A DNA stretch of 64,000 nt from Microcella alkaliphila (GTDB lineage Bacteria; Actinomycetota; Actinomycetes; Actinomycetales; Microbacteriaceae): contig NZ_SGXT01000015.1 in NCBI RefSeq assembly GCF_004216855.1, positions 1 through 64,000 on the forward strand, read 5' to 3'. This document shows, one piece after another, positions 1-64,000 of this stretch. Position numbers and translations under genes: made by a program. Each line of letters begins with the position of its first letter. The first letter of the stretch is position 1. The notes under the pieces are model-generated. The model ran no database searches. It was given only the letters and a program-made list of their open reading frames with translations, and had not been told where the DNA came from.

Positions 1-12
1 TGGGGAGCGTAG

Positions 13-555
13 GAACTTCCATCCTGGAAGGCCCCGCCGCCTATCCCGCCACCGGCACGCCCGAACCACTCACCCCCGCTTCATGACGAAGAGCCCGCAA
101 ACCTCCCGATCGCCCCCGACCGCATCTGCACCCAGACGTCCGTGAAGTTCGAGGCCTCAATCGGTCAGAAGTACCGGCAGAAGTACTCCTACATGTCACG
201 CGAATGGATGGAAACGATGCGCGTCGGCCGCAACACCGTTGAAAGCTTCAACGAAGAACTCAAACAGGACCGCGGCACAATCGTCGAACCCCGCCGGCGC
301 CGCATGCGCGGATTGACCGCCCTCTATTTCATGACGACCGTTGCCCTGGCGCAAGTGAACATCGAACGCATCGCCCGATTCCTCAAAGCCGAGGAATCAG
401 ATCAGGCAGCTGAGCAACGCGGCAAACCGCGCAAGCCGCGAATCACAATTCGCGCGCGCGACCGCTTCCGAAAGAGCGGCTACTTCCGAGGCGACCGCTG
501 GCGCGACGATATGACACGAAGCTTCGACACCGCAGACCCACCGCAGCGAACCTAA
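13..555 (+). pseudogene. C-terminal remnant of an integrative-element/transposase-like protein
   Basis: The reading frame is open from an in-frame stop at 10-12 to the stop at 553-555; a GTG at 142 gives 137 residues, but coding similarity starts earlier (CTQTSV just before it). The motifs ICTQTSV, KYRQKYSY, RNTVESFN and RRRRMRG resemble the C-terminus of a conserved actinobacterial protein family found in integrative elements and usually called transposase-like; that resemblance is from memory. The family protein is several hundred residues long, so this is only the tail. The in-frame stop at 10-12 suggests a broken gene, although a frameshift or the window edge could also explain it. It lies beyond the 3' end of tRNA-Ser(GCT), where integrated elements usually sit. 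A short intact protein starting at GTG 142 is the alternative. Confidence 0.55.
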
Positions 556-712
556 ACCGCGCGCACAGCACTGCCCTCACACCACTCCCAATCAGCACCA
601 TCGACGGCTTCGCCGTGCCCGAAACCGGACACGCGGGGCCGTTTGTCGTTTCCGGGCCACGCCACGATCTCCACCAGCGCGATCCTTAGGCCGCAAAGAC
701 GCCGAAAACGCC

Positions 713-738
713 AAAACGCCGCCGATTTCTCGGCGGCG
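713..738 (-). terminator. Rho-independent terminator downstream of tRNA-Ser(GCT)
   Basis: Read on the minus strand, a perfect 9-bp stem CGCCGCCGA/TCGGCGGCG with a GAAA loop is followed at once by TTTT, then a second T-rich stretch. It lies about 57 nt beyond the tRNA 3' end and in the same orientation. Confidence 0.75.
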
Positions 739-794
739 TTTCTTTCGAGCCCCAGTTTCGCAAAAACTCTTGACGAGTTTCGCAAGGGGCCCCG

Positions 795-886
795 TGGCGG
801 AGACGGCGGGATTTGAACCCGCGGTCCCCTTGCGGGGACTCCACCTTAGCAGGGTGGTGCACTCGGCCGGACTATGCGACGTCTCC
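795..886 (-). tRNA. tRNA-Ser(GCT)
   Basis: The minus strand folds into a class II tRNA of 92 nt with CCA encoded. The acceptor stem is GGAGACG/CGTCTCC, the T arm contains GGGTTCAAATCCC, there is a long variable arm (GTCCCC/GGGGAC), and the anticodon GCT is the complement of 848-850. The length and large variable arm are diagnostic of serine. Confidence 0.95.
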
Positions 887-965
887 TGGCGAAAGCCGTG
901 ACCACTATAGCCCGTCACGGGGATGCCCGACGCTCGTCCGCCCACCGGCGTGCGGCCGAAAGCGC

Positions 966-2258
966 TCAGTTCGCGACGGAGCAGGTCGCTTGCGCCGCCG
1001 TCTGGCCCCGACCAAAGTCGAGCGCTTCGGGACCCGTGGGCGCGTCGGGGCTCGCGGTCGGCTCGTCGGAAACCGTCGGCGCAGGGGTCTCCTCGCCCGC
1101 ATCGCTCGTTGGCGCCGGCTCGGGCTCAGCCGACGGCTCGGGCTGCGGAGCGTTCGGGTCGATTGTCGTCCCATTCCCGGTCGGATCGTCGGCGAGCGTG
1201 AAGCGCTCACCGTTCAGGATCTTGCTGAACAGCACGTCGGCTTCCGACGCAATCGGAATGGCACGGCCCTCGGCGTTGGTCGTCGCCGGGTACTGCACGA
1301 AAATGATGTTCTCGCGGGGGATGTCCGCCAGTACGCGCGCCATCGAGACCATCGTGTCGAGGCTTGTCAAGCCGCTGGAAAGGCGCATGTTCTGCGTCGC
1401 CACCTGAGCGATTCCGTACAGGGCGCCGGGGTTGGTCAACGTGCCTTCGTCTTGTAGCTTGCGAATAAGGGACGCCATGTACTGCTGCTGAGATCCGATG
1501 CGGCTGAAGTCACTGCCATCGCCCACGCCGTATCGCGTACGCAAGAACTGCATGGCCTGGAAACCTTCCACCGTGTGAGTGCCAGCGGTAGGCAGGTCGA
1601 GGCCGGTGTATCGGTCGAAAATCGGCTCGGTCACGCAGATGTCGACGCCGCCCACCGCGGTCGACATGGCCGCAACACCTTCGAGACTGATGGTCGCGGA
1701 ATAGTCGATCGTGAGACCCGTCAAGGCCTCGGCCGTCAACACGACGCAGTTCATACCGCCGTAGCTGTAGGCCACGTTGAACTGCTGAGCCGACATCGCG
1801 GAGTAGAAGCCCTCCCCGTCCGCCTCCGGGCACGACGGGATCGGAACGATGAGGTCACGGGGGATACTGATGACAACGGCAGACTGCTGATCTTCCGCAA
1901 CGTGAACGAGCAGGTTCGCGTCGTTGAGAACGGTTGTGCCGCGATCCGCGCCGTCGAACTGACCTTCCGCGTTATCGAGTGCGGAAACCATGATGTTGAA
2001 GCCGCCGGGCCAGTCGCCGACGGCCGGGATCGCGCGTACGTTGCCCTCGGCGTCGACGAGCACGTCCTGGTCGATGTTCTCGGCGAATCGCCACGCGACG
2101 ATGCCGGCGAGCGCCGTGCCGCTGACGAGCACGACCGACAGCGCGGCACCGACGACGGTGAGGAGCGTCTTCCACCAGTGGGGCCGGGGCAGGCGGCCGT
2201 GACGGATCTGCGCGGTCGGCAAAGAGCGCAACGCGCGATCGCGGATCAGCTCGGTCAT
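966..2258 (-). CDS. LytR-CpsA-Psr (LCP) family cell-wall glycopolymer ligase
   Basis: 430 residues from the ATG at 2258, chosen because GGGGGAGGGG lies just upstream; an in-frame ATG at 2327 falls inside the neighbouring tRNA. A short basic cytoplasmic N-terminus precedes one membrane segment (about 32-55), then an extracellular LCP domain with the hallmark arginines in VISIPRDL and RTRYGVGDGSDFSRIGSQQQ. From about residue 370 the tail is rich in Pro, Glu, Ser and Thr and ends near a TCSVAN motif. LCP proteins attach teichoic-acid-like or arabinogalactan-type polymers to peptidoglycan outside the membrane; the polymer here cannot be named. It starts 34 nt beyond the 3' end of tRNA-Ser(TGA), so the two may be co-transcribed. 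Confidence 0.9.
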   Translation of the reverse strand: MTELIRDRALRSLPTAQIRHGRLPRPHWWKTLLTVVGAALSVVLVSGTALAGIVAWRFAENIDQDVLVDAEGNVRAIPAVGDWPGGFNIMVSALDNAEGQFDGADRGTTVLNDANLLVHVAEDQQSAVVISIPRDLIVPIPSCPEADGEGFYSAMSAQQFNVAYSYGGMNCVVLTAEALTGLTIDYSATISLEGVAAMSTAVGGVDICVTEPIFDRYTGLDLPTAGTHTVEGFQAMQFLRTRYGVGDGSDFSRIGSQQQYMASLIRKLQDEGTLTNPGALYGIAQVATQNMRLSSGLTSLDTMVSMARVLADIPRENIIFVQYPATTNAEGRAIPIASEADVLFSKILNGERFTLADDPTGNGTTIDPNAPQPEPSAEPEPAPTSDAGEETPAPTVSDEPTASPDAPTGPEALDFGRGQTAAQATCSVAN

Positions 2259-2292
2259 CGACCCCTCCCCCGGGATTCGACGGGCTGCCGGG

Positions 2293-2380
2293 TGGCGGAG
2301 GGCGTGGGATTCGAACCCACGAGACATTTCTGCCCACTGGTTTTCAAGACCAGCTCCATCGGCCGCTCGGACAGCCCTCC
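2293..2380 (-). tRNA. tRNA-Ser(TGA)
   Basis: The minus strand gives an 88-nt class II tRNA with CCA encoded: acceptor stem GGAGGGC/GCCCTCC, T arm GTGGGTTCGAATCCCAC, long variable arm, and anticodon TGA (complement of 2344-2346). It is the second serine tRNA within 1.6 kb and lies next to serS. Confidence 0.95.
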
Positions 2381-2437
2381 TTGGACATCAGCCGCCCAGT
2401 CTAACCGACACGCCCGAGATTCGACGGCTTCCCGTGC

Positions 2438-3268
2438 CTATGCAGGATCTGTGAGGGTCGCCAGCGCCGTCGCGAGGCCGTCTTCTTGGTCGGTTCCCGT
2501 GATTTCGGTGGCGACGCTCGACACTTCCTCCGGCGCCTGGCCCATCGCGATGGCGCGGCCGCCGACCGACGCGGCCCACGTCAGCATCTCGATGTCGTTG
2601 CGCCCATCGCCCGCGACGACAACACGTTCGGTGGGAATGCCGAGGGTCTCGACCACACGCGCCAGAGCAGTCGACTTGTTGACGCCGTCGGGGGCGATGT
2701 CGAGCCAGGCAGTCCAGCCGACGTTGTAGCTGACCTGGTGCAGACCCATCAGCTCGACGGCGGCGACAAACTCGTCCATCGCGTGCCCGGGCGAGATGAC
2801 GACGACGCGCGTCGCCGGCTCGTGCATGAGCTGCTCGAACGGCACCTCTTCGGTGTTCGACCCGAGCGCACCAGCCGGGAACCGCCCCGAGTACCGGTAC
2901 ATGCCCGTCTCGTCTTCCACCGCATAGTTCGCGCGCGTCAGGTGGGGGCGGATGCTCGTCAACACCGCCGACGGATCGAACGTCTCCACGTGGTGCCGCC
3001 GGTACCCGGTGGGTGCGTGGTCATCGCGCTTCAGGGTGATGGCCCCGTTCGAGCAGACGACGTACTCGGGGCAGATGTCGAGCCGGTCGAGCACCGGCAA
3101 CGTCATCGACACGGAGCGACCGGTGGCGAGGGTCACCTCGTGGCCGAGGTCGCGAAGCCTTTGCACCTCGGCGACGACCGCGGGCGACAGCGTGCCGTCC
3201 TCGTGCAGGATCGTGCCGTCGATGTCGAGGGCGACGAGGTGTGCGTTAGGCCCGAGCTCGCGGGTCAT
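2438..3268 (-). CDS. HAD-superfamily (Cof-type) sugar-phosphate phosphatase
   Basis: 276 residues. The N-terminal DIDGT (nucleophile D15, acid/base D17) is HAD motif I, TGRS is motif II, and [12 protein letters not shown] near residues 218-229 is motif IV. The insert between motifs II and III is the large C2-type cap of the Cof family, which hydrolyses phosphosugars, phosphorylated vitamins and similar small metabolites in the cytoplasm. The ATG overlaps the serS stop codon (ATGA), so translation is coupled to serS. The substrate cannot be predicted. Confidence 0.88.
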
Positions 3269-4533
3269 CGCACCGGCTCCAGAACCTGGAGGCCGCGCAG
3301 GTAGGGGCGCAACGGTTCAGGAACGACCACCGAGCCGTCAGCCTGCTGGTGCGTCTCCATGATGGCGACCAGCCAGCGCGTCGTCGCGAGCGTGCCGTTG
3401 AGCGTCGCGACCGGCGCCGTCTTTCCGCCGTCCTCGGCGCGGAAGCGGGTGTTCAGGCGGCGGGCCTGGAAGGTCGTGCAGTTACTCGTACTGGTCAGTT
3501 CGCGGTACGCACCCTGCGTCGGCACCCACGCCTCGACGTCGAACTTGCGGGCGGCGCTGGAGCCCAGATCGCCGGCGGCCGTGTCGATGACGCGATAGGC
3601 GAGACCGAGCGATACGAGCATCCCCTCTTGCAGGGCGAGCAGTGCCTCGTGCTCGGCCTCGGCGTTCGCCGGGTCGATGTAGCTGAACATCTCAAGCTTC
3701 TGAAACTGGTGCACGCGGATGATGCCGCGGGTGTCTTTGCCGTGGCTGCCCGCCTCGCGGCGGTAGCAGGTCGACCAACCGGCGTACCGCGCGGGGCCGG
3801 CCGAGACGTCGATGATCTCGTCGGCATGGAACCCGGCGAGCGCCACCTCGCTCGTGCCCGTGAGATACAGCTCGTCCTCGGCGAGGTAGTAGACCTCATC
3901 GGCGTGGGCGCCGAGGAACCCGGTGCCGCTCATGATCTCGGGCTTCACCAGGGTCGGGGTGATGAGTGGCGTGAAGCCGGCGTCGAGGGCCGTGTCGAGC
4001 GCGTAGTTCATGAGTGCGAGCTCGAGGCGCGCGCCCACCCCGGTCAGGAAGTAGAAGCGGGCGCCCGACACCTTGGCACCGCGGGTCATGTCGATCGCGC
4101 CGAGCATCTCACCGAGGGCGAGGTGGTCGCGCGGCTCGAAGTCGAACGTGGGCTTGTCGCCCACCTCGCGCAGCGTCACGAAGTCGTCTTCGCCTCCCGA
4201 GGGCACGCCGCCAATGATCACATTCGGGATGCTCGTGATCGCGACATCGAAAGCCACCTCCGCCGCCTTCGCCTCGGCCTCCGCCCGCTTGACCCGCGCA
4301 GCGAGCTCTTGCACCTGGGCGACGAGTGCGGCCTTCTCGTCTTTCGGAGCCTTCGCGACCGTCGCCCCGAACGCCTTCTGTTCAGCCCGAAGCGTCTCGA
4401 ACGCGTTGATCGCGTCGCGGCGCGCGCGGTCCGCGGCGATCGCCTCATCGACCACGTCGACCGATGCACCTCTGGCCTTCTGCGATTCACGGATCAGATC
4501 GGGGTTCTCGCGCAGCAGGTGGGGGTCGATCAC
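3265..4533 (-). CDS. serS: Serine-tRNA ligase
   Basis: 422 residues from the GTG at 4533, which gives the usual N-terminus IDPHLLREN and the usual family length; a longer frame from 4599 adds 22 residues with no similarity. An N-terminal helical arm (about 1-110) that grips the tRNA variable arm precedes the class II catalytic core: TGTSEVAL, motif 2 around [15 protein letters not shown], the serine-binding [13 protein letters not shown], and motif 3 around [15 protein letters not shown]. It charges serine to tRNA-Ser and tRNA-Sec. Two tRNA-Ser genes lie just downstream. The HAD phosphatase gene overlaps its stop. Confidence 0.97.
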
Positions 4534-4640
4534 GGCCTCTAGTCTGGCACGCGCCCACGAGCCTCGCTGGGGGTAGCCCCCGTGAAGCTCGGCGAACATC
4601 CCTCGGCACTCGCATAGTGATCTGCCCTACGCTGAGCGCC

Positions 4641-5627
4641 ATGCCGCCCGCCCCGCGCCCCGCTCAGCGCCGCATCGCCGTCGTGTACAACCCGATCAAA
4701 GTCGACATCGAGCGCCTGCAAGAGATGGTGGGCGAGCGCGAGGTCGCGCACGGCTACGCGCCGACCCTCTGGCTCGAGACGACCCCCGAAGAGCCGGGGC
4801 AAAACCTCGCACGCAAGGCCGCGACCGAGAACGTGGATGCTGTGCTCGTCGCCGGCGGGGACGGCACCGTTCGCGCCGCCAGCGAGGGACTCATCGACTC
4901 TGGGCTCCCCATGACGCTGCTGCCGGCCGGCACAGGCAATCTGCTCGCCCGCAACCTCGGCATCTCCGTGAACCGTATGGACGAGGCCGTCGACACGGTA
5001 TTCGACGGCGAGGACCGGGCGATCGATGCGGGAATCGCCACGATCATCCGCCCGGATGGCGCGGAGGAGGCGCACGCCTTCATCGTCATGATCGGCATCG
5101 GCATCGACGCCAAGATGATCGCCGCAACGAACCCCGAGTTGAAGAAGCGCGTGGGCTGGCTCGCCTACGTCGAGGCGATCGCGCGCATCGTTCGCGATGT
5201 CGACGCCGTGCGCCTCACCTACACGCTCGACGGGTCGTCGCCGCGCTCGACGAGCGTGCACACCCTGCTCGTTGGCAACTGCGGCGCACTGCCCGGCGGC
5301 GTGCTGCTCATGCCCGACGCCGAAATCGACGACGGTCTGCTCGACATCGTCGGCATGCGGCCGCGCAACTTCGCGGGCTGGGTTCGGGTGTCGACGGCGG
5401 TGTTCTGGGAGAACGGGGTGCTGCGCAAGACGCGCGCCGGCCGCCGACTGCTCGCGGGCAACAAGCCGGTGCGGGGCCTGCGCTACTTCCAGGGCCGGCA
5501 CGCGACCCTGCGGTTCGAGAAGCCCGAAGAGTTTGAGATCGACGGCGAGGGCATGGGCCTCGTCACGGGAGTCGACGTCAAGGTCGCGCCGGCGTCGCTC
5601 ATCGTGCGGGCGCCGAAGAGGAAGTAG
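4641..5627 (+). CDS. Diacylglycerol kinase family lipid kinase
   Basis: 328 residues from the ATG at 4641, the first start that gives a family-like N-terminus (RRIAVVYNPIKV). The DAGK catalytic signature GGDGT lies near residues 72-76, followed by LPAGTGNLLARNL and, in the C-terminal beta domain, GIGIDAKMI and LPGGVLLMPDAEIDDGLLD. The C-terminal EIDGEGM is also typical. YegS/DagB-like enzymes phosphorylate diacylglycerol or related lipids at the inner membrane face to recycle them into phospholipid or teichoic-acid precursors. Divergent from serS across about 107 nt. Confidence 0.9.
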   Translation: MPPAPRPAQRRIAVVYNPIKVDIERLQEMVGEREVAHGYAPTLWLETTPEEPGQNLARKAATENVDAVLVAGGDGTVRAASEGLIDSGLPMTLLPAGTGNLLARNLGISVNRMDEAVDTVFDGEDRAIDAGIATIIRPDGAEEAHAFIVMIGIGIDAKMIAATNPELKKRVGWLAYVEAIARIVRDVDAVRLTYTLDGSSPRSTSVHTLLVGNCGALPGGVLLMPDAEIDDGLLDIVGMRPRNFAGWVRVSTAVFWENGVLRKTRAGRRLLAGNKPVRGLRYFQGRHATLRFEKPEEFEIDGEGMGLVTGVDVKVAPASLIVRAPKRK

Positions 5628-5649
5628 CGGCCTCAACCAACACGACGAA

Positions 5650-5678
5650 GGGGGCGCCACCCAGTGGGTGACGCCCCC
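5650..5678. terminator. GC-rich hairpin between convergent genes
   Basis: A GGGGGCG/CGCCCCC stem with one mismatch encloses CACCC/GGGTG. It sits 23 nt after the lipid-kinase stop and before the convergent xylanase stop. There is no clear U-tract, so termination efficiency is uncertain. Confidence 0.5.
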
Positions 5679-5765
5679 TCCCCACGACAGGTTCCCTGCT
5701 CCCGTCGTAGGGAGCGAGGCGTGCAACGTTCGGGTCACGTCACACGCCCCGCCTCGCGATTAGCC

Positions 5766-8700
5766 TCAGACGGCCTTCGCACCTCCACGCGGACCGCCGG
5801 GACCGAACGGACCACCCGGACCGAAGGGTCCACCCGGACCGAACGGACCGCCGGGCTCGCCCGCGGTGGGAGGACCGCCTGGGCCGAACGGACCACCGGG
5901 GCCGAAGGGCCCTCCCGGTCCAAACGGGCCACCCTGGTTCGGCGGACCCACTGGGTCGGTGGGGTCCGTCGGGTCGGTCGGGTCGACTCCGGCCTCCGTC
6001 ACGAGCTGGCCGACACCCCAACGCGCCGTCGACTGGAAACCGGCACCCGAAGGGTCGGCCCAGTTGCGGATCGACTGGCGTGCGCCGTTCTGCGCGTCGT
6101 TCACCTGGAAGTCGAGGCCGTGCGTGGTGCCTAGGCCCGAGTACGACAACAGGTTGATCGACGCTTCGACGATGTAGCCGCCCTCCACAATCGAGGTTGC
6201 CGACTGCAGACGAGAAGCCTGGAAGCCCTCGTCACCCCCGGCCCCGAAGCTGACCACGTTCTCAGCGCTGATACGGATCTGCGTGTCATCGAAGCGGTAC
6301 GGCCCGTTCTTGAAGTTGCCCCCATCGACGTAGATCTCGACCGAGTCCTGGATCCAGGGGTCAGAGCCGGTCACGTCGATCACGGGGTCGGTGACCTCCA
6401 TCAGCACGAACAACTCGTCGTCGCGCCAAACGGTGCGGACGGTCGCTGTCGCGCCGCTCGATCCCTCAACCTGCTTGCCGGTCTCGACCACCGTTGACGA
6501 CTCCCAGACCTCATCGATCGTGCCGTCGATCGTCGGGGCCACCTCCGCCTCCACGACTTCGAGGAAGCTGAGCGGCTCGAGCAGGGTCAGGCTGCCGAGC
6601 ACGCCCGGCGAGTTCCACCCGGCACGAAGCGTTCCATTGTCAATGACGCGGGCATCGAAGTCGACGAGGTCACCCTCGCCCACACCGCCCAGCGGCACGG
6701 TCGCGACGGTCGCCCAGCCTGCGGCGTCGTCGCGCTGCGCGTCGGCACGCGAGACCGTGAACGTCTCCGTTCCGAGTTGCAACTCGACAGCGTCGCCGGC
6801 GTTCGGCGTCGCGTCCTCCACCTCGACCAGCACGTACAGCTGGCCGTCTGCCCAGCGGAGCTGGAAGGTGGCCGTGCTGTCGATACGGATGTCGGGCATC
6901 CGCTGCCACTGGCGATCGTCAACGTCGGTCACCGTCGCGCCGAACACGTTCGCCGTGCGCAGCGGGGCCGGGAGCTCCCCGTTGACCACGCCGAAGTAGG
7001 CAGGCTTCGGCTGCAGGCGGGCGTCGAAGAGCAACGGTCCGCCGCGGTCGGAGCGCCAGCTACGGTTGTCGCTCAGGCCCCACACCGTCGCCGAGTACAG
7101 CTGACCGGTGCGAGCGTGGAAGGCACGGAAGTCGTTGAACGCCTCCTGGTAGAACAGGCCCTGATCAATGAACAGCGCCTCCGACTCGGGAGTGCCCGTC
7201 GTGACGTCGAGCTCGGTGACCGCCTGCATGAGGCCCAGCGGCTCGAAGCGCTCGAGCGTCGCCCCCAGGTCTTGCACGGGGAAGGACAGGCTCACGTGCA
7301 TCTGGTGGCCAACACCGTCGACGCGAACACCACGGTCAAGCAGGCGCTCGACGAGTGCCAGCATGCGCGTGCCCTTCGGGAACAGCTCCGTGTTGTAGTC
7401 GTTGATGAACAGCGCCACCGGTCGGTCGGAACCCTCCGCGGCATACACGTCGTTGAACGCCTCGTCCGCGTACTCGAACGCCAGGTCGATGAACTCTTCG
7501 CCGAGGATGCGGTACCACTCACTGCGGCGCAGACCGTCATCCGTCGTGTTCGAGTCGGTGACGACCTCGTTCACCACATCCCACGCGACGATGGGGTTAC
7601 CCCCGCCGTACGGGCCGTACTGATCCGCATACAGCGCCGCTACGTTGAAGATGTGGGCGCGCATCCGATCACGAAGGATCTGCTTGTCGGCGTCCGACGT
7701 TGACAGCGGCTGACCCTGCGCGTTCTGGAAGAACCACGTCGGGGTTTGGGCGTGCCAGACGAGCGTGTGGCCCCACACCCGCAGGTCGTTGTCGCGGGCG
7801 AAGTTCATCACCTGCGTTGCGTCGCCGGGAGCGACGAACTGCCGGTTGTTGTTGTAGAACGCTTCCGGCTTCATCGAGTTCTCAGCCGACACCTGATCGA
7901 AGTGGCGGACGACCGTGCCGGCCTGCGCCCCGCCCGTCTCACGCGAGTCGATCGCCACGCCGACGGGGAAGTCGGTCGTGCTCTTGATCGGCAGGACGTC
8001 GGCGACCGTCAGCTCTTCGGCCTGGGTCACCGTGATGTCGTCGATGTAGAACGTGGTGATGTTTCCGGTGGCCGGCGGGGCCACGTACGCGGTCTCGAAG
8101 TACAAGAGCCCCGTCGTGAGCGCGTTCGGCGGCATCGTGACGGTGGCGCTGACCTGACGGAACTCGCCGTTCGACAAGCCCGTGTTCTGCGCGATCGTCT
8201 GGAACGCCGAGTCCGCCTGCAAGGTCACCCAGATGTCGCCGGCGGGCTGGTTCGGCGCGAACCGCACCCACGCCTCGATCTCGTAGGTGATGCCCGGCAG
8301 CAGAACGTCGATGACGTTGAAGCCGATGCCGTCGCCCTGGTTGCCGCGGTTGGCGACCACCGCCGACTGCGTGCCCGTGCGCGCGAACTCGTCGGTGACG
8401 CTCACCGTCGGAGCAACCTCGAGGTTGCTCGAGCGGCGGAGGATCCAGCCGTCGAGGCCGTCCTCGAAGCTCGTCGTCATCGCGACGACCTGCTCACCCG
8501 GAGTACCGGGGTCGGTCGGGCCCGGGTCGGTCGGGCCGTCGCCGCCGATCTGGTTCAGGAACAGGTCGTCCACGAGGTAGGCGTACGCGGCAGCGGGGTC
8601 GCTGTCTGCGGTGCCGATGTACACGCTGGGCTCGTCAGCGTCCGCGGGCACCGTGAACGTGCCTTCGATCGTGGTCCAGCCATCGGCCGACACCGGCGTG

Positions 8701-9587
8701 TTCGTGTTCGGTACCCATTGGAAGCCCGGCTTGGTGACGAAACGCACGTCGCGGGTACCGGTCGTTCCCTCGTCGAGGCGCACGCGCATCCCGACCTCGT
8801 AGGTGTTGCCCGCGACCAGAACGCCGGGCGCCGTCTCGATTCCGTCGAAGTCTTGGTCGCGATCGCCAACACGCAGGGCAGGGTCACCATCGACGTCGAC
8901 GATCGACAGGGTGGGATCGCCACTCTGCTGCCACGACTCACTGAGCGGCTGGCTGAAGTCGTCGCTCGCGATCGGCGTGACATCCGGCGTTTCGGGGGCG
9001 CGGGTCAACACGAGATCGTCGATCAAGTACGTGTACGGGCCGCTGAGGTTCGCGGTGCCCAGGTAGATCTTCGGTGCGGTCGCATTCGCCGGAATCGTGA
9101 AGGTTCCGTCGATGGTCGTCCAGCCGTCGGCGGAAACCGGCCGGTTGCTGTCGGGCACCCACACGAACTGAGCGTTGCCGCCGACCGAGTAGTTCTGCAC
9201 CCAGCGCACCTCGGGTGCGCCGTCGGTTCGCTCGGCGAGGCGAACCTGCGCAGTCACGGTGTAGGTGGAGCCGGCCTGGAGCACAGCGGGTGCGGTTTCA
9301 ATCCCGTCGAAGTCTTGCGCGCGGTCGGCGACCTCAAGGGCCGGGTTGCCGTCGACGTCGGCGATCGACAGAGTCGGACCGCCGCTTTGCTGCCAGCTGG
9401 AACTGAGTGGCTGCGAGAAGTCGTCCGAGGCGACGACGGTGTCGGCTGCCGTCGCTGGCGCGAATGCCGTGAGTGGAGCGACGACCATCGCGAGGGCCGC
9501 AAGCACGGCGACCCCGCTTCGGCGTCTGCGGGTGGGAGACGAGCCGGTATCAAGCTCGAAAATTTCGGTTGTGCGATGCCGAGGCAT
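5766..9587 (-). CDS. Secreted multidomain endo-1,4-beta-xylanase (GH10) with CBM modules
   Basis: 1273 residues. A Sec signal peptide (basic region with RRRR, then [10 protein letters not shown]; likely cleavage near ATA-AD, about 46-48) precedes two closely similar CBM22-like domains (about 50-200 and 205-350, both starting [10 protein letters not shown]) and a third, more distant one (about 370-530). The GH10 barrel spans about 535-880: [10 protein letters not shown], acid/base E674 in WDVVNEVV, nucleophile E792 in TELDVT. A degenerate CBM9-like stretch and a full CBM9 domain follow (about 890-1190). The last 70 residues are TDP repeats and repeats of GGPFGP with no LPXTG or membrane anchor. 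It cleaves xylan backbones outside the cell; the CBMs hold it on xylan and cellulose. Promoter motifs are listed separately. Confidence 0.95.
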
Positions 9588-9650
9588 GGCGCTCCTTTGC
9601 GCGAGTGGTGAAGATTACCCGCGGAGAATAGGCAGACAATCCTGGAAGCA

Positions 9651-9722
9651 ACAACCCGTTTGTTGTGGGGAACAACTTTCTGTTATGCATCCGTTATCGA
9701 AATGCAATCGAAACATTTCGGA
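9651..9722 (-). promoter_or_regulatory. Putative xylanase regulatory dyads
   Basis: Upstream of the xylanase ATG lie three dyads: ACAAC-N6-GTTGT (9651-9666), CGAAACATTTCG (9709-9720), and an overlapping wider dyad ATCGAAATG / CATTTCGGAT (about 9697-9722). GAAA/TTTC inverted repeats of the form CGAAACTTTCG are described upstream of Streptomyces and Actinomadura xylanase genes (from memory); this copy has one extra base in the centre. A regulator is not present in the window. Confidence 0.5.
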
Positions 9723-9820
9723 TTATGCCGTGGTCGCGCTCTCACCCCCGTTTGGGGGGCGCGGAGGCGCGACAATGGTGACGGCCGTTCGTCACCGGCG
9801 GAGCGCCGAGCAGGGAGCGG

Positions 9821-10774
9821 TTAGGTGAGCGGGGGCTCGCCGGAAAGAATGCCGCGAAGCCAATCACGGGCATCCGTGAAGACATCGTCGGAGTACTGCG
9901 GCACGAACTCGACCGGGCGCTTGTCGGCGCGCGGGTACGAGCCGAGGAAGAGCACATTGGGGCTGAACCGACGCAGGCCGAGCAGCGCGTCGGCCACCCG
10001 CTCGTCGTGGATGTGCCCGTCGAGGTCGATGACGAAGCGGTACCGACCGAGGGCGTCACCGATCGGGCGCGACTCGATCAGACTCATGTTCACACCGCGG
10101 GTGGCGAACTGTTCGAGCATTTCGAGCAGGCGTCCGGGGGCGTCGTCGGGTAGCTCAGCGATGATGCTCGTCTTGTCGGCGCCCGTTCGCTGCGGAAGCC
10201 CGAGCGTTCGACTGACGAGTACGAAGCGCGTGACGGCGTGGGGGTTGTCGCCGATGTGCTCGGCAAGCACGGCGAGGTCGTGGTGCTCGGTGATGTTCGG
10301 TGGCGCGATCGCGGCATCGGCGAGCGTCGACTCCAGCAGGCCCGCGGCGGACGCCACGTTGGACGCCGACGGAATGTGGCCGTGACTCGGCAGCTGCGCT
10401 TCCAGGAAGCGACGGCACTGCGCGTACGCGACGGGATGCGCGGAAACCGTGCGCACATCGGCGAGCGTCGTACCCGGACGCGCGACGAGCACGAAGTCGA
10501 CGGGCACGAGGTACTCGCCCACGATGCGGAGGCCCGGCACGGTGGCGAGCGCGTCTTGCGTGGCACTGACGCCGCCCTCGACGGAGTTCTCAATGGCAAT
10601 CATGGCGCCGACACTGCGGCCGCTCACCACGTCGTCGAGGGCCTCGCCGACGTTCGAGACGCTGCGCCAGGTTGCGCCAGCGGCCTCGGGCACCTGGCGC
10701 AGTGCCTCCCACGTGAACGTGCCAACCGGCCCGAGGTACGAGTACGTCGGGGTTTCGGCGGCTGTCTCGCTCAT
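9821..10774 (-). CDS. pheA: Prephenate dehydratase
   Basis: 317 residues. The N-terminal catalytic domain starts SYLGPVGTFTWEAL and contains ENSVEGGV (about 62-68) and TRFVLVSR; the C-terminal ACT domain (about 205-285) carries the phenylalanine-binding ESRP motif. It decarboxylates and dehydrates prephenate to phenylpyruvate, the committed step to phenylalanine, and is normally inhibited by phenylalanine through the ACT domain. No chorismate mutase domain is fused, as is usual in actinobacteria. It stands alone, followed by the xylanase on the same strand after about 230 nt. Confidence 0.95.
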   Translation of the reverse strand: MSETAAETPTYSYLGPVGTFTWEALRQVPEAAGATWRSVSNVGEALDDVVSGRSVGAMIAIENSVEGGVSATQDALATVPGLRIVGEYLVPVDFVLVARPGTTLADVRTVSAHPVAYAQCRRFLEAQLPSHGHIPSASNVASAAGLLESTLADAAIAPPNITEHHDLAVLAEHIGDNPHAVTRFVLVSRTLGLPQRTGADKTSIIAELPDDAPGRLLEMLEQFATRGVNMSLIESRPIGDALGRYRFVIDLDGHIHDERVADALLGLRRFSPNVLFLGSYPRADKRPVEFVPQYSDDVFTDARDWLRGILSGEPPLT

Positions 10775-10842
10775 GCGGCGAGTCTATTGCGGGACTCGGC
10801 GGAGCCGCCCCGCGCTCGTGAGTGACGTTTTTCGCCGGCGCG

Positions 10843-10933
10843 CGTGACGTTTCTCAGGAGTAGAGGGTCGATCGTGCGAGACCTGCCCACTGATTCCGGG
10901 GTGAGTTCGCTCGAACTCCTGAGAAACGTCACG
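10843..10933. repeat. Perfect 19-bp inverted repeat flanking a 53-nt core
   Basis: CGTGACGTTTCTCAGGAGT at 10843-10861 is repeated exactly in inverted orientation at 10915-10933. A partial third copy (GTGACGTTTTTC) lies at about 10822-10833. The core holds no ORF. The element ends 25 nt before the pgm ATG. It could be a dispersed intergenic repeat, a MITE-like element, or an attenuator. Confidence 0.8.
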
Positions 10934-10958
10934 GCTCGGGCGGGGTCGCGGTGGTTGG

Positions 10959-12587
10959 ATGGACGCTATGACGTCACGCGCCGGAACCCCCGCCCAGCCG
11001 CACGACCTGGTCGACGTCGAGGCGCTCGTCGCCGCGTACGCCGACCGCGCCCCCGACATGGATGACCCCGCCCAGCGGGTCGCGTTTGGCACGAGCGGCC
11101 ACCGCGGGTCGAGCCTCGACGGGGCCTTCACCGACACCCACATCGCCGCCATCACGCAGGCGATCGTCGAGTACCGCGCGCAGGCTGGCACGAGCGGCCC
11201 GGTGTTCGTCGGCGCCGACACCCATGCCCTGTCGGCACCCGCGCAGCGCACCGCCCTGGAGGTGCTCGCCGGTAACGGCGTCACCGCGCTCGTGGATGCT
11301 CGCGCCGACTACGTCCCCACTCCCGCACTCAGCCACGCGATCATCTGTCACAACCGCGATGCCGGCAGCGCGCAGGCCGACGGAATCGTCATCACCCCGA
11401 GCCACAATCCGCCCCGCGACGGCGGCTTCAAGTACAACCCCCCGCACGGCGGGCCCGCCGACTCGGACGCGACCGGGTGGATCGCCGATCGTGCGAACGC
11501 GACCATCCGGGGCGGCAACGCCGAGGTGAAGCGCTCGACCGTTGTCGATACGCAGGCGTACGACTACCGCAAGCACTACGTCGATGACCTGCGCCACATC
11601 GTCAACCTGGGTGCCGTGCGCGACGCTGGACTGCGCATCGGTGCTGACCCGCTTGGCGGCGCGTCGGTCGACTACTGGGCCGCGATCGCCGACACGTACG
11701 GCATCGACCTGACCGTCGTGAATCCGGCCGTCGATCCGACTTGGGCTTTCATGACGCTCGACTGGGACGAGAAGATCCGCATGGATCCGTCGAGCCCGAG
11801 CGCGATGGCGAGCGTTCTCGCCCACCGCGACGATTTCGCTCTGCTGACCGGCAACGACGCCGACGCCGACCGGCACGGCATCGTGACTCCGGATGGCGGG
11901 CTGATGAATCCGAACCACTATCTGGCCGTCGCGATCGAATACCTCGCCACCCACCGCCCGCAATGGCGACCGGATGCCGCCATCGGCAAGACGCTCGTGT
12001 CGTCCACCATGATCGACCGCGTCGTCGACAGCCTCGGCCGACGCCTGTGGGAGGTGCCGGTCGGATTCAAGTGGTTCGTCCCGGGCCTGATCGACGGCTC
12101 CGTGGCCTTCGGCGGTGAGGAGAGCGCGGGCGCGAGCTTCGTGCGCCACGACGGCAGCGTGTGGACGACGGACAAGGACGGAATCCTGCTCGCCCTGCTC
12201 GCGAGCGAGATCGCGTCGGTCACCGGCAGCAGCCCGTCGGAGCTGTACCGTGCGCAGACCGAGCGGTTCGGTTCGCCCGCCTACGAGCGCATCGACGCGG
12301 CGGCGAGCCCCGAGCAGAAGGCGGCACTGTCGAAGCTCTCGGGCGATGCCATCACCGCTGACACCCTTGCCGGCGAGCCGATCACCGCGCGCCTGAGCGA
12401 GGCGCCCGGCAATGGCGCTGCGATCGGCGGGGTCAAGGTGACGACGGAGAACGCGTGGTTCGCGGCCCGCCCGAGCGGCACCGAGAACGTCTACAAGATC
12501 TACGCCGAGTCGTTCCGTGGCGAGGAGCATCTGCGCGAGGTGCAGGCCGAGGCGAAGGCGATCGTCGACGCTGCCCTCGGGGGGTAG
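10959..12587 (+). CDS. pgm: Phosphoglucomutase (alpha-D-glucose phosphate-specific)
   Basis: 542 residues from the ATG at 10959 (a second ATG at 10968 is equally possible). FGTSGHRG opens the first domain, the phosphoserine loop is TPSHNPPRDGG near residue 147, the metal loop DADADRHG near 300, the sugar-binding loop FGGEESAG near 385, and the phosphate loop ARPSGTE near the C-terminus. Length and motifs fit the Pgm family found in E. coli, which interconverts glucose-1-phosphate and glucose-6-phosphate. Upstream lies the 19-bp inverted repeat. A C-S lyase gene starts 2 nt after its stop. Confidence 0.95.
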   Translation: MDAMTSRAGTPAQPHDLVDVEALVAAYADRAPDMDDPAQRVAFGTSGHRGSSLDGAFTDTHIAAITQAIVEYRAQAGTSGPVFVGADTHALSAPAQRTALEVLAGNGVTALVDARADYVPTPALSHAIICHNRDAGSAQADGIVITPSHNPPRDGGFKYNPPHGGPADSDATGWIADRANATIRGGNAEVKRSTVVDTQAYDYRKHYVDDLRHIVNLGAVRDAGLRIGADPLGGASVDYWAAIADTYGIDLTVVNPAVDPTWAFMTLDWDEKIRMDPSSPSAMASVLAHRDDFALLTGNDADADRHGIVTPDGGLMNPNHYLAVAIEYLATHRPQWRPDAAIGKTLVSSTMIDRVVDSLGRRLWEVPVGFKWFVPGLIDGSVAFGGEESAGASFVRHDGSVWTTDKDGILLALLASEIASVTGSSPSELYRAQTERFGSPAYERIDAAASPEQKAALSKLSGDAITADTLAGEPITARLSEAPGNGAAIGGVKVTTENAWFAARPSGTENVYKIYAESFRGEEHLREVQAEAKAIVDAALGG

Positions 12588-12589
12588 CG

Positions 12590-13807
12590 GTGGCCGCCCC
12601 AATTGACCGCGAGGCGCTGCACGCATCGTGGGATGCCATCACCGCAGACGAGCTTCATGCTCGCGGCGGCATGAAGTGGTCGGCAAACCCCGGGATGATC
12701 GGCGCGTGGGTTGCCGAGAGTGATTTGGGCACGGCCCCCGCCGTCACCGAGGCCCTCCACGCCGCCGTCGCTCGCGGCGATTTCGGTTATCTGCCGCGTT
12801 CGCTTGCCGCCGAACTCCGCGAGGCGACGAACGCCTGGATGCGCGACCGCTTCGCGTGGGACGTCCCGCCCGCGCGCATTCACTACCTTCCCGACGTGAT
12901 TCACGGCCTCGAGGTCGCCATAGACCTCTTCACGCCGGACGGCACGCCGGTGATCGTGCCGACTCCGGCATATATGCCATTTCTCACGATTCCGCCCCGG
13001 CATGGACGCGCCGTCATCGAGGTGCCCCACGTCACGGATGCGCAGGGCCGCTGGACGCTCGACCTCGCCGCCATCGACGCGGCGCTCACCGCCGGCGCAC
13101 GGCTCGTCGTGCTGTGCAACCCACACAACCCTGGCGGTCGAGTGTTCGAGCGCGACGAGCTCGCCGCCCTGGCCGAGGTCATCGCCCGCCACGAGGGTGC
13201 GCGCGTGTTCGCCGACGAAGTGCACGCTCCGCTGCTGCTCGGCGACGCCGTCCATGTGCCGTACGCAACCGTGAGCGAGGCCGCCGCGCGCCAGGCGCTG
13301 ACCGCGACGTCCGCGTCGAAGGCCTTCACGCTGCCGGGCCTCAAGTGCGCGCAGTTCATTGTCACGAACGACGACGATCAGCGCATCGTCGCCGAGCAGG
13401 GCCCCCTATTCGGGCACGGCACCAGCACGCTCGGCGCCGTTGCCAACATCGCGGCGTACCGCGCGGGCGGGCCCTGGCTCGACGTGTTCGTCGACTACCT
13501 GCGCGGCACGGTCGCGGCGGTCGCCGATCGACTGGCAACGAGCATCCCGAGCGCCCGGTTCGTCGCGCCGGAGGGCAGCTACATCGGCTGGATCGACCTT
13601 CGCGATGTGTCCTTCCCCAGCCGCATTGACCCGCGCGAGACCGACCTCGGAGAGTGGTTCCGCCGCGAGGCCGGCGTCGCCCTGACCGATGGCCGCGCGT
13701 GCGGCGCGGCCGGCGCCGGCGGGGTGCGGGTGATCCTCGCGACGCCGCGTCCGATCGCGCTCGAGATCGTGGACCGGATGGCCGACGCTCTCACTCAGTC
13801 GGCGTAG
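12590..13807 (+). CDS. MalY/PatB-type pyridoxal-phosphate C-S lyase or aminotransferase
   Basis: 405 residues from the GTG at 12590, chosen because it starts 2 nt after pgm and the upstream frame lies inside pgm. It has the fold-type I signatures NPHNPGGRVF, ADEVHAPL and SASKAFTLPG, with the Schiff-base lysine near residue 243. The N-terminal KWSANPGMIGAWVAESDLG is typical of MalY/PatB enzymes that split cystathionine and related thioethers to give homocysteine or thiol, ammonia and pyruvate. Coupled to pgm; its last 13 nt overlap the convergent VanY-like gene. Confidence 0.85.
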   Translation: MAAPIDREALHASWDAITADELHARGGMKWSANPGMIGAWVAESDLGTAPAVTEALHAAVARGDFGYLPRSLAAELREATNAWMRDRFAWDVPPARIHYLPDVIHGLEVAIDLFTPDGTPVIVPTPAYMPFLTIPPRHGRAVIEVPHVTDAQGRWTLDLAAIDAALTAGARLVVLCNPHNPGGRVFERDELAALAEVIARHEGARVFADEVHAPLLLGDAVHVPYATVSEAAARQALTATSASKAFTLPGLKCAQFIVTNDDDQRIVAEQGPLFGHGTSTLGAVANIAAYRAGGPWLDVFVDYLRGTVAAVADRLATSIPSARFVAPEGSYIGWIDLRDVSFPSRIDPRETDLGEWFRREAGVALTDGRACGAAGAGGVRVILATPRPIALEIVDRMADALTQSA

Positions 13808-14589
13808 TCGGAGGCGGGCTGCAGGTCGAAGAACTCCTCGAGGGTGGCGACGCCCTGCTCGTGCATTTCGGCCGCCAGCTCGACGCCGATGTACCGGAAA
13901 TGCCATGGCTCGTAGTCGAATCCGACGATGGGTTGAGCGCCGTCGGGGTAGCGCAGGAGGAACCCGAAGCGGTGGGCGTTCTCAGCCAGCCAGACGCCCG
14001 CGGGAAGCTCGCCGAAGCACGCCTGGAACGAGCACTCGCCTCCGGGCACCCCGATATCAACGGCGAGGCCCGTCTGGTGCTCGCTGTGGCCGGGGCGCGC
14101 ACTGAAGCGGTCGGTGTACTCGACGCCGTTGGCCGCGACACCGTTCGCGTAGATCGTGCTCTGTGTCGCGTGACTGCGGTAGGCGCTCTGCGACTGCAGC
14201 TCGATGCCCTCCTCGACGCGCGCGGCGTCGAACAGCGCGACGAGAGCGTCGGCCACCTCAGCGCGCATCGTCGCCGGGTTCGTCGCCGAGACGGGTGCCG
14301 TGACCAGGTCCGGTGGCGTGAAATCGATGGGGTCGAGCGGCCGGAGCTTGTTCACGACCACCCAGATGCTCGCGGGGTCGTCGATCGACCGGGCTTCGCG
14401 GTCGAATGTCGGCTCGGGAGACGGCTCGGGGATCGGCGTCGGTGACGCGGTGGGCGACGGTGCCGGCGGGATGCTCACGGTCGGCACCTCGGGGACGTCG
14501 CGCTCCGACGCGCACGCGGCCACCACGAGCAGCACGACGGCGGCTCCCACGGCGGTAGCGCGGTGTCGGCGGGCGGGGAACATCGGCAC
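13795..14589 (-). CDS. D-alanyl-D-alanine carboxypeptidase family (M15B, VanY-like) lipoprotein
   Basis: 264 residues. The signal peptide ends in the lipobox VVAAC (Cys about 26), so it is membrane-anchored outside the cell; a Pro-rich linker follows to about residue 60. The M15 peptidase domain has SAYRSHATQ, the zinc motif HSEHQTGLAVDIG, and EPWHFRYIG with the second histidine. A Cys pair in GGECSFQACFG may form a disulfide. It trims D-Ala from peptidoglycan stem peptides. Single gene, convergent with the C-S lyase with a 13-nt overlap. Confidence 0.9.
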   Translation of the reverse strand: MPMFPARRHRATAVGAAVVLLVVAACASERDVPEVPTVSIPPAPSPTASPTPIPEPSPEPTFDREARSIDDPASIWVVVNKLRPLDPIDFTPPDLVTAPVSATNPATMRAEVADALVALFDAARVEEGIELQSQSAYRSHATQSTIYANGVAANGVEYTDRFSARPGHSEHQTGLAVDIGVPGGECSFQACFGELPAGVWLAENAHRFGFLLRYPDGAQPIVGFDYEPWHFRYIGVELAAEMHEQGVATLEEFFDLQPASDYAD

Positions 14590-14667
14590 CCTTCGAGCCT
14601 AGGCGACCGGACCGGGGGTGGAGCGCGTGCCGTTGACCAGGCATTTTTGCGAATCGAGCAGAGATCC

Positions 14668-14697
14668 TTGACACACCATGCGCGGCCGGTCTAGCGT
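14668..14697 (+). promoter_or_regulatory. Sigma-70-type promoter of the cellobiose operon
   Basis: TTGACA (14668-14673) is followed after 18 nt by TAGCGT (14692-14697). Both CelR-type operators lie immediately downstream, where a bound repressor would block initiation or elongation. Confidence 0.6.
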
Positions 14698-14708
14698 GAC
14701 CGCCAACG

Positions 14709-14722
14709 TGAGAGCGCTCTCA
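14709..14722. promoter_or_regulatory. CelR-type operator 1
   Basis: Perfect 14-bp palindrome TGAGAGCGCTCTCA. It matches the CelR operator class known from Thermobifida and Streptomyces (TGGGAGCGCTCCCA) at all but two symmetric positions. It lies 11 nt after the -10 box. Confidence 0.92.
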
Positions 14723-14733
14723 CAGCTTCGGAA

Positions 14734-14747
14734 TGAGAGCGCTCTCA
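14734..14747. promoter_or_regulatory. CelR-type operator 2
   Basis: A second identical TGAGAGCGCTCTCA, centred 25 bp from the first. It ends 33 nt before the GTG start of the binding-protein gene. The spacing could allow two repressor dimers to bind on nearby faces. Confidence 0.92.
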
Positions 14748-14780
14748 TTCCCACCCACCACGCACAAAGGAGTGACCCCC

Positions 14781-16097
14781 GTGAGATTGTCACGAGCAAC
14801 GTCCGCCGCGAGCATCGCGGCGGGCACGGCGGTGCTGGCCCTCGTAGCGAGCGGCTGCGCCACCGACACCGCGACCGGGCCGAACGAGCCCGGCGGCAAC
14901 GGCAAGCAGATCGAGCTCACCATCACCACCTTCGGAACCTTCGGCTACGAGGCCCTGTACGAGGAGTACATGGACTTGAACCCCAATGTCCGGATCGTCG
15001 CCAACAACATCGACACCGGCGGCAACGCCCGCACCGACGTCTTCACGAAGCTCGGCGCCGGCAGCGGTCTGTCGGACATCGTCGCCCTCGAGGAGGGCTG
15101 GCTCGGCTCGATCATGGAGGTCAGCGACCGCTTTGTCGACCTGCGCGAGTACGGCATCGAGGACCGCGGGAGCGACTGGGTCGACTGGAAGTACCAGCAG
15201 GCCACCGACCCCGACGGCCGCGTCATCGGCTACGGCACCGACATCGGACCGGAGGGCATCTGCTTCAATGGCCCGCTCTTCGAAGAGGCCGGCCTGCCGA
15301 GCGACCGTGAGGGCGTCGCCGAGCTGCTCGATGGCGGCTGGGACCGTTACTTCGAGGTCGGCGCCGACTACCTCGCCGAGACCGGACGCGCCTGGTACGA
15401 CCACTCGGGCTTCGTCTGGAACGCGATGGTCAACCAGCTCGACGAGGGCTACTACACCTCGAGCGGCGAGTTGAACGTCGAGGGCAACGCCGAGCTCCGC
15501 GCCCGCTTCGACCAGCTGGCCGAAGCGACGCTGAGTGGCCAGTCGGCCGCGCAGTCGGCGTGGGACTGGAACGGCGGACAGTCGTTCGTCGACGGCACCT
15601 TCGCGACCTTCATCTGCCCGGGCTGGATGCTCGGGGTGCTGCAGGGCAACACCGAGGCCGGCGGCGGCAGCGCCGACACCGGCTGGGACTTCGCCGACGT
15701 GTTCCCCGGCGGTGCGGCCAACTGGGGCGGCGCCTTCCTCGCCATCCCCGAGACCAGCAACAACAAGGAGGAGGCCGCCAAGCTCGCCGACTGGCTGACG
15801 CAGCCCGAGCAGCAGATCAAGCAGTTTGAGGCCGCCGGCACCTTCCCGAGCACCCTCGAGGCGCAGCAGGAGCTCGCCGCGAACCCCATCCCGAACGCGT
15901 TCTTCAACGACGCTCCCGTGGGTGAGATCCTCGCCGGCCGCGCCGAAGGTGTCATCGCGCAGTTCAAGGGTCCGGACGACTCGCTCATCCAGGAGAACGT
16001 TTTCGGACCGCCCCTGCAGGCCCTCGACCGCGGTGAGATGACCGCCGACGAGGCGTGGGCAGAGGCGCTGCAACTGCTGAACGAACTGGTCGACTGA
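14781..16097 (+). CDS. cebE: Cellobiose/oligosaccharide ABC transporter substrate-binding lipoprotein (CebE-like)
   Basis: 438 residues from the GTG at 14781, preceded by AAAGGAG; an upstream ATG at 14733 lies inside operator 2. The lipoprotein signal ends LVASGC. The mature protein is a family 1 sugar-binding fold (ITTFGTFGYEALYEEY near its start). First gene of an operon with two permeases and a GH1 beta-glucosidase under CelR-type operators, the arrangement of cebEFG-bglC in Streptomyces, so cellobiose or cellotriose is the likely ligand. No ATPase is encoded; such systems use a shared MsiK-type ATPase from elsewhere in the genome. Confidence 0.88.
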   Translation: MRLSRATSAASIAAGTAVLALVASGCATDTATGPNEPGGNGKQIELTITTFGTFGYEALYEEYMDLNPNVRIVANNIDTGGNARTDVFTKLGAGSGLSDIVALEEGWLGSIMEVSDRFVDLREYGIEDRGSDWVDWKYQQATDPDGRVIGYGTDIGPEGICFNGPLFEEAGLPSDREGVAELLDGGWDRYFEVGADYLAETGRAWYDHSGFVWNAMVNQLDEGYYTSSGELNVEGNAELRARFDQLAEATLSGQSAAQSAWDWNGGQSFVDGTFATFICPGWMLGVLQGNTEAGGGSADTGWDFADVFPGGAANWGGAFLAIPETSNNKEEAAKLADWLTQPEQQIKQFEAAGTFPSTLEAQQELAANPIPNAFFNDAPVGEILAGRAEGVIAQFKGPDDSLIQENVFGPPLQALDRGEMTADEAWAEALQLLNELVD

Positions 16098-16111
16098 CCC
16101 GACGTCGACCC

Positions 16112-16146
16112 GGCGGGCTCCCTGCGACCGACGCGGGGAGCCCGCC
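16112..16146 (+). terminator. Intercistronic hairpin between cebE and cebF
   Basis: Perfect 11-bp stem GGCGGGCTCCC/GGGAGCCCGCC with a 13-nt loop and no T tract. Hairpins at this place in binding-protein-dependent operons usually stabilise the upstream message or partly terminate, giving more binding protein than permease. Confidence 0.65.
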
Positions 16147-16180
16147 CCCACATCAGCCCGCTACCGCGAACGGACCTCTC

Positions 16181-17236
16181 GTGACTGACACACTGCCGCG
16201 CACCGCGGCCGCAGGCGATGCGCCCGGCACGCCCTCCCCCGCCGACGCGAACGGGCGCACCCGGCGACGCCGCCGCTGGTCGCTCTCGCGGCTCGACATG
16301 GCGGCATCGCCCTACCTTTACATCGCGCCCTTCTTCGTGCTGTTCGCCGTCACCGGGCTCTTCCCCCTCGTCTACACCCTCGTCGTCTCGCTGCACGACT
16401 GGCCGCTACTGCAGGGGCAGGGCGACTTCGTCGGCCTCGAGAACTTCGCCACCGTGCTCGGCGACCGCTTCTTCTGGAACTCGATCGGCAACACGCTCAG
16501 CATCTTCCTGCTATCGACGATCCCGCAGCTCGCCGTCGCGCTCGTGCTCGCCTCGATCCTCGACCAGCACCTGAAGGCTCGCACCTTCTGGCGGATGAGC
16601 GTGCTGCTGCCCTACGTCGTCACCCCGGTCGCCGTCGCCCTCATCTTTACGAACGTCTTCAACGAGCAGTCCGGGCTCGTCAACAACCTCATCGGCCTCG
16701 TCGGCATCGACCCGATCCAGTGGAAGAACGACGTCCTGGCGAGCCACGTCGCGATCGCCACCATGGTGAACTGGCGCTGGACGGGCTACAACACACTCAT
16801 CCTGCTCGCCGCGATGCAGGCCGTGCCCCGCGACCTCCACGAGTCGGCGGCGATCGACGGGGCGGGAGCGGCACGGCGGTTCTTCTCGATCACGATCCCG
16901 AGCATCCGCCCCACCGTGATCTTCGTGATCATCACCGCCACCATCGGCGGCCTGCAGATTTTCGCCGAGCCGCGCCTGTTCGACGTGTCGAACGCCGGCG
17001 GCATTGGAGGCTCGCAGCGGCAGTTCCAGACCACCGTGCTCTACCTGTGGGAGATGGCCTTCTTCCGCGGCGACTTCGGTCGCGCGGCTGCCATCGCGTG
17101 GCTCCTGTTCCTGCTCATCGTCGCGATCGGACTCGTCAACTTCGCCATCTCGCGCCGCATCGCTTCGGTGGAGACCGCACGCATCAGCCGCCGCGCGCAA
17201 CGCCGGCTCGCCGCCCACCAGGGAGGAACCCGATGA
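16181..17236 (+). CDS. cebF: Cellobiose ABC transporter permease (CebF-like)
   Basis: 351 residues from the GTG at 16181 (the upstream frame overlaps the hairpin and cebE). A 40-residue cytoplasmic tail precedes six predicted membrane segments starting YLYIAPFFVLFAVTGLFPLV. The EAA loop is HESAAIDGAGAARRFFSITIP, the site that contacts the ATPase. MalF-type, without the extra N-terminal segments of E. coli MalF. The next permease starts inside its stop codon. Confidence 0.92.
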   Translation: MTDTLPRTAAAGDAPGTPSPADANGRTRRRRRWSLSRLDMAASPYLYIAPFFVLFAVTGLFPLVYTLVVSLHDWPLLQGQGDFVGLENFATVLGDRFFWNSIGNTLSIFLLSTIPQLAVALVLASILDQHLKARTFWRMSVLLPYVVTPVAVALIFTNVFNEQSGLVNNLIGLVGIDPIQWKNDVLASHVAIATMVNWRWTGYNTLILLAAMQAVPRDLHESAAIDGAGAARRFFSITIPSIRPTVIFVIITATIGGLQIFAEPRLFDVSNAGGIGGSQRQFQTTVLYLWEMAFFRGDFGRAAAIAWLLFLLIVAIGLVNFAISRRIASVETARISRRAQRRLAAHQGGTR

Positions 17237-18135
17237 CCGCCCAACCGATGATGGCCCCCGTCCGGCCGTCCCCCGAGTCCTCGTCCGCGCGGAAGCGTCG
17301 GCGTGGCGGCGGATCGGGCGTCGCCCTGCGGCCCGGGTTCCTCAGCTACGGCCTCCTGCTCGCCTGGATCCTCGGCTCGGCCTACCCGCTGTGGTGGTCG
17401 TTCGTGGTCGCGAGCGGCACGAACGCGACGCGCGGCGAGACCCTGCCGCTCATCCCCGGCGGCAACTTCCTCGCGAACGCCGCCCGCGTGCTCGACGCGA
17501 TCCCCTTCTGGCTCGCGCTCGGCAACTCGATCATCGTCTCCAGCGTGATCACGATCTCGGTCGTCACGTTCTCGACGCTCGCGGGCTACGCCTTCGCGAA
17601 ACTGCGCTTCCGCGGCCGCGAAGGTCTGCTCGTCTTCGTGATCGCCACCATGGCCATCCCGACGCAGCTCGGCATCATCCCGCTGTTCATCGTCATGCGC
17701 GAACTCGGCTGGACGGGAACGCTCGGCGCCGTCATCGTGCCGACCCTCGTCACGGCGTTCGGCGTGTTCTTCATGCGCCAGTACCTGGTCGGCGTGATCC
17801 CCGACGAACTCATCGAGGCGGCGCGGGTCGACGGCGCCACCCAGCTGCGCACCTTCTTCACCGTCGCCGTGCCCGCCGCGCGGCCCGCGATGGCGATCCT
17901 CGGCCTGTTCACGTTCATGATGGCGTGGACCGACTACCTGTGGCCGCTCATCGTGCTGAGCCCGCAGAACCCCACGCTGCAGACGGCCCTCAGCCAGCTG
18001 CAGTCCGGCTACTACGTCGACTACTCGATCGTGCTCGCGGGCGCCGTGCTCGCGACGCTGCCCCTGCTGATCCTCTTCATCGCAGCGGGGCGTCAACTCA
18101 TCTCTGGAATCATGCAAGGAGCAGTGAAGGGCTGA
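17233..18135 (+). CDS. cebG: Cellobiose ABC transporter permease (CebG-like)
   Basis: 300 residues from the ATG at 17233, which overlaps the cebF stop (ATGA). Six predicted membrane segments starting FLSYGLLLAWILGSAYPLWW; EAA loop DELIEAARVDGATQLRTFFTVAVP. MalG-type partner of the preceding permease; together they form the channel for the sugar delivered by the lipoprotein. Translationally coupled at both ends. Confidence 0.93.
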   Translation: MTAQPMMAPVRPSPESSSARKRRRGGGSGVALRPGFLSYGLLLAWILGSAYPLWWSFVVASGTNATRGETLPLIPGGNFLANAARVLDAIPFWLALGNSIIVSSVITISVVTFSTLAGYAFAKLRFRGREGLLVFVIATMAIPTQLGIIPLFIVMRELGWTGTLGAVIVPTLVTAFGVFFMRQYLVGVIPDELIEAARVDGATQLRTFFTVAVPAARPAMAILGLFTFMMAWTDYLWPLIVLSPQNPTLQTALSQLQSGYYVDYSIVLAGAVLATLPLLILFIAAGRQLISGIMQGAVKG

Positions 18136-19571
18136 TGGCTCACCGTTTCCCCCCCGCATTCCTCTGGGGCGCGGCGACCGCCGCCGCCCAGATCGAAGGC
18201 GCCGCCCACGAAGACGGCAAGGGCGACTCCATCTGGGATGCGTTCGCTCGCGTCCCCGGCGCGATCGCCGGCGGCGACACCCCCGAACGCGCGGTCGACC
18301 ACTACCACCGGATGCCCGAGGACGTTGCGCTCATGCGCCGACTCGGTCTCGATTCGTACCGATTCTCGGTGAGCTGGGCGCGCGTCCAGCCCGACGGCGT
18401 GCGCACCAACGCCGCGGGCCTGGACTTCTACAGCCGGCTCGTCGACGAGCTGCTCACCGTAGGGATCCTGCCGTGGCTCACCCTCTACCACTGGGACCTG
18501 CCGCAGACGCTCGAAGAGGCCGGGGGCTGGCCGAACCGCGACACCGCTCACCGCTTCCTCGACTACGCGCACGCTGTCCACGATGTGCTCGGCGACCGCG
18601 TCGACCACTGGACGACCTTCAACGAGCCGCTGTGCTCCTCTCTTATCGGCTACGGCGGCGGTGAGCACGCACCGGGGCGCATGGAGCCGCGCGCGGCGCT
18701 CGGCGCGCTACACCACCAACACCTCGCGCACGGGCTGGCGACGCGAGCGCTGCGCGGGCGCGGCGCCGAGAACATCGGCATCACACTGAACCTCACCAAC
18801 GCGGTGCCGAACGACCCGAGCGACCCCGTCGACCTCGACGCGGCCGCGCGACTCGACGCGATCTGGAACGGCGCCTTTCTCGAGCCCCTACTGCTCGGCC
18901 GGTACCCGCAACTCTTCCTTGACAGCGTTGCCGACCACCGTTTCGCCGAGTTCATCCACGACGGCGACCTGGCGACGATCGCCGCCCCGCTCGACTTTCT
19001 CGGCGTGAACCACTATCACGACGACAACGTCAGCGGGCATCCGCTGCCACCCGAAACCCCGCCGGGGCTGCGACCCACCACGTATGCACGCGGCAGCATG
19101 TTCGTCGGATCCGAGGACCTGACCTTCCCCTCGCGCGGGTTGCCGCGCACGGCCATGGGCTGGGAGATCAACTCCGACGGGCTGCGCTCGCTGCTCGTGC
19201 GGCTGGGTCAGCAGTACCCGCAGCTGCCGCCCCTCTACGTCACCGAGAACGGCTCCGCCTGGGAGGACGTGGTCGGCGAGGACGGGAGTGTCGAGGACCC
19301 CGATCGCGTCGCCTACCTGGAGGACCACCTGGACGCCGTCGCCTCTGCCATCGAGGAGGGCGCCGACGTGCGCGGGTACTTTGTCTGGTCGCTGCTCGAC
19401 AACTTCGAGTGGGCGTGGGGCTACGACAAGCGCTTCGGCATCGTGCACGTCGACTACGACAGTCAACTGCGCACGGTCAAGCGCAGCGGGCACGTGTACG
19501 CCGAGATCATTCGCGCCCACCGGGATGCGGCGCCGACCCCCGCCGGGCAGGGCATCGCGGCCGCGATCTAG
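18135..19571 (+). CDS. bglC: Beta-glucosidase (GH1)
   Basis: 478 residues from the ATG at 18135, overlapping the cebG stop (TGATG). The N-terminus FPPAFLWGAATAAAQIEGA is the GH1 signature; the acid/base is E164 in TFNEP and the nucleophile E371 in VTENGSAW. No signal peptide, so it acts on imported cellobiose in the cytoplasm and releases glucose. Last gene of the cellobiose operon, with the regulator 36 nt downstream. Confidence 0.95.
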   Translation: MAHRFPPAFLWGAATAAAQIEGAAHEDGKGDSIWDAFARVPGAIAGGDTPERAVDHYHRMPEDVALMRRLGLDSYRFSVSWARVQPDGVRTNAAGLDFYSRLVDELLTVGILPWLTLYHWDLPQTLEEAGGWPNRDTAHRFLDYAHAVHDVLGDRVDHWTTFNEPLCSSLIGYGGGEHAPGRMEPRAALGALHHQHLAHGLATRALRGRGAENIGITLNLTNAVPNDPSDPVDLDAAARLDAIWNGAFLEPLLLGRYPQLFLDSVADHRFAEFIHDGDLATIAAPLDFLGVNHYHDDNVSGHPLPPETPPGLRPTTYARGSMFVGSEDLTFPSRGLPRTAMGWEINSDGLRSLLVRLGQQYPQLPPLYVTENGSAWEDVVGEDGSVEDPDRVAYLEDHLDAVASAIEEGADVRGYFVWSLLDNFEWAWGYDKRFGIVHVDYDSQLRTVKRSGHVYAEIIRAHRDAAPTPAGQGIAAAI

Positions 19572-19607
19572 GATGGGGCCACACCCCACCTCTACTGCGG
19601 AGCGCCC

Positions 19608-20627
19608 ATGACCCTCGAGACGTCGCCGCCGAGCGCGCCCACGCTCGAGCAGGTCGCCGCGGTCGCAGGCGTGTCGAGAGCGACGGTCTCGCGGGTGATC
19701 AACGACTCGCCGAAGGTGACCGTCGAGGCGCGGGAGGCGGTCTCGCGAGCGATCGCCGAGCTCGGCTATGTGCCAAACCGCGCGGCGCGCAGCCTGGCCT
19801 CGCGGCGCACCTTCGCGATCGCCCTCGTCATCCCCGAGAACACCGCGAAGTTTTTTGCCGACCCCTACTTCGCCTCCGTGATTCAGGGCGTGGCGATGGC
19901 GCTGTCGAGCACGAAGTACACCCTCAGCCTGCTCATCACGCCCGAGACGGACGCAGAGAAGAGCCGCAACTTCCTGCAGGCGGGCAACGTCGACGGGGCG
20001 CTCGTGCTCTCGCACCACTCCGACGACCGCGCATTCCTCGCCCTCGCCCGCACCATGCCGGTCGTGTTCGGCGGACGCCCCATGGGGCCGGAGGGCGAGC
20101 ACGCCTTCTACGTCGACGTCGACAACCGGGCCGCCGCGCGCGTGGCAACCGAGCACCTGATCGCTGGGGGCCGCACGCGCATCGCTACGATCGCGGGGCC
20201 GGCCGACATGGCCGCCGGTGTCGACCGCCTCGACGGCTGGCGCGACGCGCTGAACGCCGCAGGGCTCGCATCTTCCCTCGTCGAGCGCGCCGACTTCACG
20301 CCCGCGGGCGGATTCGAGGCGATGCGGAGGCTGCTCGCCCGCGGGGAGAGCTTCGACGCCCTCTTCGCGGCGAGCTCGCAGCTGGCTTCCGGCGCACTCT
20401 CCGCCATGCGGGATGCGGGCCTCGCGGTGCCCGCGGATGTCTCGATCACCTCGATCGACAACGACTATTTCGCCACCAACGCCAACCCGCGCCTCACGGC
20501 CATCGAGCAGCCGACCGTCGAGGTCGGGCGCACGATGGCGCGGCTGCTGATCGACCGCATCGAGGGACGCGAGATCTCTCGGGTGACGATCCTGCCGACG
20601 GCGCTCGTGCAGGGCCAATCGGCCTGA
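19608..20627 (+). CDS. celR: LacI-family transcriptional regulator, CelR-like
   Basis: 339 residues. An N-terminal helix-turn-helix TLEQVAAVAGVSRATVSRVI (about 12-31) with the hinge region YVPNRAARSLASRR is followed by a periplasmic-binding-protein-like effector domain. LacI proteins with a VSRATVSRV recognition helix bind palindromes with a central CG; the two GAGAGCGCTCTC sites upstream of cebE fit. Repression is expected to be relieved by cellobiose. RBS and start fit the ATG at 19608. Confidence 0.93.
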   Translation: MTLETSPPSAPTLEQVAAVAGVSRATVSRVINDSPKVTVEAREAVSRAIAELGYVPNRAARSLASRRTFAIALVIPENTAKFFADPYFASVIQGVAMALSSTKYTLSLLITPETDAEKSRNFLQAGNVDGALVLSHHSDDRAFLALARTMPVVFGGRPMGPEGEHAFYVDVDNRAAARVATEHLIAGGRTRIATIAGPADMAAGVDRLDGWRDALNAAGLASSLVERADFTPAGGFEAMRRLLARGESFDALFAASSQLASGALSAMRDAGLAVPADVSITSIDNDYFATNANPRLTAIEQPTVEVGRTMARLLIDRIEGREISRVTILPTALVQGQSA

Positions 20628-20666
20628 CGGGGGCGGCCGCAGTCGCCGATTCGAACCGCCGAGCCG

Positions 20667-21308
20667 TCAGCGTCGAGGCCACGACAGCCAACCAGCAGAC
20701 AGAGTCGCGAGCCGCTCGATAGCGGCTTCTCGTTTCGCGTCGGACACATGCGTCAGGCCGCCCGTTCCGGACATGCTTCCGGCGAACCGGTAGCCGTATG
20801 TTGCCCGACCATCCGCACGCCCTTGCGTTGCCACCGATTCACGGAAGCGACCATCGGCGACAGCGAGGACGTGGCTCTCCAGTTCGTCGGCTGCTCTCTC
20901 CCAGGTCTCGTCGCAGGCGTCGCAGCCACATACCGGGTAAGACGACTCCCACAGCACTCCCGCCGCGAGGACCACCCCCGGGTAGCCGGTCAGCGCAATG
21001 TCCAACGGTGCCGCGTCGACGGCACGTGGGCGCAACGTGTAAGCATCAATGATGGGGATCTGTCTCCTCCCGAGCTCGTCCGCGAGGGAGGCGCCACGCT
21101 CTATCTCAATGTCGAAGGTGAGAGTGAGGTGCGCAACGAGGGCTCGCGCGACCTCGTGTAGCGGCGCGAATCGCTCGGGGTGCGTGACGCAGCTGTACGA
21201 GTCTTCGGGAGGTCCAGCCAAGCCCCACCGCTCGCCGTAAGGAATCACAGTGCCGCTCACATCGCGGTACTCCTGAGGCGCGATCTCGGGGCGAACGTAC
21301 GACGTCAT
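20667..21308 (-). CDS. Conserved hypothetical protein (DUF6226-like)
   Basis: 213 residues from the ATG at 21308; a 19-residue extension to 21365 is unlikely. The motifs RPEIAPQEY, YGERWG, PEDSYSCVTHPERF and CGCDACDETWE recall actinobacterial proteins grouped as DUF6226 (recognised from memory, moderately sure). The Cys-rich CGCDAC could bind a metal. No signal peptide or membrane segment. Function unknown. It is convergent with celR, 40 nt apart, and a weak TGACGG/CCGTCA dyad spans the gap. Confidence 0.75.
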   Translation of the reverse strand: MTSYVRPEIAPQEYRDVSGTVIPYGERWGLAGPPEDSYSCVTHPERFAPLHEVARALVAHLTLTFDIEIERGASLADELGRRQIPIIDAYTLRPRAVDAAPLDIALTGYPGVVLAAGVLWESSYPVCGCDACDETWERAADELESHVLAVADGRFRESVATQGRADGRATYGYRFAGSMSGTGGLTHVSDAKREAAIERLATLSAGWLSWPRR

Positions 21309-21394
21309 GGCTCGATTGTGATGGATCGTCGAGAGCGTGTCGACGACCGGGGCCACCCAGCCCACTGCCGTGCAGCGCCGATAGGGTGCCCGGC

Positions 21395-21679
21395 ATGAGC
21401 CTCACCGTGACCCACGAGCCCGATGCCTCCCGCTATTCCGTGCACCGCGGCGACGAACTGCAGGGCTGGATCGACTACGACGTCGCCGGCGGCACCCTGC
21501 GGTTGTTGCACGCCGAAGTGCCCCCGCTCATGCGCAACAAGGGCGTGGGTGGTGAGGTCGTGCAGGCGATCCTCGACGAGGTTCGTAACACACGCGCGGA
21601 ACCGGTGCAGCCGGTGTGCGGGTTCGTGCGCATGTGGATGCGCCGGCATCCCGAATACGACGACCTCGCGCGTCGGTAG
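21395..21679 (+). CDS. Small GNAT-fold N-acetyltransferase (COG2388, YjdJ type)
   Basis: 94 residues from the ATG at 21395 (GTG at 21386 also possible). The protein is a shortened GNAT fold: YSVHRGDELQGWIDYDV strands, then PPLMRNKGVGGEVVQAILDEVR, which is the acetyl-CoA pyrophosphate loop and helix, and a C-terminal MRRHPEYDD. Small YjdJ-type proteins have this length. The acceptor is unknown; they are often called uncharacterised acetyltransferases. Monocistronic. Confidence 0.82.
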   Translation: MSLTVTHEPDASRYSVHRGDELQGWIDYDVAGGTLRLLHAEVPPLMRNKGVGGEVVQAILDEVRNTRAEPVQPVCGFVRMWMRRHPEYDDLARR

Positions 21680-21871
21680 CAGGCACTTCGCCGGTCTCGC
21701 CCGTGTGTGCAGCCGGCTCATGTGTCGAGCCAGTGTCGCGCAGCCCCGGTGGATGCCCCCGCGTCATGGCGTGTCGCGGCCGGCCCGCCGCGTGCCGCGA
21801 GACCCTCCGGGGCGACGCGACAACAGTGCGGCGCGGCGGGGCCTGCGCGACGCGAGTCGGCGCGAACGCGG

Positions 21872-22702
21872 CTAGTCGCGCAGCGGCAGGATGACCGGCC
21901 GCGAGCCCGGCGTCGGGTGGTACACCCGCACACCCAGGCCGTAGGCGCGGCCGACGCGCTCGGCGGTCAGCACTTCGTTCGGGGTGCCGATCGCGGCAAG
22001 GGTTCCGCCGGTGAGCATGCCGATGCGATCGGCGTATGCGGCCGCGAGCGAGAGGTCGTGCAGCACCACGACGACCGCGCGCCCCGCGCGGGCGAGGGCC
22101 AGGGATGCGCGCATCACGTCTTCTTGATGGCGCAGGTCGAGCGCCGCAGTCGGCTCATCGAGGAACACGATCTCGGTGCGCTGCGCGAGCACGCGGGCGA
22201 GCGACACCCGCGCGCGCTCGCCGCCCGACAGCGCGGTGAAGCGCCGCTCGACGAGGTGGCCGACGTCGGCGGTGCGCACCGCCTCGGCGATGGCTTTCTC
22301 GTCATCGTCGAACTGCGGGGTGCGCACCCACGGGTTGCGGCCCATGGCGACGATCTCGCGCACGAGGAAGGGGAAGCTCACCTCGCTGGCCTGGTTGAGT
22401 ACGGCGCGGCGACGGGCGAGCTCGATCGTGCGGTAGTCGCCGAGGCGCTTGCCGTCGAGTAGCACGGTGCCGTGGTCGTAGTCGAGTTCGCCGCTGAGGG
22501 CGCCGAGAAGCGTCGACTTGCCAGCACCGTTGGGGCCGACAAGCGCCAGCACCTCGCCGGTGCGCACCTCAAGGTTGACGTCGTGCAGGATCGGCCGGCC
22601 GTCACGTGTCACCCCGACGCCGCGCGCCTCAAGCACGACGCGACTCTCTGACGGGTGGGCGGGGATCGACCCGGTGACGGGCGTTCCGGGCAGGTCGCTC
22701 AT
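21872..22702 (-). CDS. hmuV: FecCD-associated heme/iron ABC transporter ATPase (HmuV-like)
   Basis: 276 residues from the ATG at 22702; the frame runs further upstream but that part lies in the permease gene. Walker A GPNGAGKST, Q-loop LNQASEV, signature LSGGERARV, Walker B IVFLDEPTAALDL, switch histidine VLHDLSLA. It starts ATGA-coupled to the permease. HmuV-type subunits energise uptake of heme or siderophore-bound iron. No binding protein is encoded in the window, so the ligand is unknown. It ends the lplA-permease-ATPase operon. Confidence 0.88.
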   Translation of the reverse strand: MSDLPGTPVTGSIPAHPSESRVVLEARGVGVTRDGRPILHDVNLEVRTGEVLALVGPNGAGKSTLLGALSGELDYDHGTVLLDGKRLGDYRTIELARRRAVLNQASEVSFPFLVREIVAMGRNPWVRTPQFDDDEKAIAEAVRTADVGHLVERRFTALSGGERARVSLARVLAQRTEIVFLDEPTAALDLRHQEDVMRASLALARAGRAVVVVLHDLSLAAAYADRIGMLTGGTLAAIGTPNEVLTAERVGRAYGLGVRVYHPTPGSRPVILPLRD

Positions 22703-23742
22703 CACGCCCACCCCCCGCTGCGTCGACGCTGCCGCCAGAGCAGGTAGAAGAAGAACGGCCCTCCGACCAGCGAGGTGAGCATGCCGATCGGCAGTTCGGC
22801 CCCGGCGATGAGGGTTCGGGTCATGAGGTCGGCGATGACGAGCAGGGCACCGCCGCCGACAGCGCTGGCGAGAATGAGACCGCGGTGGGCGGGCCCGATG
22901 ATCATGCGGATGATGTGCGGCACGACCAGGCCGACGAAGGCGATGATGCCGGTGAACGCGACCGCGGCACCCGTGAGTAGGGCGACGAGCACGATGGCGA
23001 CGATGCGCAGCCGCTCGACGTTGACCCCCAGCTGGCGGGCGTTGCGCTCGCCGAGTGCGAGCAGGTCGAGTCGGCGGGCGAGGAAGAGCGCGGCGAGCGT
23101 GCCGAACAGCGCTACGACGGCGACGATCAGCACCTGGTTCCACAGCGACCCGGCGATCGAGCCGAGCTGCCAGAACACGATCTGCTCGCGGCTGGCCGAG
23201 TCGGCGATGAACAGCACGAAGGCGATGCCGGCGTGCGCGAAGGCGTTGATGGCGATACCAGTGAGCAGCAAAGTGACGACCTCGGTGCGCCCCCCTGCCC
23301 GCGCGACGGCGTAGACGAGTAGCGTGGCCACTAGCCCGCCAAGGAAGGCGAACACCGCGACTCCCGGACCGCCGAGCACGCTCGCGCCGATCGTGATCGC
23401 AATGGATGCGCCGAGCGCGGCTCCTGAAGACACCCCGACGACGCCGGGCTCGGCGAGCGGGTTGCCGAAGATGGCCTGCATGACGGCGCCAGCGACGGCG
23501 AGCGATGCCCCCACCATGAGGCCCATGACGATGCGCGGGAAGCGCACGACCCACAGGGTGGACTCCACGATCGGGTCGGTCGGAGCCCACGCCGTGTCGA
23601 TGCCGATGGCCCGTAGCAGCGAGCCGAGCACCTCGGTGGGGGCGACGGCCAGCTGCCCCGTGACAGCGCTCGCAATGATGCCGCCGACCAGGAGGCCGGC
23701 GAGTAGCAGGACGAGCGCGGTCGCGCGCAGGCGCGACCTCAC
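22702..23742 (-). CDS. hmuU: FecCD-family iron/heme ABC transporter permease
   Basis: 346 residues with about ten predicted membrane segments (LVLLLAGLLVGGIIASAV near the start). The motifs FPRIVMGLMVGASLAVAGAV, FGNPLAEPGVVGVSSGAALG and FIAFVGLVVPHI(I)R are diagnostic of BtuC/FecCD permeases. It overlaps lplA (ATGA) at its start and hmuV at its end, so all three are coupled. The binding-protein partner must lie elsewhere. Confidence 0.93.
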   Translation of the reverse strand: MRSRLRATALVLLLAGLLVGGIIASAVTGQLAVAPTEVLGSLLRAIGIDTAWAPTDPIVESTLWVVRFPRIVMGLMVGASLAVAGAVMQAIFGNPLAEPGVVGVSSGAALGASIAITIGASVLGGPGVAVFAFLGGLVATLLVYAVARAGGRTEVVTLLLTGIAINAFAHAGIAFVLFIADSASREQIVFWQLGSIAGSLWNQVLIVAVVALFGTLAALFLARRLDLLALGERNARQLGVNVERLRIVAIVLVALLTGAAVAFTGIIAFVGLVVPHIIRMIIGPAHRGLILASAVGGGALLVIADLMTRTLIAGAELPIGMLTSLVGGPFFFYLLWRQRRRSGGWA

Positions 23743-24806
23743 GGCACCCGGTGCACCCAGCCGTGCGTGCCGAACTTCTCGGCGACAAGCTGCTCGACGC
23801 GGGCGCTCTCGTCGTCGGTGATGGCCCCCTCGGTGAGGCCGTACAGCCGGTCGAAGGTGTCGACGAGCGAGTCGATGATGGCGTCGCGGGTCATTCCGGT
23901 CTGCGACTTCAGCGGGTCGACGCGCTTGTTAGCGCTCGCGATGCCCTTGTCGCTAATCTTCTCGCGCCCGATGCGCAGCACCTGGGTCATGCGGTCGCCG
24001 TCCATGTCGTAGGCCATGGTCGTGTGGTGCAGCACGGCTCCGGCGCCGAGGCGCTTCTGCGCGGCGCCGCCGATCTTGCCGGCGGGGCTCGCGATGTCGT
24101 TGAGCGGCACGTATGAGGCGTCGATGCCGAGGTCGTGCAGGGCGGTCAGCACCCAGCTGTCGAGGAACGCGTACGACTCGGCGAAGCTCATGCCCTTCAC
24201 CAGGTCGACGGGCGCGTACAGCGAGTAGGTGATCGCCGACTGCGGCTCGATGAACATGGCACCGCCGCCCGACACGCGGCGCACGACCTCGAAGCCGTAG
24301 GCGGCAGCGTTGTCGAGGTCGACCTCGTTCTTCACGCTCTGGAACGACCCGATGACGACGGCGGGACTCGCCCACTCCCAGATGCGCAGCGTCGGCCCGC
24401 GCCGCCCGGCGCCGACCTCCTCGGTGAGCACCTGGTCGGTCGCCATCTGCTGCACGGGCTGCAGCGCCGGCCCGCGCACGAGCTGCCAGTCGTGGTCGGC
24501 GAACGTGGTGGCGCTGTTCACCGCTCGGCGGATCGTCGTCGCCACGGCCTCGGGGCTGAACCCCAGCAGCTGCGCCCCGGCCGGCACCGCGGCGGTGAGC
24601 GCCCGCGTGAGGGCGACAGCGTCGCTGTCGGCGCGCATCCCGGTGACGGCGCGTTCCATTTCGTGAACGGTCTCGTCGGGTTCGACGAAGAAATCGCCCG
24701 CGATTCGGATGCTCGCAATCGCGTCGTTCTCGACCGTCAGGTCGACGACAACAAGCTTTCCGCCGGGAACCTTGTATTCGCCGTGCAGGGGGCTCTCACC
24801 GCTCAT
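23739..24806 (-). CDS. lplA: Lipoate-protein ligase A
   Basis: 355 residues. The catalytic BPL/LplA domain (about 110-350) has WEWASPAVVIGSFQS, RRVSGGGAMF with the lipoate-binding glycine loop, and the lysine in PAGKIGGAAQKR. In front of it, residues 1-100 form the accessory domain (GEYKVPGGKLVVVDL), which in E. coli LplA is at the C-terminus; here the order is permuted. It adenylates lipoate and transfers it to E2 and GcvH lysines. The 2-oxoacid dehydrogenase E2 encoded near 38 kb is a possible target. First gene of the operon with the FecCD transporter. Confidence 0.9.
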   Translation of the reverse strand: MSGESPLHGEYKVPGGKLVVVDLTVENDAIASIRIAGDFFVEPDETVHEMERAVTGMRADSDAVALTRALTAAVPAGAQLLGFSPEAVATTIRRAVNSATTFADHDWQLVRGPALQPVQQMATDQVLTEEVGAGRRGPTLRIWEWASPAVVIGSFQSVKNEVDLDNAAAYGFEVVRRVSGGGAMFIEPQSAITYSLYAPVDLVKGMSFAESYAFLDSWVLTALHDLGIDASYVPLNDIASPAGKIGGAAQKRLGAGAVLHHTTMAYDMDGDRMTQVLRIGREKISDKGIASANKRVDPLKSQTGMTRDAIIDSLVDTFDRLYGLTEGAITDDESARVEQLVAEKFGTHGWVHRVP

Positions 24807-24816
24807 GCGGGCAAGC

Positions 24817-25653
24817 CTACTGAGCGGTGGCTACGGGAAGGCCGGGAGCGGCCGCGTACTGCGACCACGAGCCGGGGTAGAGGCGCCCGGCGGAAAGACC
24901 CGCGTACTCGAGGGCTATCAGCGTGTGGCAGGCGGTGACGCCCGAGCCGCAGTAGGCGACCACCTCGCGCTCGGCCGCGCCGGCCGCCGCGAAGCGCTCG
25001 CGCAGCACCTCCGGCGCGAGGTGCAGGCCGTCGGGTCCGACGTGGTCGCGGGTGGGCAGGTTCACCGCGCCGGGAATGTGGCCGGCGCGGGCGTCGACGG
25101 GTTCCTCTTCGCCGCGGTACCGCTCGGGCGCGCGGGCGTCGACCAGCAAGGGTCCCTCATCGGCGGATGCTCGGCTCACCTCGTCGAGGTCGGCCAATCG
25201 CTCGGCGGGCCACGCGCGGGTCGACAGCGACCGCGGCCGCGCGTCCACCGGGCCCGTCTCGAGCGCATCCTCGCCATGCGCGGTGACCCACGCATCCAGG
25301 CCGCCGTCGAGAAGGGCGGCGTCGTGGCCGACGGCCCGGAGCATCCAGACGAGACGCGCGGCGATGACGCCGCCGGCGTCGTCGTACGCGACCACGGCGT
25401 CGCCGTCGCCGATGCCGACCGCTCCGAGCCCCATCGCGAAGACCGCCGGGTCGGGCAGCGGGTGCCGACCATCGGCTGGCGTCGCGGGGGCGGCGAGCCA
25501 CGCGTCGAGGTCGACAAACACGGCGCCGGGAATGTGGCCGGCTTCGTGCGCCTCGCGCCCCGACCGCCCGTCGAGGTACCAGCGCACGTCGGCGACGACG
25601 ACCTCATCGCGGTGCTCGGCGAACCAGGAGGGAGAAACGATCGGCGGCAACAT
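24817..25653 (-). CDS. sseA: 3-mercaptopyruvate or thiosulfate sulfurtransferase (tandem rhodanese)
   Basis: 278 residues with two rhodanese domains: the inactive N-terminal one (VADVRWYLDG, HIPGAVFVDLD) and the catalytic C-terminal one (LLVDARAPERYRG, HIPGAVNLP, active-site C235 in AYCGSGVTAC). The loop CGSGVTA is the SseA/mercaptopyruvate form. Transfers sulfane sulfur to acceptors such as cyanide or thioredoxin in the cytoplasm. It ends 10 nt before the lplA start on the same strand, so the two may share a transcript. Confidence 0.92.
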   Translation of the reverse strand: MLPPIVSPSWFAEHRDEVVVADVRWYLDGRSGREAHEAGHIPGAVFVDLDAWLAAPATPADGRHPLPDPAVFAMGLGAVGIGDGDAVVAYDDAGGVIAARLVWMLRAVGHDAALLDGGLDAWVTAHGEDALETGPVDARPRSLSTRAWPAERLADLDEVSRASADEGPLLVDARAPERYRGEEEPVDARAGHIPGAVNLPTRDHVGPDGLHLAPEVLRERFAAAGAAEREVVAYCGSGVTACHTLIALEYAGLSAGRLYPGSWSQYAAAPGLPVATAQ

Positions 25654-25675
25654 GCACTCAGGCTAGGGTGCGGGC

Positions 25676-26026
25676 ATGGATTTCGTCGCCCTTGATCTCG
25701 TTCGCTTTGCCGCCGCCATCATGGGTGAAGCGGCCGACTCCGAGCGGGGGCTTGTCACGCGCCCTTTGCCGGTGACCGACGAGGGTGACGCCGCCCGGAT
25801 GCGCGTCATCGGCATCGGAATCGCCGCCGGTCACGTGCTTCCCGAGCACGACAACCGCGGCGAGGCCATGCTGCAGGTGCTCGCCGGATCGGTCACGCTG
25901 CTCAGCGCCGATGGTCGCGAAGTGCCACTCGCGACCGGGATGCTCGCGCCGATTCCGCAGGCACGTCACCGTGTCGAGGCGCACGAGACGAGCGCGCTGC
26001 TGCTCGTGCAGGTTGCGCGCGGCTAG
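25676..26026 (+). CDS. Small cupin-domain protein
   Basis: 116 residues. One cupin fold with GHVLPEHDNRGEAMLQVLAGSVTL (metal-ligand-like His, Glu) and the second motif PQARHRVEA. Function unknown; similar proteins bind small ligands or act as simple isomerases. It lies between the rhodanese (divergent) and a hydrolase (convergent, overlapping by 4 nt). Confidence 0.82.
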   Translation: MDFVALDLVRFAAAIMGEAADSERGLVTRPLPVTDEGDAARMRVIGIGIAAGHVLPEHDNRGEAMLQVLAGSVTLLSADGREVPLATGMLAPIPQARHRVEAHETSALLLVQVARG

Positions 26027-26925
26027 GCGGTTTCCTCCACCGACCCGGAGGCGCGGGCGCCCGCGAACAGGCGCTCGTCGAGCCAGGCCATGAGGTCGTC
26101 GCGCACCTCCTGCTGATTCGTCTCGTTGAAGATCTCGTGGCGCGCGCCCGGGTAGACGATCAGCTGCACGTCGCTCAGCCCTCCGCGCCCGACGTAGTCG
26201 TTGACCAGCTTCGCCGCGCTCTCTTCGCCGCCGAGTGGGTCGTCGTCGCCGACCATAATCAGCAGCGGCACGTCGCGGTCGAGCTTCTTCGGCCGGCCGT
26301 AGAGGCGCAGCGCGTCGAACAGGCCGAACAGCTTCAGAACCTTCGCGTCGGTGGTGAGTTCGTCGGCGACGAAGGCGGCGGCGACCTCGGGGTCGCGGCT
26401 CAGCCACTCGGCCCCGGTGTCGCCGAGGTGCGCGTGTCGGGCGTTCAACTCGCCCGCGTTCATGCCCCACGGCGTGCGGTGGGCGGTGCCCGTGAGCACG
26501 ACGGCGTCCCACGGCTGGCGGCCCGCGTTCAGCAGGTTCTGCGCCATCAGCGAGCCCCACGAGTGGGCGACGAGCGCGAGCGGCATTCCGGCGCGCTCTC
26601 GACGGATGATCGTGGCCAGGTCTCGCAGGTTCTGCTGCGTCGCGCGCAGCCCGCCCACGCCCAGCTTGCCAATCCTCGTCAGGTCGCCTGACCACTGCTC
26701 GACCCCGGTCGCTCCGTGACCGCGGTGGTCGTCGGCGTAGACGGCGTAGCCGCGGTTGACGAGGTCTTGCGCGAGCGCTTCGTAGCGCAGCGCGTGCTCA
26801 CCGACACCGTGTGCGATCTGGACGACGCCGCGGGGTTTCCCCGGCGACCAGACGTAGTAGTGCACCGTGACGCCGTGGTCGTCGACGAACGTGCGGTGAT
26901 CGCGCTCGGCGATGAATTTCACCAT
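26023..26925 (-). CDS. Alpha/beta-hydrolase, monoacylglycerol-lipase type
   Basis: 300 residues from the ATG at 26925, preceded by AAGGAGG. The oxyanion region is QIAHGVGEHALRYE, the nucleophile serine lies in HSWGSL, and the C-terminal histidine in YPGARHEIFNET with the acid in VGDDDPLGG. This is the lysophospholipase/monoglyceride-lipase pattern (COG2267). No signal peptide, so cytoplasmic. It is divergent from a MarR gene with a shared operator-like dyad, which may control it. The substrate is not deducible. Confidence 0.88.
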   Translation of the reverse strand: MVKFIAERDHRTFVDDHGVTVHYYVWSPGKPRGVVQIAHGVGEHALRYEALAQDLVNRGYAVYADDHRGHGATGVEQWSGDLTRIGKLGVGGLRATQQNLRDLATIIRRERAGMPLALVAHSWGSLMAQNLLNAGRQPWDAVVLTGTAHRTPWGMNAGELNARHAHLGDTGAEWLSRDPEVAAAFVADELTTDAKVLKLFGLFDALRLYGRPKKLDRDVPLLIMVGDDDPLGGEESAAKLVNDYVGRGGLSDVQLIVYPGARHEIFNETNQQEVRDDLMAWLDERLFAGARASGSVEETA

Positions 26926-26965
26926 CGATGGCCTCCTTGTGGGCCAGCGTACGCGCATCCATTCG

Positions 26966-26991
26966 TTACCCAGGTTAATGACCTAGGGTAA
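26966..26991. promoter_or_regulatory. MarR-type operator dyad between divergent genes
   Basis: TTACCCAGG at 26966-26974 and CCTAGGGTAA at 26982-26991 form an imperfect palindrome in the 75-nt gap between the hydrolase and the MarR gene. It covers the likely promoters of both, so one MarR dimer could repress both directions. Confidence 0.6.
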
Positions 26992-27000
26992 TGAGTTGCC

Positions 27001-27462
27001 ATGACGACCGCACCACCGCCTCCCCTGCCCGGCAGCTCGCCGCCCGCGTCGACCGACCCCGACGAAGAACTGCGCGTGCTCATTCAGAAGCTCGCGCGGC
27101 GCATCCGCAACGAGCGGGGTGGGGAGGGCATCACCGACAGCCAGCTCGGCGTGCTCTGGCTGCTGGCGAGCGAGGGGCGTTCAACCCCCGGGCAGCTCGC
27201 CGAACGCGAGCGGGTGAGCGCCCCGGCCATGAACCGCACCATCAACGCGCTCGAGTCGGCCGGGCTCGTCGCCCGCACGCCGAGCGACGTGGACGCACGG
27301 TGTGTGTGGGTGACGCTCACCGACGAGGGCGAGCAGGTGGTCGCCGAGACGCGGCGCCTGCGAACGCAGTGGTTTCACGACCGGCTCGACGAGTTGAGCG
27401 ACGACGAGCGCGCGGCGCTCGAAGCGGCACGCCCCGTGCTGCGGAAGCTGGCGAACAGTTGA
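27001..27462 (+). CDS. MarR-family transcriptional regulator
   Basis: 153 residues. A Pro-rich N-terminus is followed by the winged helix: TPGQLAERERVSAPAMNRTINALESAGLVAR is the recognition region and SDVDARCVWVTLTDEG the wing. MarR proteins respond to phenolic or lipophilic ligands. The MFS transporter starts 5 nt after its stop, so it probably controls both itself and the exporter. Confidence 0.93.
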   Translation: MTTAPPPPLPGSSPPASTDPDEELRVLIQKLARRIRNERGGEGITDSQLGVLWLLASEGRSTPGQLAERERVSAPAMNRTINALESAGLVARTPSDVDARCVWVTLTDEGEQVVAETRRLRTQWFHDRLDELSDDERAALEAARPVLRKLANS

Positions 27463-27467
27463 ACGCG

Positions 27468-28796
27468 ATGTTCCGCTCGCTCGCCGGCGTGAACTACCGC
27501 ATCTGGTTCGCCGGCGCGCTCATCTCCAACATCGGCGCGTGGATGCAGCGCACCGCCCAAGACTGGTACGTGCTCACCGAGCTCACCGACAACGACGCAG
27601 TCGCGGTCGGCATCACGATGGCACTGCAGTTCGGGCCAGCGCTGCTCATCAGCCCATACGCGGGGATCCTCGCCGACCGCATCAACGGGCGGCGGCTACT
27701 CGCGGCGACGCAGATCACCCTCGCGCTACTGGCCCTCGGCCTCGGCGCGATCATCGTCGCCGGCGTCGCCGAACTGTGGATGGTCTACCTCTTCGCTCTC
27801 GGGCTCGGCATCACAACCGCGATCGACGCGCCCGCCCGCCAGACCTTCGTCGGCGAACTCGTCGGCACGAAGGACCTGCCGAACGCCGTCGCGCTGAACT
27901 CGGCGTCGTTCAACACCGCGCGCCTCATCGGCCCCGCCGTTGCGGGGCTGCTCACCGTGGCCGTGGGCGCCGGGTGGGTCATCGTCATCAACGCCGTCAC
28001 CTTCCTCGCGATGCTCGTCGCCCTGTACCTGCTGCGCGAGAACGAGTTGCACCCCATGAAGAAGGAGGCGAAGGCCCGCGGACAGTTCCGCGCCGGCCTC
28101 GCCTACGTGCGCCGCCGCGGCGACCTGATGGCGATCTTCGCGATGGTGTTCCTTATGGGCACCTTCGGCTTCAACTTCGCCATCTTTACCGCAACCATGG
28201 CGAGCGTCGAGTTCGGCCGCGGGGCCGGGGAGTTCGGCCTGATGTCGTCGATCGTCGCCGTTGGCTCGGTGATCGGCGCGCTCGGCTCGGCGCGCCGCGA
28301 CCGACCGCGTCTGCGGGTGATCGTCGGCTCGGCGCTCGGGTTCTCAGCCGCCATGGTGGTCGCCGCCCTCATGCCGACCTTCCCGCTGTTCCTGCTCGCC
28401 CTCGCCCCCATCGGTTTCTTCGCGCTCACGATGATCACCTCCGCGAACGCGTACGTGCAGACCACGACCCGGCCCGCCATTCGCGGACGCGTCATGTCGC
28501 TCTACCTCATGATCTTCATGGGCGGCACCCCTCTCGGCGGCCCCCTGCTCGGCCTCATCGCCAACGAGTTCGGCCCGCGCTGGGCGATCGCCGTCGGCGC
28601 GCTCGCCGGCATCGCGGCGGCGACCGTCGCCGTCATCTGGATGCGCGCCACGCGCAATCTGCGCATCCGCCGGTCGGGTGGGCGGCAGCGCTGGTACCGT
28701 CCGCGCCTGCTGCTGCGGTACGACGGCGACAAGTACGACCGCGAGACGGCCACGCAGGAGATCGCGATCGTCGAGGCCGAGAGCCGCCGAATCTAG
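27468..28796 (+). CDS. MFS drug-efflux-type transporter
   Basis: 442 residues from the ATG at 27468, 5 nt after the MarR gene (a TTG at 27459 is possible). About 11-12 membrane segments, starting FAGALISNIGAWMQRTAQDW, which with the loop GILADRINGRRLL is the EntS/DHA3 family pattern. The C-terminal cytoplasmic tail is basic and ends ETATQEIAIVEAESRRI. Pairing with a MarR regulator suggests induced export of a toxic compound. Confidence 0.92.
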   Translation: MFRSLAGVNYRIWFAGALISNIGAWMQRTAQDWYVLTELTDNDAVAVGITMALQFGPALLISPYAGILADRINGRRLLAATQITLALLALGLGAIIVAGVAELWMVYLFALGLGITTAIDAPARQTFVGELVGTKDLPNAVALNSASFNTARLIGPAVAGLLTVAVGAGWVIVINAVTFLAMLVALYLLRENELHPMKKEAKARGQFRAGLAYVRRRGDLMAIFAMVFLMGTFGFNFAIFTATMASVEFGRGAGEFGLMSSIVAVGSVIGALGSARRDRPRLRVIVGSALGFSAAMVVAALMPTFPLFLLALAPIGFFALTMITSANAYVQTTTRPAIRGRVMSLYLMIFMGGTPLGGPLLGLIANEFGPRWAIAVGALAGIAAATVAVIWMRATRNLRIRRSGGRQRWYRPRLLLRYDGDKYDRETATQEIAIVEAESRRI

Positions 28797-28908
28797 GGGG
28801 CGAAGACTCCGCGCGAACCGGAGCCAGTGTGGTGAATCAGAGCGAGTGTGAAGTGGCTCTAGTCCACCGAATGCGCTCCGAGTCAGGCGCGCGGCGCTGA
28901 CCACAACG

Positions 28909-28990
28909 CGCTTGCGTCCGCGTGGGCGCACTGCGCCGGTGCGCCGTGGCGCACTGTGCCCAAACCGGCGCATCCTGGAATGCGCGCGAA
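28909..28990. repeat. Dispersed intergenic repeat, copy A
   Basis: The stretch shares GCGCACTGCGCCGGT, TGGCGCACTG, GCCCAAA and GGCGCATC, in the same order and spacing, with the segment near 29761-29838. Its internal GCGCA/TGCGC units are self-complementary. No ORF is supported here; the rest of 28797-29010 holds nothing else I recognise. Confidence 0.65.
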
Positions 28991-29010
28991 AGACCTGAGG
29001 CTACGCGCAA

Positions 29011-29478
29011 CTAACGGGCGCGTGACTCGCCCGCGCGGTCGCGAGTCGTGGCGTCGACGGCGGCGTCGATGAGGTGGGTGAGCTCGTCGCGCACACCCTC
29101 GAGCGTCGCAAGCGGCACCCCCAGGCGCTCGACGATGGTGGCCGGTACCTGCTCGGCGCGAGCGCGGAGGGCACGACCAGCCTCGGTGAGGTCCACGTCG
29201 ACGCTGCGTTCGTCGGTGGCGCTCCGCGCGCGGGTCACGAGCCCGTTGGCTTCGAGCCGCTTAAGCAGTGGGCTGAGCGTGGCTGCGTCGAGGTAGAGCG
29301 TTTCGGCGATGTCGCCGACGCGGCGCGGGCTCTGCTCCCACAGCGCCAGCATGACCAGATACTGCGGGTGGGTGAGCCCGAGCGGCTCGAGCACGGGTCG
29401 GTAGACGCTGATGACGCTGCGGCTGGCGACCGCGATGGCGAAGCACACCTGACGGTCGAGGGCGAGAGGGTCGGTCAT
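29011..29478 (-). CDS. OhrR-like MarR-family peroxide-sensing regulator
   Basis: 155 residues. It opens with LDRQVCFAIAVASR, which holds the conserved sensing cysteine (C12) of OhrR proteins, and LTHPQYLVMLALWE before the winged helix with LYLDAATLSPLLKRLEANGL. OhrR represses an organic-hydroperoxide reductase gene (ohr) and lets go when the cysteine is oxidised. No ohr gene lies in the window; its divergent neighbour is the small protein at 29510. Confidence 0.9.
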   Translation of the reverse strand: MTDPLALDRQVCFAIAVASRSVISVYRPVLEPLGLTHPQYLVMLALWEQSPRRVGDIAETLYLDAATLSPLLKRLEANGLVTRARSATDERSVDVDLTEAGRALRARAEQVPATIVERLGVPLATLEGVRDELTHLIDAAVDATTRDRAGESRAR

Positions 29479-29509
29479 AGCTTCATATTACCGAGTACAC
29501 TAACTATTT

Positions 29510-29752
29510 GTGGACAACAATAGGTATCCCAACCCTTTCGCGGGCGTGAAGGGGTTCTGGGGTGCCGTCAATCGGTTCTTCTACCCCATCGCTGGGCCCG
29601 CTCACGTGGGCATCGGACGCGACGAGGCGCCGTATGTCGCGCCGGCAAACCCAACGTGCCCGATGTGCCACTCAGCGATGTCGGATCATGTGATCGAACG
29701 CGGGGCGGGAACCACCCCGACGCGCCTGCACTGCCCGGCCGCGCGGCTCTGA
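29510..29752 (+). CDS. Small conserved hypothetical protein with a Cys pair
   Basis: 80 residues from the GTG at 29510. It begins NPFAGVKGFWGAVNRFFYPIAGPAHVG and continues with CPMCHSAMSDHVIERG, a CxxC pair with a nearby His that could bind zinc, ending HCPAARL. Small proteins of this form are conserved in actinobacteria (from memory). Function unknown. Divergent from the OhrR gene, with 31 nt between them. The CxxC and second Cys might form one zinc knuckle. Confidence 0.72.
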   Translation: MDNNRYPNPFAGVKGFWGAVNRFFYPIAGPAHVGIGRDEAPYVAPANPTCPMCHSAMSDHVIERGAGTTPTRLHCPAARL

Positions 29753-29760
29753 CCACCCCG

Positions 29761-29838
29761 CACGTGCGTCAGTTTGCGCGCACTGCGCCGGTGTGTTCTG
29801 GCGCACTGCGCCCAAAGTGGCGCATCTCGCGACGCGCA
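29761..29838. repeat. Dispersed intergenic repeat, copy B
   Basis: Second copy of the repeat at 28909-28990, in the same orientation, 850 bp away. Shared blocks are GCGCACTGCGCCGGT, TGGCGCACTG, GCCCAAA and GGCGCATC, with a few mismatches between them. Confidence 0.65.
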
Positions 29839-29856
29839 CCGGGCGCTCGGAGGCGC

Positions 29857-30702
29857 CTACGCCTCGCGGGTGATCTCGACGGTCACGAAGAGGGCCGAGC
29901 TCGGGCCCGCGTAGACCCCGCGCAGCGGCGGCACGTCGGTGTAGTCGCGGCCGCGGCCGACGATCACGTGCCGGTCGCCGATCTCGATCGCGTTCGTCGG
30001 ATCGTAGCCGCGCCAGCTGCCGTCGAACCACTCGACCCAAGCGTGCGACTCCCCCGCGATGGTCTCGCCGATCTCGGCGTCGGGCTTGGGGTGCAGGTAC
30101 CCGCTGACGTAGCGCGCCGGGATGCCCACGGAACGCAGGGCGCCGAGGGCGAGGTGCGTGATGTCCTGGCAGACGCCCTTGCGGTGCGCCCACGCCTCGG
30201 CGGCGGTCGAGTGCACGGTCGTCGCACCGGGCATGTACTCGACCTCGCTGTGGAGGAGGTCGCTGATGGCACGGGCGGCGGCGGCCGGGCTCGTCGACCC
30301 GGCGGCGAGGGCGATGGCTCGCTCGCGCACCTCCTCCGGCGGGACAGCGAGCTTGGTGTGGCGAGTCTGCTCGAGGAGCGCGACCGCCGACTGCGCGACC
30401 CGTGGCAGCTGATCCCAGCTGAGTCCGTCGTTTACTCCGTGCGGGCGCGACCGCACCTCGACGAGGCTCTCGGCACTGAGCGCCAACTCGCGGTGCGGCT
30501 CGAGGAGCTCGAACGCCGAGACGCGCGTACCCCAGTAGTCGCTGTAGTGGTGCTGCACCGCGGGAGGGGTGATCGCGACGTGGGAAAAGAGGACGACCTG
30601 TCCTTCGAGACTGGCGGGGAGCATCCGCGCCTCGTTGTAGGAGGCGGAGACGTCGCCGGCGTAATGGAAGCCGGTGCGGTGGCGGATGCGCAGGCGGTTC
30701 AT
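29857..30702 (-). CDS. Transglutaminase-family (cysteine-protease fold) protein
   Basis: 281 residues from the ATG at 30702, which overlaps the alpha-E gene (30699-30702). An N-terminal beta domain of the bacterial transglutaminase type (YNEARMLP, HYSDYWGTRVSAFEL) precedes the catalytic domain: C178 in HRKGVCQDITHL, His in GESHAWVEW, Asp in GYDPTN. It is the third gene of a conserved trio with alpha-E and ATP-grasp proteins. Members of this type are predicted peptidases or amide-forming enzymes, acting on the product of the ATP-grasp ligase. Confidence 0.92.
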   Translation of the reverse strand: MNRLRIRHRTGFHYAGDVSASYNEARMLPASLEGQVVLFSHVAITPPAVQHHYSDYWGTRVSAFELLEPHRELALSAESLVEVRSRPHGVNDGLSWDQLPRVAQSAVALLEQTRHTKLAVPPEEVRERAIALAAGSTSPAAAARAISDLLHSEVEYMPGATTVHSTAAEAWAHRKGVCQDITHLALGALRSVGIPARYVSGYLHPKPDAEIGETIAGESHAWVEWFDGSWRGYDPTNAIEIGDRHVIVGRGRDYTDVPPLRGVYAGPSSALFVTVEITREA

Positions 30703-31628
30703 GTTCTCTCCGCCACCCAGTTGGGCGCCACGTTCGTCGGGAAGTAGCGGTGGCGCACGGCGTCGCTGGTGGCGCTCGTGGCCGCTTGCACCGCATCCAT
30801 GTGACGGGGCAGTTCGTCGAGAATGTCGGCGATCGGTCGGTACTCGAGCTCGCTCCGGATCTGGCCCAGTTGCCGCAGGGCGAGGTCGCCGACGCCAGCG
30901 CGGTCGACGGGTGGTGCGATGCCTCGCAGGCACTGCTCAGCGCGCGTCACCGAGAAGAGGATCGAGCGCGGGAACAGCCGGTCGAGGAGCAGGAACTCGG
31001 CCGCGTTCTCGGCGCTCGGCATGCCGCGGTAGGTGCGCAGGTACGACTCATAGGCGCCGCAGGAGCGCAGAATCGTGGTCCAGGATGCGCCACTCGCCTC
31101 GGTCAGCGCGCGCGTCGCGAGCAAACGGGCGGTCATGTCGGCGCGCTCGAGACTGCGCCCGAGCGTGAAGAAGCTGTACGACTCGTCGCGGCTCGTCGAG
31201 GACTCCACAATGCCGACGGCGAGCGCCGAGCGCTCGCGCACCCAGGCGAAGAACTCACTGACCTTCTCGTTGGCGACCTTGCGGGGCATGCGGGCTCGGG
31301 TGGTGTTGAGCACTTCCCACAGCTCGGTGCTGACGACTTCGCGGGCCCGGCGGGCGTTCTCGCGGGCGGCGCCGAGTGAGTAGGCGATCGAGGCGGGGTG
31401 CGTACGGTCGACGGCGAGGATGCTCAGCACATCACCGCGGGTGAGGTCGTGCCCCTCCGGCGCCTCGCCGCCCATGACGCTGAGGAGCGACCGGCAGGCC
31501 TCGTCTTCCTCCACCCACGGATCCTCCAGCAGCAACTGCAGGTGAACGTCGAGGATGCGCGCGGTCCCATCCGCTCGCTCCACGTACCGTCCGATCCAGA
31601 ACAGGCTTTCAGCGATGCGACTCAGCAT
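30699..31628 (-). CDS. Alpha-E domain protein
   Basis: 309 residues from the ATG at 31628; the upstream part of the frame lies in the ATP-grasp gene. Almost all helical. The N-terminus ESLFWIGRYVERADGTARILDV and the central SFFTLGRSLERADMTARLLATR are the paired helical motifs of the alpha-E family. Coupled on both sides (overlaps of 7 and 4 nt). Its biochemical role is unproven; it is always found with a circularly permuted ATP-grasp protein and a transglutaminase. Confidence 0.92.
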   Translation of the reverse strand: MLSRIAESLFWIGRYVERADGTARILDVHLQLLLEDPWVEEDEACRSLLSVMGGEAPEGHDLTRGDVLSILAVDRTHPASIAYSLGAARENARRAREVVSTELWEVLNTTRARMPRKVANEKVSEFFAWVRERSALAVGIVESSTSRDESYSFFTLGRSLERADMTARLLATRALTEASGASWTTILRSCGAYESYLRTYRGMPSAENAAEFLLLDRLFPRSILFSVTRAEQCLRGIAPPVDRAGVGDLALRQLGQIRSELEYRPIADILDELPRHMDAVQAATSATSDAVRHRYFPTNVAPNWVAERT

Positions 31629-33292
31629 GCGTTCCCCCTCCCCGAAGAGTCGGGGCGAGCATCCTTGGTCGCCGGTGTGTCTGTGTGCTCCTGTTGCTGT
31701 TGCTGCTGCTGGTCCCGTCGCGGGTCGTCGTTCGGGTTGTGCTCCATGTAATGGGCTTCGGTGATGATCGGGATGCTGGAGGTCACGGTCGCCTGTTCGG
31801 CCACGATTCCGCGCACATCGTGGCCATCGGCGACCATCGCCGTCTGGCCCACGACCCAGGTGTCTTTCGAGCCGCCGCCCTGGCTGGAGTTGACGACAAG
31901 CTGCCCCTCGGGCAGGGCGACGCGGGTGAGACCGCCGGGTAGCACCCAAACATCGCGGCCGTCGTTGACGGCGAAGGGGCGCAGGTCTGCGTGACGGGGG
32001 CGCAGGCCACCGTCGACGAGGGTCGGGATCGTGGAGAGCTGCACGACGGGCTGCGCGATCCAGCCGCGAGGGTCGGCGAGCAAGCGCTGGCGGAGCTCCT
32101 CGAGCTCGGCCTTGCTCGCTGCGGGGCCGACGACGAGGCCCTTGCCGCCCGAGCCCTCGACAGGCTTCACGACGAGCTCGTCGAGGCGGTCGAGTACCTC
32201 GGTGAGCGCCTCGGGCTCCTCCAGTCGCCAGGTGTCGACGTTGGCGATGATCGGCTCTTCACCCAGGTAGTAGCGGGTCAGGTCGGGCAGGTAGGTGTAG
32301 ATGAGCTTGTCGTCGGCGATGCCGTTGCCGACCGCGTTGGCGATCGTGACGTTGCCGAGTCGCGCGGCGAGCATGAGGCCGGGCGTGCCGAGCATCGAGT
32401 CGGCGCGGAACTGCAGCGGGTCGAGGAACTCGTCGTCGACACGGCGGTAGATGACGTCGACGCGCTGGGCGCCCGCCGTCGTCCGCATGAAGACGCGACC
32501 ACCGGAGCAGAACAGATCGCGGCCCTCCACGAGCTCGACGCCCATGAGTCGGGCGAGCAGGGTGTGCTCGAAGTAGGCCGAGTTGTAGACACCCGGCGTG
32601 AGAACGACGACGGTCGGGTCGGTCACATCGCTCGGGGCAGCGGCTCGCAGCGCCTGCAGGAGCTTGTGCGGGTAGTCGCCGACCGGCCGCACGCGCATCT
32701 GCACAAACAGCTCGGGGAGCGTCTGCGCCATGACTCGGCGGTTCGAGATGACGTAGCTCACGCCACTGGGCACGCGGACGTTGTCCTCCAGCACCCGCCA
32801 ACCGCCGTACTCATCGCGGATGAGGTCGATGCCGCTGACCTGAATACGCACGCCGTTGGCGCTGACGATCCCGTGCGCCTGGCGGTGGAAGTGCGAGGAC
32901 GAGGAGATGAGGCTCGCGGGGAGGATGCCGTCGGCGACGGCGCGCTGCTCGCCGTACACATCGGAGAGGAACGCCTCGAGCGCCCGAACGCGCTGGGCGA
33001 CGCCCTTCTCGAGCACCGTCCACTCGTCCCGGTCGATGACGCGCGGCACGGCGTCGAGCGGGAAGGGTCGCTCCTCACCGGCGAAGTCGAAGGTAACGCC
33101 CTGGGCGAGGTAGGAGTTGGCGAGGTCTTCCGTGCGACCGCGCAGCTCTTCCTGGGTCATCTGCGCGAGTGCCGCGTGGATTTGCCGATACGGCAACCGC
33201 ACCTGCGATTCGGGGTCGAACATCTCGTCGAAGGCGATCGCTGAGGTGCGCGAGGTGGTGCTCACCCCGTACCCGTCGAAGAGGTCCGCCAT
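31622..33292 (-). CDS. Circularly permuted ATP-grasp protein
   Basis: 556 residues. It has the permuted ATP-grasp arrangement (RVIDRDEWTVLEKGVAQR, VRVPSGVSYVISNR, then the lysine-bearing LDELVVKPVEGSGGKGLVVG strand and DRLRP-type C-terminal metal region). The C-terminal tail after about 520 is a low-complexity run rich in Gln (about eight in a row) and Thr. Predicted amide ligase; first gene of the coupled trio with alpha-E and transglutaminase. Acts in the cytoplasm; substrates are unknown. Confidence 0.93.
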   Translation of the reverse strand: MADLFDGYGVSTTSRTSAIAFDEMFDPESQVRLPYRQIHAALAQMTQEELRGRTEDLANSYLAQGVTFDFAGEERPFPLDAVPRVIDRDEWTVLEKGVAQRVRALEAFLSDVYGEQRAVADGILPASLISSSSHFHRQAHGIVSANGVRIQVSGIDLIRDEYGGWRVLEDNVRVPSGVSYVISNRRVMAQTLPELFVQMRVRPVGDYPHKLLQALRAAAPSDVTDPTVVVLTPGVYNSAYFEHTLLARLMGVELVEGRDLFCSGGRVFMRTTAGAQRVDVIYRRVDDEFLDPLQFRADSMLGTPGLMLAARLGNVTIANAVGNGIADDKLIYTYLPDLTRYYLGEEPIIANVDTWRLEEPEALTEVLDRLDELVVKPVEGSGGKGLVVGPAASKAELEELRQRLLADPRGWIAQPVVQLSTIPTLVDGGLRPRHADLRPFAVNDGRDVWVLPGGLTRVALPEGQLVVNSSQGGGSKDTWVVGQTAMVADGHDVRGIVAEQATVTSSIPIITEAHYMEHNPNDDPRRDQQQQQQQEHTDTPATKDARPDSSGRGNAC

Positions 33293-33374
33293 CCCCCGAC
33301 CCTACCCGTGACGTGTTGCGGCGATGTTTCCCGCGTGTCGTGCAGCGGTCGTAGCCGGCCGGGCCGGCGGCGAC

Positions 33375-34775
33375 TCACATGTTGATCGTATGACCCTCGA
33401 GTCCGTGGAAAGCCTCCTGAAGAGCTTCGCCGAGGCCGGGGTGAGCATGCACGTTTCGGGAAAGTTCACGAGAGGTGAGCTCCCACTGGTGGCCGAGCGT
33501 CAGCTCCGGCAGCAGTTCTGAAGCATCGTGGCCGACGATGTGGGCTCCCAACAGCTCCCCGAATTCAGCATCCGCGATGAGTTTGACGAAACCGCTTGCA
33601 TCGCCCAGTACGTGTGCCTTCGCATTGGCCGCGAACGGGAACGTCGTGACGCGCAGCTCGCGTCCCGACTCACGGGCTTGTGCTTCCGTGAGCCCGAAGC
33701 TCGCCACCTGTGGCTGGAAATATGTGGCGCGCGGCATGAACCGGTAGTCGTCGATGGGCAGGGTTTCCGCGCCGCCAATGGTCTCAGCCGCCACGATGCC
33801 CTGCGCTTCTGCCACATGGGCGAGCTGCAGCAGTGCCGTCACATCGCCGATGGCGTAGACGCCGTCCACCGACGTGCGCATGCGATCATCGACCGCGATG
33901 CCTCCGCGCTCCCGCAGCTCGACACCGAGGTTGTCGAGGCCGTAGCCGTCGAGGTTGGGGTCGAAGCCCACCGCAATGAGGGCACGCTCTGCTTCGACTG
34001 TCAAGCGTGAACCCGCCGCGTCGGTGTAGCGCACGACGGCTACGTCACCCACCGTTTCAGCGCTGTCGACGCGCGCGGAGGTCACGACGGTGCAGCCCAG
34101 CTTCCTGAACTGCTTGTGAACCTCAGCGGAGACGTCAGCGTCTTCGTTCGGGAGCAACCGATCGGCATACTCGACGACGGTGACCTCGGTGTCATAGGCG
34201 CGCAAGAGGTAGGCGAACTCGAGCCCGATGGCACCCCCACCCACGATCACGATCGACTGAGGAGCGGTCGGCTCGAGGATGAGCGACTCGTAGGTCACGA
34301 CCCGCTCGCCCAACGTGACGCCGGGCAACAAGCGCGTTGTGGAGCCGGTTGCGATGATGGTCGCGTCGAAGGTGATGGTCTCCGGCTCGCCGGTGTCGCG
34401 CACGATCGACATCGTGTGCGCATCCTGATAGATCCCGCTCGCCTCGTACTCAACGACGCCGTTCTTCTTCATCAGGTAGTGAACGCCCGCGGTGCGGCCA
34501 TCGGCGACGGAACGACTGCGCTCGAATGCGGCTGAATAGTCAATCGAGATGTCACCCGAAATGCCGAACCGTGCCGCCTCGCGAGTAACGAGATAACCAA
34601 TTTCGGCGTTCCTCAGCAACGCTTTCGTGGGTACGCAACCCACATTGAGGCACACACCGCCCCAGTAGCGGCGCTCGACGATCGCAACCGAGAGTCCTAG
34701 TTGCGATGCCCGAATGGCGGCAACGTACCCGCCGGGGCCCGCGCCGAGTACGACCAGATCGTAGTGTTGAGTCAC
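33375..34775 (-). CDS. lpdA: Dihydrolipoyl dehydrogenase (E3)
   Basis: 466 residues from the GTG at 34775, preceded by AGGA and lying 7 nt after the upstream gene. FAD site GAGPGGYVAA, redox disulfide C42/C47 in GGVCLNVGCVPTKAL, NAD site IVGGGAIGLEFA, second FAD site GVYAIGDVT, C-terminal HAHPGLGEAL with the catalytic His-Glu. It reoxidises the dihydrolipoyl group of the E2 in the same operon and passes electrons to NAD. Last gene of the operon. Confidence 0.95.
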   Translation of the reverse strand: MTQHYDLVVLGAGPGGYVAAIRASQLGLSVAIVERRYWGGVCLNVGCVPTKALLRNAEIGYLVTREAARFGISGDISIDYSAAFERSRSVADGRTAGVHYLMKKNGVVEYEASGIYQDAHTMSIVRDTGEPETITFDATIIATGSTTRLLPGVTLGERVVTYESLILEPTAPQSIVIVGGGAIGLEFAYLLRAYDTEVTVVEYADRLLPNEDADVSAEVHKQFRKLGCTVVTSARVDSAETVGDVAVVRYTDAAGSRLTVEAERALIAVGFDPNLDGYGLDNLGVELRERGGIAVDDRMRTSVDGVYAIGDVTALLQLAHVAEAQGIVAAETIGGAETLPIDDYRFMPRATYFQPQVASFGLTEAQARESGRELRVTTFPFAANAKAHVLGDASGFVKLIADAEFGELLGAHIVGHDASELLPELTLGHQWELTSRELSRNVHAHPGLGEALQEAFHGLEGHTINM

Positions 34776-34782
34776 GTTCGTC

Positions 34783-35229
34783 CTATCCCTCGTGCGCCGA
34801 GCTAGCAATGGACTGAAAGCGGTCGACGGCCGCGTCGGTGAGTGGGTCAGAGAAGAACTCTTCCCACACATGTGGGGCGAGAGTGACGTGCTCCACGCCG
34901 ATCTCTGCGCATTCCAGCACCTGTTTCGGGGAGCGGACACTATCGACGAGGAGTCGGGTTCGTGCGCCTGAGTTCTCGACGACGCGTTCGGAAAAATCTC
35001 GAAATGATGCACCGCAGTTAGCAATCTCCGCGGCAGATCGACCCCAGGATTGGACAAACACCTGTTGCGCGCCAGACTCGGTGGCCCAGGCGATGAGGTC
35101 AGGAATGTCCTTGCTCCCCAAGCCCGCCTTTTCCAGAATCACAGGATTCGTGGTGACGCCAGAGAATAGCCCGGTCAACAGCAAGGGTTCGACTACTTCC
35201 CGATCGGCACTGTCGATGTAGGACTGCAT
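34783..35229 (-). pseudogene. Truncated transaldolase/F6P-aldolase-like protein lacking the catalytic lysine
   Basis: 148 residues. The N-terminus (YIDSADREVVEPLLLTGLFSGVTTNPVIL) and C-terminus (VDSVRSPKQVLECAEIGVEHVTLAPHVWEEFFSDPLTDAAVDRF) match the fructose-6-phosphate aldolase/transaldolase B class, which is about 215-220 residues long. The middle part with the Schiff-base lysine (V-V-K-I-P) and LVFSxxQ is absent without a frameshift, consistent with an in-frame deletion of about 65 residues after ERVVENSG. So it is probably inactive, or a regulatory remnant. Its ATG directly abuts the E1 stop. Confidence 0.6.
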
Positions 35230-37698
35230 TCAGATACCCATTGACGATTCCACCAGTGTGCCCTCGGCACCCGGGCCGTCCTGCACGCGATGACCTTTGA
35301 GGGGTCGAATCCGGGTGTGGACGGCGTCAATGATGTCGTCTGGGGTGACAAAGAAGTCCCACTCGAGTTCCGCGGGCGGCGCAATCCAGTTGCGTGCGCC
35401 GAGAACGACGACGGGCGCATCGAGGTCGTCGAATGATTCGGTGCTCACTCGAGTAGCGACAGTGTTCAGCCAACTGCCACGCAGGTTCGCATCGGATACG
35501 CACACGAGCCGACCGGTCTTCGCCACGGATTGGAGCAGTAGCGTGTAGTCGAATGGCACGAGCGATCGAGCGTCGATGATTTCCACGCTGATGCCGTGTT
35601 CATCCTCCAGTCGAGCTGCAGCATCGATCGCACGGTACAGCGCGGCACCCACGGTCAGGATGGTGAGATCTTCGCCCGCACGGACGATATTGGGCTCACC
35701 GATCGGCGTGACAAAACGCTCAGTCGGCACGCCGTCAGCGTGAACCGTCTCGGGCAGGTCGTACAGGCGCTGGCTCTCGAAGAAGACAACAGGATCGTTC
35801 CCGAGAAGAGCGGCGTTGAGAAGCCCCTTGGCGTCCTTTGCCGTAGCGGGGAACACAACCTTCAGGCCCGGCACTCCTGCGACCATGGAACTCCAGTCCT
35901 GCGAGTGCTGGGCTCCGTACTTGGCGCCAACCGAGACGCGAAGCACCATCGGGATCTTGACGAGTCCACCGGACATCGGCTGCCACTTGGCCATCTGGTT
36001 GAAGATCTCGTCGCCCGCCCGGCCAATGAAGTCGGCATACATGAGCTCGACGACGGGACGACCGCCGCTCAGAGCGTAGCCAACACCCGCACCCACAATG
36101 GCGGCCTCCGAGATGGGCGAATTGAAGAGCCGGTGACGCGGCAGCAGTTCTGTGAGTCCCCGGTAGACACCGAAGGATCCACCCCAGTCACGGTTCTCTT
36201 CACCCCACAGTGTTACACGGTCGTCGGCCGCGGCTCCTGTGGCGATGGCCTCAAAAATAGCGTCTCGAAAAGTCACAGCCTTGAGTCCGCTGACGGTCTT
36301 GCCATCGACGATGCCGGTGCGCGACTTCTTCCCGATCGCCACAAGTTGCGGTAACTCGTCGAGAGGGACAGAAGTCTCACCCACGGGCGCAGAGTCCTGT
36401 TCGATCGTTTCCGAATTGAATGTCATTTTCGCCATGAGGGACGGATCATGGCGCAGGTTGAGGCGCGGAGAATCATTGCTGTCGATCGCGACTTCCAAGG
36501 CCGAACGGACCGTCTGCTGCGCCCAATCCTTGAGCTCCTCATGACGGCCAGCTGACAAGACCTTGGCCTCGACGAAACGATCGAAGTACGTCGAGATCGG
36601 ATCGACGGCCGCCCACAGATCCAGCTCCTCTTTAGTGCGGTACGACGACGAGTCGCTGGGCGAGTGCCCGGAGAGCCGATAGGTCTGGCAATCGATAAGA
36701 ACGGGGCCCGTACCCTCCTCAATATGGCGTCGAGCCGCCTCCATGGCGTCGATGACGGCAAAGGGGTCATTGCCATCAATGGTCTGGGCGTGCATGTTGT
36801 GCCGGTTGATGCCGGCGCCGATGCGAGCGAGTCGCTCGTATGCCATCGTCTCACCGATGGTCTGGCCACCCATTCCGTAGAAGTTATTGACTACGAAGAA
36901 TACGACCGGCAATCCGCCACGGTGCTTGGTGTCCATCAGGGATTCGAGTTGCGCCATGCTCGCCAGATTGAATGACTCCCAGACGGGCCCTGTTCCGGTC
37001 GAGGCGTCTCCGATGCTCGCCACCACAAGTCCCGGCTGTACCTGGAGTCTGTTGTAGAGCGCGGCACCCGTCGCGAGCGGCCCCGATCCGCCGACAATCG
37101 CATTATTGGGATAGATGCCGAGCGGAGGAAAGAAGGCATGCATACTGCCCCCCAGTCCGCGATTGAACCCGGTTCTGCGGCCGAAGGTTTCCGCGGTCAT
37201 GCCGTACATTAAGCAGTTGATTGCTTGTTGCTCGTCATCACCGGCGGGAAGACGTCGTTGAGTGATCTCCCACGTTTCGCCGCCCGACCAATTCGTGAAA
37301 GCGTCGTCAAGGAACTCAGGTGAGCTCTTGCTGATCGCGGAGAGGCCTTTGGCGATGACCTCGCCGTGGCTGCGGTGACTGCCGAAGACCTTGTCCTCAG
37401 CCGAAAGCGTGAATGACTGTCCGACGGCGGCTGCTTCCTGACCAATGGACAGGTGAGCAGGGCCGGCGTGCACGTAGTCGACGCCGAGGTACGAACCGTC
37501 GCGCTTGATCGCGTAGAGCATGAGTTCGAATTCGCGAACCAGAATCATGTCTCGTCCGATCCGTTCGATGGCGTCATCGCCCACGTGCGCTCGCTCGCGC
37601 TTCAGATCGGGAGAGTAGTTGTTGACAGGAATCGCGCCGAGCGAGACCGACGACGTGGCGCGAATGGCCGTGGGGTCAATGAGAAGTTCTTTTGCCAT
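35230..37698 (-). CDS. Fused alpha-beta 2-oxoacid dehydrogenase E1 component
   Basis: 822 residues, a natural fusion of E1-alpha (about 1-410) and E1-beta (about 460-800). The alpha part has the thiamine-diphosphate site GDASTGTGPVWESF; FSHRSHGE is the active-site His region. The beta part begins TFRDAIFEAIATG and includes LMYADFIGRAGDEIFNQMAKW. This layout is that of branched-chain/acetoin-type dehydrogenases. It decarboxylates a 2-oxoacid (possibly acetoin) and passes the acyl group to E2. Which oxoacid cannot be settled. Preceded by E2 after 34 nt. Confidence 0.9.
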   Translation of the reverse strand: MAKELLIDPTAIRATSSVSLGAIPVNNYSPDLKRERAHVGDDAIERIGRDMILVREFELMLYAIKRDGSYLGVDYVHAGPAHLSIGQEAAAVGQSFTLSAEDKVFGSHRSHGEVIAKGLSAISKSSPEFLDDAFTNWSGGETWEITQRRLPAGDDEQQAINCLMYGMTAETFGRRTGFNRGLGGSMHAFFPPLGIYPNNAIVGGSGPLATGAALYNRLQVQPGLVVASIGDASTGTGPVWESFNLASMAQLESLMDTKHRGGLPVVFFVVNNFYGMGGQTIGETMAYERLARIGAGINRHNMHAQTIDGNDPFAVIDAMEAARRHIEEGTGPVLIDCQTYRLSGHSPSDSSSYRTKEELDLWAAVDPISTYFDRFVEAKVLSAGRHEELKDWAQQTVRSALEVAIDSNDSPRLNLRHDPSLMAKMTFNSETIEQDSAPVGETSVPLDELPQLVAIGKKSRTGIVDGKTVSGLKAVTFRDAIFEAIATGAAADDRVTLWGEENRDWGGSFGVYRGLTELLPRHRLFNSPISEAAIVGAGVGYALSGGRPVVELMYADFIGRAGDEIFNQMAKWQPMSGGLVKIPMVLRVSVGAKYGAQHSQDWSSMVAGVPGLKVVFPATAKDAKGLLNAALLGNDPVVFFESQRLYDLPETVHADGVPTERFVTPIGEPNIVRAGEDLTILTVGAALYRAIDAAARLEDEHGISVEIIDARSLVPFDYTLLLQSVAKTGRLVCVSDANLRGSWLNTVATRVSTESFDDLDAPVVVLGARNWIAPPAELEWDFFVTPDDIIDAVHTRIRPLKGHRVQDGPGAEGTLVESSMGI

Positions 37699-37732
37699 GG
37701 GATGTCCTTAGGGGCGAGGAGACGGAGAGAGG

Positions 37733-38983
37733 TCAGAGAGCAGCGAGTACATCGACCGTGGCGATGCCGTCGGCGAGATCCGCGAGGAGCTTTGCCGCAG
37801 CAGCACCGTCGAGCGCCCGGTGGTCGAAGGTGAGGGAAAGGGGGAGCAGTGCAGGCGCATCAGGCGCGCTCCGGTGAGCGGCACCAACCCCGAGGATGCA
37901 GCTCTGTGGGGGGTTCAGCACCGGGGTGAACCAGTGGACGCCGAGGCTGCCAAGATTCGTGAGCGTGAAGGTGCCGCCCGCCATGTCGTCAGCCGTGATA
38001 GCACCGGATCGCGCCTTGTTAATGGACGTGCGCGCGGCGCGAGCAATCTCGCCAAGAGAAAGGGTGTCAGCACCGCGGATAACGGGGACGAGGAGTGCCT
38101 GGCCAGTGTCCACAGCGAACCCGAGGTTCACGTCGTGGAACTGCTTGATGCCATCCCACGCGAACCAGGAGTTTGCCTCAGGGTGCCGTGCAACGACCCG
38201 GGCGACCGCGTAGAGGAGGACATCGTTGACTCCGATCTTGCCTGCCTTCTGCACATCAGTGACTTGGCGTAGCCGGGATACAAAAGCAAGAAGGTGATTG
38301 GCGTCGGCGTAGCGGGTGAGCGTGACCTGCGCCGTGCTGCTCAGTGACTCGTGCATTCGCTGCGCGGTGACTTTGCGTGCTCCGCGGACGGGGATGAGTG
38401 TGAAAGGGGAGGATGTTGCCGCACCTGACTCACTCTCGGCGACCGGGGCTCCCGCGGAACCAGCGGTCTCAGGCGACACCGCGTGGCGGACATCCTCGAT
38501 CACGATTCGACCAAAGGGGCCGGTTCCTGTGATGCCAGACACATCAAGGCCGCGCTCCGCCGCGAGCGCCCGGGCACGTGGCGAGATTCGTAGGCGCGAG
38601 CCGCGCTCGACCTCACTGCTCGCCTGGGTGTTGGAGGCGTCCTCGCTGCCCATCGAGCTGCCACCGGCGGCAGGCGTCGAAGGAGAAACGTCGTCGTCGT
38701 GCGTTGCGCCACGACCGCCACTATCGCCGCGCTCCAACTGCTCCCCAGGCTCCCCGAGGATCGCGAGCACCTCGTGCTCTGGCACTTCCTCGCCTGGCTC
38801 ATAGCGAATGTCGAGGACGCGACCGGAGGCGGGCGCCTCGATATCGATGGTCGACTTTGCCGTCTCGAGGACGACCAGGACATCGCCAGCACTCACGTCA
38901 TCTCCGACTTTCACGCTCCACTCGACGACGATGGCGTCTTCGCCCGCATTGCCGGTGGTGGGCACTCTCACATCGACAGCCAC
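37733..38983 (-). CDS. Dihydrolipoyl acyltransferase (E2)
   Basis: 416 residues from the GTG at 38983, chosen because GCGGAG lies 5 nt upstream; the longer frame begins at a TTG (38998). Single lipoyl domain with the modified lysine K43 in LETAKSTIDIEAP, a Ser/Gly linker, an E3-binding domain ISPRARALAAERGLDVSGITGTG, and the catalytic domain with H388 in DHRALDG. It transfers acyl groups from lipoate to CoA in the E1-E2-E3 complex. First gene of the operon and divergent from the SorC regulator. Confidence 0.92.
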   Translation of the reverse strand: MAVDVRVPTTGNAGEDAIVVEWSVKVGDDVSAGDVLVVLETAKSTIDIEAPASGRVLDIRYEPGEEVPEHEVLAILGEPGEQLERGDSGGRGATHDDDVSPSTPAAGGSSMGSEDASNTQASSEVERGSRLRISPRARALAAERGLDVSGITGTGPFGRIVIEDVRHAVSPETAGSAGAPVAESESGAATSSPFTLIPVRGARKVTAQRMHESLSSTAQVTLTRYADANHLLAFVSRLRQVTDVQKAGKIGVNDVLLYAVARVVARHPEANSWFAWDGIKQFHDVNLGFAVDTGQALLVPVIRGADTLSLGEIARAARTSINKARSGAITADDMAGGTFTLTNLGSLGVHWFTPVLNPPQSCILGVGAAHRSAPDAPALLPLSLTFDHRALDGAAAAKLLADLADGIATVDVLAAL

Positions 38984-39009
38984 AAAGTCTCCGCTCAAAC
39001 GATCGCGAT

Positions 39010-39025
39010 GCGCTCTTTTGAGCGC
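39010..39025. promoter_or_regulatory. Dyad between E2 operon and SorC regulator
   Basis: GCGCTC-TTTT-GAGCGC is a perfect 6-bp inverted repeat in the roughly 100-nt gap between the divergent E2 and regulator genes. It could be the SorC operator; the site has not been tested. Confidence 0.5.
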
Positions 39026-39085
39026 GCGTGATAGTTTAGCGTATGCGCCCGCCCGGTCAAGAGGCGGCCAAATTGAGGAGACGAC

Positions 39086-40042
39086 ATGTCGACGTCCGAA
39101 GCATCCAACCCGGGTGGTTGGGCAGAGGCTCTCGAGGCAGCGATCGTGGCCCGTCGTTACTACCTAGACGACCGCAAGAAGAATGAGATCGCCGATGAGT
39201 TGGGGCTGTCTCGATTCAAGGTGGCTCGCCTACTCGATGAGGCCCGCGCTCGGGGATTGGTCAAGATCTCCATCGACATGCCTGCTGATTTCGACGTACC
39301 AATGGGGGACGAGTTTGCTCGTCGCCATGGACTCCGCCGCGCATTGATCGTGAGAACCTTGGGTGCGGTTGACCAGACGGTTCCTTTGCTCGGTGCAGCG
39401 GCGGCCCAGTATCTCTCTCGGGTGCTTGCGCCCGGAGACCTTCTCGGAATGTCGTGGGGCCGAAGCCTGACCAGCACTGTCGACGCGGCGGGCTCGTTCC
39501 CCGCAGTAGACGTTGTACAACTGGTGGGAGGCCTTCGCTCCAACACCTCGATTCCAGGAGCAGAGTTGGTGCGACGTTTCGCGAAGCACACCGGTGGGCG
39601 ACCGTTCGTACTGCACGCACCACTCCTGGTCGGGTCGGCCAGTATGGCCGAAGCTCTGCGTGCCGACCCGAGTTTGGCCGAGACGACGAGCCGCTACAGT
39701 CGCTTAAGAGCCGCGCTTGTCGGCATCGGATCATGGAATCCCGCACGATCATCGCTTCGAGGAGAGTTTGATGCGACCGAGCGTGCCGAGCTGGAGGCGC
39801 GAGGCGCCGTCGCAGACATCTGCACGTTTGTTCTCGACCGGAACGGTCACGTGGTCAGCAGCGATGCTACGGCTCGCTCCGTGGGCGTCACGAGCGAAGA
39901 ACTGATGCGCGTGCCGGAAGTGATCGCGGTCGCCGGCGGAGCGGACAAAAAGGATGCGATTGCCGCGTCACTCCGTAGCGGCATGATCGACACGCTCGTC
40001 ATCGACGATGTGACTGCGATTGCCCTCATGCCCCAGGACTGA
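39086..40042 (+). CDS. SorC/DeoR-type sugar-binding transcriptional regulator
   Basis: 318 residues. N-terminal HTH (about 25-58: ARRYYLDDRKKNEIADELGLSRFKVARLLDEARARGLV without other domain) followed by the SorC sugar-phosphate effector domain (GMSWGRSLTSTV, QLVGGLRSN, ALVGIGSW, DICTFVLDRNGHVV, VAGGADKKDAIAASLRSG). Such regulators sense phosphorylated sugars or polyols. It is divergent from the 2-oxoacid dehydrogenase operon and is its likely regulator. It ends in front of a GC-rich hairpin. Confidence 0.9.
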   Translation: MSTSEASNPGGWAEALEAAIVARRYYLDDRKKNEIADELGLSRFKVARLLDEARARGLVKISIDMPADFDVPMGDEFARRHGLRRALIVRTLGAVDQTVPLLGAAAAQYLSRVLAPGDLLGMSWGRSLTSTVDAAGSFPAVDVVQLVGGLRSNTSIPGAELVRRFAKHTGGRPFVLHAPLLVGSASMAEALRADPSLAETTSRYSRLRAALVGIGSWNPARSSLRGEFDATERAELEARGAVADICTFVLDRNGHVVSSDATARSVGVTSEELMRVPEVIAVAGGADKKDAIAASLRSGMIDTLVIDDVTAIALMPQD

Positions 40043-40063
40043 GCGCCCTCCCCCTCTGGGCGC
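40043..40063 (+). terminator. Hairpin after the SorC regulator
   Basis: GCGCCC / GGGCGC stem with a 9-nt loop directly after the stop codon, without a T tract. The rest of 40064-40320, between convergent genes, holds nothing I recognise. Confidence 0.45.
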
Positions 40064-40320
40064 AACAGTGTGTACTGGCACGTCGTCGCGCGAGGAGCGG
40101 GGTACGCAATCTCTGCTGCAGGAGCTTCTCCCTCCAACTATGCGAGGCGCTGGCGCGGAATAGGCTGAACGCCACTTCCCGGGGCTTGACCCAGGGGTCC
40201 TTCGAGATCCTCGAGGTGACACGCGAGGAGGCAAGCATGTCCACCTCTAGGTTTTGTCAGCTGATCGAGATGTCCAGACGCAGCTGGCGGCGCTGGCAAG
40301 CCGAATAACGACAGCCGCCT

Positions 40321-41190
40321 CTATTGCAGGTCAAGTGTCGCGACCGCGCGCAGCTGATCCCGGATGAATCGATTCGCGTGGGCGGCCAGGTCAGCAGAGT
40401 CTTCCCACAGGTTGCGCCAAATGCCCAAGGTGTTGGAGAGCGACTCCGACACGACCGCACTCGAGAAGGACTCAAACACGATCGGGCCGTCGTAGCCGAG
40501 ACGCGTGAGTCCCCGAAAGAATGCGCCGAAATCGACGGTGCCCGTGCCCAGATAGCCGCGATGACTCTCACCAATGTGCACGTAGGCGAGCTGGCCACCG
40601 GCATCCAGCACGGGTTCGAGCATCCCAGCCTCCTCGATATTCATGTGGTAAGTGTCGAGGTGCAGGTGCACGTTGTCGTGATCGACCAGGTCGAGAAAGC
40701 GAAGACCTTCCCGCGCGGTATTGACGACATTGGTCTCGTACCTGTTGACGATCTCCAGCGCGAGGGAGACCCCCGCGGCTTCCGCCCGAGCACCCAGACG
40801 TCCTAGAGCCTCCGCTGAATGCGACCGGCCGAGTTCGGTCACAGGGGTCATGTACTTCTGCATTGCCGAGTAGATGACACCACACAGCTGGGAGCCGCCG
40901 GCCTCGGCCACTACGTCAATGGCGTTCTCCAGAAGTGACTCGCCACTGCGGCTCACCGTCGCGTCGGAGCTTGAGAGATCGTGGTCAGCGTCGAGACCCA
41001 TACTTGCTGACATGGCGACTCCGTGGTCGTCCAGCATCCGTCGCACGAGAGCACCGTCGAACGAGGAGGGGTCCATCAATGGCAACTCCAAGAGATCGAA
41101 CCCCGCCGCCTGCGTGCCGCTGATGGCAGTGTTCAGGCCAGCTTCGTCGAATGTTCCGGTGAAGACGAGGCCGTGTACGCCGATCTGCAT
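40321..41190 (-). CDS. Sugar-phosphate isomerase/epimerase (tagatose-3-epimerase-like)
   Basis: 289 residues; the ATG is preceded by AAAGGAG. TIM barrel of the AP-endonuclease 2 family: LEIVNRYETN (metal Glu), HLHLDTYHMNIEEAG (Asp, His), HIGESHRGYLG (His and the substrate-binding Arg), VFESFSS (second Glu). This set fits ketose 3-epimerases (D-tagatose/D-psicose/L-ribulose). It is alone on its strand, with a 230-nt gap upstream of the PfkB remnant. Substrate unknown. Confidence 0.88.
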   Translation of the reverse strand: MQIGVHGLVFTGTFDEAGLNTAISGTQAAGFDLLELPLMDPSSFDGALVRRMLDDHGVAMSASMGLDADHDLSSSDATVSRSGESLLENAIDVVAEAGGSQLCGVIYSAMQKYMTPVTELGRSHSAEALGRLGARAEAAGVSLALEIVNRYETNVVNTAREGLRFLDLVDHDNVHLHLDTYHMNIEEAGMLEPVLDAGGQLAYVHIGESHRGYLGTGTVDFGAFFRGLTRLGYDGPIVFESFSSAVVSESLSNTLGIWRNLWEDSADLAAHANRFIRDQLRAVATLDLQ

Positions 41191-41420
41191 GCGGGACTCC
41201 TTTGCTCGAGGGGGGTTTCACGCGAGGCCCCGGCGGGCGTGCGCCATGGTGAAGGTCCGGGCTTCACGCCGGCAGCCATCCTATCGATGCCGCACGACAC
41301 GGCCGCCCCTCGACCACAGCGTGGCCCCGCTCCCCTTGTCCGTTCCGGAGCGATGGCTATCGTGGTGCCCGCGAGCTCAGACGAAGACCGGTCAGGGTGT
41401 GGCGACCCGGACGTCGCAGC

Positions 41421-42401
41421 TCAGGGTGGGCATGTCTCCGTGATCGTCCTCGCGAGCTCCACCTCGAGGCGCTCGACGTCGGCGCTGTGGCAGAGCTGCG
41501 TCGCCTCGGTCATCGCGGTCGGTGCGCCCGCGGCGACCCCCATGCAGAACGCCGACTGGAGGTCACGCCCATCCGCGATCCGCAACACGAGACCCGCGAG
41601 GAAGCTGTCCCCCGCGGCCACCGTCGACCTCACCTCGATGGGCGGCGGACGCAGTCTAGCCGTGTGCCGTCACGAGTGACGAGCACCGCGCCGTCGCCGC
41701 CGAGGGTGAGCGCGACAACATCCACCCGGCCGCGGTCCACGAGCTCCTCGGCTGCCGCAACATGATCCTCGATAGTTGTATATGGTCGCGCCGACGAGCT
41801 GCCCCAGATCGCGGCCGCTCGGCTTGATGAGGTAGACTCCCTCGTCCAGCGCCGCGGCGAGGGCGTCGCCCGAGGCGTCCACGATCGCGCGCGCACCATG
41901 GCGGTGCGCCGCCTGCGTGGGCCGGGCATAGAAGTCGTCGGGCACTCCCGGCGAGAGCCACCCGCTCACCACGACGTAGCCGCCCAGGCGGCTCGCATCC
42001 TCGGTCGCATCCAGCGCGGCCTGCCATTCGCGGTCGCTCAGCTCGGGGCCCTGCAGCACGAAGCGGAACTGCTGGCCCGTCGATGTCTCGTCGATCGCCA
42101 CGTTCTCACGCGTCGACCCGCCGATCGGGATGACGCGGCCGATAATCCCCTCCTCCTCGAGCAGTTGACGGTAGGCCTGCCCGGTCGCGCCGCCGAGAGC
42201 GTAGATCGCGGTCGACTGGCCACCGAGGCGCCGGATGACCCGACTCACGTTGACCCCGGCGCCACCCGGGTCGAGGCGGCTCGGGCCGCACCGCATCTTG
42301 TGTTGAGGTCGCACGCGCTCGGTCGAGGTGCTCACGTCGAGCGCGGGATTGATCGTCAAGGTGACGATCGGCTGGGGTGGCGCGGAGGTGGTCTCGGCCA
42401 T
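41421..42401 (-). pseudogene. PfkB-family 1-phosphofructokinase-like sugar kinase with two frameshifts
   Basis: The frame starting at 42401 encodes PITLTINPALDVST, PGGAGVNVSRVIRRLGG and DEGVYLIKPSGRDLGQLVGA, typical of the PfkB/LacC group. Near 41785 the coding signal moves to the next frame (RPYTTIEDHVAAAEELVDRG, TLGGDGAVLVT) and near 41655 it returns to the first (RPPPIEVRSTVAAGDSFLAG, the catalytic Asp motif, then a normal C-terminus). The shifts compensate, so the middle 41 residues are read out of frame. Third gene of the xylose cluster. Either a recent pseudogene or two sequence errors. Confidence 0.85.
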
Positions 42402-42410
42402 GGGCCCAGG

Positions 42411-43768
42411 CTAGCCCTGCGCCGCGTACTGCTCGCGGATCACCGGGCGGTCGTCTGCGGGATGCTCAGCCCACGTTGCCGCAGGCCACGTGGGTCGCTC
42501 GCCGGCCAGTGCCCACACGGCCTGCGCAGCAGCGCCGAGCGCGACGTACTCTCCCGGTGCGGGGATGACGATTGGGGCACCGAAGACCTGAGCGGCGATC
42601 ACACCCACCGCGGTGCTGCGCGCGGCACCGCCGATGAGAAGGATGCGCTCGGCCGACACCCCGAGGCGCGTGATCGCATCGAGGCCGTCGGCAAGCCCAC
42701 ACAGGATACCCTCGATCGCCGCGCGCGCGAGGTTCTCGCGCGTGCTGCTCGCGAGCGTGAGGCCGCTGAGAGTCGCTGTCGCGTCGGGCAGGTTGGGGGT
42801 GCGCTCGCCCTCGAAGTACGGGTGCAGCACGAGACCCCCGCCCCCGGGCTCGGCAGGGAGGCGAGGGCCGCAAGGCCCTCGTGGTCGACGCCGAGCACGA
42901 GCGCGATCGCGTCGAGCACGCGTGCGGCGTTGAGCGTCGCGACGAGGGGCAGGTGGGCACCGGCAGCGTCAGCGAAGCCGGCGACGGTGCCCCGTGCATC
43001 CGCTACGGGGTGGGCGCTGACGGCGAAGACAGTGCCGCTCGTACCGATCGAGACGACGACGTCGCCGGGGCCCGCGCCGAGGCCGAGCCCGCCGGCGGCG
43101 TTGTCGCCCGCGCCCGCGCCTACCCGCGTGCCCGGTCGAGCCGACGCGATCTCAGGAGTTGCCGCGTCGATCACCCGGAAACCCGCGGGGCCAAGTACGC
43201 GAGGCACGACGACTCCTGAGAACGCGGTCGCCTCAGGGTCGGCCGAGCCAGCCTGGTGAGCGTAGTCGGCGCGGGCCGAACCGGCATGAGTGCGTGCGGC
43301 GTCAGCAACCCGAGCGGGGCGGCCAAGCACGCGCTCGAATAGGTCGAGGTCGTACTCGCCCGTCGCGGCCGAGAAGTAGGCGGTGCCGCTGGCATCCGAC
43401 CGGTCGGTGACCAGCTCGTCGAGGACGGGGCCGAGTGCGCTCTCGCCCTCGGGCCCGTAGCCGCGCAGGCGCCAGGTCAGCCAGTCGTGCGGCAAGGCCA
43501 CGGCGGCGACGCGCGCGGCATTGTCGGGCTCGTGGTCGCGCAGCCAGCGCAACTTCGTCGCCGTGAAGGACGCCACCGGCACGACGCCCACGCGGCGGGC
43601 GTACTCCTCCGCTCCGACCTCCGCGATCAGCTCGGTGGCGGCGACCTCGGTTCCGCCGGGATGCGCGGCTCGCCCCTCACGGACGACGCGGCCGCTCGCG
43701 ACGTCGAGGGCGACGACGAACATCTTGCAGCTCTGAGTCGAGGAGTCGACTCCCGCGACGAGCGCCAC
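42411..43768 (-). pseudogene. xylB: Xylulokinase with a frameshift in a G tract
   Basis: From the GTG at 43768, 2 nt after the xylA stop, the frame encodes an FGGY kinase ([52 protein letters not shown]) up to [10 protein letters not shown]. At about 42830-42850, in two G5 tracts, the coding signal moves to another frame that carries [15 protein letters not shown], the adenine-binding [10 protein letters not shown] and the normal C-terminus. The net shift is one base lost or two gained. Without it the protein would be about 450 residues, normal for XylB. So the gene is broken, or the assembly has a homopolymer error. Confidence 0.88.
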
Positions 43769-43770
43769 GA

Positions 43771-44316
43771 CTAGTGGGCGCCAAGGAGCTGCTCGGTGGC
43801 GAGCTGCTGCCGCCGCACGTAGCCGAAGTCCTTGCCATTGAAGTACGCACTCGCGTCGAAGTCTTCGAACGCGCTGCGGTCGGCGAGCAGCGCCTCGACC
43901 GTCTCGTCGGCGCCGAGCGTCGGCTCGCTGAGCTCGGCCGCGCGGTCCGCGGCGAGCGCCTGCTGCACCTCGGGGTCGGCACGGAAGACCGCGGCGCGCT
44001 CCTTGAGCAGCAGGTAGGTGCGCACGTTGGCCTTTGCCGACTCCCACACGCCCGACTCGTCCTCGGTGCGGCTTGGCTTGTAGTCGAAGCGGCGGGGGTC
44101 GTCGTACCCACTGCCGCCTCCCGGCCCTCCGTTCTCAAGCAGGTCGACGAGCGAGAACGCGTTGTGCAGACCGCCGTGGCCGAATACGAGGTCTTGGTCG
44201 GCGGAGAGCAGGGCGTTGAGCACGGTTTGCAGCAGATAACGCATCAAATCCGGTGATGCTTCGGTGAGGGCTTCACTAAGCAGGCCGGCAGGGTCGAGAA
44301 TGTGTGAAGCGGTCAT
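43771..44316 (-). pseudogene. xylA: Chimeric xylose isomerase fragment fused to an IS256 transposase N-terminus
   Basis: The last 140 residues ([56 protein letters not shown]) are the C-terminal third of xylose isomerase (normally about 390 residues). The first 40 residues (from ATG 44316, [37 protein letters not shown]) are instead the N-terminus of an IS256-family (Mutator-type) transposase. The frames join at about 44197. About 250 residues of the isomerase core, including most metal and catalytic residues, are missing. Downstream xylB begins 2 nt after the stop. Confidence 0.85.
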
Positions 44317-44430
44317 CGTGTTGATGCCGTTCGAGTGGAGGTAAGAGACTTCTCGAAGAATCACACGGAGACCGCGTTCACGTCGTCATCGACGCGGTGG
44401 GCCACCGGGCGCTACACCACTATGCGGGAC
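44197..44430 (-). mobile_element. IS256-family element remnant (left end)
   Basis: Transposase N-terminal codons (44197-44316) plus the leader upstream to roughly 44425 resemble the 5' end of actinobacterial IS256/IS1081-type elements. The CTACACCACTATGCGGGACTC sequence near 44410-44432 looks like an IS256-family terminus (from memory). The rest of the element and the 5' part of xylA are deleted. No right end and no target duplication are visible. Confidence 0.65.
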
Positions 44431-44453
44431 TCCACTCCGCGTAGGCTGACATA

Positions 44454-45155
44454 GTGGCTCTGACCGACGACGCGATGGACAAGATCAAGCAGATGATCCA
44501 AGAGGGCGAATTGCGCCCCGGAGACCGGCTGCCGCCCGAGCAAGAGCTCTCCGCCCGACTCGGGCTATCCCGCTCGTCAATGCGCGAAGCCGTCAAAGCT
44601 CTCGAAGCCATGCGTATCCTCGATGTGCGGCGCGGCGACGGCACCTACGTGACCAGCCTGCAGCCCAGCCTGCTGCTCGAAGCCATGTCGTTTGTGCACG
44701 ACTTTCACGAGTCGCACGCCGTACTCGAAGTGTTTGAGGTGCGGCGCATCCTGGAAACCGCCTCGGCCGCACTGGCCGCCCGCCGCGCGACACCCGACGA
44801 CGTCGCCGCCATGCGCGCACACCTCAGCACGATCGACGCCACCACCTCGAGCGACCTTCTCGTCGAACACGACCTGGTCTATCACCGCATGATCGCCAAC
44901 GCCACCGGCAACAGCTACCTCGAGAGCATCCTGGAAGGAATCTCGAGTCAGACGGCGCGAGCACGCGTGTGGCGGGCGCTCACCCAAGAAGGCGCGGTAC
45001 CCCGCACCCTCAACGAGCACGAGGCCGTGCTCGACGCCATCGATGCCGGAGACGCCGAAGCCGCCCACGCCGCCATGACCATGCACATCGTCGGCGTCGA
45101 ACGCTGGCTGCACGCCGCAGCCGAGCGCGACGCCCAGGCCACCAACGAGGCGTAG
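44454..45155 (+). CDS. FadR-subfamily GntR transcriptional regulator
   Basis: 233 residues from the GTG at 44454. N-terminal winged helix (LRPGDRLPPEQELSARLGLSRSSMREAVKALE), then the all-helical FCD effector domain with metal-ligand motif (VEHDLVYHRMIANATGN, LNEHEAVLDAIDAGDAEAAHAAMTMHI). FCD proteins bind sugar acids and organic acids. It lies at the head of the L-fucose genes, which it probably represses, with fuconate or a downstream acid as inducer. It starts about 30 nt from the IS256 remnant, which may have changed its promoter. Confidence 0.9.
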   Translation: MALTDDAMDKIKQMIQEGELRPGDRLPPEQELSARLGLSRSSMREAVKALEAMRILDVRRGDGTYVTSLQPSLLLEAMSFVHDFHESHAVLEVFEVRRILETASAALAARRATPDDVAAMRAHLSTIDATTSSDLLVEHDLVYHRMIANATGNSYLESILEGISSQTARARVWRALTQEGAVPRTLNEHEAVLDAIDAGDAEAAHAAMTMHIVGVERWLHAAAERDAQATNEA

Positions 45156-45174
45156 CCGCGCTCAGCCGCGCTCG

Positions 45175-45606
45175 TTAGTCGCCGAAGCCGACGACACCCT
45201 TGCGCAGCAGCGCGTTGCCATACTTGCGGGCCTCGCCCGTGCGCACCACGCAGAACGCCTTGCTCGCGAGCTCATAGAACGCGAAACGCTCGACCTTTGT
45301 CACTCGGTCATCCGGGCAGCGGGCCGCCTCGCGCAGTTCAGCGCCGACCTCCACGCCCTCGCCCGGCTCTGCCTCCATGAGCGCCACCGACTCGTCGGCG
45401 TAGTCGTCGTACGGTACCACCGAGCGAATCGCCTCCAACACCGCGGGGGCGGATGCGTTCACCTCGACCACCGGAACGCCCACCGCATACACGGGATAGT
45501 GCGCGTCAGCGATCAGCACAGAGTCACCGTGGCCCATGCGGTCTAGTAACCGCAAGAGATCGCCGGTCAAGAGCGGGTTGATTCCAGTCAGCATCATGTA
45601 TCCCAT
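45175..45606 (-). CDS. fucU: L-fucose mutarotase (RbsD/FucU family)
   Basis: 143 residues. RbsD/FucU fold: HGDSVLIADAHYPVY with the active-site His and Asp, and RKYGNALLRKGVVG at the C-terminus, which is the FucU form. It interconverts alpha and beta anomers of L-fucose. Co-directional with the fucose lactonase gene, which it overlaps at 45594-45606. Last gene of the leftward fucose operon. Confidence 0.88.
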   Translation of the reverse strand: MGYMMLTGINPLLTGDLLRLLDRMGHGDSVLIADAHYPVYAVGVPVVEVNASAPAVLEAIRSVVPYDDYADESVALMEAEPGEGVEVGAELREAARCPDDRVTKVERFAFYELASKAFCVVRTGEARKYGNALLRKGVVGFGD

Positions 45607-46421
45607 ACATATATTCGTTCCGCCGTGCCCACCTCAATGTGTGCTCGGTCGGAGGGTGACAGTCGAGAAACGGCGTCGTTCACCTGCTCGGTGACAGCGC
45701 CGAAACCATCGACCAACAACGGGATCGGCCAATCCGATCCCAGCATGAGACGCTCGGCCCCAAACGCGTCGAACGCGAGATCCCACGCGCGCGAGAAGGT
45801 CTGGTTGTCGAGCGGAGTTCCGCCCCGATGCATTCCGGAGAGCTTCGCGCACGTGTTCGGCGCCGCCGCGAAACGTCGCAGCGCGCTCTGCCAGTCGGCA
45901 AAGCTGCGCGCATCGTGCGGAACCTTGCCCAGGTGATCGAGCACGACGGTCAGGCCCTCCACCTCGTGAGCCACCCGCGTCGCACGGTCGAAATGGTGCG
46001 GCCACGCGTCGTGCACATCGAAGGGCAGTTGCCATGACGCAATCAGGCGCAGAGTGTCACGCACGGTGGGGCGGTCAAGAAAGTCGGGCATGCCGTAGTC
46101 ATTGATGAGTGCGCGAATGCCCACCAGCGCGCGGCCGGCCCGCGCATCGAGCAGGCGTTCTGCCGCCGCCGCGTCATCGAGCGGCACCCAGCCGACCACG
46201 CCGCGAATCCAGGGGTGCGTGGCGGCGAGATCCAACAGCCACTCGGTGTCCGCATCCGTGTCTGCCGCCTGCACCAGCACCGCACTGTCAAAGCCCGCAC
46301 CCGTGATAGCGGCGAGCGCCTCGTCGGCAGAGAACCCCCGAAAGAGCGGCGCGAGTTGCGGGGTCAGCCAGCTGTAGCCCTCGGTCGACGGCCACAGGTG
46401 CAGGTGGGCATCGACTCTCAT
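45594..46421 (-). CDS. L-fucono-1,5-lactonase (amidohydrolase superfamily)
   Basis: 275 residues. Amidohydrolase TIM barrel of the COG3618 lactonase group: VDAHLHLWP (metal His-x-His), VLDHLGKV, and MLGSDWPIPL (catalytic Asp). It hydrolyses the sugar lactone formed by the dehydrogenase to L-fuconate. Overlaps the aldo-keto reductase stop at its start (46418-46421). In the same operon as the mutarotase, dehydrogenase and dehydratase. Confidence 0.88.
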   Translation of the reverse strand: MRVDAHLHLWPSTEGYSWLTPQLAPLFRGFSADEALAAITGAGFDSAVLVQAADTDADTEWLLDLAATHPWIRGVVGWVPLDDAAAAERLLDARAGRALVGIRALINDYGMPDFLDRPTVRDTLRLIASWQLPFDVHDAWPHHFDRATRVAHEVEGLTVVLDHLGKVPHDARSFADWQSALRRFAAAPNTCAKLSGMHRGGTPLDNQTFSRAWDLAFDAFGAERLMLGSDWPIPLLVDGFGAVTEQVNDAVSRLSPSDRAHIEVGTAERIYVWDT

Positions 46422-47395
46422 GGCAGCGCAGGGATCAATCCCGCGGCCTCAAGGTCGCTCCACAACCCCTCGGGAACCGGCGTGACGGCACGCTCGGCCG
46501 TCTGCGTCGACTGTTCGGCACTGCTCGCGCTGACGCACACCGCCGCGACACCGTTCAGGCGGCGCGGGAAGGCGATCGCGACGGTCGGCAGGTCGGTACC
46601 GTGCTGCTCGCAAATGTCGGCGATGCGCGACGTGCGGTCGACCAGCTCGGCGGAGGCGGGGCCATAATTATAACGCAGCGCGGCGTCTGGCCGCGGCCGC
46701 GCGAGCAGACCGGAGTTAAAGATCGACACGGCGATCGTCTCCACCCCGTTCGACACACACGCGGGCAAAACGGTGTCGACCGCCGAGTAGTCGAGCAACG
46801 TCGTGCGGCTCGACACCATGAGGGCGTCGCAGAGCCCGCTCGTCGCTGCACCCTCCAGCGCCGTCAGCGACTTCGAGCCGATCCCCACCGCCGACGCCAT
46901 CCCCTCAGCCCGCAACTCGGCGAGCGCGGGCAGCGCCGAATCGAGAGCCCGACGCTCGCCCTCCGGCGCGACATCCGGGTCGTGCAGGTAAACGATGTCG
47001 ACCCGATCGAGCCCCAGCCGCTGCAACGACTCGTCGAGGCTGCGCCGAACGCCCGCCGCGCTCGCGTCATAGCGACGCACATGCGTTCGCGGCACCGCAA
47101 AATTGTGCGCCATGTCGTCGCCGATTTCTGCACCATCGGCCTGATCGACCGGCTCAAGGATGCGCCCGACCTTCGTCGAGATCACGAACTCATCGCGCGG
47201 TTTGGTGCGCAAGAACGCCCCCAACCGACGTTCTGACAGACCCAGCCCGTAGTGGGGAGCCGTGTCGAAATGTCGAATGCCCGCATCCCACGCGGCGGCC
47301 AACGTCTCGAACGCCTTCTCGTCAGAGAGCGGTCGGTAAAGATTGCCGACCGTAGCCGCCCCAAAGGCGAGGGGATACGTCGCGAGAATCGTCAT
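46418..47395 (-). CDS. L-fucose dehydrogenase (aldo-keto reductase family)
   Basis: 325 residues from the ATG at 47395; the frame from 47524 is out of place. AKR barrel: RHFDTAPHYGLGLSERRLGAF (catalytic Asp and Tyr), EFVISTKVGR (catalytic Lys), DIVYLHDPDV. This matches the D-threo-aldose/L-fucose dehydrogenase group that oxidises L-fucose with NAD(P) to L-fuconolactone. Placed directly after fuconate dehydratase in the operon, with 4 nt between them. Confidence 0.88.
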   Translation of the reverse strand: MTILATYPLAFGAATVGNLYRPLSDEKAFETLAAAWDAGIRHFDTAPHYGLGLSERRLGAFLRTKPRDEFVISTKVGRILEPVDQADGAEIGDDMAHNFAVPRTHVRRYDASAAGVRRSLDESLQRLGLDRVDIVYLHDPDVAPEGERRALDSALPALAELRAEGMASAVGIGSKSLTALEGAATSGLCDALMVSSRTTLLDYSAVDTVLPACVSNGVETIAVSIFNSGLLARPRPDAALRYNYGPASAELVDRTSRIADICEQHGTDLPTVAIAFPRRLNGVAAVCVSASSAEQSTQTAERAVTPVPEGLWSDLEAAGLIPALP

Positions 47396-47399
47396 GGCT

Positions 47400-48731
47400 C
47401 TAGCTTGCCGCGAACTCCGCGACGAGCGGTGCATCCCCGGCGGAGTGATGCGCGCCAGCCCACCGGAAATCGCGTATCGACGATGCCCGCATCTCGGCCC
47501 CGCTACCGGGTGCGAGCGGGGCACGGTACGCGCCCCGCTCGACCTCGATCGGTGTGACGAAGTGCTCGTGCAGGTGGTCGACGAACTCGATCATTCGGCC
47601 CTCGGTCGTGCCCGCCACCGCCACGAAGTCGAACATCGACAGGTGCTGCACCAGCTCGCACAGCCCCACGCCGCCGGCGTGCGGGCAGACGGTGAGACCG
47701 AATTTCGCCGCCAGCAGGAGGATGGCGATGTTCTCATTCACGCCGCCCACACGCGTCGCATCGATCTGAACGATCTCGAGCGCGCCGGCCTGCATGAGCT
47801 GCTTGAACACGATGCGGTTCTGCACGTGCTCGCCGGTCGCGACAGGGATCGGTGCGATGCCGCGGGCGATAGCGGCGTGGCCCAAGATGTCGTCGGGGCT
47901 CGTCGGCTCTTCCACCCAGCTCGGCGAGAACGAGGCCAACGCCGTGACCCACTCGATCGCGGCGGCGACATCCCAACGCTGGTTCGCATCGATCGCGATG
48001 GGGTAGTCGGGCCCGCACACCTCGCGCGCGATGCGCATGCGGCGAATGTCGTCGTCGAGGTCGGCACCGACCTTCAGCTTTATCTGTGGGAAGCCCTCGT
48101 CCATCGCCTCGCGGCACAACCGCGCCAGCTTCTCGTCGGAATAGCCGAGCCAGCCCGGCGTCGTCGTGTAGGCGGGGAAACCCGACTCGAGCAGTTGACG
48201 TTCACGGTCGGCGCGGCCGGGCTCGCTGGCACGCAGGATCGCGAGCGCCTCGTCGCGGGTGAGGGCGTCACTCAGGTACCGGAAGTCGACGAGGTTGACG
48301 AGCTCCTCTGGCCTCATGCGGCTGAGCAACTGCCACAATGGCATGCACGCCCGCTTCGCCTTGAGATCCCACAGCGCATTGATCACGGCGCCGATCGCCA
48401 TGTGCATGACGCCCTTCTCGGGCCCCAGCCAGCGCAGTTGCGAGTCGCCGATCAGTTCTGCACTGGTCGCGCCCATATCGTCGAGCAGCGCTTCGACATT
48501 GCGGCCTCGTAGGTGCTCGGCAACGGTCGAGATGGCGGTCAGCTGCACCTCATTGCCGCGGCCAATCGTGAAGACGAAACCGTGCCCCTCCAGGCCGTCC
48601 GCGGCGTCGGTGTGAACGACGAGGTACGCGGCCGAGTAATCCGGGTCGGGGTTCATGGCGTCAGAGCCGTCCAGGCTCTGCGATGTGGGGAACCTCACAT
48701 CGGCGGTGTCGATGCTCACGATAACGCTCAC
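47400..48731 (-). CDS. L-fuconate dehydratase (enolase superfamily)
   Basis: 443 residues. Mandelate-racemase subgroup enolase fold: K-x-K in [13 protein letters not shown] near residue 220, metal ligands in IDANQRWDV (Asp), WVEEPTSP (Glu) and ATGEHVQNR (Glu), and His in [11 protein letters not shown]. This set and the length match L-fuconate dehydratase FucD (Xanthomonas) and its human homologue ENOSF1. It removes water from L-fuconate to give 2-keto-3-deoxy-L-fuconate. Divergent from the FAH hydrolase gene. Confidence 0.93.
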
Positions 48732-48885
48732 GGTCGCCCCTTCGTTAGGTCTGATCAGTCATCATATAGATCGGATGTTTTTGGGGCAAGACTTCGGAAT
48801 TCCGCGTTCTTTCCCCTACGATCGGGGATCAGACTTCGGATGTTCGCACATCCGTGACAGTGAACACCAGACGAAAGGTGCGCAG
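48732..48885. promoter_or_regulatory. Divergent L-fucose promoter region with CGGATGT dyad
   Basis: The 154-nt gap between fucD and the FAH gene holds CGGATGT-N4-ACATCCG (48837-48854, 7-bp arms) and a second CGGATGTTTTT at about 48771-48781. Both are probable sites for the FadR-type regulator encoded at 44454. RBS AAAGGTG stands before the FAH ATG. A related CGGATGTTTCC lies in the importer leader (about 62346-62356, minus strand). Confidence 0.55.
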
Positions 48886-49737
48886 ATGCGACTGGCACGA
48901 CTCGGACCACCGGGGCACGAAGTGCCGGTTGTTCTCGACGGCGACGAGGCCCGCGACCTGCGCTCGCTCACCGCAGATATCGATGCTGCCTTTCTCGCCA
49001 CCGGGCTCGACGCCGTGCGCGCCGCACTCGACGCGAACGAGCTACCCATTCTCGCCTCGCACGGCGTTCGCGTCGGGGCGCCGATCGCGCGGCCGGGTGC
49101 GGTCGTGTGTGTCGGGATGAACTACGCCGCCCACGCGGCCGAATCGGGAAGTGCGCCCCCCACCCAGCCGGTCATCTTCCTCAAGCACCCCAACACGGTG
49201 GTGGGCCCCAATGACGACTTTCCCCTCGCCGCGCACGCCCACAAAATGGACTGGGAGGTTGAGCTCGCCATCGTGATCGGGCGCACCGTCTGGAACCTCA
49301 GCTCACGTGAAGAAGCCATGGCCTGCGTGGCCGGCGCCACCATCGCCGACGACCTCTCAGAGCGCACCTGGCAGCTCGAGGTCTCGGGCGGCCAGTGGTC
49401 GAAAGGCAAGTGCGCGCCCCACTCGACGCCGCTCGGGCCCGTGCTCGTCACCGTGGACGAACTCGACCTGGGCAACCTGCGCCTGACCAGCCGCGTCAAC
49501 GGCGAAACGCGACAGGACTCGTCGACCGCTGACCTCATCTTCGACGTGGCTACGGTCGTGCACGACCTCAGCCGCTACATGCGCCTCGACCCGGGCGACC
49601 TGATTCTCACCGGCACGCCCGAAGGGGTCGCGTTGTCGGGTCGCTTCCCGTACCTCACCGACGGCGACGTCGTCGAAATCGAGATCGACGGCATCGGCGT
49701 TCAACGCCACCGCGTCGTCGCGGAGGCATCAGCATGA
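48886..49737 (+). CDS. 2,4-diketo-3-deoxy-L-fuconate hydrolase (FAH family)
   Basis: 283 residues from the ATG at 48886 (RBS AAAGGTG). FAH fold: VCVGMNYAAHAAES with the catalytic His region, PVIFLKHPNTVVGPNDD, MDWEVELAIVIG (metal Glu), TGTPEGVALS. This family cleaves C-C bonds of 2,4-diketo acids. In the L-fucose route it would split 2,4-diketo-3-deoxy-L-fuconate to pyruvate and L-lactate. Coupled to the SDR gene (ATGA). Confidence 0.9.
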   Translation: MRLARLGPPGHEVPVVLDGDEARDLRSLTADIDAAFLATGLDAVRAALDANELPILASHGVRVGAPIARPGAVVCVGMNYAAHAAESGSAPPTQPVIFLKHPNTVVGPNDDFPLAAHAHKMDWEVELAIVIGRTVWNLSSREEAMACVAGATIADDLSERTWQLEVSGGQWSKGKCAPHSTPLGPVLVTVDELDLGNLRLTSRVNGETRQDSSTADLIFDVATVVHDLSRYMRLDPGDLILTGTPEGVALSGRFPYLTDGDVVEIEIDGIGVQRHRVVAEASA

Positions 49738-50480
49738 GCGAGTTCGCCGGGCTCGTCGCGCTCGTCACCGGCGGGGGCAGCGGCATCGGCGCCGCCGTCG
49801 CGGACGAACTCGCTGACCGTGGCGCGCGCGTCGCCGTGCTCGATCTGACACCGGGCGACAAGCACACGGGCGTGGTCTGCGACATCTCTGACGACGCATC
49901 CGTGCGCACCGCCATCCACCGCGTCGTCGATCGGCTGGGCCGCATCGACATCGTGATCAACAACGCGGGAATCGGGGCGACCGGAGCAATTGACGGCAAC
50001 GATGATGACGAGTGGCACCGCGTGTGGGATGTCAACGTGGTCGGAATCGCCCGCGTTACGCGGGCAGCCCTGCCGTACCTGCGCCAATCGCCTGCCGCTG
50101 CCGTCGTGAACACGTCATCGATCGCCGCGACCGCCGGCCTGCCGCAGCGCGCACTGTACTCGGCGACGAAGGGGGCGGTGCTCTCGCTCACCCGCGCGAT
50201 GGCCGCCGACCACCTGCCCGAGGGAATTCGCGTCAACGCCGTCTGCCCCGGCACCGCCGACACCCCGTGGGTGCAGCGGCTGCTCGACAACGCGGACGAC
50301 CCTGCCGCCGAGCGTGCGCAGCTCGAGGCTCGCCAGCCGCACGGCCGCCTCGTGACCGCCGAGGAGATCGCGTACGCCGTTGCTTCGCTGGCCAGCCCGC
50401 GCGCCACCTCCACCACCGGCACAAGCTTCGCTGTCGACGGAGGGATGCAGGAGCTGCGGCTGCGCAAGCCACAGGCGTAG
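49734..50480 (+). CDS. 2-keto-3-deoxy-L-fuconate dehydrogenase (SDR family)
   Basis: 248 residues. Classical SDR: nucleotide loop TGGGSGIGAAVAD, NNAG motif INNAGIGATG, serine in NTSSIAATAG, catalytic YSATKGAV (Tyr-x3-Lys), and PGTADTPWV. Role inferred from position: oxidation of 2-keto-3-deoxy-L-fuconate at C4 with NAD, giving the 2,4-diketo acid that the preceding FAH hydrolase cleaves. The ATG overlaps the FAH stop. Confidence 0.88.
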   Translation: MSEFAGLVALVTGGGSGIGAAVADELADRGARVAVLDLTPGDKHTGVVCDISDDASVRTAIHRVVDRLGRIDIVINNAGIGATGAIDGNDDDEWHRVWDVNVVGIARVTRAALPYLRQSPAAAVVNTSSIAATAGLPQRALYSATKGAVLSLTRAMAADHLPEGIRVNAVCPGTADTPWVQRLLDNADDPAAERAQLEARQPHGRLVTAEEIAYAVASLASPRATSTTGTSFAVDGGMQELRLRKPQA

Positions 50481-50608
50481 TCGCTCGACGGTCGCCGTCG
50501 GGGCACGGGGCACGGGGCACGGCGCACAACAAACTCACCGGTCATCGGTAATGTAATGACACGTACGCGCGGATATCAACGAGGACCGCGCAGAACTCGG
50601 AGATCGTC

Positions 50609-51574
50609 GTGACCGTTGCCCCCCAGAGTCAGCCCCGTCCGGGAGACGTGCTCGTCGTTGGGTCGATAACCGCTGATGTGACAACTTTTTCGAGCAGGCT
50701 CCCCCAGCCCGGAGAAACATTCCTCGGCGACGCGTTCACGCTCGTCCTGGGCGGCAAGGGAGCCAACCAGGCCATCGCGGCAGGACGGGCCGGGGCCCGG
50801 TCACACATGGTCGGATGCGTGGGAGACGACCTGTTTCGGGATCTGGTTAGCGACGGGTTGCGGGATGCGGGCGTCGGCATGACGCAGGTGCGCGAGGTTC
50901 CGGGGCAGACCGGCGTCGCGCACATCCGCGTCGATGCGAGCGGAGAAAACGACATCGTCATGGTGCCGCTCGCCAACGCTGCCCTCAGCGTCGAACACAT
51001 CGATCAGGCCTTCGAAGAGCTCGGCCCGAACACCGCGGTCATGCTCACCCAGCTCGAGATTCCGTTCTCGCTGACGATGCACGCGATCCGACGAGCCCAC
51101 GAACGCTCCATCATGGTGTTGCTCGACCCCGCGCCGGCGCACGAGCTCGACGACTCGATCTGGCCGCTCGTCGACATGGTGCTGCCGAATGAGACCGAGG
51201 CGACCCTGCTGACGGGCGTTTCCGTCACCTCGCGCGACACCGCGGTGGAGGCGGGGCGATGGTTCGTATCGCGCGGCGTCAGTGCCGCGCTCATCACCCT
51301 CGCCGGGGCGGGAAGCGTGCTCGTCACGGGTGACTCGGTCGTCGACTACCCCGCGATTGCTGTGACCGTCGAGGACACCACCGCCGCCGGCGATGCCTTC
51401 GCGGGTCACCTGGCAGCCTCGCTGGCAGCCGGGATTGACCGCGACGAGGCCATCCGCCGGGCGAGCGCCGCCGGCGCCCTCGCGGTCACCAAGCGCGGCG
51501 CCTCGCCGAGCCTGCCTACTGCGGATGACGTCGACGCCCTCCTCGCCTCCACCACCCAGAAAGACGGTGCCTAA
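50609..51574 (+). CDS. rbsK: Ribokinase
   Basis: 321 residues from the GTG at 50609. PfkB family: VLVVGSITADVTTF, GGKGANQAIAAGRAGA, and the catalytic DTTAAGDAFAG. The anion-hole sequence is AAGD instead of GAGD. It phosphorylates ribose at O5, or a related pentose. Next gene is the ribose pyranase RbsD, starting in the stop codon (TAATG). Separated by 128 nt from the fucose genes and controlled by its own promoter. Confidence 0.92.
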   Translation: MTVAPQSQPRPGDVLVVGSITADVTTFSSRLPQPGETFLGDAFTLVLGGKGANQAIAAGRAGARSHMVGCVGDDLFRDLVSDGLRDAGVGMTQVREVPGQTGVAHIRVDASGENDIVMVPLANAALSVEHIDQAFEELGPNTAVMLTQLEIPFSLTMHAIRRAHERSIMVLLDPAPAHELDDSIWPLVDMVLPNETEATLLTGVSVTSRDTAVEAGRWFVSRGVSAALITLAGAGSVLVTGDSVVDYPAIAVTVEDTTAAGDAFAGHLAASLAAGIDRDEAIRRASAAGALAVTKRGASPSLPTADDVDALLASTTQKDGA

Positions 51575-51978
51575 TGCGACGCAGTACGACCACGATCAAC
51601 CCCCAATTGAGCCGCATCATCTCTGAACTCGGTCACTACGACGAAGTTTTCGTGACCGACGCGGGTCTGCCGATTCCCCCCGGAGCCGAACGGGTCGATC
51701 TGGCCTATCGCAAGGGCGAGCCGGCGTTTCTCGACGTTCTCGACACCCTGCTCAATGAGGTCGTCATCGAGGGCGCCGTCATGCCGGCCGAAGTGGCCGA
51801 GGCGAGCCCCCACATGTTGCAGGCGGTGCGCGAACGCCTTGCGCCGCTCGGCATCGAGGTCGAGCTGATTCCGCACGTAGATTACAAGGCGCGCTCGCAG
51901 CACGCACGCGCCTTCGTTCGCTCGGGCGAATACACGTCGTACGCCAATGTCGCCCTCATCATGGGAGTCGACTACTAG
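51574..51978 (+). CDS. rbsD: D-ribose pyranase
   Basis: 134 residues. RbsD fold: ISELGHYDEVFVTDAGLPIP near the N-terminus with the active-site His/Asp set, and C-terminal RSGEYTSYANVALIMGV. It converts beta-D-ribopyranose to the furanose used by ribokinase. Overlaps rbsK by one base. GntR regulator follows 2 nt later. Confidence 0.93.
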   Translation: MRRSTTTINPQLSRIISELGHYDEVFVTDAGLPIPPGAERVDLAYRKGEPAFLDVLDTLLNEVVIEGAVMPAEVAEASPHMLQAVRERLAPLGIEVELIPHVDYKARSQHARAFVRSGEYTSYANVALIMGVDY

Positions 51979-51980
51979 CC

Positions 51981-52799
51981 ATGAGCACCGAGGGTGCGGT
52001 GCGGCGCGGGCGCGCGCGGGCTCACCTGTCTGCCGGGCGGATCGACAAGGGCTCAGCATTGCCCATGTACGACCAGCTCGAGCGCATTATTCGCGCGGCC
52101 ATCGCAGACGGAATCCTCAAGCCCGGCGAACTGTTGCCCGGGGAACTGCACCTCTGTGAGCTCTACGGAGTCTCGCGCACGGTCGTGCGGCAGGCGTTGG
52201 CGCAGCTCGAAAACGCGCGCGTCATCGTTCGCGTGAAGGGCAAAGGCACCTTTGTCGCACCGCAAAAGACAACGGAGACCCTGGCCGGGCGCCTCGCGGG
52301 ACTGTTCGAGGAGGTCGCATCACGCAACGGGCACGTGCGCTCGACCGTGCTGCGGCTCGAACGAGAGCCAGCGTCAGAGTTTGTGGCCGAACAGCTCGAC
52401 CTCGCAGTCGGCACGCCCGTCGTCGTGCTCGAGCGGCTGCGGTTTGTCGACGACGAACGGTGGTCACTCTCGACGACCTGGATGCCCGAGGCGATCGGAC
52501 GACACGTGTTCGGCGTCGACCTCACGAACAGCTCGCTGTACGCGTTGCTGGAGTCACGTGGGGTCAAGGCCGAGACCGGAATCCGGTCGATCGAGGCGGC
52601 ACTGACGGATGCGCGGGAGGGCCAACTGCTCGGAATCGGACCGGGCAAGCCGGTACTGCAACTGCGCAGCCGCACCTTCGATGCTCACCGGCGCCCAGTC
52701 GAATACTTTGAAGCGCTGCACCGCGGTGACCGCAGCCGATTCGAGTTTCACCTCGAGGCGAGCACCTCCCGCGATCGCCCGGTGTTCATCACGCAGTAG
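51981..52799 (+). CDS. HutC/GntR-family regulator (UTRA domain)
   Basis: 272 residues. Winged helix LKPGELLPGELHLCELYGVSRTVVRQALAQLENARVI (the recognition helix region), then a UTRA effector domain (VLERLRFVDDERWSLSTTWMPEAIG, VLQLRSRTFD). UTRA regulators bind sugar phosphates or amino acids. It is in the rbsKD transcript, and a 16-bp palindrome lies 22 nt after its stop, just before the next operon. It probably represses its own and the neighbouring operon. Confidence 0.92.
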   Translation: MSTEGAVRRGRARAHLSAGRIDKGSALPMYDQLERIIRAAIADGILKPGELLPGELHLCELYGVSRTVVRQALAQLENARVIVRVKGKGTFVAPQKTTETLAGRLAGLFEEVASRNGHVRSTVLRLEREPASEFVAEQLDLAVGTPVVVLERLRFVDDERWSLSTTWMPEAIGRHVFGVDLTNSSLYALLESRGVKAETGIRSIEAALTDAREGQLLGIGPGKPVLQLRSRTFDAHRRPVEYFEALHRGDRSRFEFHLEASTSRDRPVFITQ

Positions 52800-52821
52800 A
52801 GGGCAGAAATCAGTGGCGTCA

Positions 52822-52837
52822 ACCTGTAATTACAGGT
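52822..52837. promoter_or_regulatory. Perfect 16-bp operator for the GntR regulator
   Basis: ACCTGTAATTACAGGT is identical to its reverse complement. It lies 48 nt before the cupin-PGI gene and 22 nt after the HutC-type regulator. Palindromes of this size are the usual sites for HutC/GntR dimers. Confidence 0.75.
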
Positions 52838-52885
52838 AGGATTGGGCTCGTCCAGATTCAGCCCGCTGACCCCTGAGGAGACGCC

Positions 52886-53467
52886 GTGCAGTCCTACGCA
52901 GCGACCCCGATCGCCCCGTTCGCTATTCAGTTCGACGCCGCCGCTGCGACCCTTTCTCCCCCCGGGCCCACCCTGGAACGTCGTATGAGCGACCTCGAAG
53001 GCCTCTTTGCCGATCGCGACGCTTGGCAGAAGGCTGTCGACGGCGACAACCCCGTCGTCTACCGCGTGCAGTCGTCGCCGGTGCCCGAGATCGATCGGGA
53101 ATTGCCACAGTCGATCACCACCATCGAGCCGGGCACGACCGGCGGTGAATTGTGGATGACGAAAGGCCACCAGCACCCTAACTACCAGGGCGAGATCTAC
53201 CTCGCCTTGCACGGCACCGGGGGGCTCTTGATGTTCGACGGCGACCGCGTCGAATGGGTCACCATGGCTCCCGGCACCATCGGCTACATCCCGCCGGGCT
53301 GGGCGCACCGCTCCATCAACATCGGCGATGAGCCCTACTCGATGCTCGCAGTCTACCCGGGCGGGGCAGGACACGACTACAACTGGGTGCTCGAGCACGG
53401 CATGGGCAATCGCGTCTACAAGACTCCCAACGGCTTCGAGCTGCGCCCCTACGGAGGGCTCTCATGA
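52886..53467 (+). CDS. Cupin-type phosphoglucose isomerase family protein
   Basis: 193 residues from the GTG at 52886, with GAGGAG upstream. Matches the archaeal-type cupin phosphoglucose isomerase family: metal motif TKGHQHPNYQGEIYLALHG (H95, H97, E103) and the second motif YIPPGWAHRSIN (H141). In archaea these enzymes isomerise glucose-6- and fructose-6-phosphate; here it is the first gene of a sugar operon, so the natural substrate may be another phosphosugar. Overlaps the FGGY kinase start (ATGA). Confidence 0.88.
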   Translation: MQSYAATPIAPFAIQFDAAAATLSPPGPTLERRMSDLEGLFADRDAWQKAVDGDNPVVYRVQSSPVPEIDRELPQSITTIEPGTTGGELWMTKGHQHPNYQGEIYLALHGTGGLLMFDGDRVEWVTMAPGTIGYIPPGWAHRSINIGDEPYSMLAVYPGGAGHDYNWVLEHGMGNRVYKTPNGFELRPYGGLS

Positions 53468-54969
53468 TCATCGCCCACGACCTCGGCACCACCGGCAACA
53501 AGGCATCGCTGCACGACGAAACCGGCCGACTGTTGTCGGCCGTCACCGTCTCGTACCCCGTCGACTTTCGCGACGGCGGCATCGCCGAACAAAACCCCCG
53601 CGACTGGGAAAACGCCGTCATTGAGGCCACCCGAACGCTGCTGGAACGCACCCAGACCGACCGCAACCGCGTCACCGGCATGGTCCTCAGCGGCCAGATG
53701 ATGGGCGCCGTTCTGCTCGACGAGCACTACGAACCCGTGCGCCCGGCCATCATCTGGGCCGACACGCGTGCCCACGCGCAGACCGCACAACTCGCGGAAC
53801 GCCTGGGCGAATCAGAGGCCTACGAGCTGTTGGGGCACCGGGTGAACCCCACATACTCCCTCGCCAAAGTGATGTGGGTGCGCGACAACGAGCCCGACGT
53901 CTTCGACCGCGTGCGCTGGTTCTGCGTCGCCAAAGACTTCCTTGTGCACCGACTGACCGGTCGCCTCGTGACCGAGCCGAGCGACGCATCCGCCACCAAC
54001 GCCTTCGACCTGCATGCGGGGACCTGGTCGCACGAGGCCATCGACGCTGCCGGCCTCGATGCATCGATCTTTCCCGAGGTCGTGCCGTCGACCGAGGTGG
54101 TCGGCACGCTCACCGACCGGGTTGCCGCTGCAACCGGCTTGAACGCGAGCACCCGCGTCGTCATGGGAGGAGGCGACGGGCCGATCGCCGCTGTGGGGGC
54201 CGGAGTTGTCGCCCCCGAAGACGGTGCCTACGTGTGCATGGGCACCTCGTCGTGGATCTCGTTTGCCTCGGCCACCTCGGCCCTCGACCCCAGCCGTCGC
54301 ACCTTCACCTTCACCCACGTCGTGCCCGACATGTTCGTGCCGACCGCGACGATGCAGGCGGCCGGCGCATCCGTCAGCTGGATCAACGAAGTGCTTAGCG
54401 AGACCGCCGACGGCTCGACGCTTGCGCGACTGGTCGCCGACGCCGACACCGACGAAGCGGCGACAGGCGGGCTGTACTTTCTGCCCTACCTGCTGGGCGA
54501 GCGCTCCCCCCGCTGGGATCCGGATGCGCGGGGCGCGTTCGTGGGCATCGGCCGGCACCACGGCCGCCCCCACCTCGTGCGCGCGGTGCTCGAGGGGGTC
54601 GCCTTCAACCTCGCGATCGGCATTCAAGCCTTCCGGGATGCGGGCGTCACTATTGACCGCATCGATGCGGTCGGCGGCGGCGCGGCAAGCGACACGTGGT
54701 TACAGATCATGGCGGACGTCTGGGGCGTCACCGTGCGGCGGCGCTCCGTCGTCGAAGAGGCCAACAGCCTCGGCGCCGCCGTCGTTGGGGCCGTCGGCCT
54801 CGGCCTCGTCGACGACTTCTCGGCCGCGCGCGACCTGTCTCAGGTGACCGCAGAATTCACCCCCGAACCGAGCAGACGCGGCGCCTACCGCGACCGCCTC
54901 GCGCGCTTCGACGAGGCGTACACCGCACTGGCGCCGTGGTTCGCTGTCTCGGGCAGCGGCGCCTCCTGA
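53464..54969 (+). CDS. FGGY-family carbohydrate kinase
   Basis: 501 residues, starting inside the cPGI stop. ATP-binding loops AHDLGTTGNKASL and GGGAASDTWLQ, catalytic Asp D238 in GGGDGPIAAVG, and the xylulokinase-like WADTRAHAQ and GTSSWISFAS. Close to the xylulokinase/gluconate kinase branch but not a clean match, so the ketose or sugar acid it phosphorylates is uncertain. The next dehydrogenase gene starts in its stop codon. Confidence 0.88.
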   Translation: MIIAHDLGTTGNKASLHDETGRLLSAVTVSYPVDFRDGGIAEQNPRDWENAVIEATRTLLERTQTDRNRVTGMVLSGQMMGAVLLDEHYEPVRPAIIWADTRAHAQTAQLAERLGESEAYELLGHRVNPTYSLAKVMWVRDNEPDVFDRVRWFCVAKDFLVHRLTGRLVTEPSDASATNAFDLHAGTWSHEAIDAAGLDASIFPEVVPSTEVVGTLTDRVAAATGLNASTRVVMGGGDGPIAAVGAGVVAPEDGAYVCMGTSSWISFASATSALDPSRRTFTFTHVVPDMFVPTATMQAAGASVSWINEVLSETADGSTLARLVADADTDEAATGGLYFLPYLLGERSPRWDPDARGAFVGIGRHHGRPHLVRAVLEGVAFNLAIGIQAFRDAGVTIDRIDAVGGGAASDTWLQIMADVWGVTVRRRSVVEEANSLGAAVVGAVGLGLVDDFSAARDLSQVTAEFTPEPSRRGAYRDRLARFDEAYTALAPWFAVSGSGAS

Positions 54970-55991
54970 TGGCGACGATACTGGCGACCAGCAGATCATT
55001 CGGAGACGGCGACCTCGATCTGGCGCGCGAGCTCGAAGACGCCGGGCACCGCATCCTGCGCGGTCCGAGTGATCACGACTTCGCGTTCGTCGCGCGCGAA
55101 CTCGCCGACGCTGACGCGTGGGTCGCGGGCACGGGCCCAGTAACCGCCGAACATCTGGACGCCGCCCCGAACCTGCGCGTTGTCGCCCGCTACGGGGTCG
55201 GCTTCGAAGCAGTCGACCTCGAGGCCGCTGCCGTACGAGGTGTCTGGGTCACCAACACCCCCGGCGCGAATTCATCGGCTGTCGCTGAACACACCATTGC
55301 GCTCATGTTGACCGCCCTCCGTGGCGTCGTCGACGGCGACCGTCGGGTGCGCAAGGGTGATTGGTCGACCTTTCGTGGCCGCGAGCTCGGTGGGCTCACC
55401 GTGGGCATCGTCGGGTTCGGCCGCATCGGGCGGGGAGTCGCGCAGCGCCTCTCCGGATTCGGCTCGCGCATCCTCGCTGCCGACCCGATGATCACGCCGC
55501 AGCAGCTCAGCGATCTCGGTGTCGAGCCCAGCACGCTGCAGCATATGGCGAGCCAGTGCGATGTCATCACCCTGCACGCACCCGGAGGCGACACGCTTAT
55601 CACCGCGCAGTGGCTCGACACAATCAAGCGTTCGTGCGTGATCGTGAACACGGCGCGCTCCGACCTTGTCGACGAAGCCGCGCTCGCCGCGGCCCTCGAG
55701 CTGGGCCGAATTGCCGCGTACGCCGCCGACACGCTGCACGGCGACACAGGTGGCCTACCGTCACCGTTGCTCACGCCGCGGCTGTCGCCGCGGGTGACCA
55801 TCACGCCGCACCTCGGCGCGCAAACGGTTGAAGCGGTCGACGGCATGGGTTCCCGCGCCGTCGAAAACGTGCTCGCGGTGCTCGCGGGCGACACACCGCA
55901 CGACGCCGTGAACACTCCCGACCCGGATGCTCGTGCCGCGCGCGACCGGGCCGCGGCACGTCTCGACACCACCCTCAAGGACACACCGTGA
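54969..55991 (+). CDS. D-isomer-specific 2-hydroxyacid dehydrogenase
   Basis: 340 residues from the ATG at 54969 (TGATG overlap). Phosphoglycerate-dehydrogenase-like fold: VVARYGVGFEAVD, AEHTIALMLTALRG, NAD loop VGIVGFGRIGRGVAQRL, catalytic Arg in NTARSDLVDE and the Glu/His pair, the latter in ITPHLGAQT. It probably oxidises or reduces a 2-hydroxy sugar acid (phosphate) with NAD. Overlaps the aldolase start by 4 nt. Confidence 0.88.
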   Translation: MATILATSRSFGDGDLDLARELEDAGHRILRGPSDHDFAFVARELADADAWVAGTGPVTAEHLDAAPNLRVVARYGVGFEAVDLEAAAVRGVWVTNTPGANSSAVAEHTIALMLTALRGVVDGDRRVRKGDWSTFRGRELGGLTVGIVGFGRIGRGVAQRLSGFGSRILAADPMITPQQLSDLGVEPSTLQHMASQCDVITLHAPGGDTLITAQWLDTIKRSCVIVNTARSDLVDEAALAAALELGRIAAYAADTLHGDTGGLPSPLLTPRLSPRVTITPHLGAQTVEAVDGMGSRAVENVLAVLAGDTPHDAVNTPDPDARAARDRAAARLDTTLKDTP

Positions 55992-56644
55992 GCGACTCGA
56001 CACCTTCGCCCGCCCTCGACAGCGTTCACACGACGGGTGTTTTCGCGGTCGTGCGCGCCCCCGACCCGGATGCCGCCCTCCACGCAGCCGACGCACTGAT
56101 TCGTGGCGGGGTAACGGGAATCGAAGTGACCTACTCGACGCCCGAAGCCGCATCCGTGATCGCCGAGTTGCATCGCCGCCACGGCGATGCAGCGCTGATC
56201 GGCGCGGGCACCGTCACCACTGCCGCCCTGGCCGACGAGTCAGCCGCCGCCGGGGCACGCTTTCTCGTCTCGCCCGGCACGCTGCCCGACGTCGCGCGCG
56301 CCATGCTCGACACCGGCCTCATCACAATGACGGGCGCCCTTACCCCCACCGAGCTCATGAGCGCGCTGGCACTGGGCGTTCACGTCGTCAAAGTGTTCCC
56401 CGCATCCTTCGGAGGTGTTCCCCATATTAAGGCTCTCCGCGAGCCCTTCCCGGAGGCGGCCCTGATGCCGACCGGGGGAGTAACGGCAGAAAACCTCGGG
56501 CAGTTCTTCGCCGCCGGAGTGATCGCCGTCGGCGCGGGAGGCGACCTCATCGCCCGCGACGCCCTCGCGGAGCGCGACTGGGACCGCATCGAAACGCGCG
56601 CGCGGGAATACGCCGCAGCGCTCGCCAGCACGAGGGTTGCATGA
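55988..56644 (+). CDS. eda: KDPG/KHG-type aldolase
   Basis: 218 residues from the GTG at 55988 (GTGA overlap). EDA barrel: GIEVTYSTPEA (catalytic Glu), LIGAGTVTTAA, FLVSPGTLP, Schiff-base K135 in HVVKVFPAS, and LMPTGGV. It cleaves 2-keto-3-deoxy sugar acids (phosphates) to pyruvate and an aldehyde. Its place after a 2-hydroxyacid dehydrogenase suggests a keto-deoxy intermediate in this operon. Confidence 0.9.
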   Translation: MSDSTPSPALDSVHTTGVFAVVRAPDPDAALHAADALIRGGVTGIEVTYSTPEAASVIAELHRRHGDAALIGAGTVTTAALADESAAAGARFLVSPGTLPDVARAMLDTGLITMTGALTPTELMSALALGVHVVKVFPASFGGVPHIKALREPFPEAALMPTGGVTAENLGQFFAAGVIAVGAGGDLIARDALAERDWDRIETRAREYAAALASTRVA

Positions 56645-57552
56645 GCGGACGGATGGGCTTCGTGGGGGTCACTACCTCGGGATCGTCGATCATGCAGATT
56701 TTTCCCGTGTGGGCGACCGAGCTCGGGTTGCCGACGAGCCAGCTCGACGGCCACGACGTCGCGATCGGCGCCTCATCGGCCGAGTACCGCGCGCTGGTCA
56801 CGACGATCAGGGACGACCCCGAGCACCGCGGCGCGCTCGTCACCACGCACAAGATGGCTCTCTTCGCCGCGGCTCACGACCTCTTCGACGAGCTCGACGA
56901 CTTCGCGCTGGCGTGCGGCGAAGTCTCGAGCATCGCCAAACGCGATGGACGCCTGCTCGGCCACGCCAAAGACCCGCTCACGGTCGGGCTCGCGCTCGAC
57001 GAGTTCGTGGCGGCCGACGCCTTCGTTTCGGAACGCGACGCGGTGATCCTCGGAGCCGGCGGCGCCGGTCTCGCGCTGTCGTGGCACCTGGCGCAGCGCA
57101 ACGACGTGCCGCGCCGCATCGTGGTTTCTGACACCGACCGCTCACGCCTCGACCACCTGGCCGACGTGCACGCCATCCTCGGCACGGATGCGGGGCTACT
57201 GCACCTCGTGGACGCCAGCGACGAATCGATGCGTACGCTGTTCGCGACGCTTGCTCACGGTAGCCTCGTAGTCAACGCATCCGGTCTCGGTAAAGACCGG
57301 CCGGGATCTCCGCTGCCCGACGACATCGACTTCCCCCCCTCGGCCGTCGTGTGGGAATTCAACTACCGCGGCAGTCTCGAATTTCTCGCTCACGCCCGCG
57401 ACCAAGCGGAACGAAACGGGCTGACGGTTGTTGACGGGTGGCGCTATTTCATCCACGGTTGGACCCAGGTGATCGGCGAGGTGTTCGAGGTAGACATGAC
57501 ACCCAAGACCGTCGAGCGACTCGCGCAGCTCGCGGAGCCGTTTCGGCGCTAA
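56641..57552 (+). CDS. Shikimate-dehydrogenase-like oxidoreductase
   Basis: 303 residues, ATGA-coupled to eda. The N-terminal substrate domain has VTTHK with K71 in place of the usual NVTxPxK, and GHAKDPLTVG, in which the Asp matches the shikimate catalytic Asp. The nucleotide loop is VILGAGGAGLALSW. Divergence at the substrate motif and its place in a sugar operon argue against a role in aromatic biosynthesis; a polyol or sugar acid is a likelier substrate. Confidence 0.82.
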   Translation: MSGRMGFVGVTTSGSSIMQIFPVWATELGLPTSQLDGHDVAIGASSAEYRALVTTIRDDPEHRGALVTTHKMALFAAAHDLFDELDDFALACGEVSSIAKRDGRLLGHAKDPLTVGLALDEFVAADAFVSERDAVILGAGGAGLALSWHLAQRNDVPRRIVVSDTDRSRLDHLADVHAILGTDAGLLHLVDASDESMRTLFATLAHGSLVVNASGLGKDRPGSPLPDDIDFPPSAVVWEFNYRGSLEFLAHARDQAERNGLTVVDGWRYFIHGWTQVIGEVFEVDMTPKTVERLAQLAEPFRR

Positions 57553-57585
57553 CCGCAGCCGCGGGCTCGAGTGAGGAGGCGGACG

Positions 57586-58542
57586 GTGGGAACCATACGC
57601 ACGGTACGGGGCGACATCGACGCGTCGACGCTTCGCGCGGTCAACACGCACGAGCACCTGTTCCAGGTCTCGCCCCTGCTACCAGCAGACGAGCTCACCG
57701 ACCTCGAACGCTCTCGCAGCGAAGCGGCCAGCCTGCGTGACAGCGGGTTCGCCAGCATGATTGACGCGACGCCGATCGGCCTGGGCAGAAACCCCGTCGG
57801 GCTGGCAGACATTAGCGGCTCAACCGGTCTCACGATCGTCGCGAGCACGGGCATGCACCGCGAGGCGCACTACGGTGACGACCACCCCCTGCGGCAGTGG
57901 AGTGTCGACCGTCGAGCCGCCGCGTTCGTTCGCGACATCGTCAGCGGAATGCCGATCTCAGATCCGGATGGCGCGCCCGCAGAGGAGGTTGAAGGCGAGC
58001 CCGTGCGCGCGGGCATCATCAAGACCGGCATCGGCTACTGGTCGATCAGTGCATTCGAGCGGATGACCTTGGAGGCGGCGGCCATCGCGCACGCGCAGAC
58101 CGGGGCCGCCATCATGGTGCACCTCGAGCACTGCACAGCCGGGCACGAAGTGCTCGACCTACTGAGCAGCCTTGGGGTCCTGCCGTCCCGCGTCATGCTA
58201 GCTCATGCCGACCGGCTCAACGACCCGGGGCACCACGTCGAACTGCTGGCTCGCGGCTGCACGCTCGGCTACGACGGTGCCGCCCGCTGGCGCGATCACA
58301 GCGACCACTCGCTCATCGAACTCACCGCCGCGGTGATCGAGCGGGGCGAAGACCGGATCGTGCTTGGCGGTGACGTTGCACGATCCTCGCGCTACGTCGC
58401 CTACGGTGGCATGCCGGGTCTCGCCTATCTCGGCGACCGGTACGTGCCACGACTGCGATACCGGCTAGGCAGCGACGCGGTGGAGCGGATGCTCACGGCG
58501 AACCCGCGACACCTGCTCAAGCTCATCGCACCCACCGCGTAG
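57586..58542 (+). CDS. Phosphotriesterase-family lactonase-like hydrolase
   Basis: 318 residues from the GTG at 57586, with AGGAGG 6 nt upstream. Binuclear-metal amidohydrolase: H22-x-H24 in NTHEHLF, carboxylated lysine K146 in IIKTGIGYW, H179 in MVHLEH, H207 in AHADR and D263 in LGGDVAR. COG1735 homologues in Listeria, Bacillus and Mycoplasma hydrolyse phosphorylated sugar lactones. The likely role is opening a sugar lactone (phosphate) made by a dehydrogenase in the same operon. Last gene before a strong terminator. Confidence 0.88.
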   Translation: MGTIRTVRGDIDASTLRAVNTHEHLFQVSPLLPADELTDLERSRSEAASLRDSGFASMIDATPIGLGRNPVGLADISGSTGLTIVASTGMHREAHYGDDHPLRQWSVDRRAAAFVRDIVSGMPISDPDGAPAEEVEGEPVRAGIIKTGIGYWSISAFERMTLEAAAIAHAQTGAAIMVHLEHCTAGHEVLDLLSSLGVLPSRVMLAHADRLNDPGHHVELLARGCTLGYDGAARWRDHSDHSLIELTAAVIERGEDRIVLGGDVARSSRYVAYGGMPGLAYLGDRYVPRLRYRLGSDAVERMLTANPRHLLKLIAPTA

Positions 58543-58550
58543 ACGCGAGG

Positions 58551-58578
58551 AAGCCCCCGGCCGAGTGGCCGGGGGCTT
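58551..58578. terminator. Strong bidirectional terminator
   Basis: AAGCCCCCGGCC-GAGT-GGCCGGGGGCTT: a perfect 12-bp stem with A and T flanks that can act for both the operon ending at 58542 and the convergent importer ending at 58610. Confidence 0.85.
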
Positions 58579-58609
58579 CCCGCGTTGTCACGCGAACGCG
58601 ACGGAGTTG

Positions 58610-59614
58610 TTACTGGTAAAGAACTGCAGCGATGTTCGGCTCGTCCATGTTGGTGGCGTCGTACCAGAATGAACCGGTGTCGGTGAACTCCGGGAGCGAC
58701 TCGCCATTGATCGCAGCAACAGCGTTCTCAACCACGGTGCGGCCGATGCCGATCGGGTCCTGCGTGATGGCGCCGGCCATCACACCGTTCCTGATCGCGT
58801 CAATCTGAGCGGCGCCCGAGTCAAATCCGACGACCGTGACCTGTCCGTTGGGCAGGCCGAGCTCGGTCACCGCGTTGACGATACCGATGGCTGAACCCTC
58901 GTTGGTGCCGTAAAGGCCAACCATGTCGGGGTACGCCGCGAGCATTGCCTTCGCGATGTCAGCCGAGCGCAGGTGGTCGCCGTCGCCGTACTGAATGTCG
59001 ACAATCTCAATACCGGGCCAGTTGGCCTCGATCTCGGTCACGAAGCCGTCGCGACGCTCGATACCGGTCGAGTTGATCTGGCTGTGCCCGACAATGCCGA
59101 CCTGTCCTTCTCCGCCGATGAGCTCTGCCATGTTCTGAGCTGCAATGGCGCCCGCTGCGACACCGTCAGTGGCGGCCAGGTTCTGGCCGTAGTCGCTCGC
59201 ACAGCCCGCGTCGAATTCGACGATCGGGATGTTCGCTTCGGCTGCTGCTTCGTACAGCGAAACGCAGGCCTCGGGGTCGAGAGCGGCGTAGCCGATCGCG
59301 TCGGGGGCACGGTCGATCGCAGCCTGGAACATCTGCAACTGAGCGTCGATTTCGGTTTCCGAAGCGGGGCCTTCGAACGTCACGTCGACGCCGAGCTCGG
59401 CCGCTGCCTCTTCGGCCCCCTGGCGAACTGCCTGCCAGAATTGGTGCTGGAAGCCCTTCGAAATCAGCGCGATCTGCAGGCGCTCGCCTTCGCTTTCACC
59501 GCCGCCGGCGCCGGCGCCGGGATCAGTGGGTGCGGCATCTCCGGCGCACCCTGCGAGCACAAGCGCCAGGGTGGCGGCGCTTGCAATAATCGCAGCACTC
59601 TTCCTAATCTTCAT
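58610..59614 (-). CDS. Ribose-type ABC transporter sugar-binding lipoprotein
   Basis: 334 residues from the ATG at 59614 (GAGGAG upstream). Lipoprotein signal ends LVLAGC. Periplasmic-binding-protein fold of the RbsB class: LISKGFQHQFWQAVRQGAEEAA, AIGYAALDPEACVSLYE, and VGFDSGAAQIDAIRNG. It binds a sugar and hands it to the permease encoded just upstream. Last gene of the importer operon, separated from the permease by 151 nt containing a hairpin. Confidence 0.92.
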   Translation of the reverse strand: MKIRKSAAIIASAATLALVLAGCAGDAAPTDPGAGAGGGESEGERLQIALISKGFQHQFWQAVRQGAEEAAAELGVDVTFEGPASETEIDAQLQMFQAAIDRAPDAIGYAALDPEACVSLYEAAAEANIPIVEFDAGCASDYGQNLAATDGVAAGAIAAQNMAELIGGEGQVGIVGHSQINSTGIERRDGFVTEIEANWPGIEIVDIQYGDGDHLRSADIAKAMLAAYPDMVGLYGTNEGSAIGIVNAVTELGLPNGQVTVVGFDSGAAQIDAIRNGVMAGAITQDPIGIGRTVVENAVAAINGESLPEFTDTGSFWYDATNMDEPNIAAVLYQ

Positions 59615-59719
59615 TGAAACTCCTCTAATTCGTTGCCGACAAGCGGCGTTTGGTGGTGCATTCTGTGCCTCTGGTGCTGTCCCTCTGGGTGCAGAGGGCT
59701 TGCCGGACGAATCCGACGA

Positions 59720-59749
59720 CGCGAGACGAACTGGCACAACCGTCTCGCG
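59720..59749 (-). terminator. Intercistronic hairpin before the binding-protein gene
   Basis: Perfect 9-bp stem CGCGAGACG/CGTCTCGCG with a 12-nt loop between permease and binding-protein genes. No T tract; it probably protects or processes the downstream message. Confidence 0.6.
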
Positions 59750-59765
59750 CGGGTCTGAGTTGGGG

Positions 59766-60785
59766 TTATAACCCCTTGCGATTTCGCAACGCGTCGGCAA
59801 ACACAGCGATCGCGATAACCACACCGACTACCACGTTCTGCCACTCCGTCTGAATTGACAGGATTCGCAGCCCGTTGATCAGCACGCTCATGATGAGCGC
59901 ACCAATCAGGGTGCCGACGATCGAGCCACGGCCACCCAAGAGCGACGTACCGCCGATGATGACCGCGGCGATGGCCTGAAGCTCGTAACCGACGCCGATC
60001 TGCGGTTGCGCGGAATCGAGTCGTGAGGCAATGATCACACCTGCGATGCCCGTGAACACACCAGATACCGTGTACACGATGACCTTCCATCGTCTGGTGT
60101 TGACACCGGATAGGCGCGTCGCTTCCTCGTTCGAGCCGATGGCGACGGTAAACCGACCGAACACCGTCTTCGCGAGCATGAAATAAGCGAGGGCCGCCAG
60201 CATGAACATGATCAGAACTGCGTTGGGTAACCCCGGAATCAGGTTGCCGAGCGCGATGTCCCTGAAGCCGGGAACGCCCGAGAAGTAGATCGGGCTGACT
60301 CCCGAAATCACGAGGGCGAGGCCCTGCGCGACCATCATCATCGCGAGTGTTGCAATGAAGGGTGGCAGATTCAAAAAGGCCACGTTGAGGCCGTTGACGA
60401 GGCCGATTAGGGCTCCCGTCGCGATCCCCGCTAACACGCCGACAACGAGTGGCATGCCGAAGTTGACCGCCACGATTCCCGTCATAACTGCAGACAGCGT
60501 CATTCCGGTGCCGAGGGAGAGGTCGATACCCCCGGTCGTGATGACGAAGGTCGTGCCGAGGGCCAGGATGCCGATCACCGCCGTGGCGAGCAGGATTCCC
60601 GAAAGGTTCGACCAAGTGAAGAATCGGTCACTCGCGATCGAGAAGAACAGCAACAAAACAACCAGGGTTCCGAACGCCAAACCTTGCTGTAGGCCCTTGC
60701 GCCAAAGATTAGCGTTGGATTTCTGCGGTGCCTGCTTGGGTTCGTCGCTCGGACTGGCCACTCGCGTGGTCTGGTCGGCAGTCAT
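59766..60785 (-). CDS. Ribose-type ABC transporter permease
   Basis: 339 residues with about 8-10 membrane segments. RbsC/AraH class: LSGILLATAVIGILALGTTFVITTGGIDLSLG is the family signature, followed by GLVNGLNVAFLNLPPFIATLAMM and RGSIVGTLIGALIMSVLINGLRIL. ATGA-coupled to the ATPase gene. It forms the membrane channel of the importer. Confidence 0.95.
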   Translation of the reverse strand: MTADQTTRVASPSDEPKQAPQKSNANLWRKGLQQGLAFGTLVVLLLFFSIASDRFFTWSNLSGILLATAVIGILALGTTFVITTGGIDLSLGTGMTLSAVMTGIVAVNFGMPLVVGVLAGIATGALIGLVNGLNVAFLNLPPFIATLAMMMVAQGLALVISGVSPIYFSGVPGFRDIALGNLIPGLPNAVLIMFMLAALAYFMLAKTVFGRFTVAIGSNEEATRLSGVNTRRWKVIVYTVSGVFTGIAGVIIASRLDSAQPQIGVGYELQAIAAVIIGGTSLLGGRGSIVGTLIGALIMSVLINGLRILSIQTEWQNVVVGVVIAIAVFADALRNRKGL

Positions 60786-62299
60786 GCCGCTCCCTTCGTA
60801 TCCGCGATCGCGTGCGTCGCGTATTCCATAATTTTTTCTTGGCTCGCCTCTTCGTTGGCGAGCGTGCCCGTCACGCGACCATTCGCCATCACGACGATGC
60901 GGTGTGCGAGGCGGAGGATTTCGGGCAGCTCGCTCGAGATCACGATGATCGACTTGCCTGCCTCAGCCAACTCGTGCAAGAGGCGGTAGATCTCCTCTTT
61001 CGCGCCGACGTCAATGCCTCGAGTGGGCTCATCGAAGATCAGAATTTCGCAGTCACGAGTCAGCCATTTGGCAATGACGACTTTTTGCTGGTTACCGCCC
61101 GACAGTAGCTTTACGAACTGCTCCGTCGACGGCGTCTTCGTGCCGAGGTCGTCCACATACTTGGTCGTGACCTCGCGCGCTTTGCCCTCCTGAACCACCC
61201 CGATCGGACCGGTGAAGTCGGGCAACGACGCGAGGATCGTGTTGAACGTCACACTCTGTTCGAGCATGAGACCAAACTGCTTCCGGTCTTCCGAGAGGTA
61301 GCCAATACCGTGCCGAACGCCATCGGAGGGCTGTCGAATCGCAACGGGCGCGCCGTTGACCTCGATCTTGCCGCTGGTGCGCGGGTCGGCGCCGATGATC
61401 GCACGGGCAGTCTCGGTGCGGCCCGCGCCCATCAGCCCCGCGAAACCCAGGATTTCACCGCGCCGCAGGTCGAACGACACGTCGCGCAACAGCGTGCGCG
61501 TCGATAAGCCAGTAACGCGAAGAACGATGTCGTCCGCGGAGTGCGCCGACGCAGTCGGGCGAGCGCTCGAGTCGACCTGCCTGCCCACCATCATCTCGAT
61601 GATCGTCGGCACATGGATCTCATCGCCTTCAAGGTCTCCGATGTGTTCCCCATCCCGCAAGACGGTGACGCGGTCGGCGAGCCTCTTTAACTCCTCCATG
61701 CGGTGCGAGATGTAGACGATGCCGGTGCCCCGCTCGCGCAGACTGTCGATCAGTCCGAACAGCGTCTCGACCTCGGCATCGGTCAGTGCACTCGTCGGCT
61801 CGTCCATGATCAACACGCGGGAGTTGAACGAGAGCGCTTTCGCGATTTCGACCATCTGCTGCTTCGCGACCGTCAGATCGCCCACGAGGTCTCGGGCGTT
61901 GAGGGCGATTCCGAGGTCATCGAGCAGCTGCTGGGCGTTCTCGTTGAGGCGCCGCTCGTCGAGCATGATGCCGCGACGAGGCTCTCGCCCGATGTAGATG
62001 TTCTGCGCGACCGTGAGGTCGGGCATGAGGTTCATCTCCTGGTGGATGATGCAGATACCCAGTTCTTGGGCCACGGCGGGCCCCGGGATCTCCACGTCGT
62101 TGCCATCCATGCGAATGGTTCCCTCGTCGCGCTGGTAGATCCCCGAGAGGATCTTCATCAGCGTTGACTTGCCCGCACCGTTCTCACCCACGAGAACGAT
62201 TACTTCTCCCGCGGACAGCCGGAACTGAACCTTATGGAGGGCGCGCACTCCGGGGAAGCTCTTGCTAATCCCCTCGACCTCGAGCAGTGCTGCCGTCAC
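60782..62299 (-). CDS. Ribose-type ABC transporter ATPase (two NBDs)
   Basis: 505 residues from the GTG at 62299, with GGGAGATGAT upstream. Two nucleotide-binding domains: the first with GENGAGKST and the second with LSGGNQQKV and IFDEPTRGIDVG. This tandem form is typical of RbsA, XylG and MglA. The 354-nt leader upstream is described separately. It powers import of a sugar, probably a pentose or deoxyhexose. Confidence 0.95.
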   Translation of the reverse strand: MTAALLEVEGISKSFPGVRALHKVQFRLSAGEVIVLVGENGAGKSTLMKILSGIYQRDEGTIRMDGNDVEIPGPAVAQELGICIIHQEMNLMPDLTVAQNIYIGREPRRGIMLDERRLNENAQQLLDDLGIALNARDLVGDLTVAKQQMVEIAKALSFNSRVLIMDEPTSALTDAEVETLFGLIDSLRERGTGIVYISHRMEELKRLADRVTVLRDGEHIGDLEGDEIHVPTIIEMMVGRQVDSSARPTASAHSADDIVLRVTGLSTRTLLRDVSFDLRRGEILGFAGLMGAGRTETARAIIGADPRTSGKIEVNGAPVAIRQPSDGVRHGIGYLSEDRKQFGLMLEQSVTFNTILASLPDFTGPIGVVQEGKAREVTTKYVDDLGTKTPSTEQFVKLLSGGNQQKVVIAKWLTRDCEILIFDEPTRGIDVGAKEEIYRLLHELAEAGKSIIVISSELPEILRLAHRIVVMANGRVTGTLANEEASQEKIMEYATHAIADTKGAA

Positions 62300-62653
62300 A
62301 TCATCTCCCACTTCATTGAAGGAACCGTGTTTCGTCGATAGCCGCCGGAAACATCCGACATATTCTGCGCACAACCCTGGCATCTATGCAAGTTGTTACT
62401 TAATGTAACTAAATGCCCGCTGGTCCGCATCCCTCGCGCATAACAAGACCGTAACCATGTGGCCCGATCGCGTGCATCCCGCGTAGATGCAGGAAAAACA
62501 GGGGTGAGGCAGGGGCAACGCCCCCGAATCGCAGCCGGACATCACTGCGGGTATCGCGCCGAGTACCCGTTGTGCACTCACCGCGCATACATCCGATCAC
62601 CAGGTGTGCGGAATGTTCTCCCGACTGTGACCGCCACCATCTATCGGCAAACA
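62300..62653 (-). promoter_or_regulatory. Importer leader with dyad, promoter-like boxes and CGGATGT
   Basis: No gene is seen in this 354-nt stretch. On the minus strand, GTTAC-N5-GTAAC (62395-62409) is a clear dyad. TTGCAT about 18 nt before CAGAAT gives weak -35/-10 boxes. GTCGGATGTTTCC (about 62345-62357) resembles the CGGATGT sites in the divergent fucose region. A GGGGC/GCCCC hairpin at 62512-62524 may end the isomerase transcript. Confidence 0.5.
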
Positions 62654-64000
62654 TCAGATGCTGGTCTCGCCACACAGGTGAACCTGAATACCCATTCCCG
62701 CGAACATCGCGGCCTTCGCCTCGAGGGCGCGATCAGCCGCATCCGCGCTCGGCGCGTAGGCGACCTGGATGTGATTCGACTTGTGACGGGCCATCAACTG
62801 GTCCCGAGTCACGCCGTGCAACACAGCGTGCATGATCGGCCACTGGTGGTCGGTCGCATGCAGGCGCCGCTGAGTCTCCTCACTCGGCAGCTCGACGACG
62901 TGAGCCCGGCCCACGTCGGCGTGCAGAGCGTCGTCCATGACGAACACGCGCGACCACACGATCTCACCGGGCTTCGAAATGCCCGACAGCGTGCCGCCGC
63001 CCTTCGGGAAGAACATGGGCACCTGGCGCATCGAATACGACTTGTCATAGCCACCGTTGTGGCTGGCAGGCACCGAACCTGAGATCTCGAACACCCACAC
63101 GAAGTCGTCGCCGAAGTCCTCACCCCAGCGAATGTCGTGCAGCGTCGTCGCCGGGTCGAATCCCATCGCCGTCCAAATGCGGTTCGTGACGAGCGCATCC
63201 ACCGCAACTCCCTCATCCACCTCGTTGAAGTGAGGCAGCGGTGCACCCTTCCAGAGCTCGCGCTTTCCGTCGCGCGACGACACCGGCGGACGCGCCACAT
63301 TGTTTAGGAGCCCCTCGGCAAGGTCGGAGGCGGCGCACTGATCCTTGAGCCCCTGCTGGTACTGGATGCCGATCGCGTCAACGCCGTAGTCGTCGCCGAT
63401 GCGGAGGGCCGCGATGTACATACGCATCTGGCTCAGCACCTGTGCGCGGGTGAGCTCGGTGGCGTCTTCCGTGCCCCAGTGGAACGTCAGCCCGGCGTTC
63501 TCGAGCCACTGCAGAGCCTGCTCGGCCTCAGCCGCCGACACCTGATCCATCTCCGCCAGGAGTGCGCTCTGCGACAGGCGCTCCTTGTAGATGCCCGTGG
63601 CGTTGAGCATCTCGTCATCGATGATGGCGTTGTACATGCCCATGCAGCCCTCATCGAAGACACCGATCACGGCCTTTTCGTCGCGCAACTGATGCGCGAG
63701 AGCGGTGCCGAGCGCGACTTCGTCGGAGTCGGCCAGCTGGCCGAGCTCGCGCACGTGCGAGGTGTCGTGCTCGATGCGGCCGGTCTCGAGCCACTCGTCG
63801 AGCTTCGCCAGCGCCCACTCATCGGTGAGGTCCTGGCTCCACAGCACCGAGTGCTCGATGTTCGCCTTCGTGAGGCTCGCCGTGAGGTTCAGCAGACCGA
63901 CGAGGCCAGGGAAACGGCCCTCCCAGTTCGCGATGAGCAGGATCGGCCCCTCGTGGGCGCGCAGCCCCGCGAGAACGTGGTGGCTGTACTGCCACACGGC
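62654..64000 (-). CDS. L-fucose/L-arabinose isomerase superfamily protein (5' end outside window)
   Basis: Partial: the frame is open to the window edge, so at least 448 residues are seen and the true start lies further. The N-terminal part (LLIANWEGRFPGLVGLLNLTASL), FDEGCMGMYNAIIDD and the C-terminal region with HATDHQWPIMHAVLHG fit the FucI/AraA superfamily of Mn-dependent aldose-ketose isomerases. It lies upstream of the RbsABC-type importer, so it may isomerise the imported sugar. The exact substrate is unknown. Confidence 0.75.
   Translation of the reverse strand, partial: AVWQYSHHVLAGLRAHEGPILLIANWEGRFPGLVGLLNLTASLTKANIEHSVLWSQDLTDEWALAKLDEWLETGRIEHDTSHVRELGQLADSDEVALGTALAHQLRDEKAVIGVFDEGCMGMYNAIIDDEMLNATGIYKERLSQSALLAEMDQVSAAEAEQALQWLENAGLTFHWGTEDATELTRAQVLSQMRMYIAALRIGDDYGVDAIGIQYQQGLKDQCAASDLAEGLLNNVARPPVSSRDGKRELWKGAPLPHFNEVDEGVAVDALVTNRIWTAMGFDPATTLHDIRWGEDFGDDFVWVFEISGSVPASHNGGYDKSYSMRQVPMFFPKGGGTLSGISKPGEIVWSRVFVMDDALHADVGRAHVVELPSEETQRRLHATDHQWPIMHAVLHGVTRDQLMARHKSNHIQVAYAPSADAADRALEAKAAMFAGMGIQVHLCGETSI

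Follow-up and report, generated by a model that had tools for sequence, protein, structure and literature searches.

Organization of the locus

In the window, a 64,000-nucleotide stretch of Microcella alkaliphila contig NZ_SGXT01000015.1, six packed genes between positions 52886 and 58542 encode, in order, a cupin phosphoglucose-isomerase family protein (cPGI), an FGGY kinase, a D-2-hydroxyacid dehydrogenase (2HADH), a KDPG/KHG-type aldolase (EDA), a shikimate-dehydrogenase-fold protein (AroEL) and a PTE-family hydrolase, and four of their five junctions overlap (Table 1). An initial annotation had joined these genes, a sugar importer and a FucI-like isomerase in one sugar pathway; profile searches recovered every gene that it named, but the core is narrower than its list and consists of this packed operon. 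No dehydratase was found among the operon genes. There were no core-gene fusions among the loci examined, an apparent 2HADH-AroEL fusion in L081 having been dropped because it spans an ambiguous base.

Table 1. Features at the locus, with positions in the window.
Feature	Position	Strand	Basis
PfkB kinase, ribokinase-like (accessory)	50609..51574	+	TIGR02152, 280 bits (cut-off 299.65)
RbsD-type sugar pyranase (accessory)	51574..51978	+	NF008761, 131 bits (cut-off 93)
GntR/UTRA regulator, presumed to bind the operator	51981..52799	+	PF00392 and PF07702; adjoins the operator
Operator-like perfect palindrome, 16 bp	52822..52837		Expected 0.01; recurs in relatives
cPGI, proposed ketose-6-P/aldose-6-P isomerase	52886..53467	+	PF06560
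FGGY kinase, XylB-like, proposed ketose kinase	53464..54969	+	TIGR01312
2HADH, proposed aldonate-P 2-dehydrogenase	54969..55991	+	Likely start; conserved residues
KDPG/KHG-type aldolase (EDA)	55988..56644	+	TIGR01182
AroEL, proposed sugar-phosphate 1-dehydrogenase	56641..57552	+	Profile scores, predicted structure, alignment
PTE-family hydrolase, proposed phospho-aldonolactonase	57571..58542	+	PF02126
Terminator-like inverted repeat (perfect, 14 bp) where two operons converge	58549..58580		Sequence read by eye
Sugar ABC binding protein	58610..59614	-	PF13407, 176.6 bits; best NCBIfam match D-allose SBP, 113.7 bits, below cut-off 335
Sugar ABC permease	59766..60785	-	Profile search
Sugar ABC ATPase	60782..62302	-	Profile search
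FucI-like protein, 545 aa	62654 to about 64291, past the window end		Fucose_iso_C similarity

The region delimited in the initial annotation starts at the first base of a perfect palindrome, ACCTGTAATTACAGGT, and a scan of the window genome allowing up to three mismatches returned this site only. This putative operator presumably mediates control of the operon by the adjoining GntR regulator, and the six neighbouring genes are probably switched by one regulator. The operator is common to much of the actinobacterial part of the loci, and in relatives it also precedes orthologues of the transporter, the ribokinase and an SDR gene. It lies upstream of the ABC ATPase orthologue in 25 Microbacterium loci, where the divergent gene may share it, and upstream of the ribokinase orthologue in L033 (one mismatch) and, in degenerate form, in L009, L014 and L092 (three mismatches); only a five-mismatch site precedes the ribokinase-like gene of the window.

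The importer, previously placed in the pathway, thus has the operator in Microbacterium relatives, but no such site was found at the window genome's own transporter operon in the scan with up to three mismatches. The FucI-like isomerase was dropped as a pathway step, given that a homologue occurs in only eight of the 80 loci (within limited flanks) and that its operon lacks the operator in the window genome. With 447 residues inside the window, this protein scores 25.7 bits against Fucose_iso_C, below the cut-off of 29.3, and no PDB sequence relative was found at E 0.01. A kinase encoded beside it (G000:C4, 64318-65790), considered together with it as a pathway step, was rejected on the same grounds.

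Families of the encoded proteins

cPGI scores 82.3 bits against PF06560 (cut-off 20.7) and matches the structure 4luk (phmmer, 1.9e-42), and its cupin motifs GH.H, E and HRS, which we take to be the metal ligands of cupin-type phosphoglucose isomerase, are conserved across 74 aligned rows. The kinase belongs to the FGGY family, with 411.4 bits against the xylulokinase XylB model TIGR01312 (cut-off 380.25). In 2HADH, the alignment shows conservation of the NTAR Arg and the TPH His; its nearest relatives are phosphoglycerate dehydrogenases, and its matches include 9m0t, a probable 2-ketogluconate reductase. The aldolase qualifies as Eda of the Entner-Doudoroff pathway by TIGR01182 (185.8 bits, cut-off 156), matches KDPG aldolase 1wa3 at 5.9e-36, and is the single KDPG-type aldolase found in the window genome. 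Its identity to E. coli Eda is only 33%, and the Arg that the E. coli enzyme has at the EVTLRT position is missing.

AroEL scores far below the curated AroE model (51 bits, cut-off 413) and TIGR00507 (37.5 bits, cut-off 200.2), while its predicted structure (pLDDT 95.4) has the shikimate dehydrogenase superfamily fold, with a Foldseek query TM of 0.66-0.77 to the best 50 PDB matches. The VTTHK motif had been singled out as a divergent peculiarity of this protein, but an alignment of 37 relatives shows no variation at T68, H70 or K71. D111 aligns with the catalytic Asp of AroE and is likewise invariant in the 37 rows, as are a Ser and a Lys nearby. K71 lies one column off the AroE catalytic Lys in a seeded alignment and is unmatched to it in the hhalign alignment.

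The window PTE scores 118.7 bits against PF02126, and its nearest PDB match is 3pnz (4.3e-32), whose group of PTE-family phospho-furanose lactonases we take to be that of Lmo2620. On alphaproteobacterial plasmids the gene set is kept and a distantly UlaG-like MBL hydrolase stands in for PTE. Like Lmo2620-type PTE lactonases and UlaG, the two proteins found here come from families in which some members hydrolyse lactones of phosphorylated sugars; they differ from them in falling far under the respective cut-offs (window PTE 103.7 bits against NF045706, cut-off 630; L088 MBL 42 bits against the UlaG model, cut-off 306).

Conservation across genomes

The gene set was found in many actinobacteria, on alphaproteobacterial plasmids, in one Dormibacterota and at one spirochaete locus, with Microbacterium accounting for 32 of the 80 loci. 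Among the 56 well-flanked loci, defined by 8 kb on both sides, 51 have cPGI, 2HADH and a lactonase around AroEL. Chloroflexi loci L078 and L082-L086 possess AroEL without the full set, Paraburkholderia L096 is without a recognised 2HADH, and AroEL is an orphan at L072, L079 and L087, the latter two having no recognised sugar-cluster partners when the ORFs were read by eye. L-fuconate-dehydratase-like genes are present at 30 of the 56 well-flanked loci as part of a neighbouring L-fucose set.

Of the 28 genomes of the family in which AroEL exceeds 200 bits, 27 have an EDA homologue, compared with 85 of the 171 remaining genomes, and EDA adjoins AroEL in all 12 genomes with AroEL of at least 57% identity. 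EDA lies inside the local cluster at only 22 of the 56 well-flanked loci, and EDA over the cut-off is absent from four small-genome actinobacteria carrying the set. The best Edd family match in the window genome reaches 259 bits (cut-off 708), and Edd over the cut-off is absent from 12 of 14 other genomes searched; in Marinovum, an IlvD/EDD-family gene lies in the adjacent divergent unit. A dependence of local EDA on Edd was considered and rejected as too weak. Among the loci without local EDA, L037, L057, L060 and L071 are Edd-positive but L040 and L077 are Edd-negative, and the Edd-positive genomes of L055, L056, L058 and L062 have a local EDA.

The alphaproteobacterial plasmids add a HexR-like regulator to the set, and a hybrid locus, L093, combines the HexR-type set with PTE. 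All five regulators scanned fall below the HexR model cut-off (252.7-283.6 bits, cut-off 296), and the module regulator is the best HexR match in four of four records. These proteins are 38-42% identical to E. coli YebK/HexR, and the Ser of the G.G.S and IS.TG-type motifs is kept in all five, the motifs and their assignment to residues having been read by eye. HexR and its relative RccR are described as responding to KDPG (PMC5489143). Characterised HexR proteins sense KDPG, and the HexR-like regulators at these loci would point to it.

Proposed pathway

Conservation of the set, shared operators and the genome-wide co-occurrence of EDA argue for a single pathway. We propose, with a probability of roughly 0.4, that the operon specifies an oxidative, phosphorylated, Entner-Doudoroff-like breakdown of a ketohexose-type sugar with no dehydratase, its steps being deduced from family membership, co-occurrence and displacement. 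The FGGY kinase would convert the ketose to ketose-6-P, and cPGI would isomerise this to aldose-6-P; the kinase probably acts before the isomerase, because cPGI is the likelier isomerase. AroEL would then oxidise C1 to give lactone-6-P, PTE (MBL in the alphaproteobacterial version) would open this to aldonate-6-P, 2HADH would oxidise C2 to give a 2-keto acid, and the KDPG-type aldolase would cleave the latter to a C3 keto acid and glyceraldehyde-3-P. The initial annotation's single pathway outside the classical sets survives in its kinase, lactone opening and KDPG-type aldolase, and loses its FucI-like isomerase.

The most economical 2HADH product would be KDPG. This would demand a 3-deoxy sugar, for example 3-deoxyfructose; failing that, the substrate would be a rare hexose whose breakdown yields hydroxypyruvate. 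3-Deoxyfructose has the D-erythro C4-C5 arrangement of KDPG and can originate from Maillard-type 3-deoxyglucosone. However, 3-deoxy sugars are not known to be common carbon sources, which counts against this substrate. Among the open-licence papers listed in literature searches, no title or abstract opening described the cluster or bacterial 3-deoxyfructose catabolism. A widespread dehydratase-free Entner-Doudoroff-type route for 3-deoxyhexuloses, in which KDPG arises via two oxidations and the AroEL fold serves as a sugar-phosphate 1-dehydrogenase, is a speculative proposal that we regard as rather doubtful.

Alternative interpretations

The same steps could act on a rare hexose that is not a deoxy sugar, for example D-allose or D-allulose, with the aldolase cleaving 2-keto-hexonate-6-P to hydroxypyruvate and glyceraldehyde-3-P and the phosphoglycerate-dehydrogenase-like 2HADH perhaps also reducing hydroxypyruvate. 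The best score of the binding protein, to the D-allose family (below cut-off), the ribokinase orthologues with the operator in some relatives and the nearest relatives of 2HADH are consistent with this, and the scheme would be independent of C2/C3 stereochemistry. Pyruvate, however, is the donor used by KDPG-type aldolases, the HexR-like regulators point to KDPG, and the incomplete gene tables of six annotated plasmid loci list no hydroxypyruvate isomerase, tartronate semialdehyde reductase or glycerate kinase, although L097 has two generic sugar phosphate isomerase/epimerases; a rare hexose is unlikely. An accessory Entner-Doudoroff/2-ketogluconate route, with 2HADH reducing its substrate to 6-phosphogluconate and dehydration to KDPG taking place elsewhere, would suit the 9m0t match, EDA and the HexR-like regulator, but it leaves the lactonase and cPGI unexplained and conflicts with the scarcity of Edd described above, and is very unlikely.

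AroEL may act at C3 or C5 instead of C1, or as a reductase, with a different order of steps. The 5-ketofructose reductase 7cok has the same fold with weak sequence similarity, and a shikimate dehydrogenase relative is described as reducing 5-ketofructose, another putative one assayed alongside it being inactive (PMC7954740). The lactonase, however, would then have no C1 dehydrogenase to supply its substrate, and the only dehydrogenases of the L070 operon are AroEL and 2HADH, the nearest other being an opposite-strand SDR; we consider such a role improbable. That the locus is a loose neighbourhood of unrelated sugar genes could be suggested by the sugar operons close by (an L-fucose set, a xylose set and the FucI-like gene), but the recurrence of the same set across phyla and plasmids and the common actinobacterial operator make this extremely improbable.

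Implications and comparison with known systems

If the proposed oxidative pathway is correct, it would constitute an additional catabolic route, one that Microbacteriaceae have in common with other actinobacteria and with rhizobia, and would extend the shikimate dehydrogenase fold to a new activity; proteins annotated as shikimate dehydrogenase, glucose-6-P isomerase and phosphoglycerate dehydrogenase in such operons would need reassignment. A 3-deoxy substrate would further explain the recycling of sugar breakdown products by soil and plant bacteria.

The 5-ketofructose reductase of the shikimate dehydrogenase family resembles AroEL as an AroE-fold protein acting on a sugar, and differs in its unphosphorylated substrate and in sharing approximately 20% identity over the fold match. 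The 2-ketogluconate (kgu) route, which uses a PfkB kinase and has 6-phosphogluconate as its end product, likewise has a 2HADH acting beside sugar-acid phosphates but no cPGI, AroEL or lactonase. The Entner-Doudoroff pathway (Zwf, Pgl, Edd, Eda) would share with the proposed pathway the C1 oxidation of aldose-6-P, lactone opening and a final KDPG-type aldolase, as well as a HexR-type regulator in the alphaproteobacterial version. Neither glucose-6-P dehydrogenase nor 6-phosphogluconolactonase is among the operon's families in the profile searches, and the proposed enzymes of C1 oxidation and of lactone opening are unrelated proteins; in place of the dehydratase Edd, the operon has a 2-hydroxyacid dehydrogenase.

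Gene layout and conservation of the set

The window genome (2.69 Mb in 20 contigs, completeness rated 100%) carries nine co-directional genes at 50609-58542, which encode a ribokinase-like protein, RbsD, a GntR/UTRA regulator, a cupin phosphoglucose isomerase (cPGI), an FGGY kinase, a D-2-hydroxyacid dehydrogenase (2HADH), a KDPG-type aldolase (EDA), the shikimate-dehydrogenase-fold protein AroEL and a PTE-family hydrolase. Among the last six, neighbours share one to four bases at four of the five junctions and stand 18 bases apart at the fifth, and on reading of the sequence a perfect inverted repeat lies between the operon and the convergent importer genes. A PDB search at E 0.01 gave no sequence relative for the in-window part of the FucI-like protein, which also falls under the Pfam cut-off; the pairing of this gene with an FGGY kinase recurs in the Agrococcus loci L008, L009 and L021. 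By eye, ROK- and LacI-like regulators adjoin the xylose set, with a possible aldo-keto reductase fragment ahead of it.

Sugar-related genes around the operon (G000:C4, the window's contig; L091 coordinates give the same stretch)
Feature	Position	Content or remark
L-fucose-type oxidation set, upstream of operon	window 45594-50480	fuconolactonase-like, aldo-keto reductase, enolase-superfamily dehydratase, FAH hydrolase, SDR
FucI-like protein, 545 aa	window 62654-64000, on to about G000:C4 64291	in part beyond window end
Second FGGY kinase, adjoining FucI-like gene	G000:C4 64318-65790	
Xylose set, past window end	G000:C4 68677-71501 (L091 8677-11501)	XylB-like kinase and xylose-isomerase-like genes, by eye

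The AroEL search gave 94 confirmed relatives, the best 80 of which were used for locus comparison; 32 of these 80 loci are from Microbacterium, so the counts are not independent. The nearest named relatives among the best 80 of 94 are Agrococcus L008 and L009, at 70-72% AroEL identity. Of these loci, 56 are flanked by 8 kb or more on each side; in 51 of them cPGI, 2HADH and a lactonase all lie within 11 kb of AroEL (the exceptions are L052, L060, L072, L079 and L086). An ABC ATPase is found in 53, FGGY in 50, EDA in 22 and ribokinase in 13. The L-fuconate-dehydratase-like gene of the upstream fucose set accompanies the operon in 30 of the 56.

Many further actinobacteria have the gene set, as do single loci from Dormibacterota (L080) and a spirochaete (L065); the Chloroflexi loci L078 and L082-L086 have AroEL with PTE at most, not the full set. 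Plasmids of Pararhizobium, Sinorhizobium, Lichenicola and Marinovum carry cPGI, EDA, AroEL, 2HADH, a hydrolase of the MBL family and an RpiR-type regulator, in that order, which Rhizobium leguminosarum keeps but without EDA and Shinella zoogloeoides has in rearranged form. Paraburkholderia L096 has no recognised 2HADH at the expected place, which counts against a strict core. In L070, a small-genome actinobacterium, a small protein that looks EthD-like by eye lies between PTE and kinase (6294-6632).

Linkage of the aldolase and its likely intermediate

By gene linkage, EDA is part of the AroEL gene set. A genome search found the operon copy to be the single EDA-family gene of the window genome, where the best match to the phosphogluconate dehydratase (Edd) family scored 259 bits, under the cut-off of 708. 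AroEL exceeds 200 bits in 28 of 199 Microbacteriaceae genomes, 27 of which have an EDA homologue (the exception is G246), compared with 85 of the 171 remaining genomes. In every one of the 12 genomes with AroEL of at least 57% identity, a close EDA is no more than 1 kb from it; G155 and G027 lack AroEL yet carry a close EDA (58-63%). The Microbacterium genomes G062-G065 have a local cluster without EDA and a 63-64% identical copy elsewhere, which in G062, G064 and G065 sits on a contig equal in length to that of the cluster and hence probably identical with it, about 30-46 kb off. A further search of 26 genomes, five of them shared with an earlier EDA search, gave an EDA match of some kind in 25, EDA over cut-off in 21 and Edd over cut-off in 10. 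The set without an EDA over cut-off is seen in L068, L070, L074 and L076, four actinobacteria with small genomes and probably of freshwater origin, whose assemblies may be incomplete: EDA matches reach 145 and 141 bits in two of them, another gives a trivial match and the last has none.

The five regulators of the alphaproteobacterial version scored 252.7-283.6 bits to HexR, all under the cut-off of 296, and share 38-42% identity with E. coli YebK/HexR; in four of four records the module copy was the top HexR match, the next best scoring 22 to 196 bits. Identity to E. coli Eda is 41% for the EDA of L088 and 33% for that of the window. HexR and RccR respond to KDPG (PMC5489143), and this response, the HexR-like regulators and the likeness of EDA to Eda together point to, rather than prove, KDPG or a near relative as a pathway intermediate.

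An operator-like palindrome

cPGI is preceded, at a distance of 48 bases, by a perfect 16-bp palindrome, which at up to three mismatches has no other site in the window (expected 0.01) or the genome. Of 38 relative loci, 31 have the core of the palindrome, with at most two mismatches, in the 220 bases ahead of cPGI, the misses being L037, L068, L070, L071, L073, L074 and L076. Three related patterns at up to three mismatches gave 116 sites across the loci, against 1 in one mononucleotide shuffle; the single pattern gave cumulatively 4, 23, 56 and 100 sites at 0, 1, 2 and 3 mismatches, against means of 0, 0, 0.17 and 1.8 (maxima 0, 0, 4 and 44) for 60 composition-matched scrambled palindromes. 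Sites also precede FGGY in divergent FGGY/cPGI pairs, ribokinase (four loci) and an SDR gene (two loci), and in L056 they precede FGGY, EDA/GntR and cPGI. The GntR protein is the putative binder. In 25 Microbacterium loci a site, perhaps shared with a divergently transcribed gene, precedes the ABC ATPase gene, which places the orthologous importer in the regulon of these relatives. In the window genome, the genome search found no operator-like site at the importer operon and only a 5-mismatch one at the ribokinase.

AroEL and the proposed lactonases

Residues invariant in 37 AroEL sequences include S15, T68, H70, K71, D111, K218, R243 and most of a DGW.YF.HGW motif; the AroEL genes of L072, L079 and L087 have the invariant residues and no recognised sugar-cluster neighbours. 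The predicted structure (mean pLDDT 95.4) best matches shikimate/quinate dehydrogenases and 5-ketofructose reductase in the PDB. E. coli AroE has a catalytic Asp and Lys and two carboxylate-binding serines. In a seeded alignment D111 falls on the catalytic Asp, S15 on one of the serines and K71 one column off the catalytic Lys. The pairing of D111 recurs in a profile alignment (probability 97%, 19% identity), which leaves the lysines unpaired. The hydroxyl oxidised in shikimate is 1,3 to the acid-bearing ring carbon, as C1 of an aldopyranose-6-phosphate is 1,3 to C5 with its phosphate arm, and an AroE-type site could therefore oxidise C1 of an aldose-6-phosphate. AroEL would thus yield a lactone for the next enzyme to open.

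This opening step is assigned because the PTE and MBL families both include phospho-lactonases. The PTE protein of the window is nearest to PDB 3pnz, Lmo2620, and scores 103.7 bits to phospho-furanose lactonase, under cut-off. In the alphaproteobacterial sets its place is taken by the MBL protein, from an unrelated family, and in L093 a PTE gene stands within the HexR-type arrangement. Microbacterium L042 (7300-13500) has two AroEL genes, one adjoining PTE and the other MBL. In L097 (16440-17783) an MBL lactonase-like domain is in frame with a low-molecular-weight protein tyrosine phosphatase domain.

Substrate and relation to known systems

Gene content, the tight packing of the operon, its conservation, the operator, the linkage of EDA, the displacement of one lactonase by another and the HexR likeness can be read from sequence; each reaction, the order of steps and the sugar of the proposed pathway we infer. 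Two oxidations with no dehydration step can give KDPG only if the starting sugar lacks O-3, and 3-deoxyfructose corresponds to KDPG at C4 and C5. If the aldolase tolerates a C3 hydroxyl, the substrate could be a rare hexose and the product hydroxypyruvate instead. Polyol-type dehydrogenases adjoin several alphaproteobacterial sets, which suggests that an alditol or dicarbonyl form may also enter the pathway. Targeted full-text searches of an open-licence library listed no paper on the AroEL cluster or the proposed catabolism.

The alphaproteobacterial MBL protein is a weak relative of UlaG, the L-ascorbate-6-phosphate lactonase: it scores 42 bits to that family, whose cut-off is 306, and matches PDB 3bv6 at 6e-10 and UlaG 2wyl at 3.4e-4. 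The proposed pathway is best called a variant of phosphorylated oxidative sugar catabolism.
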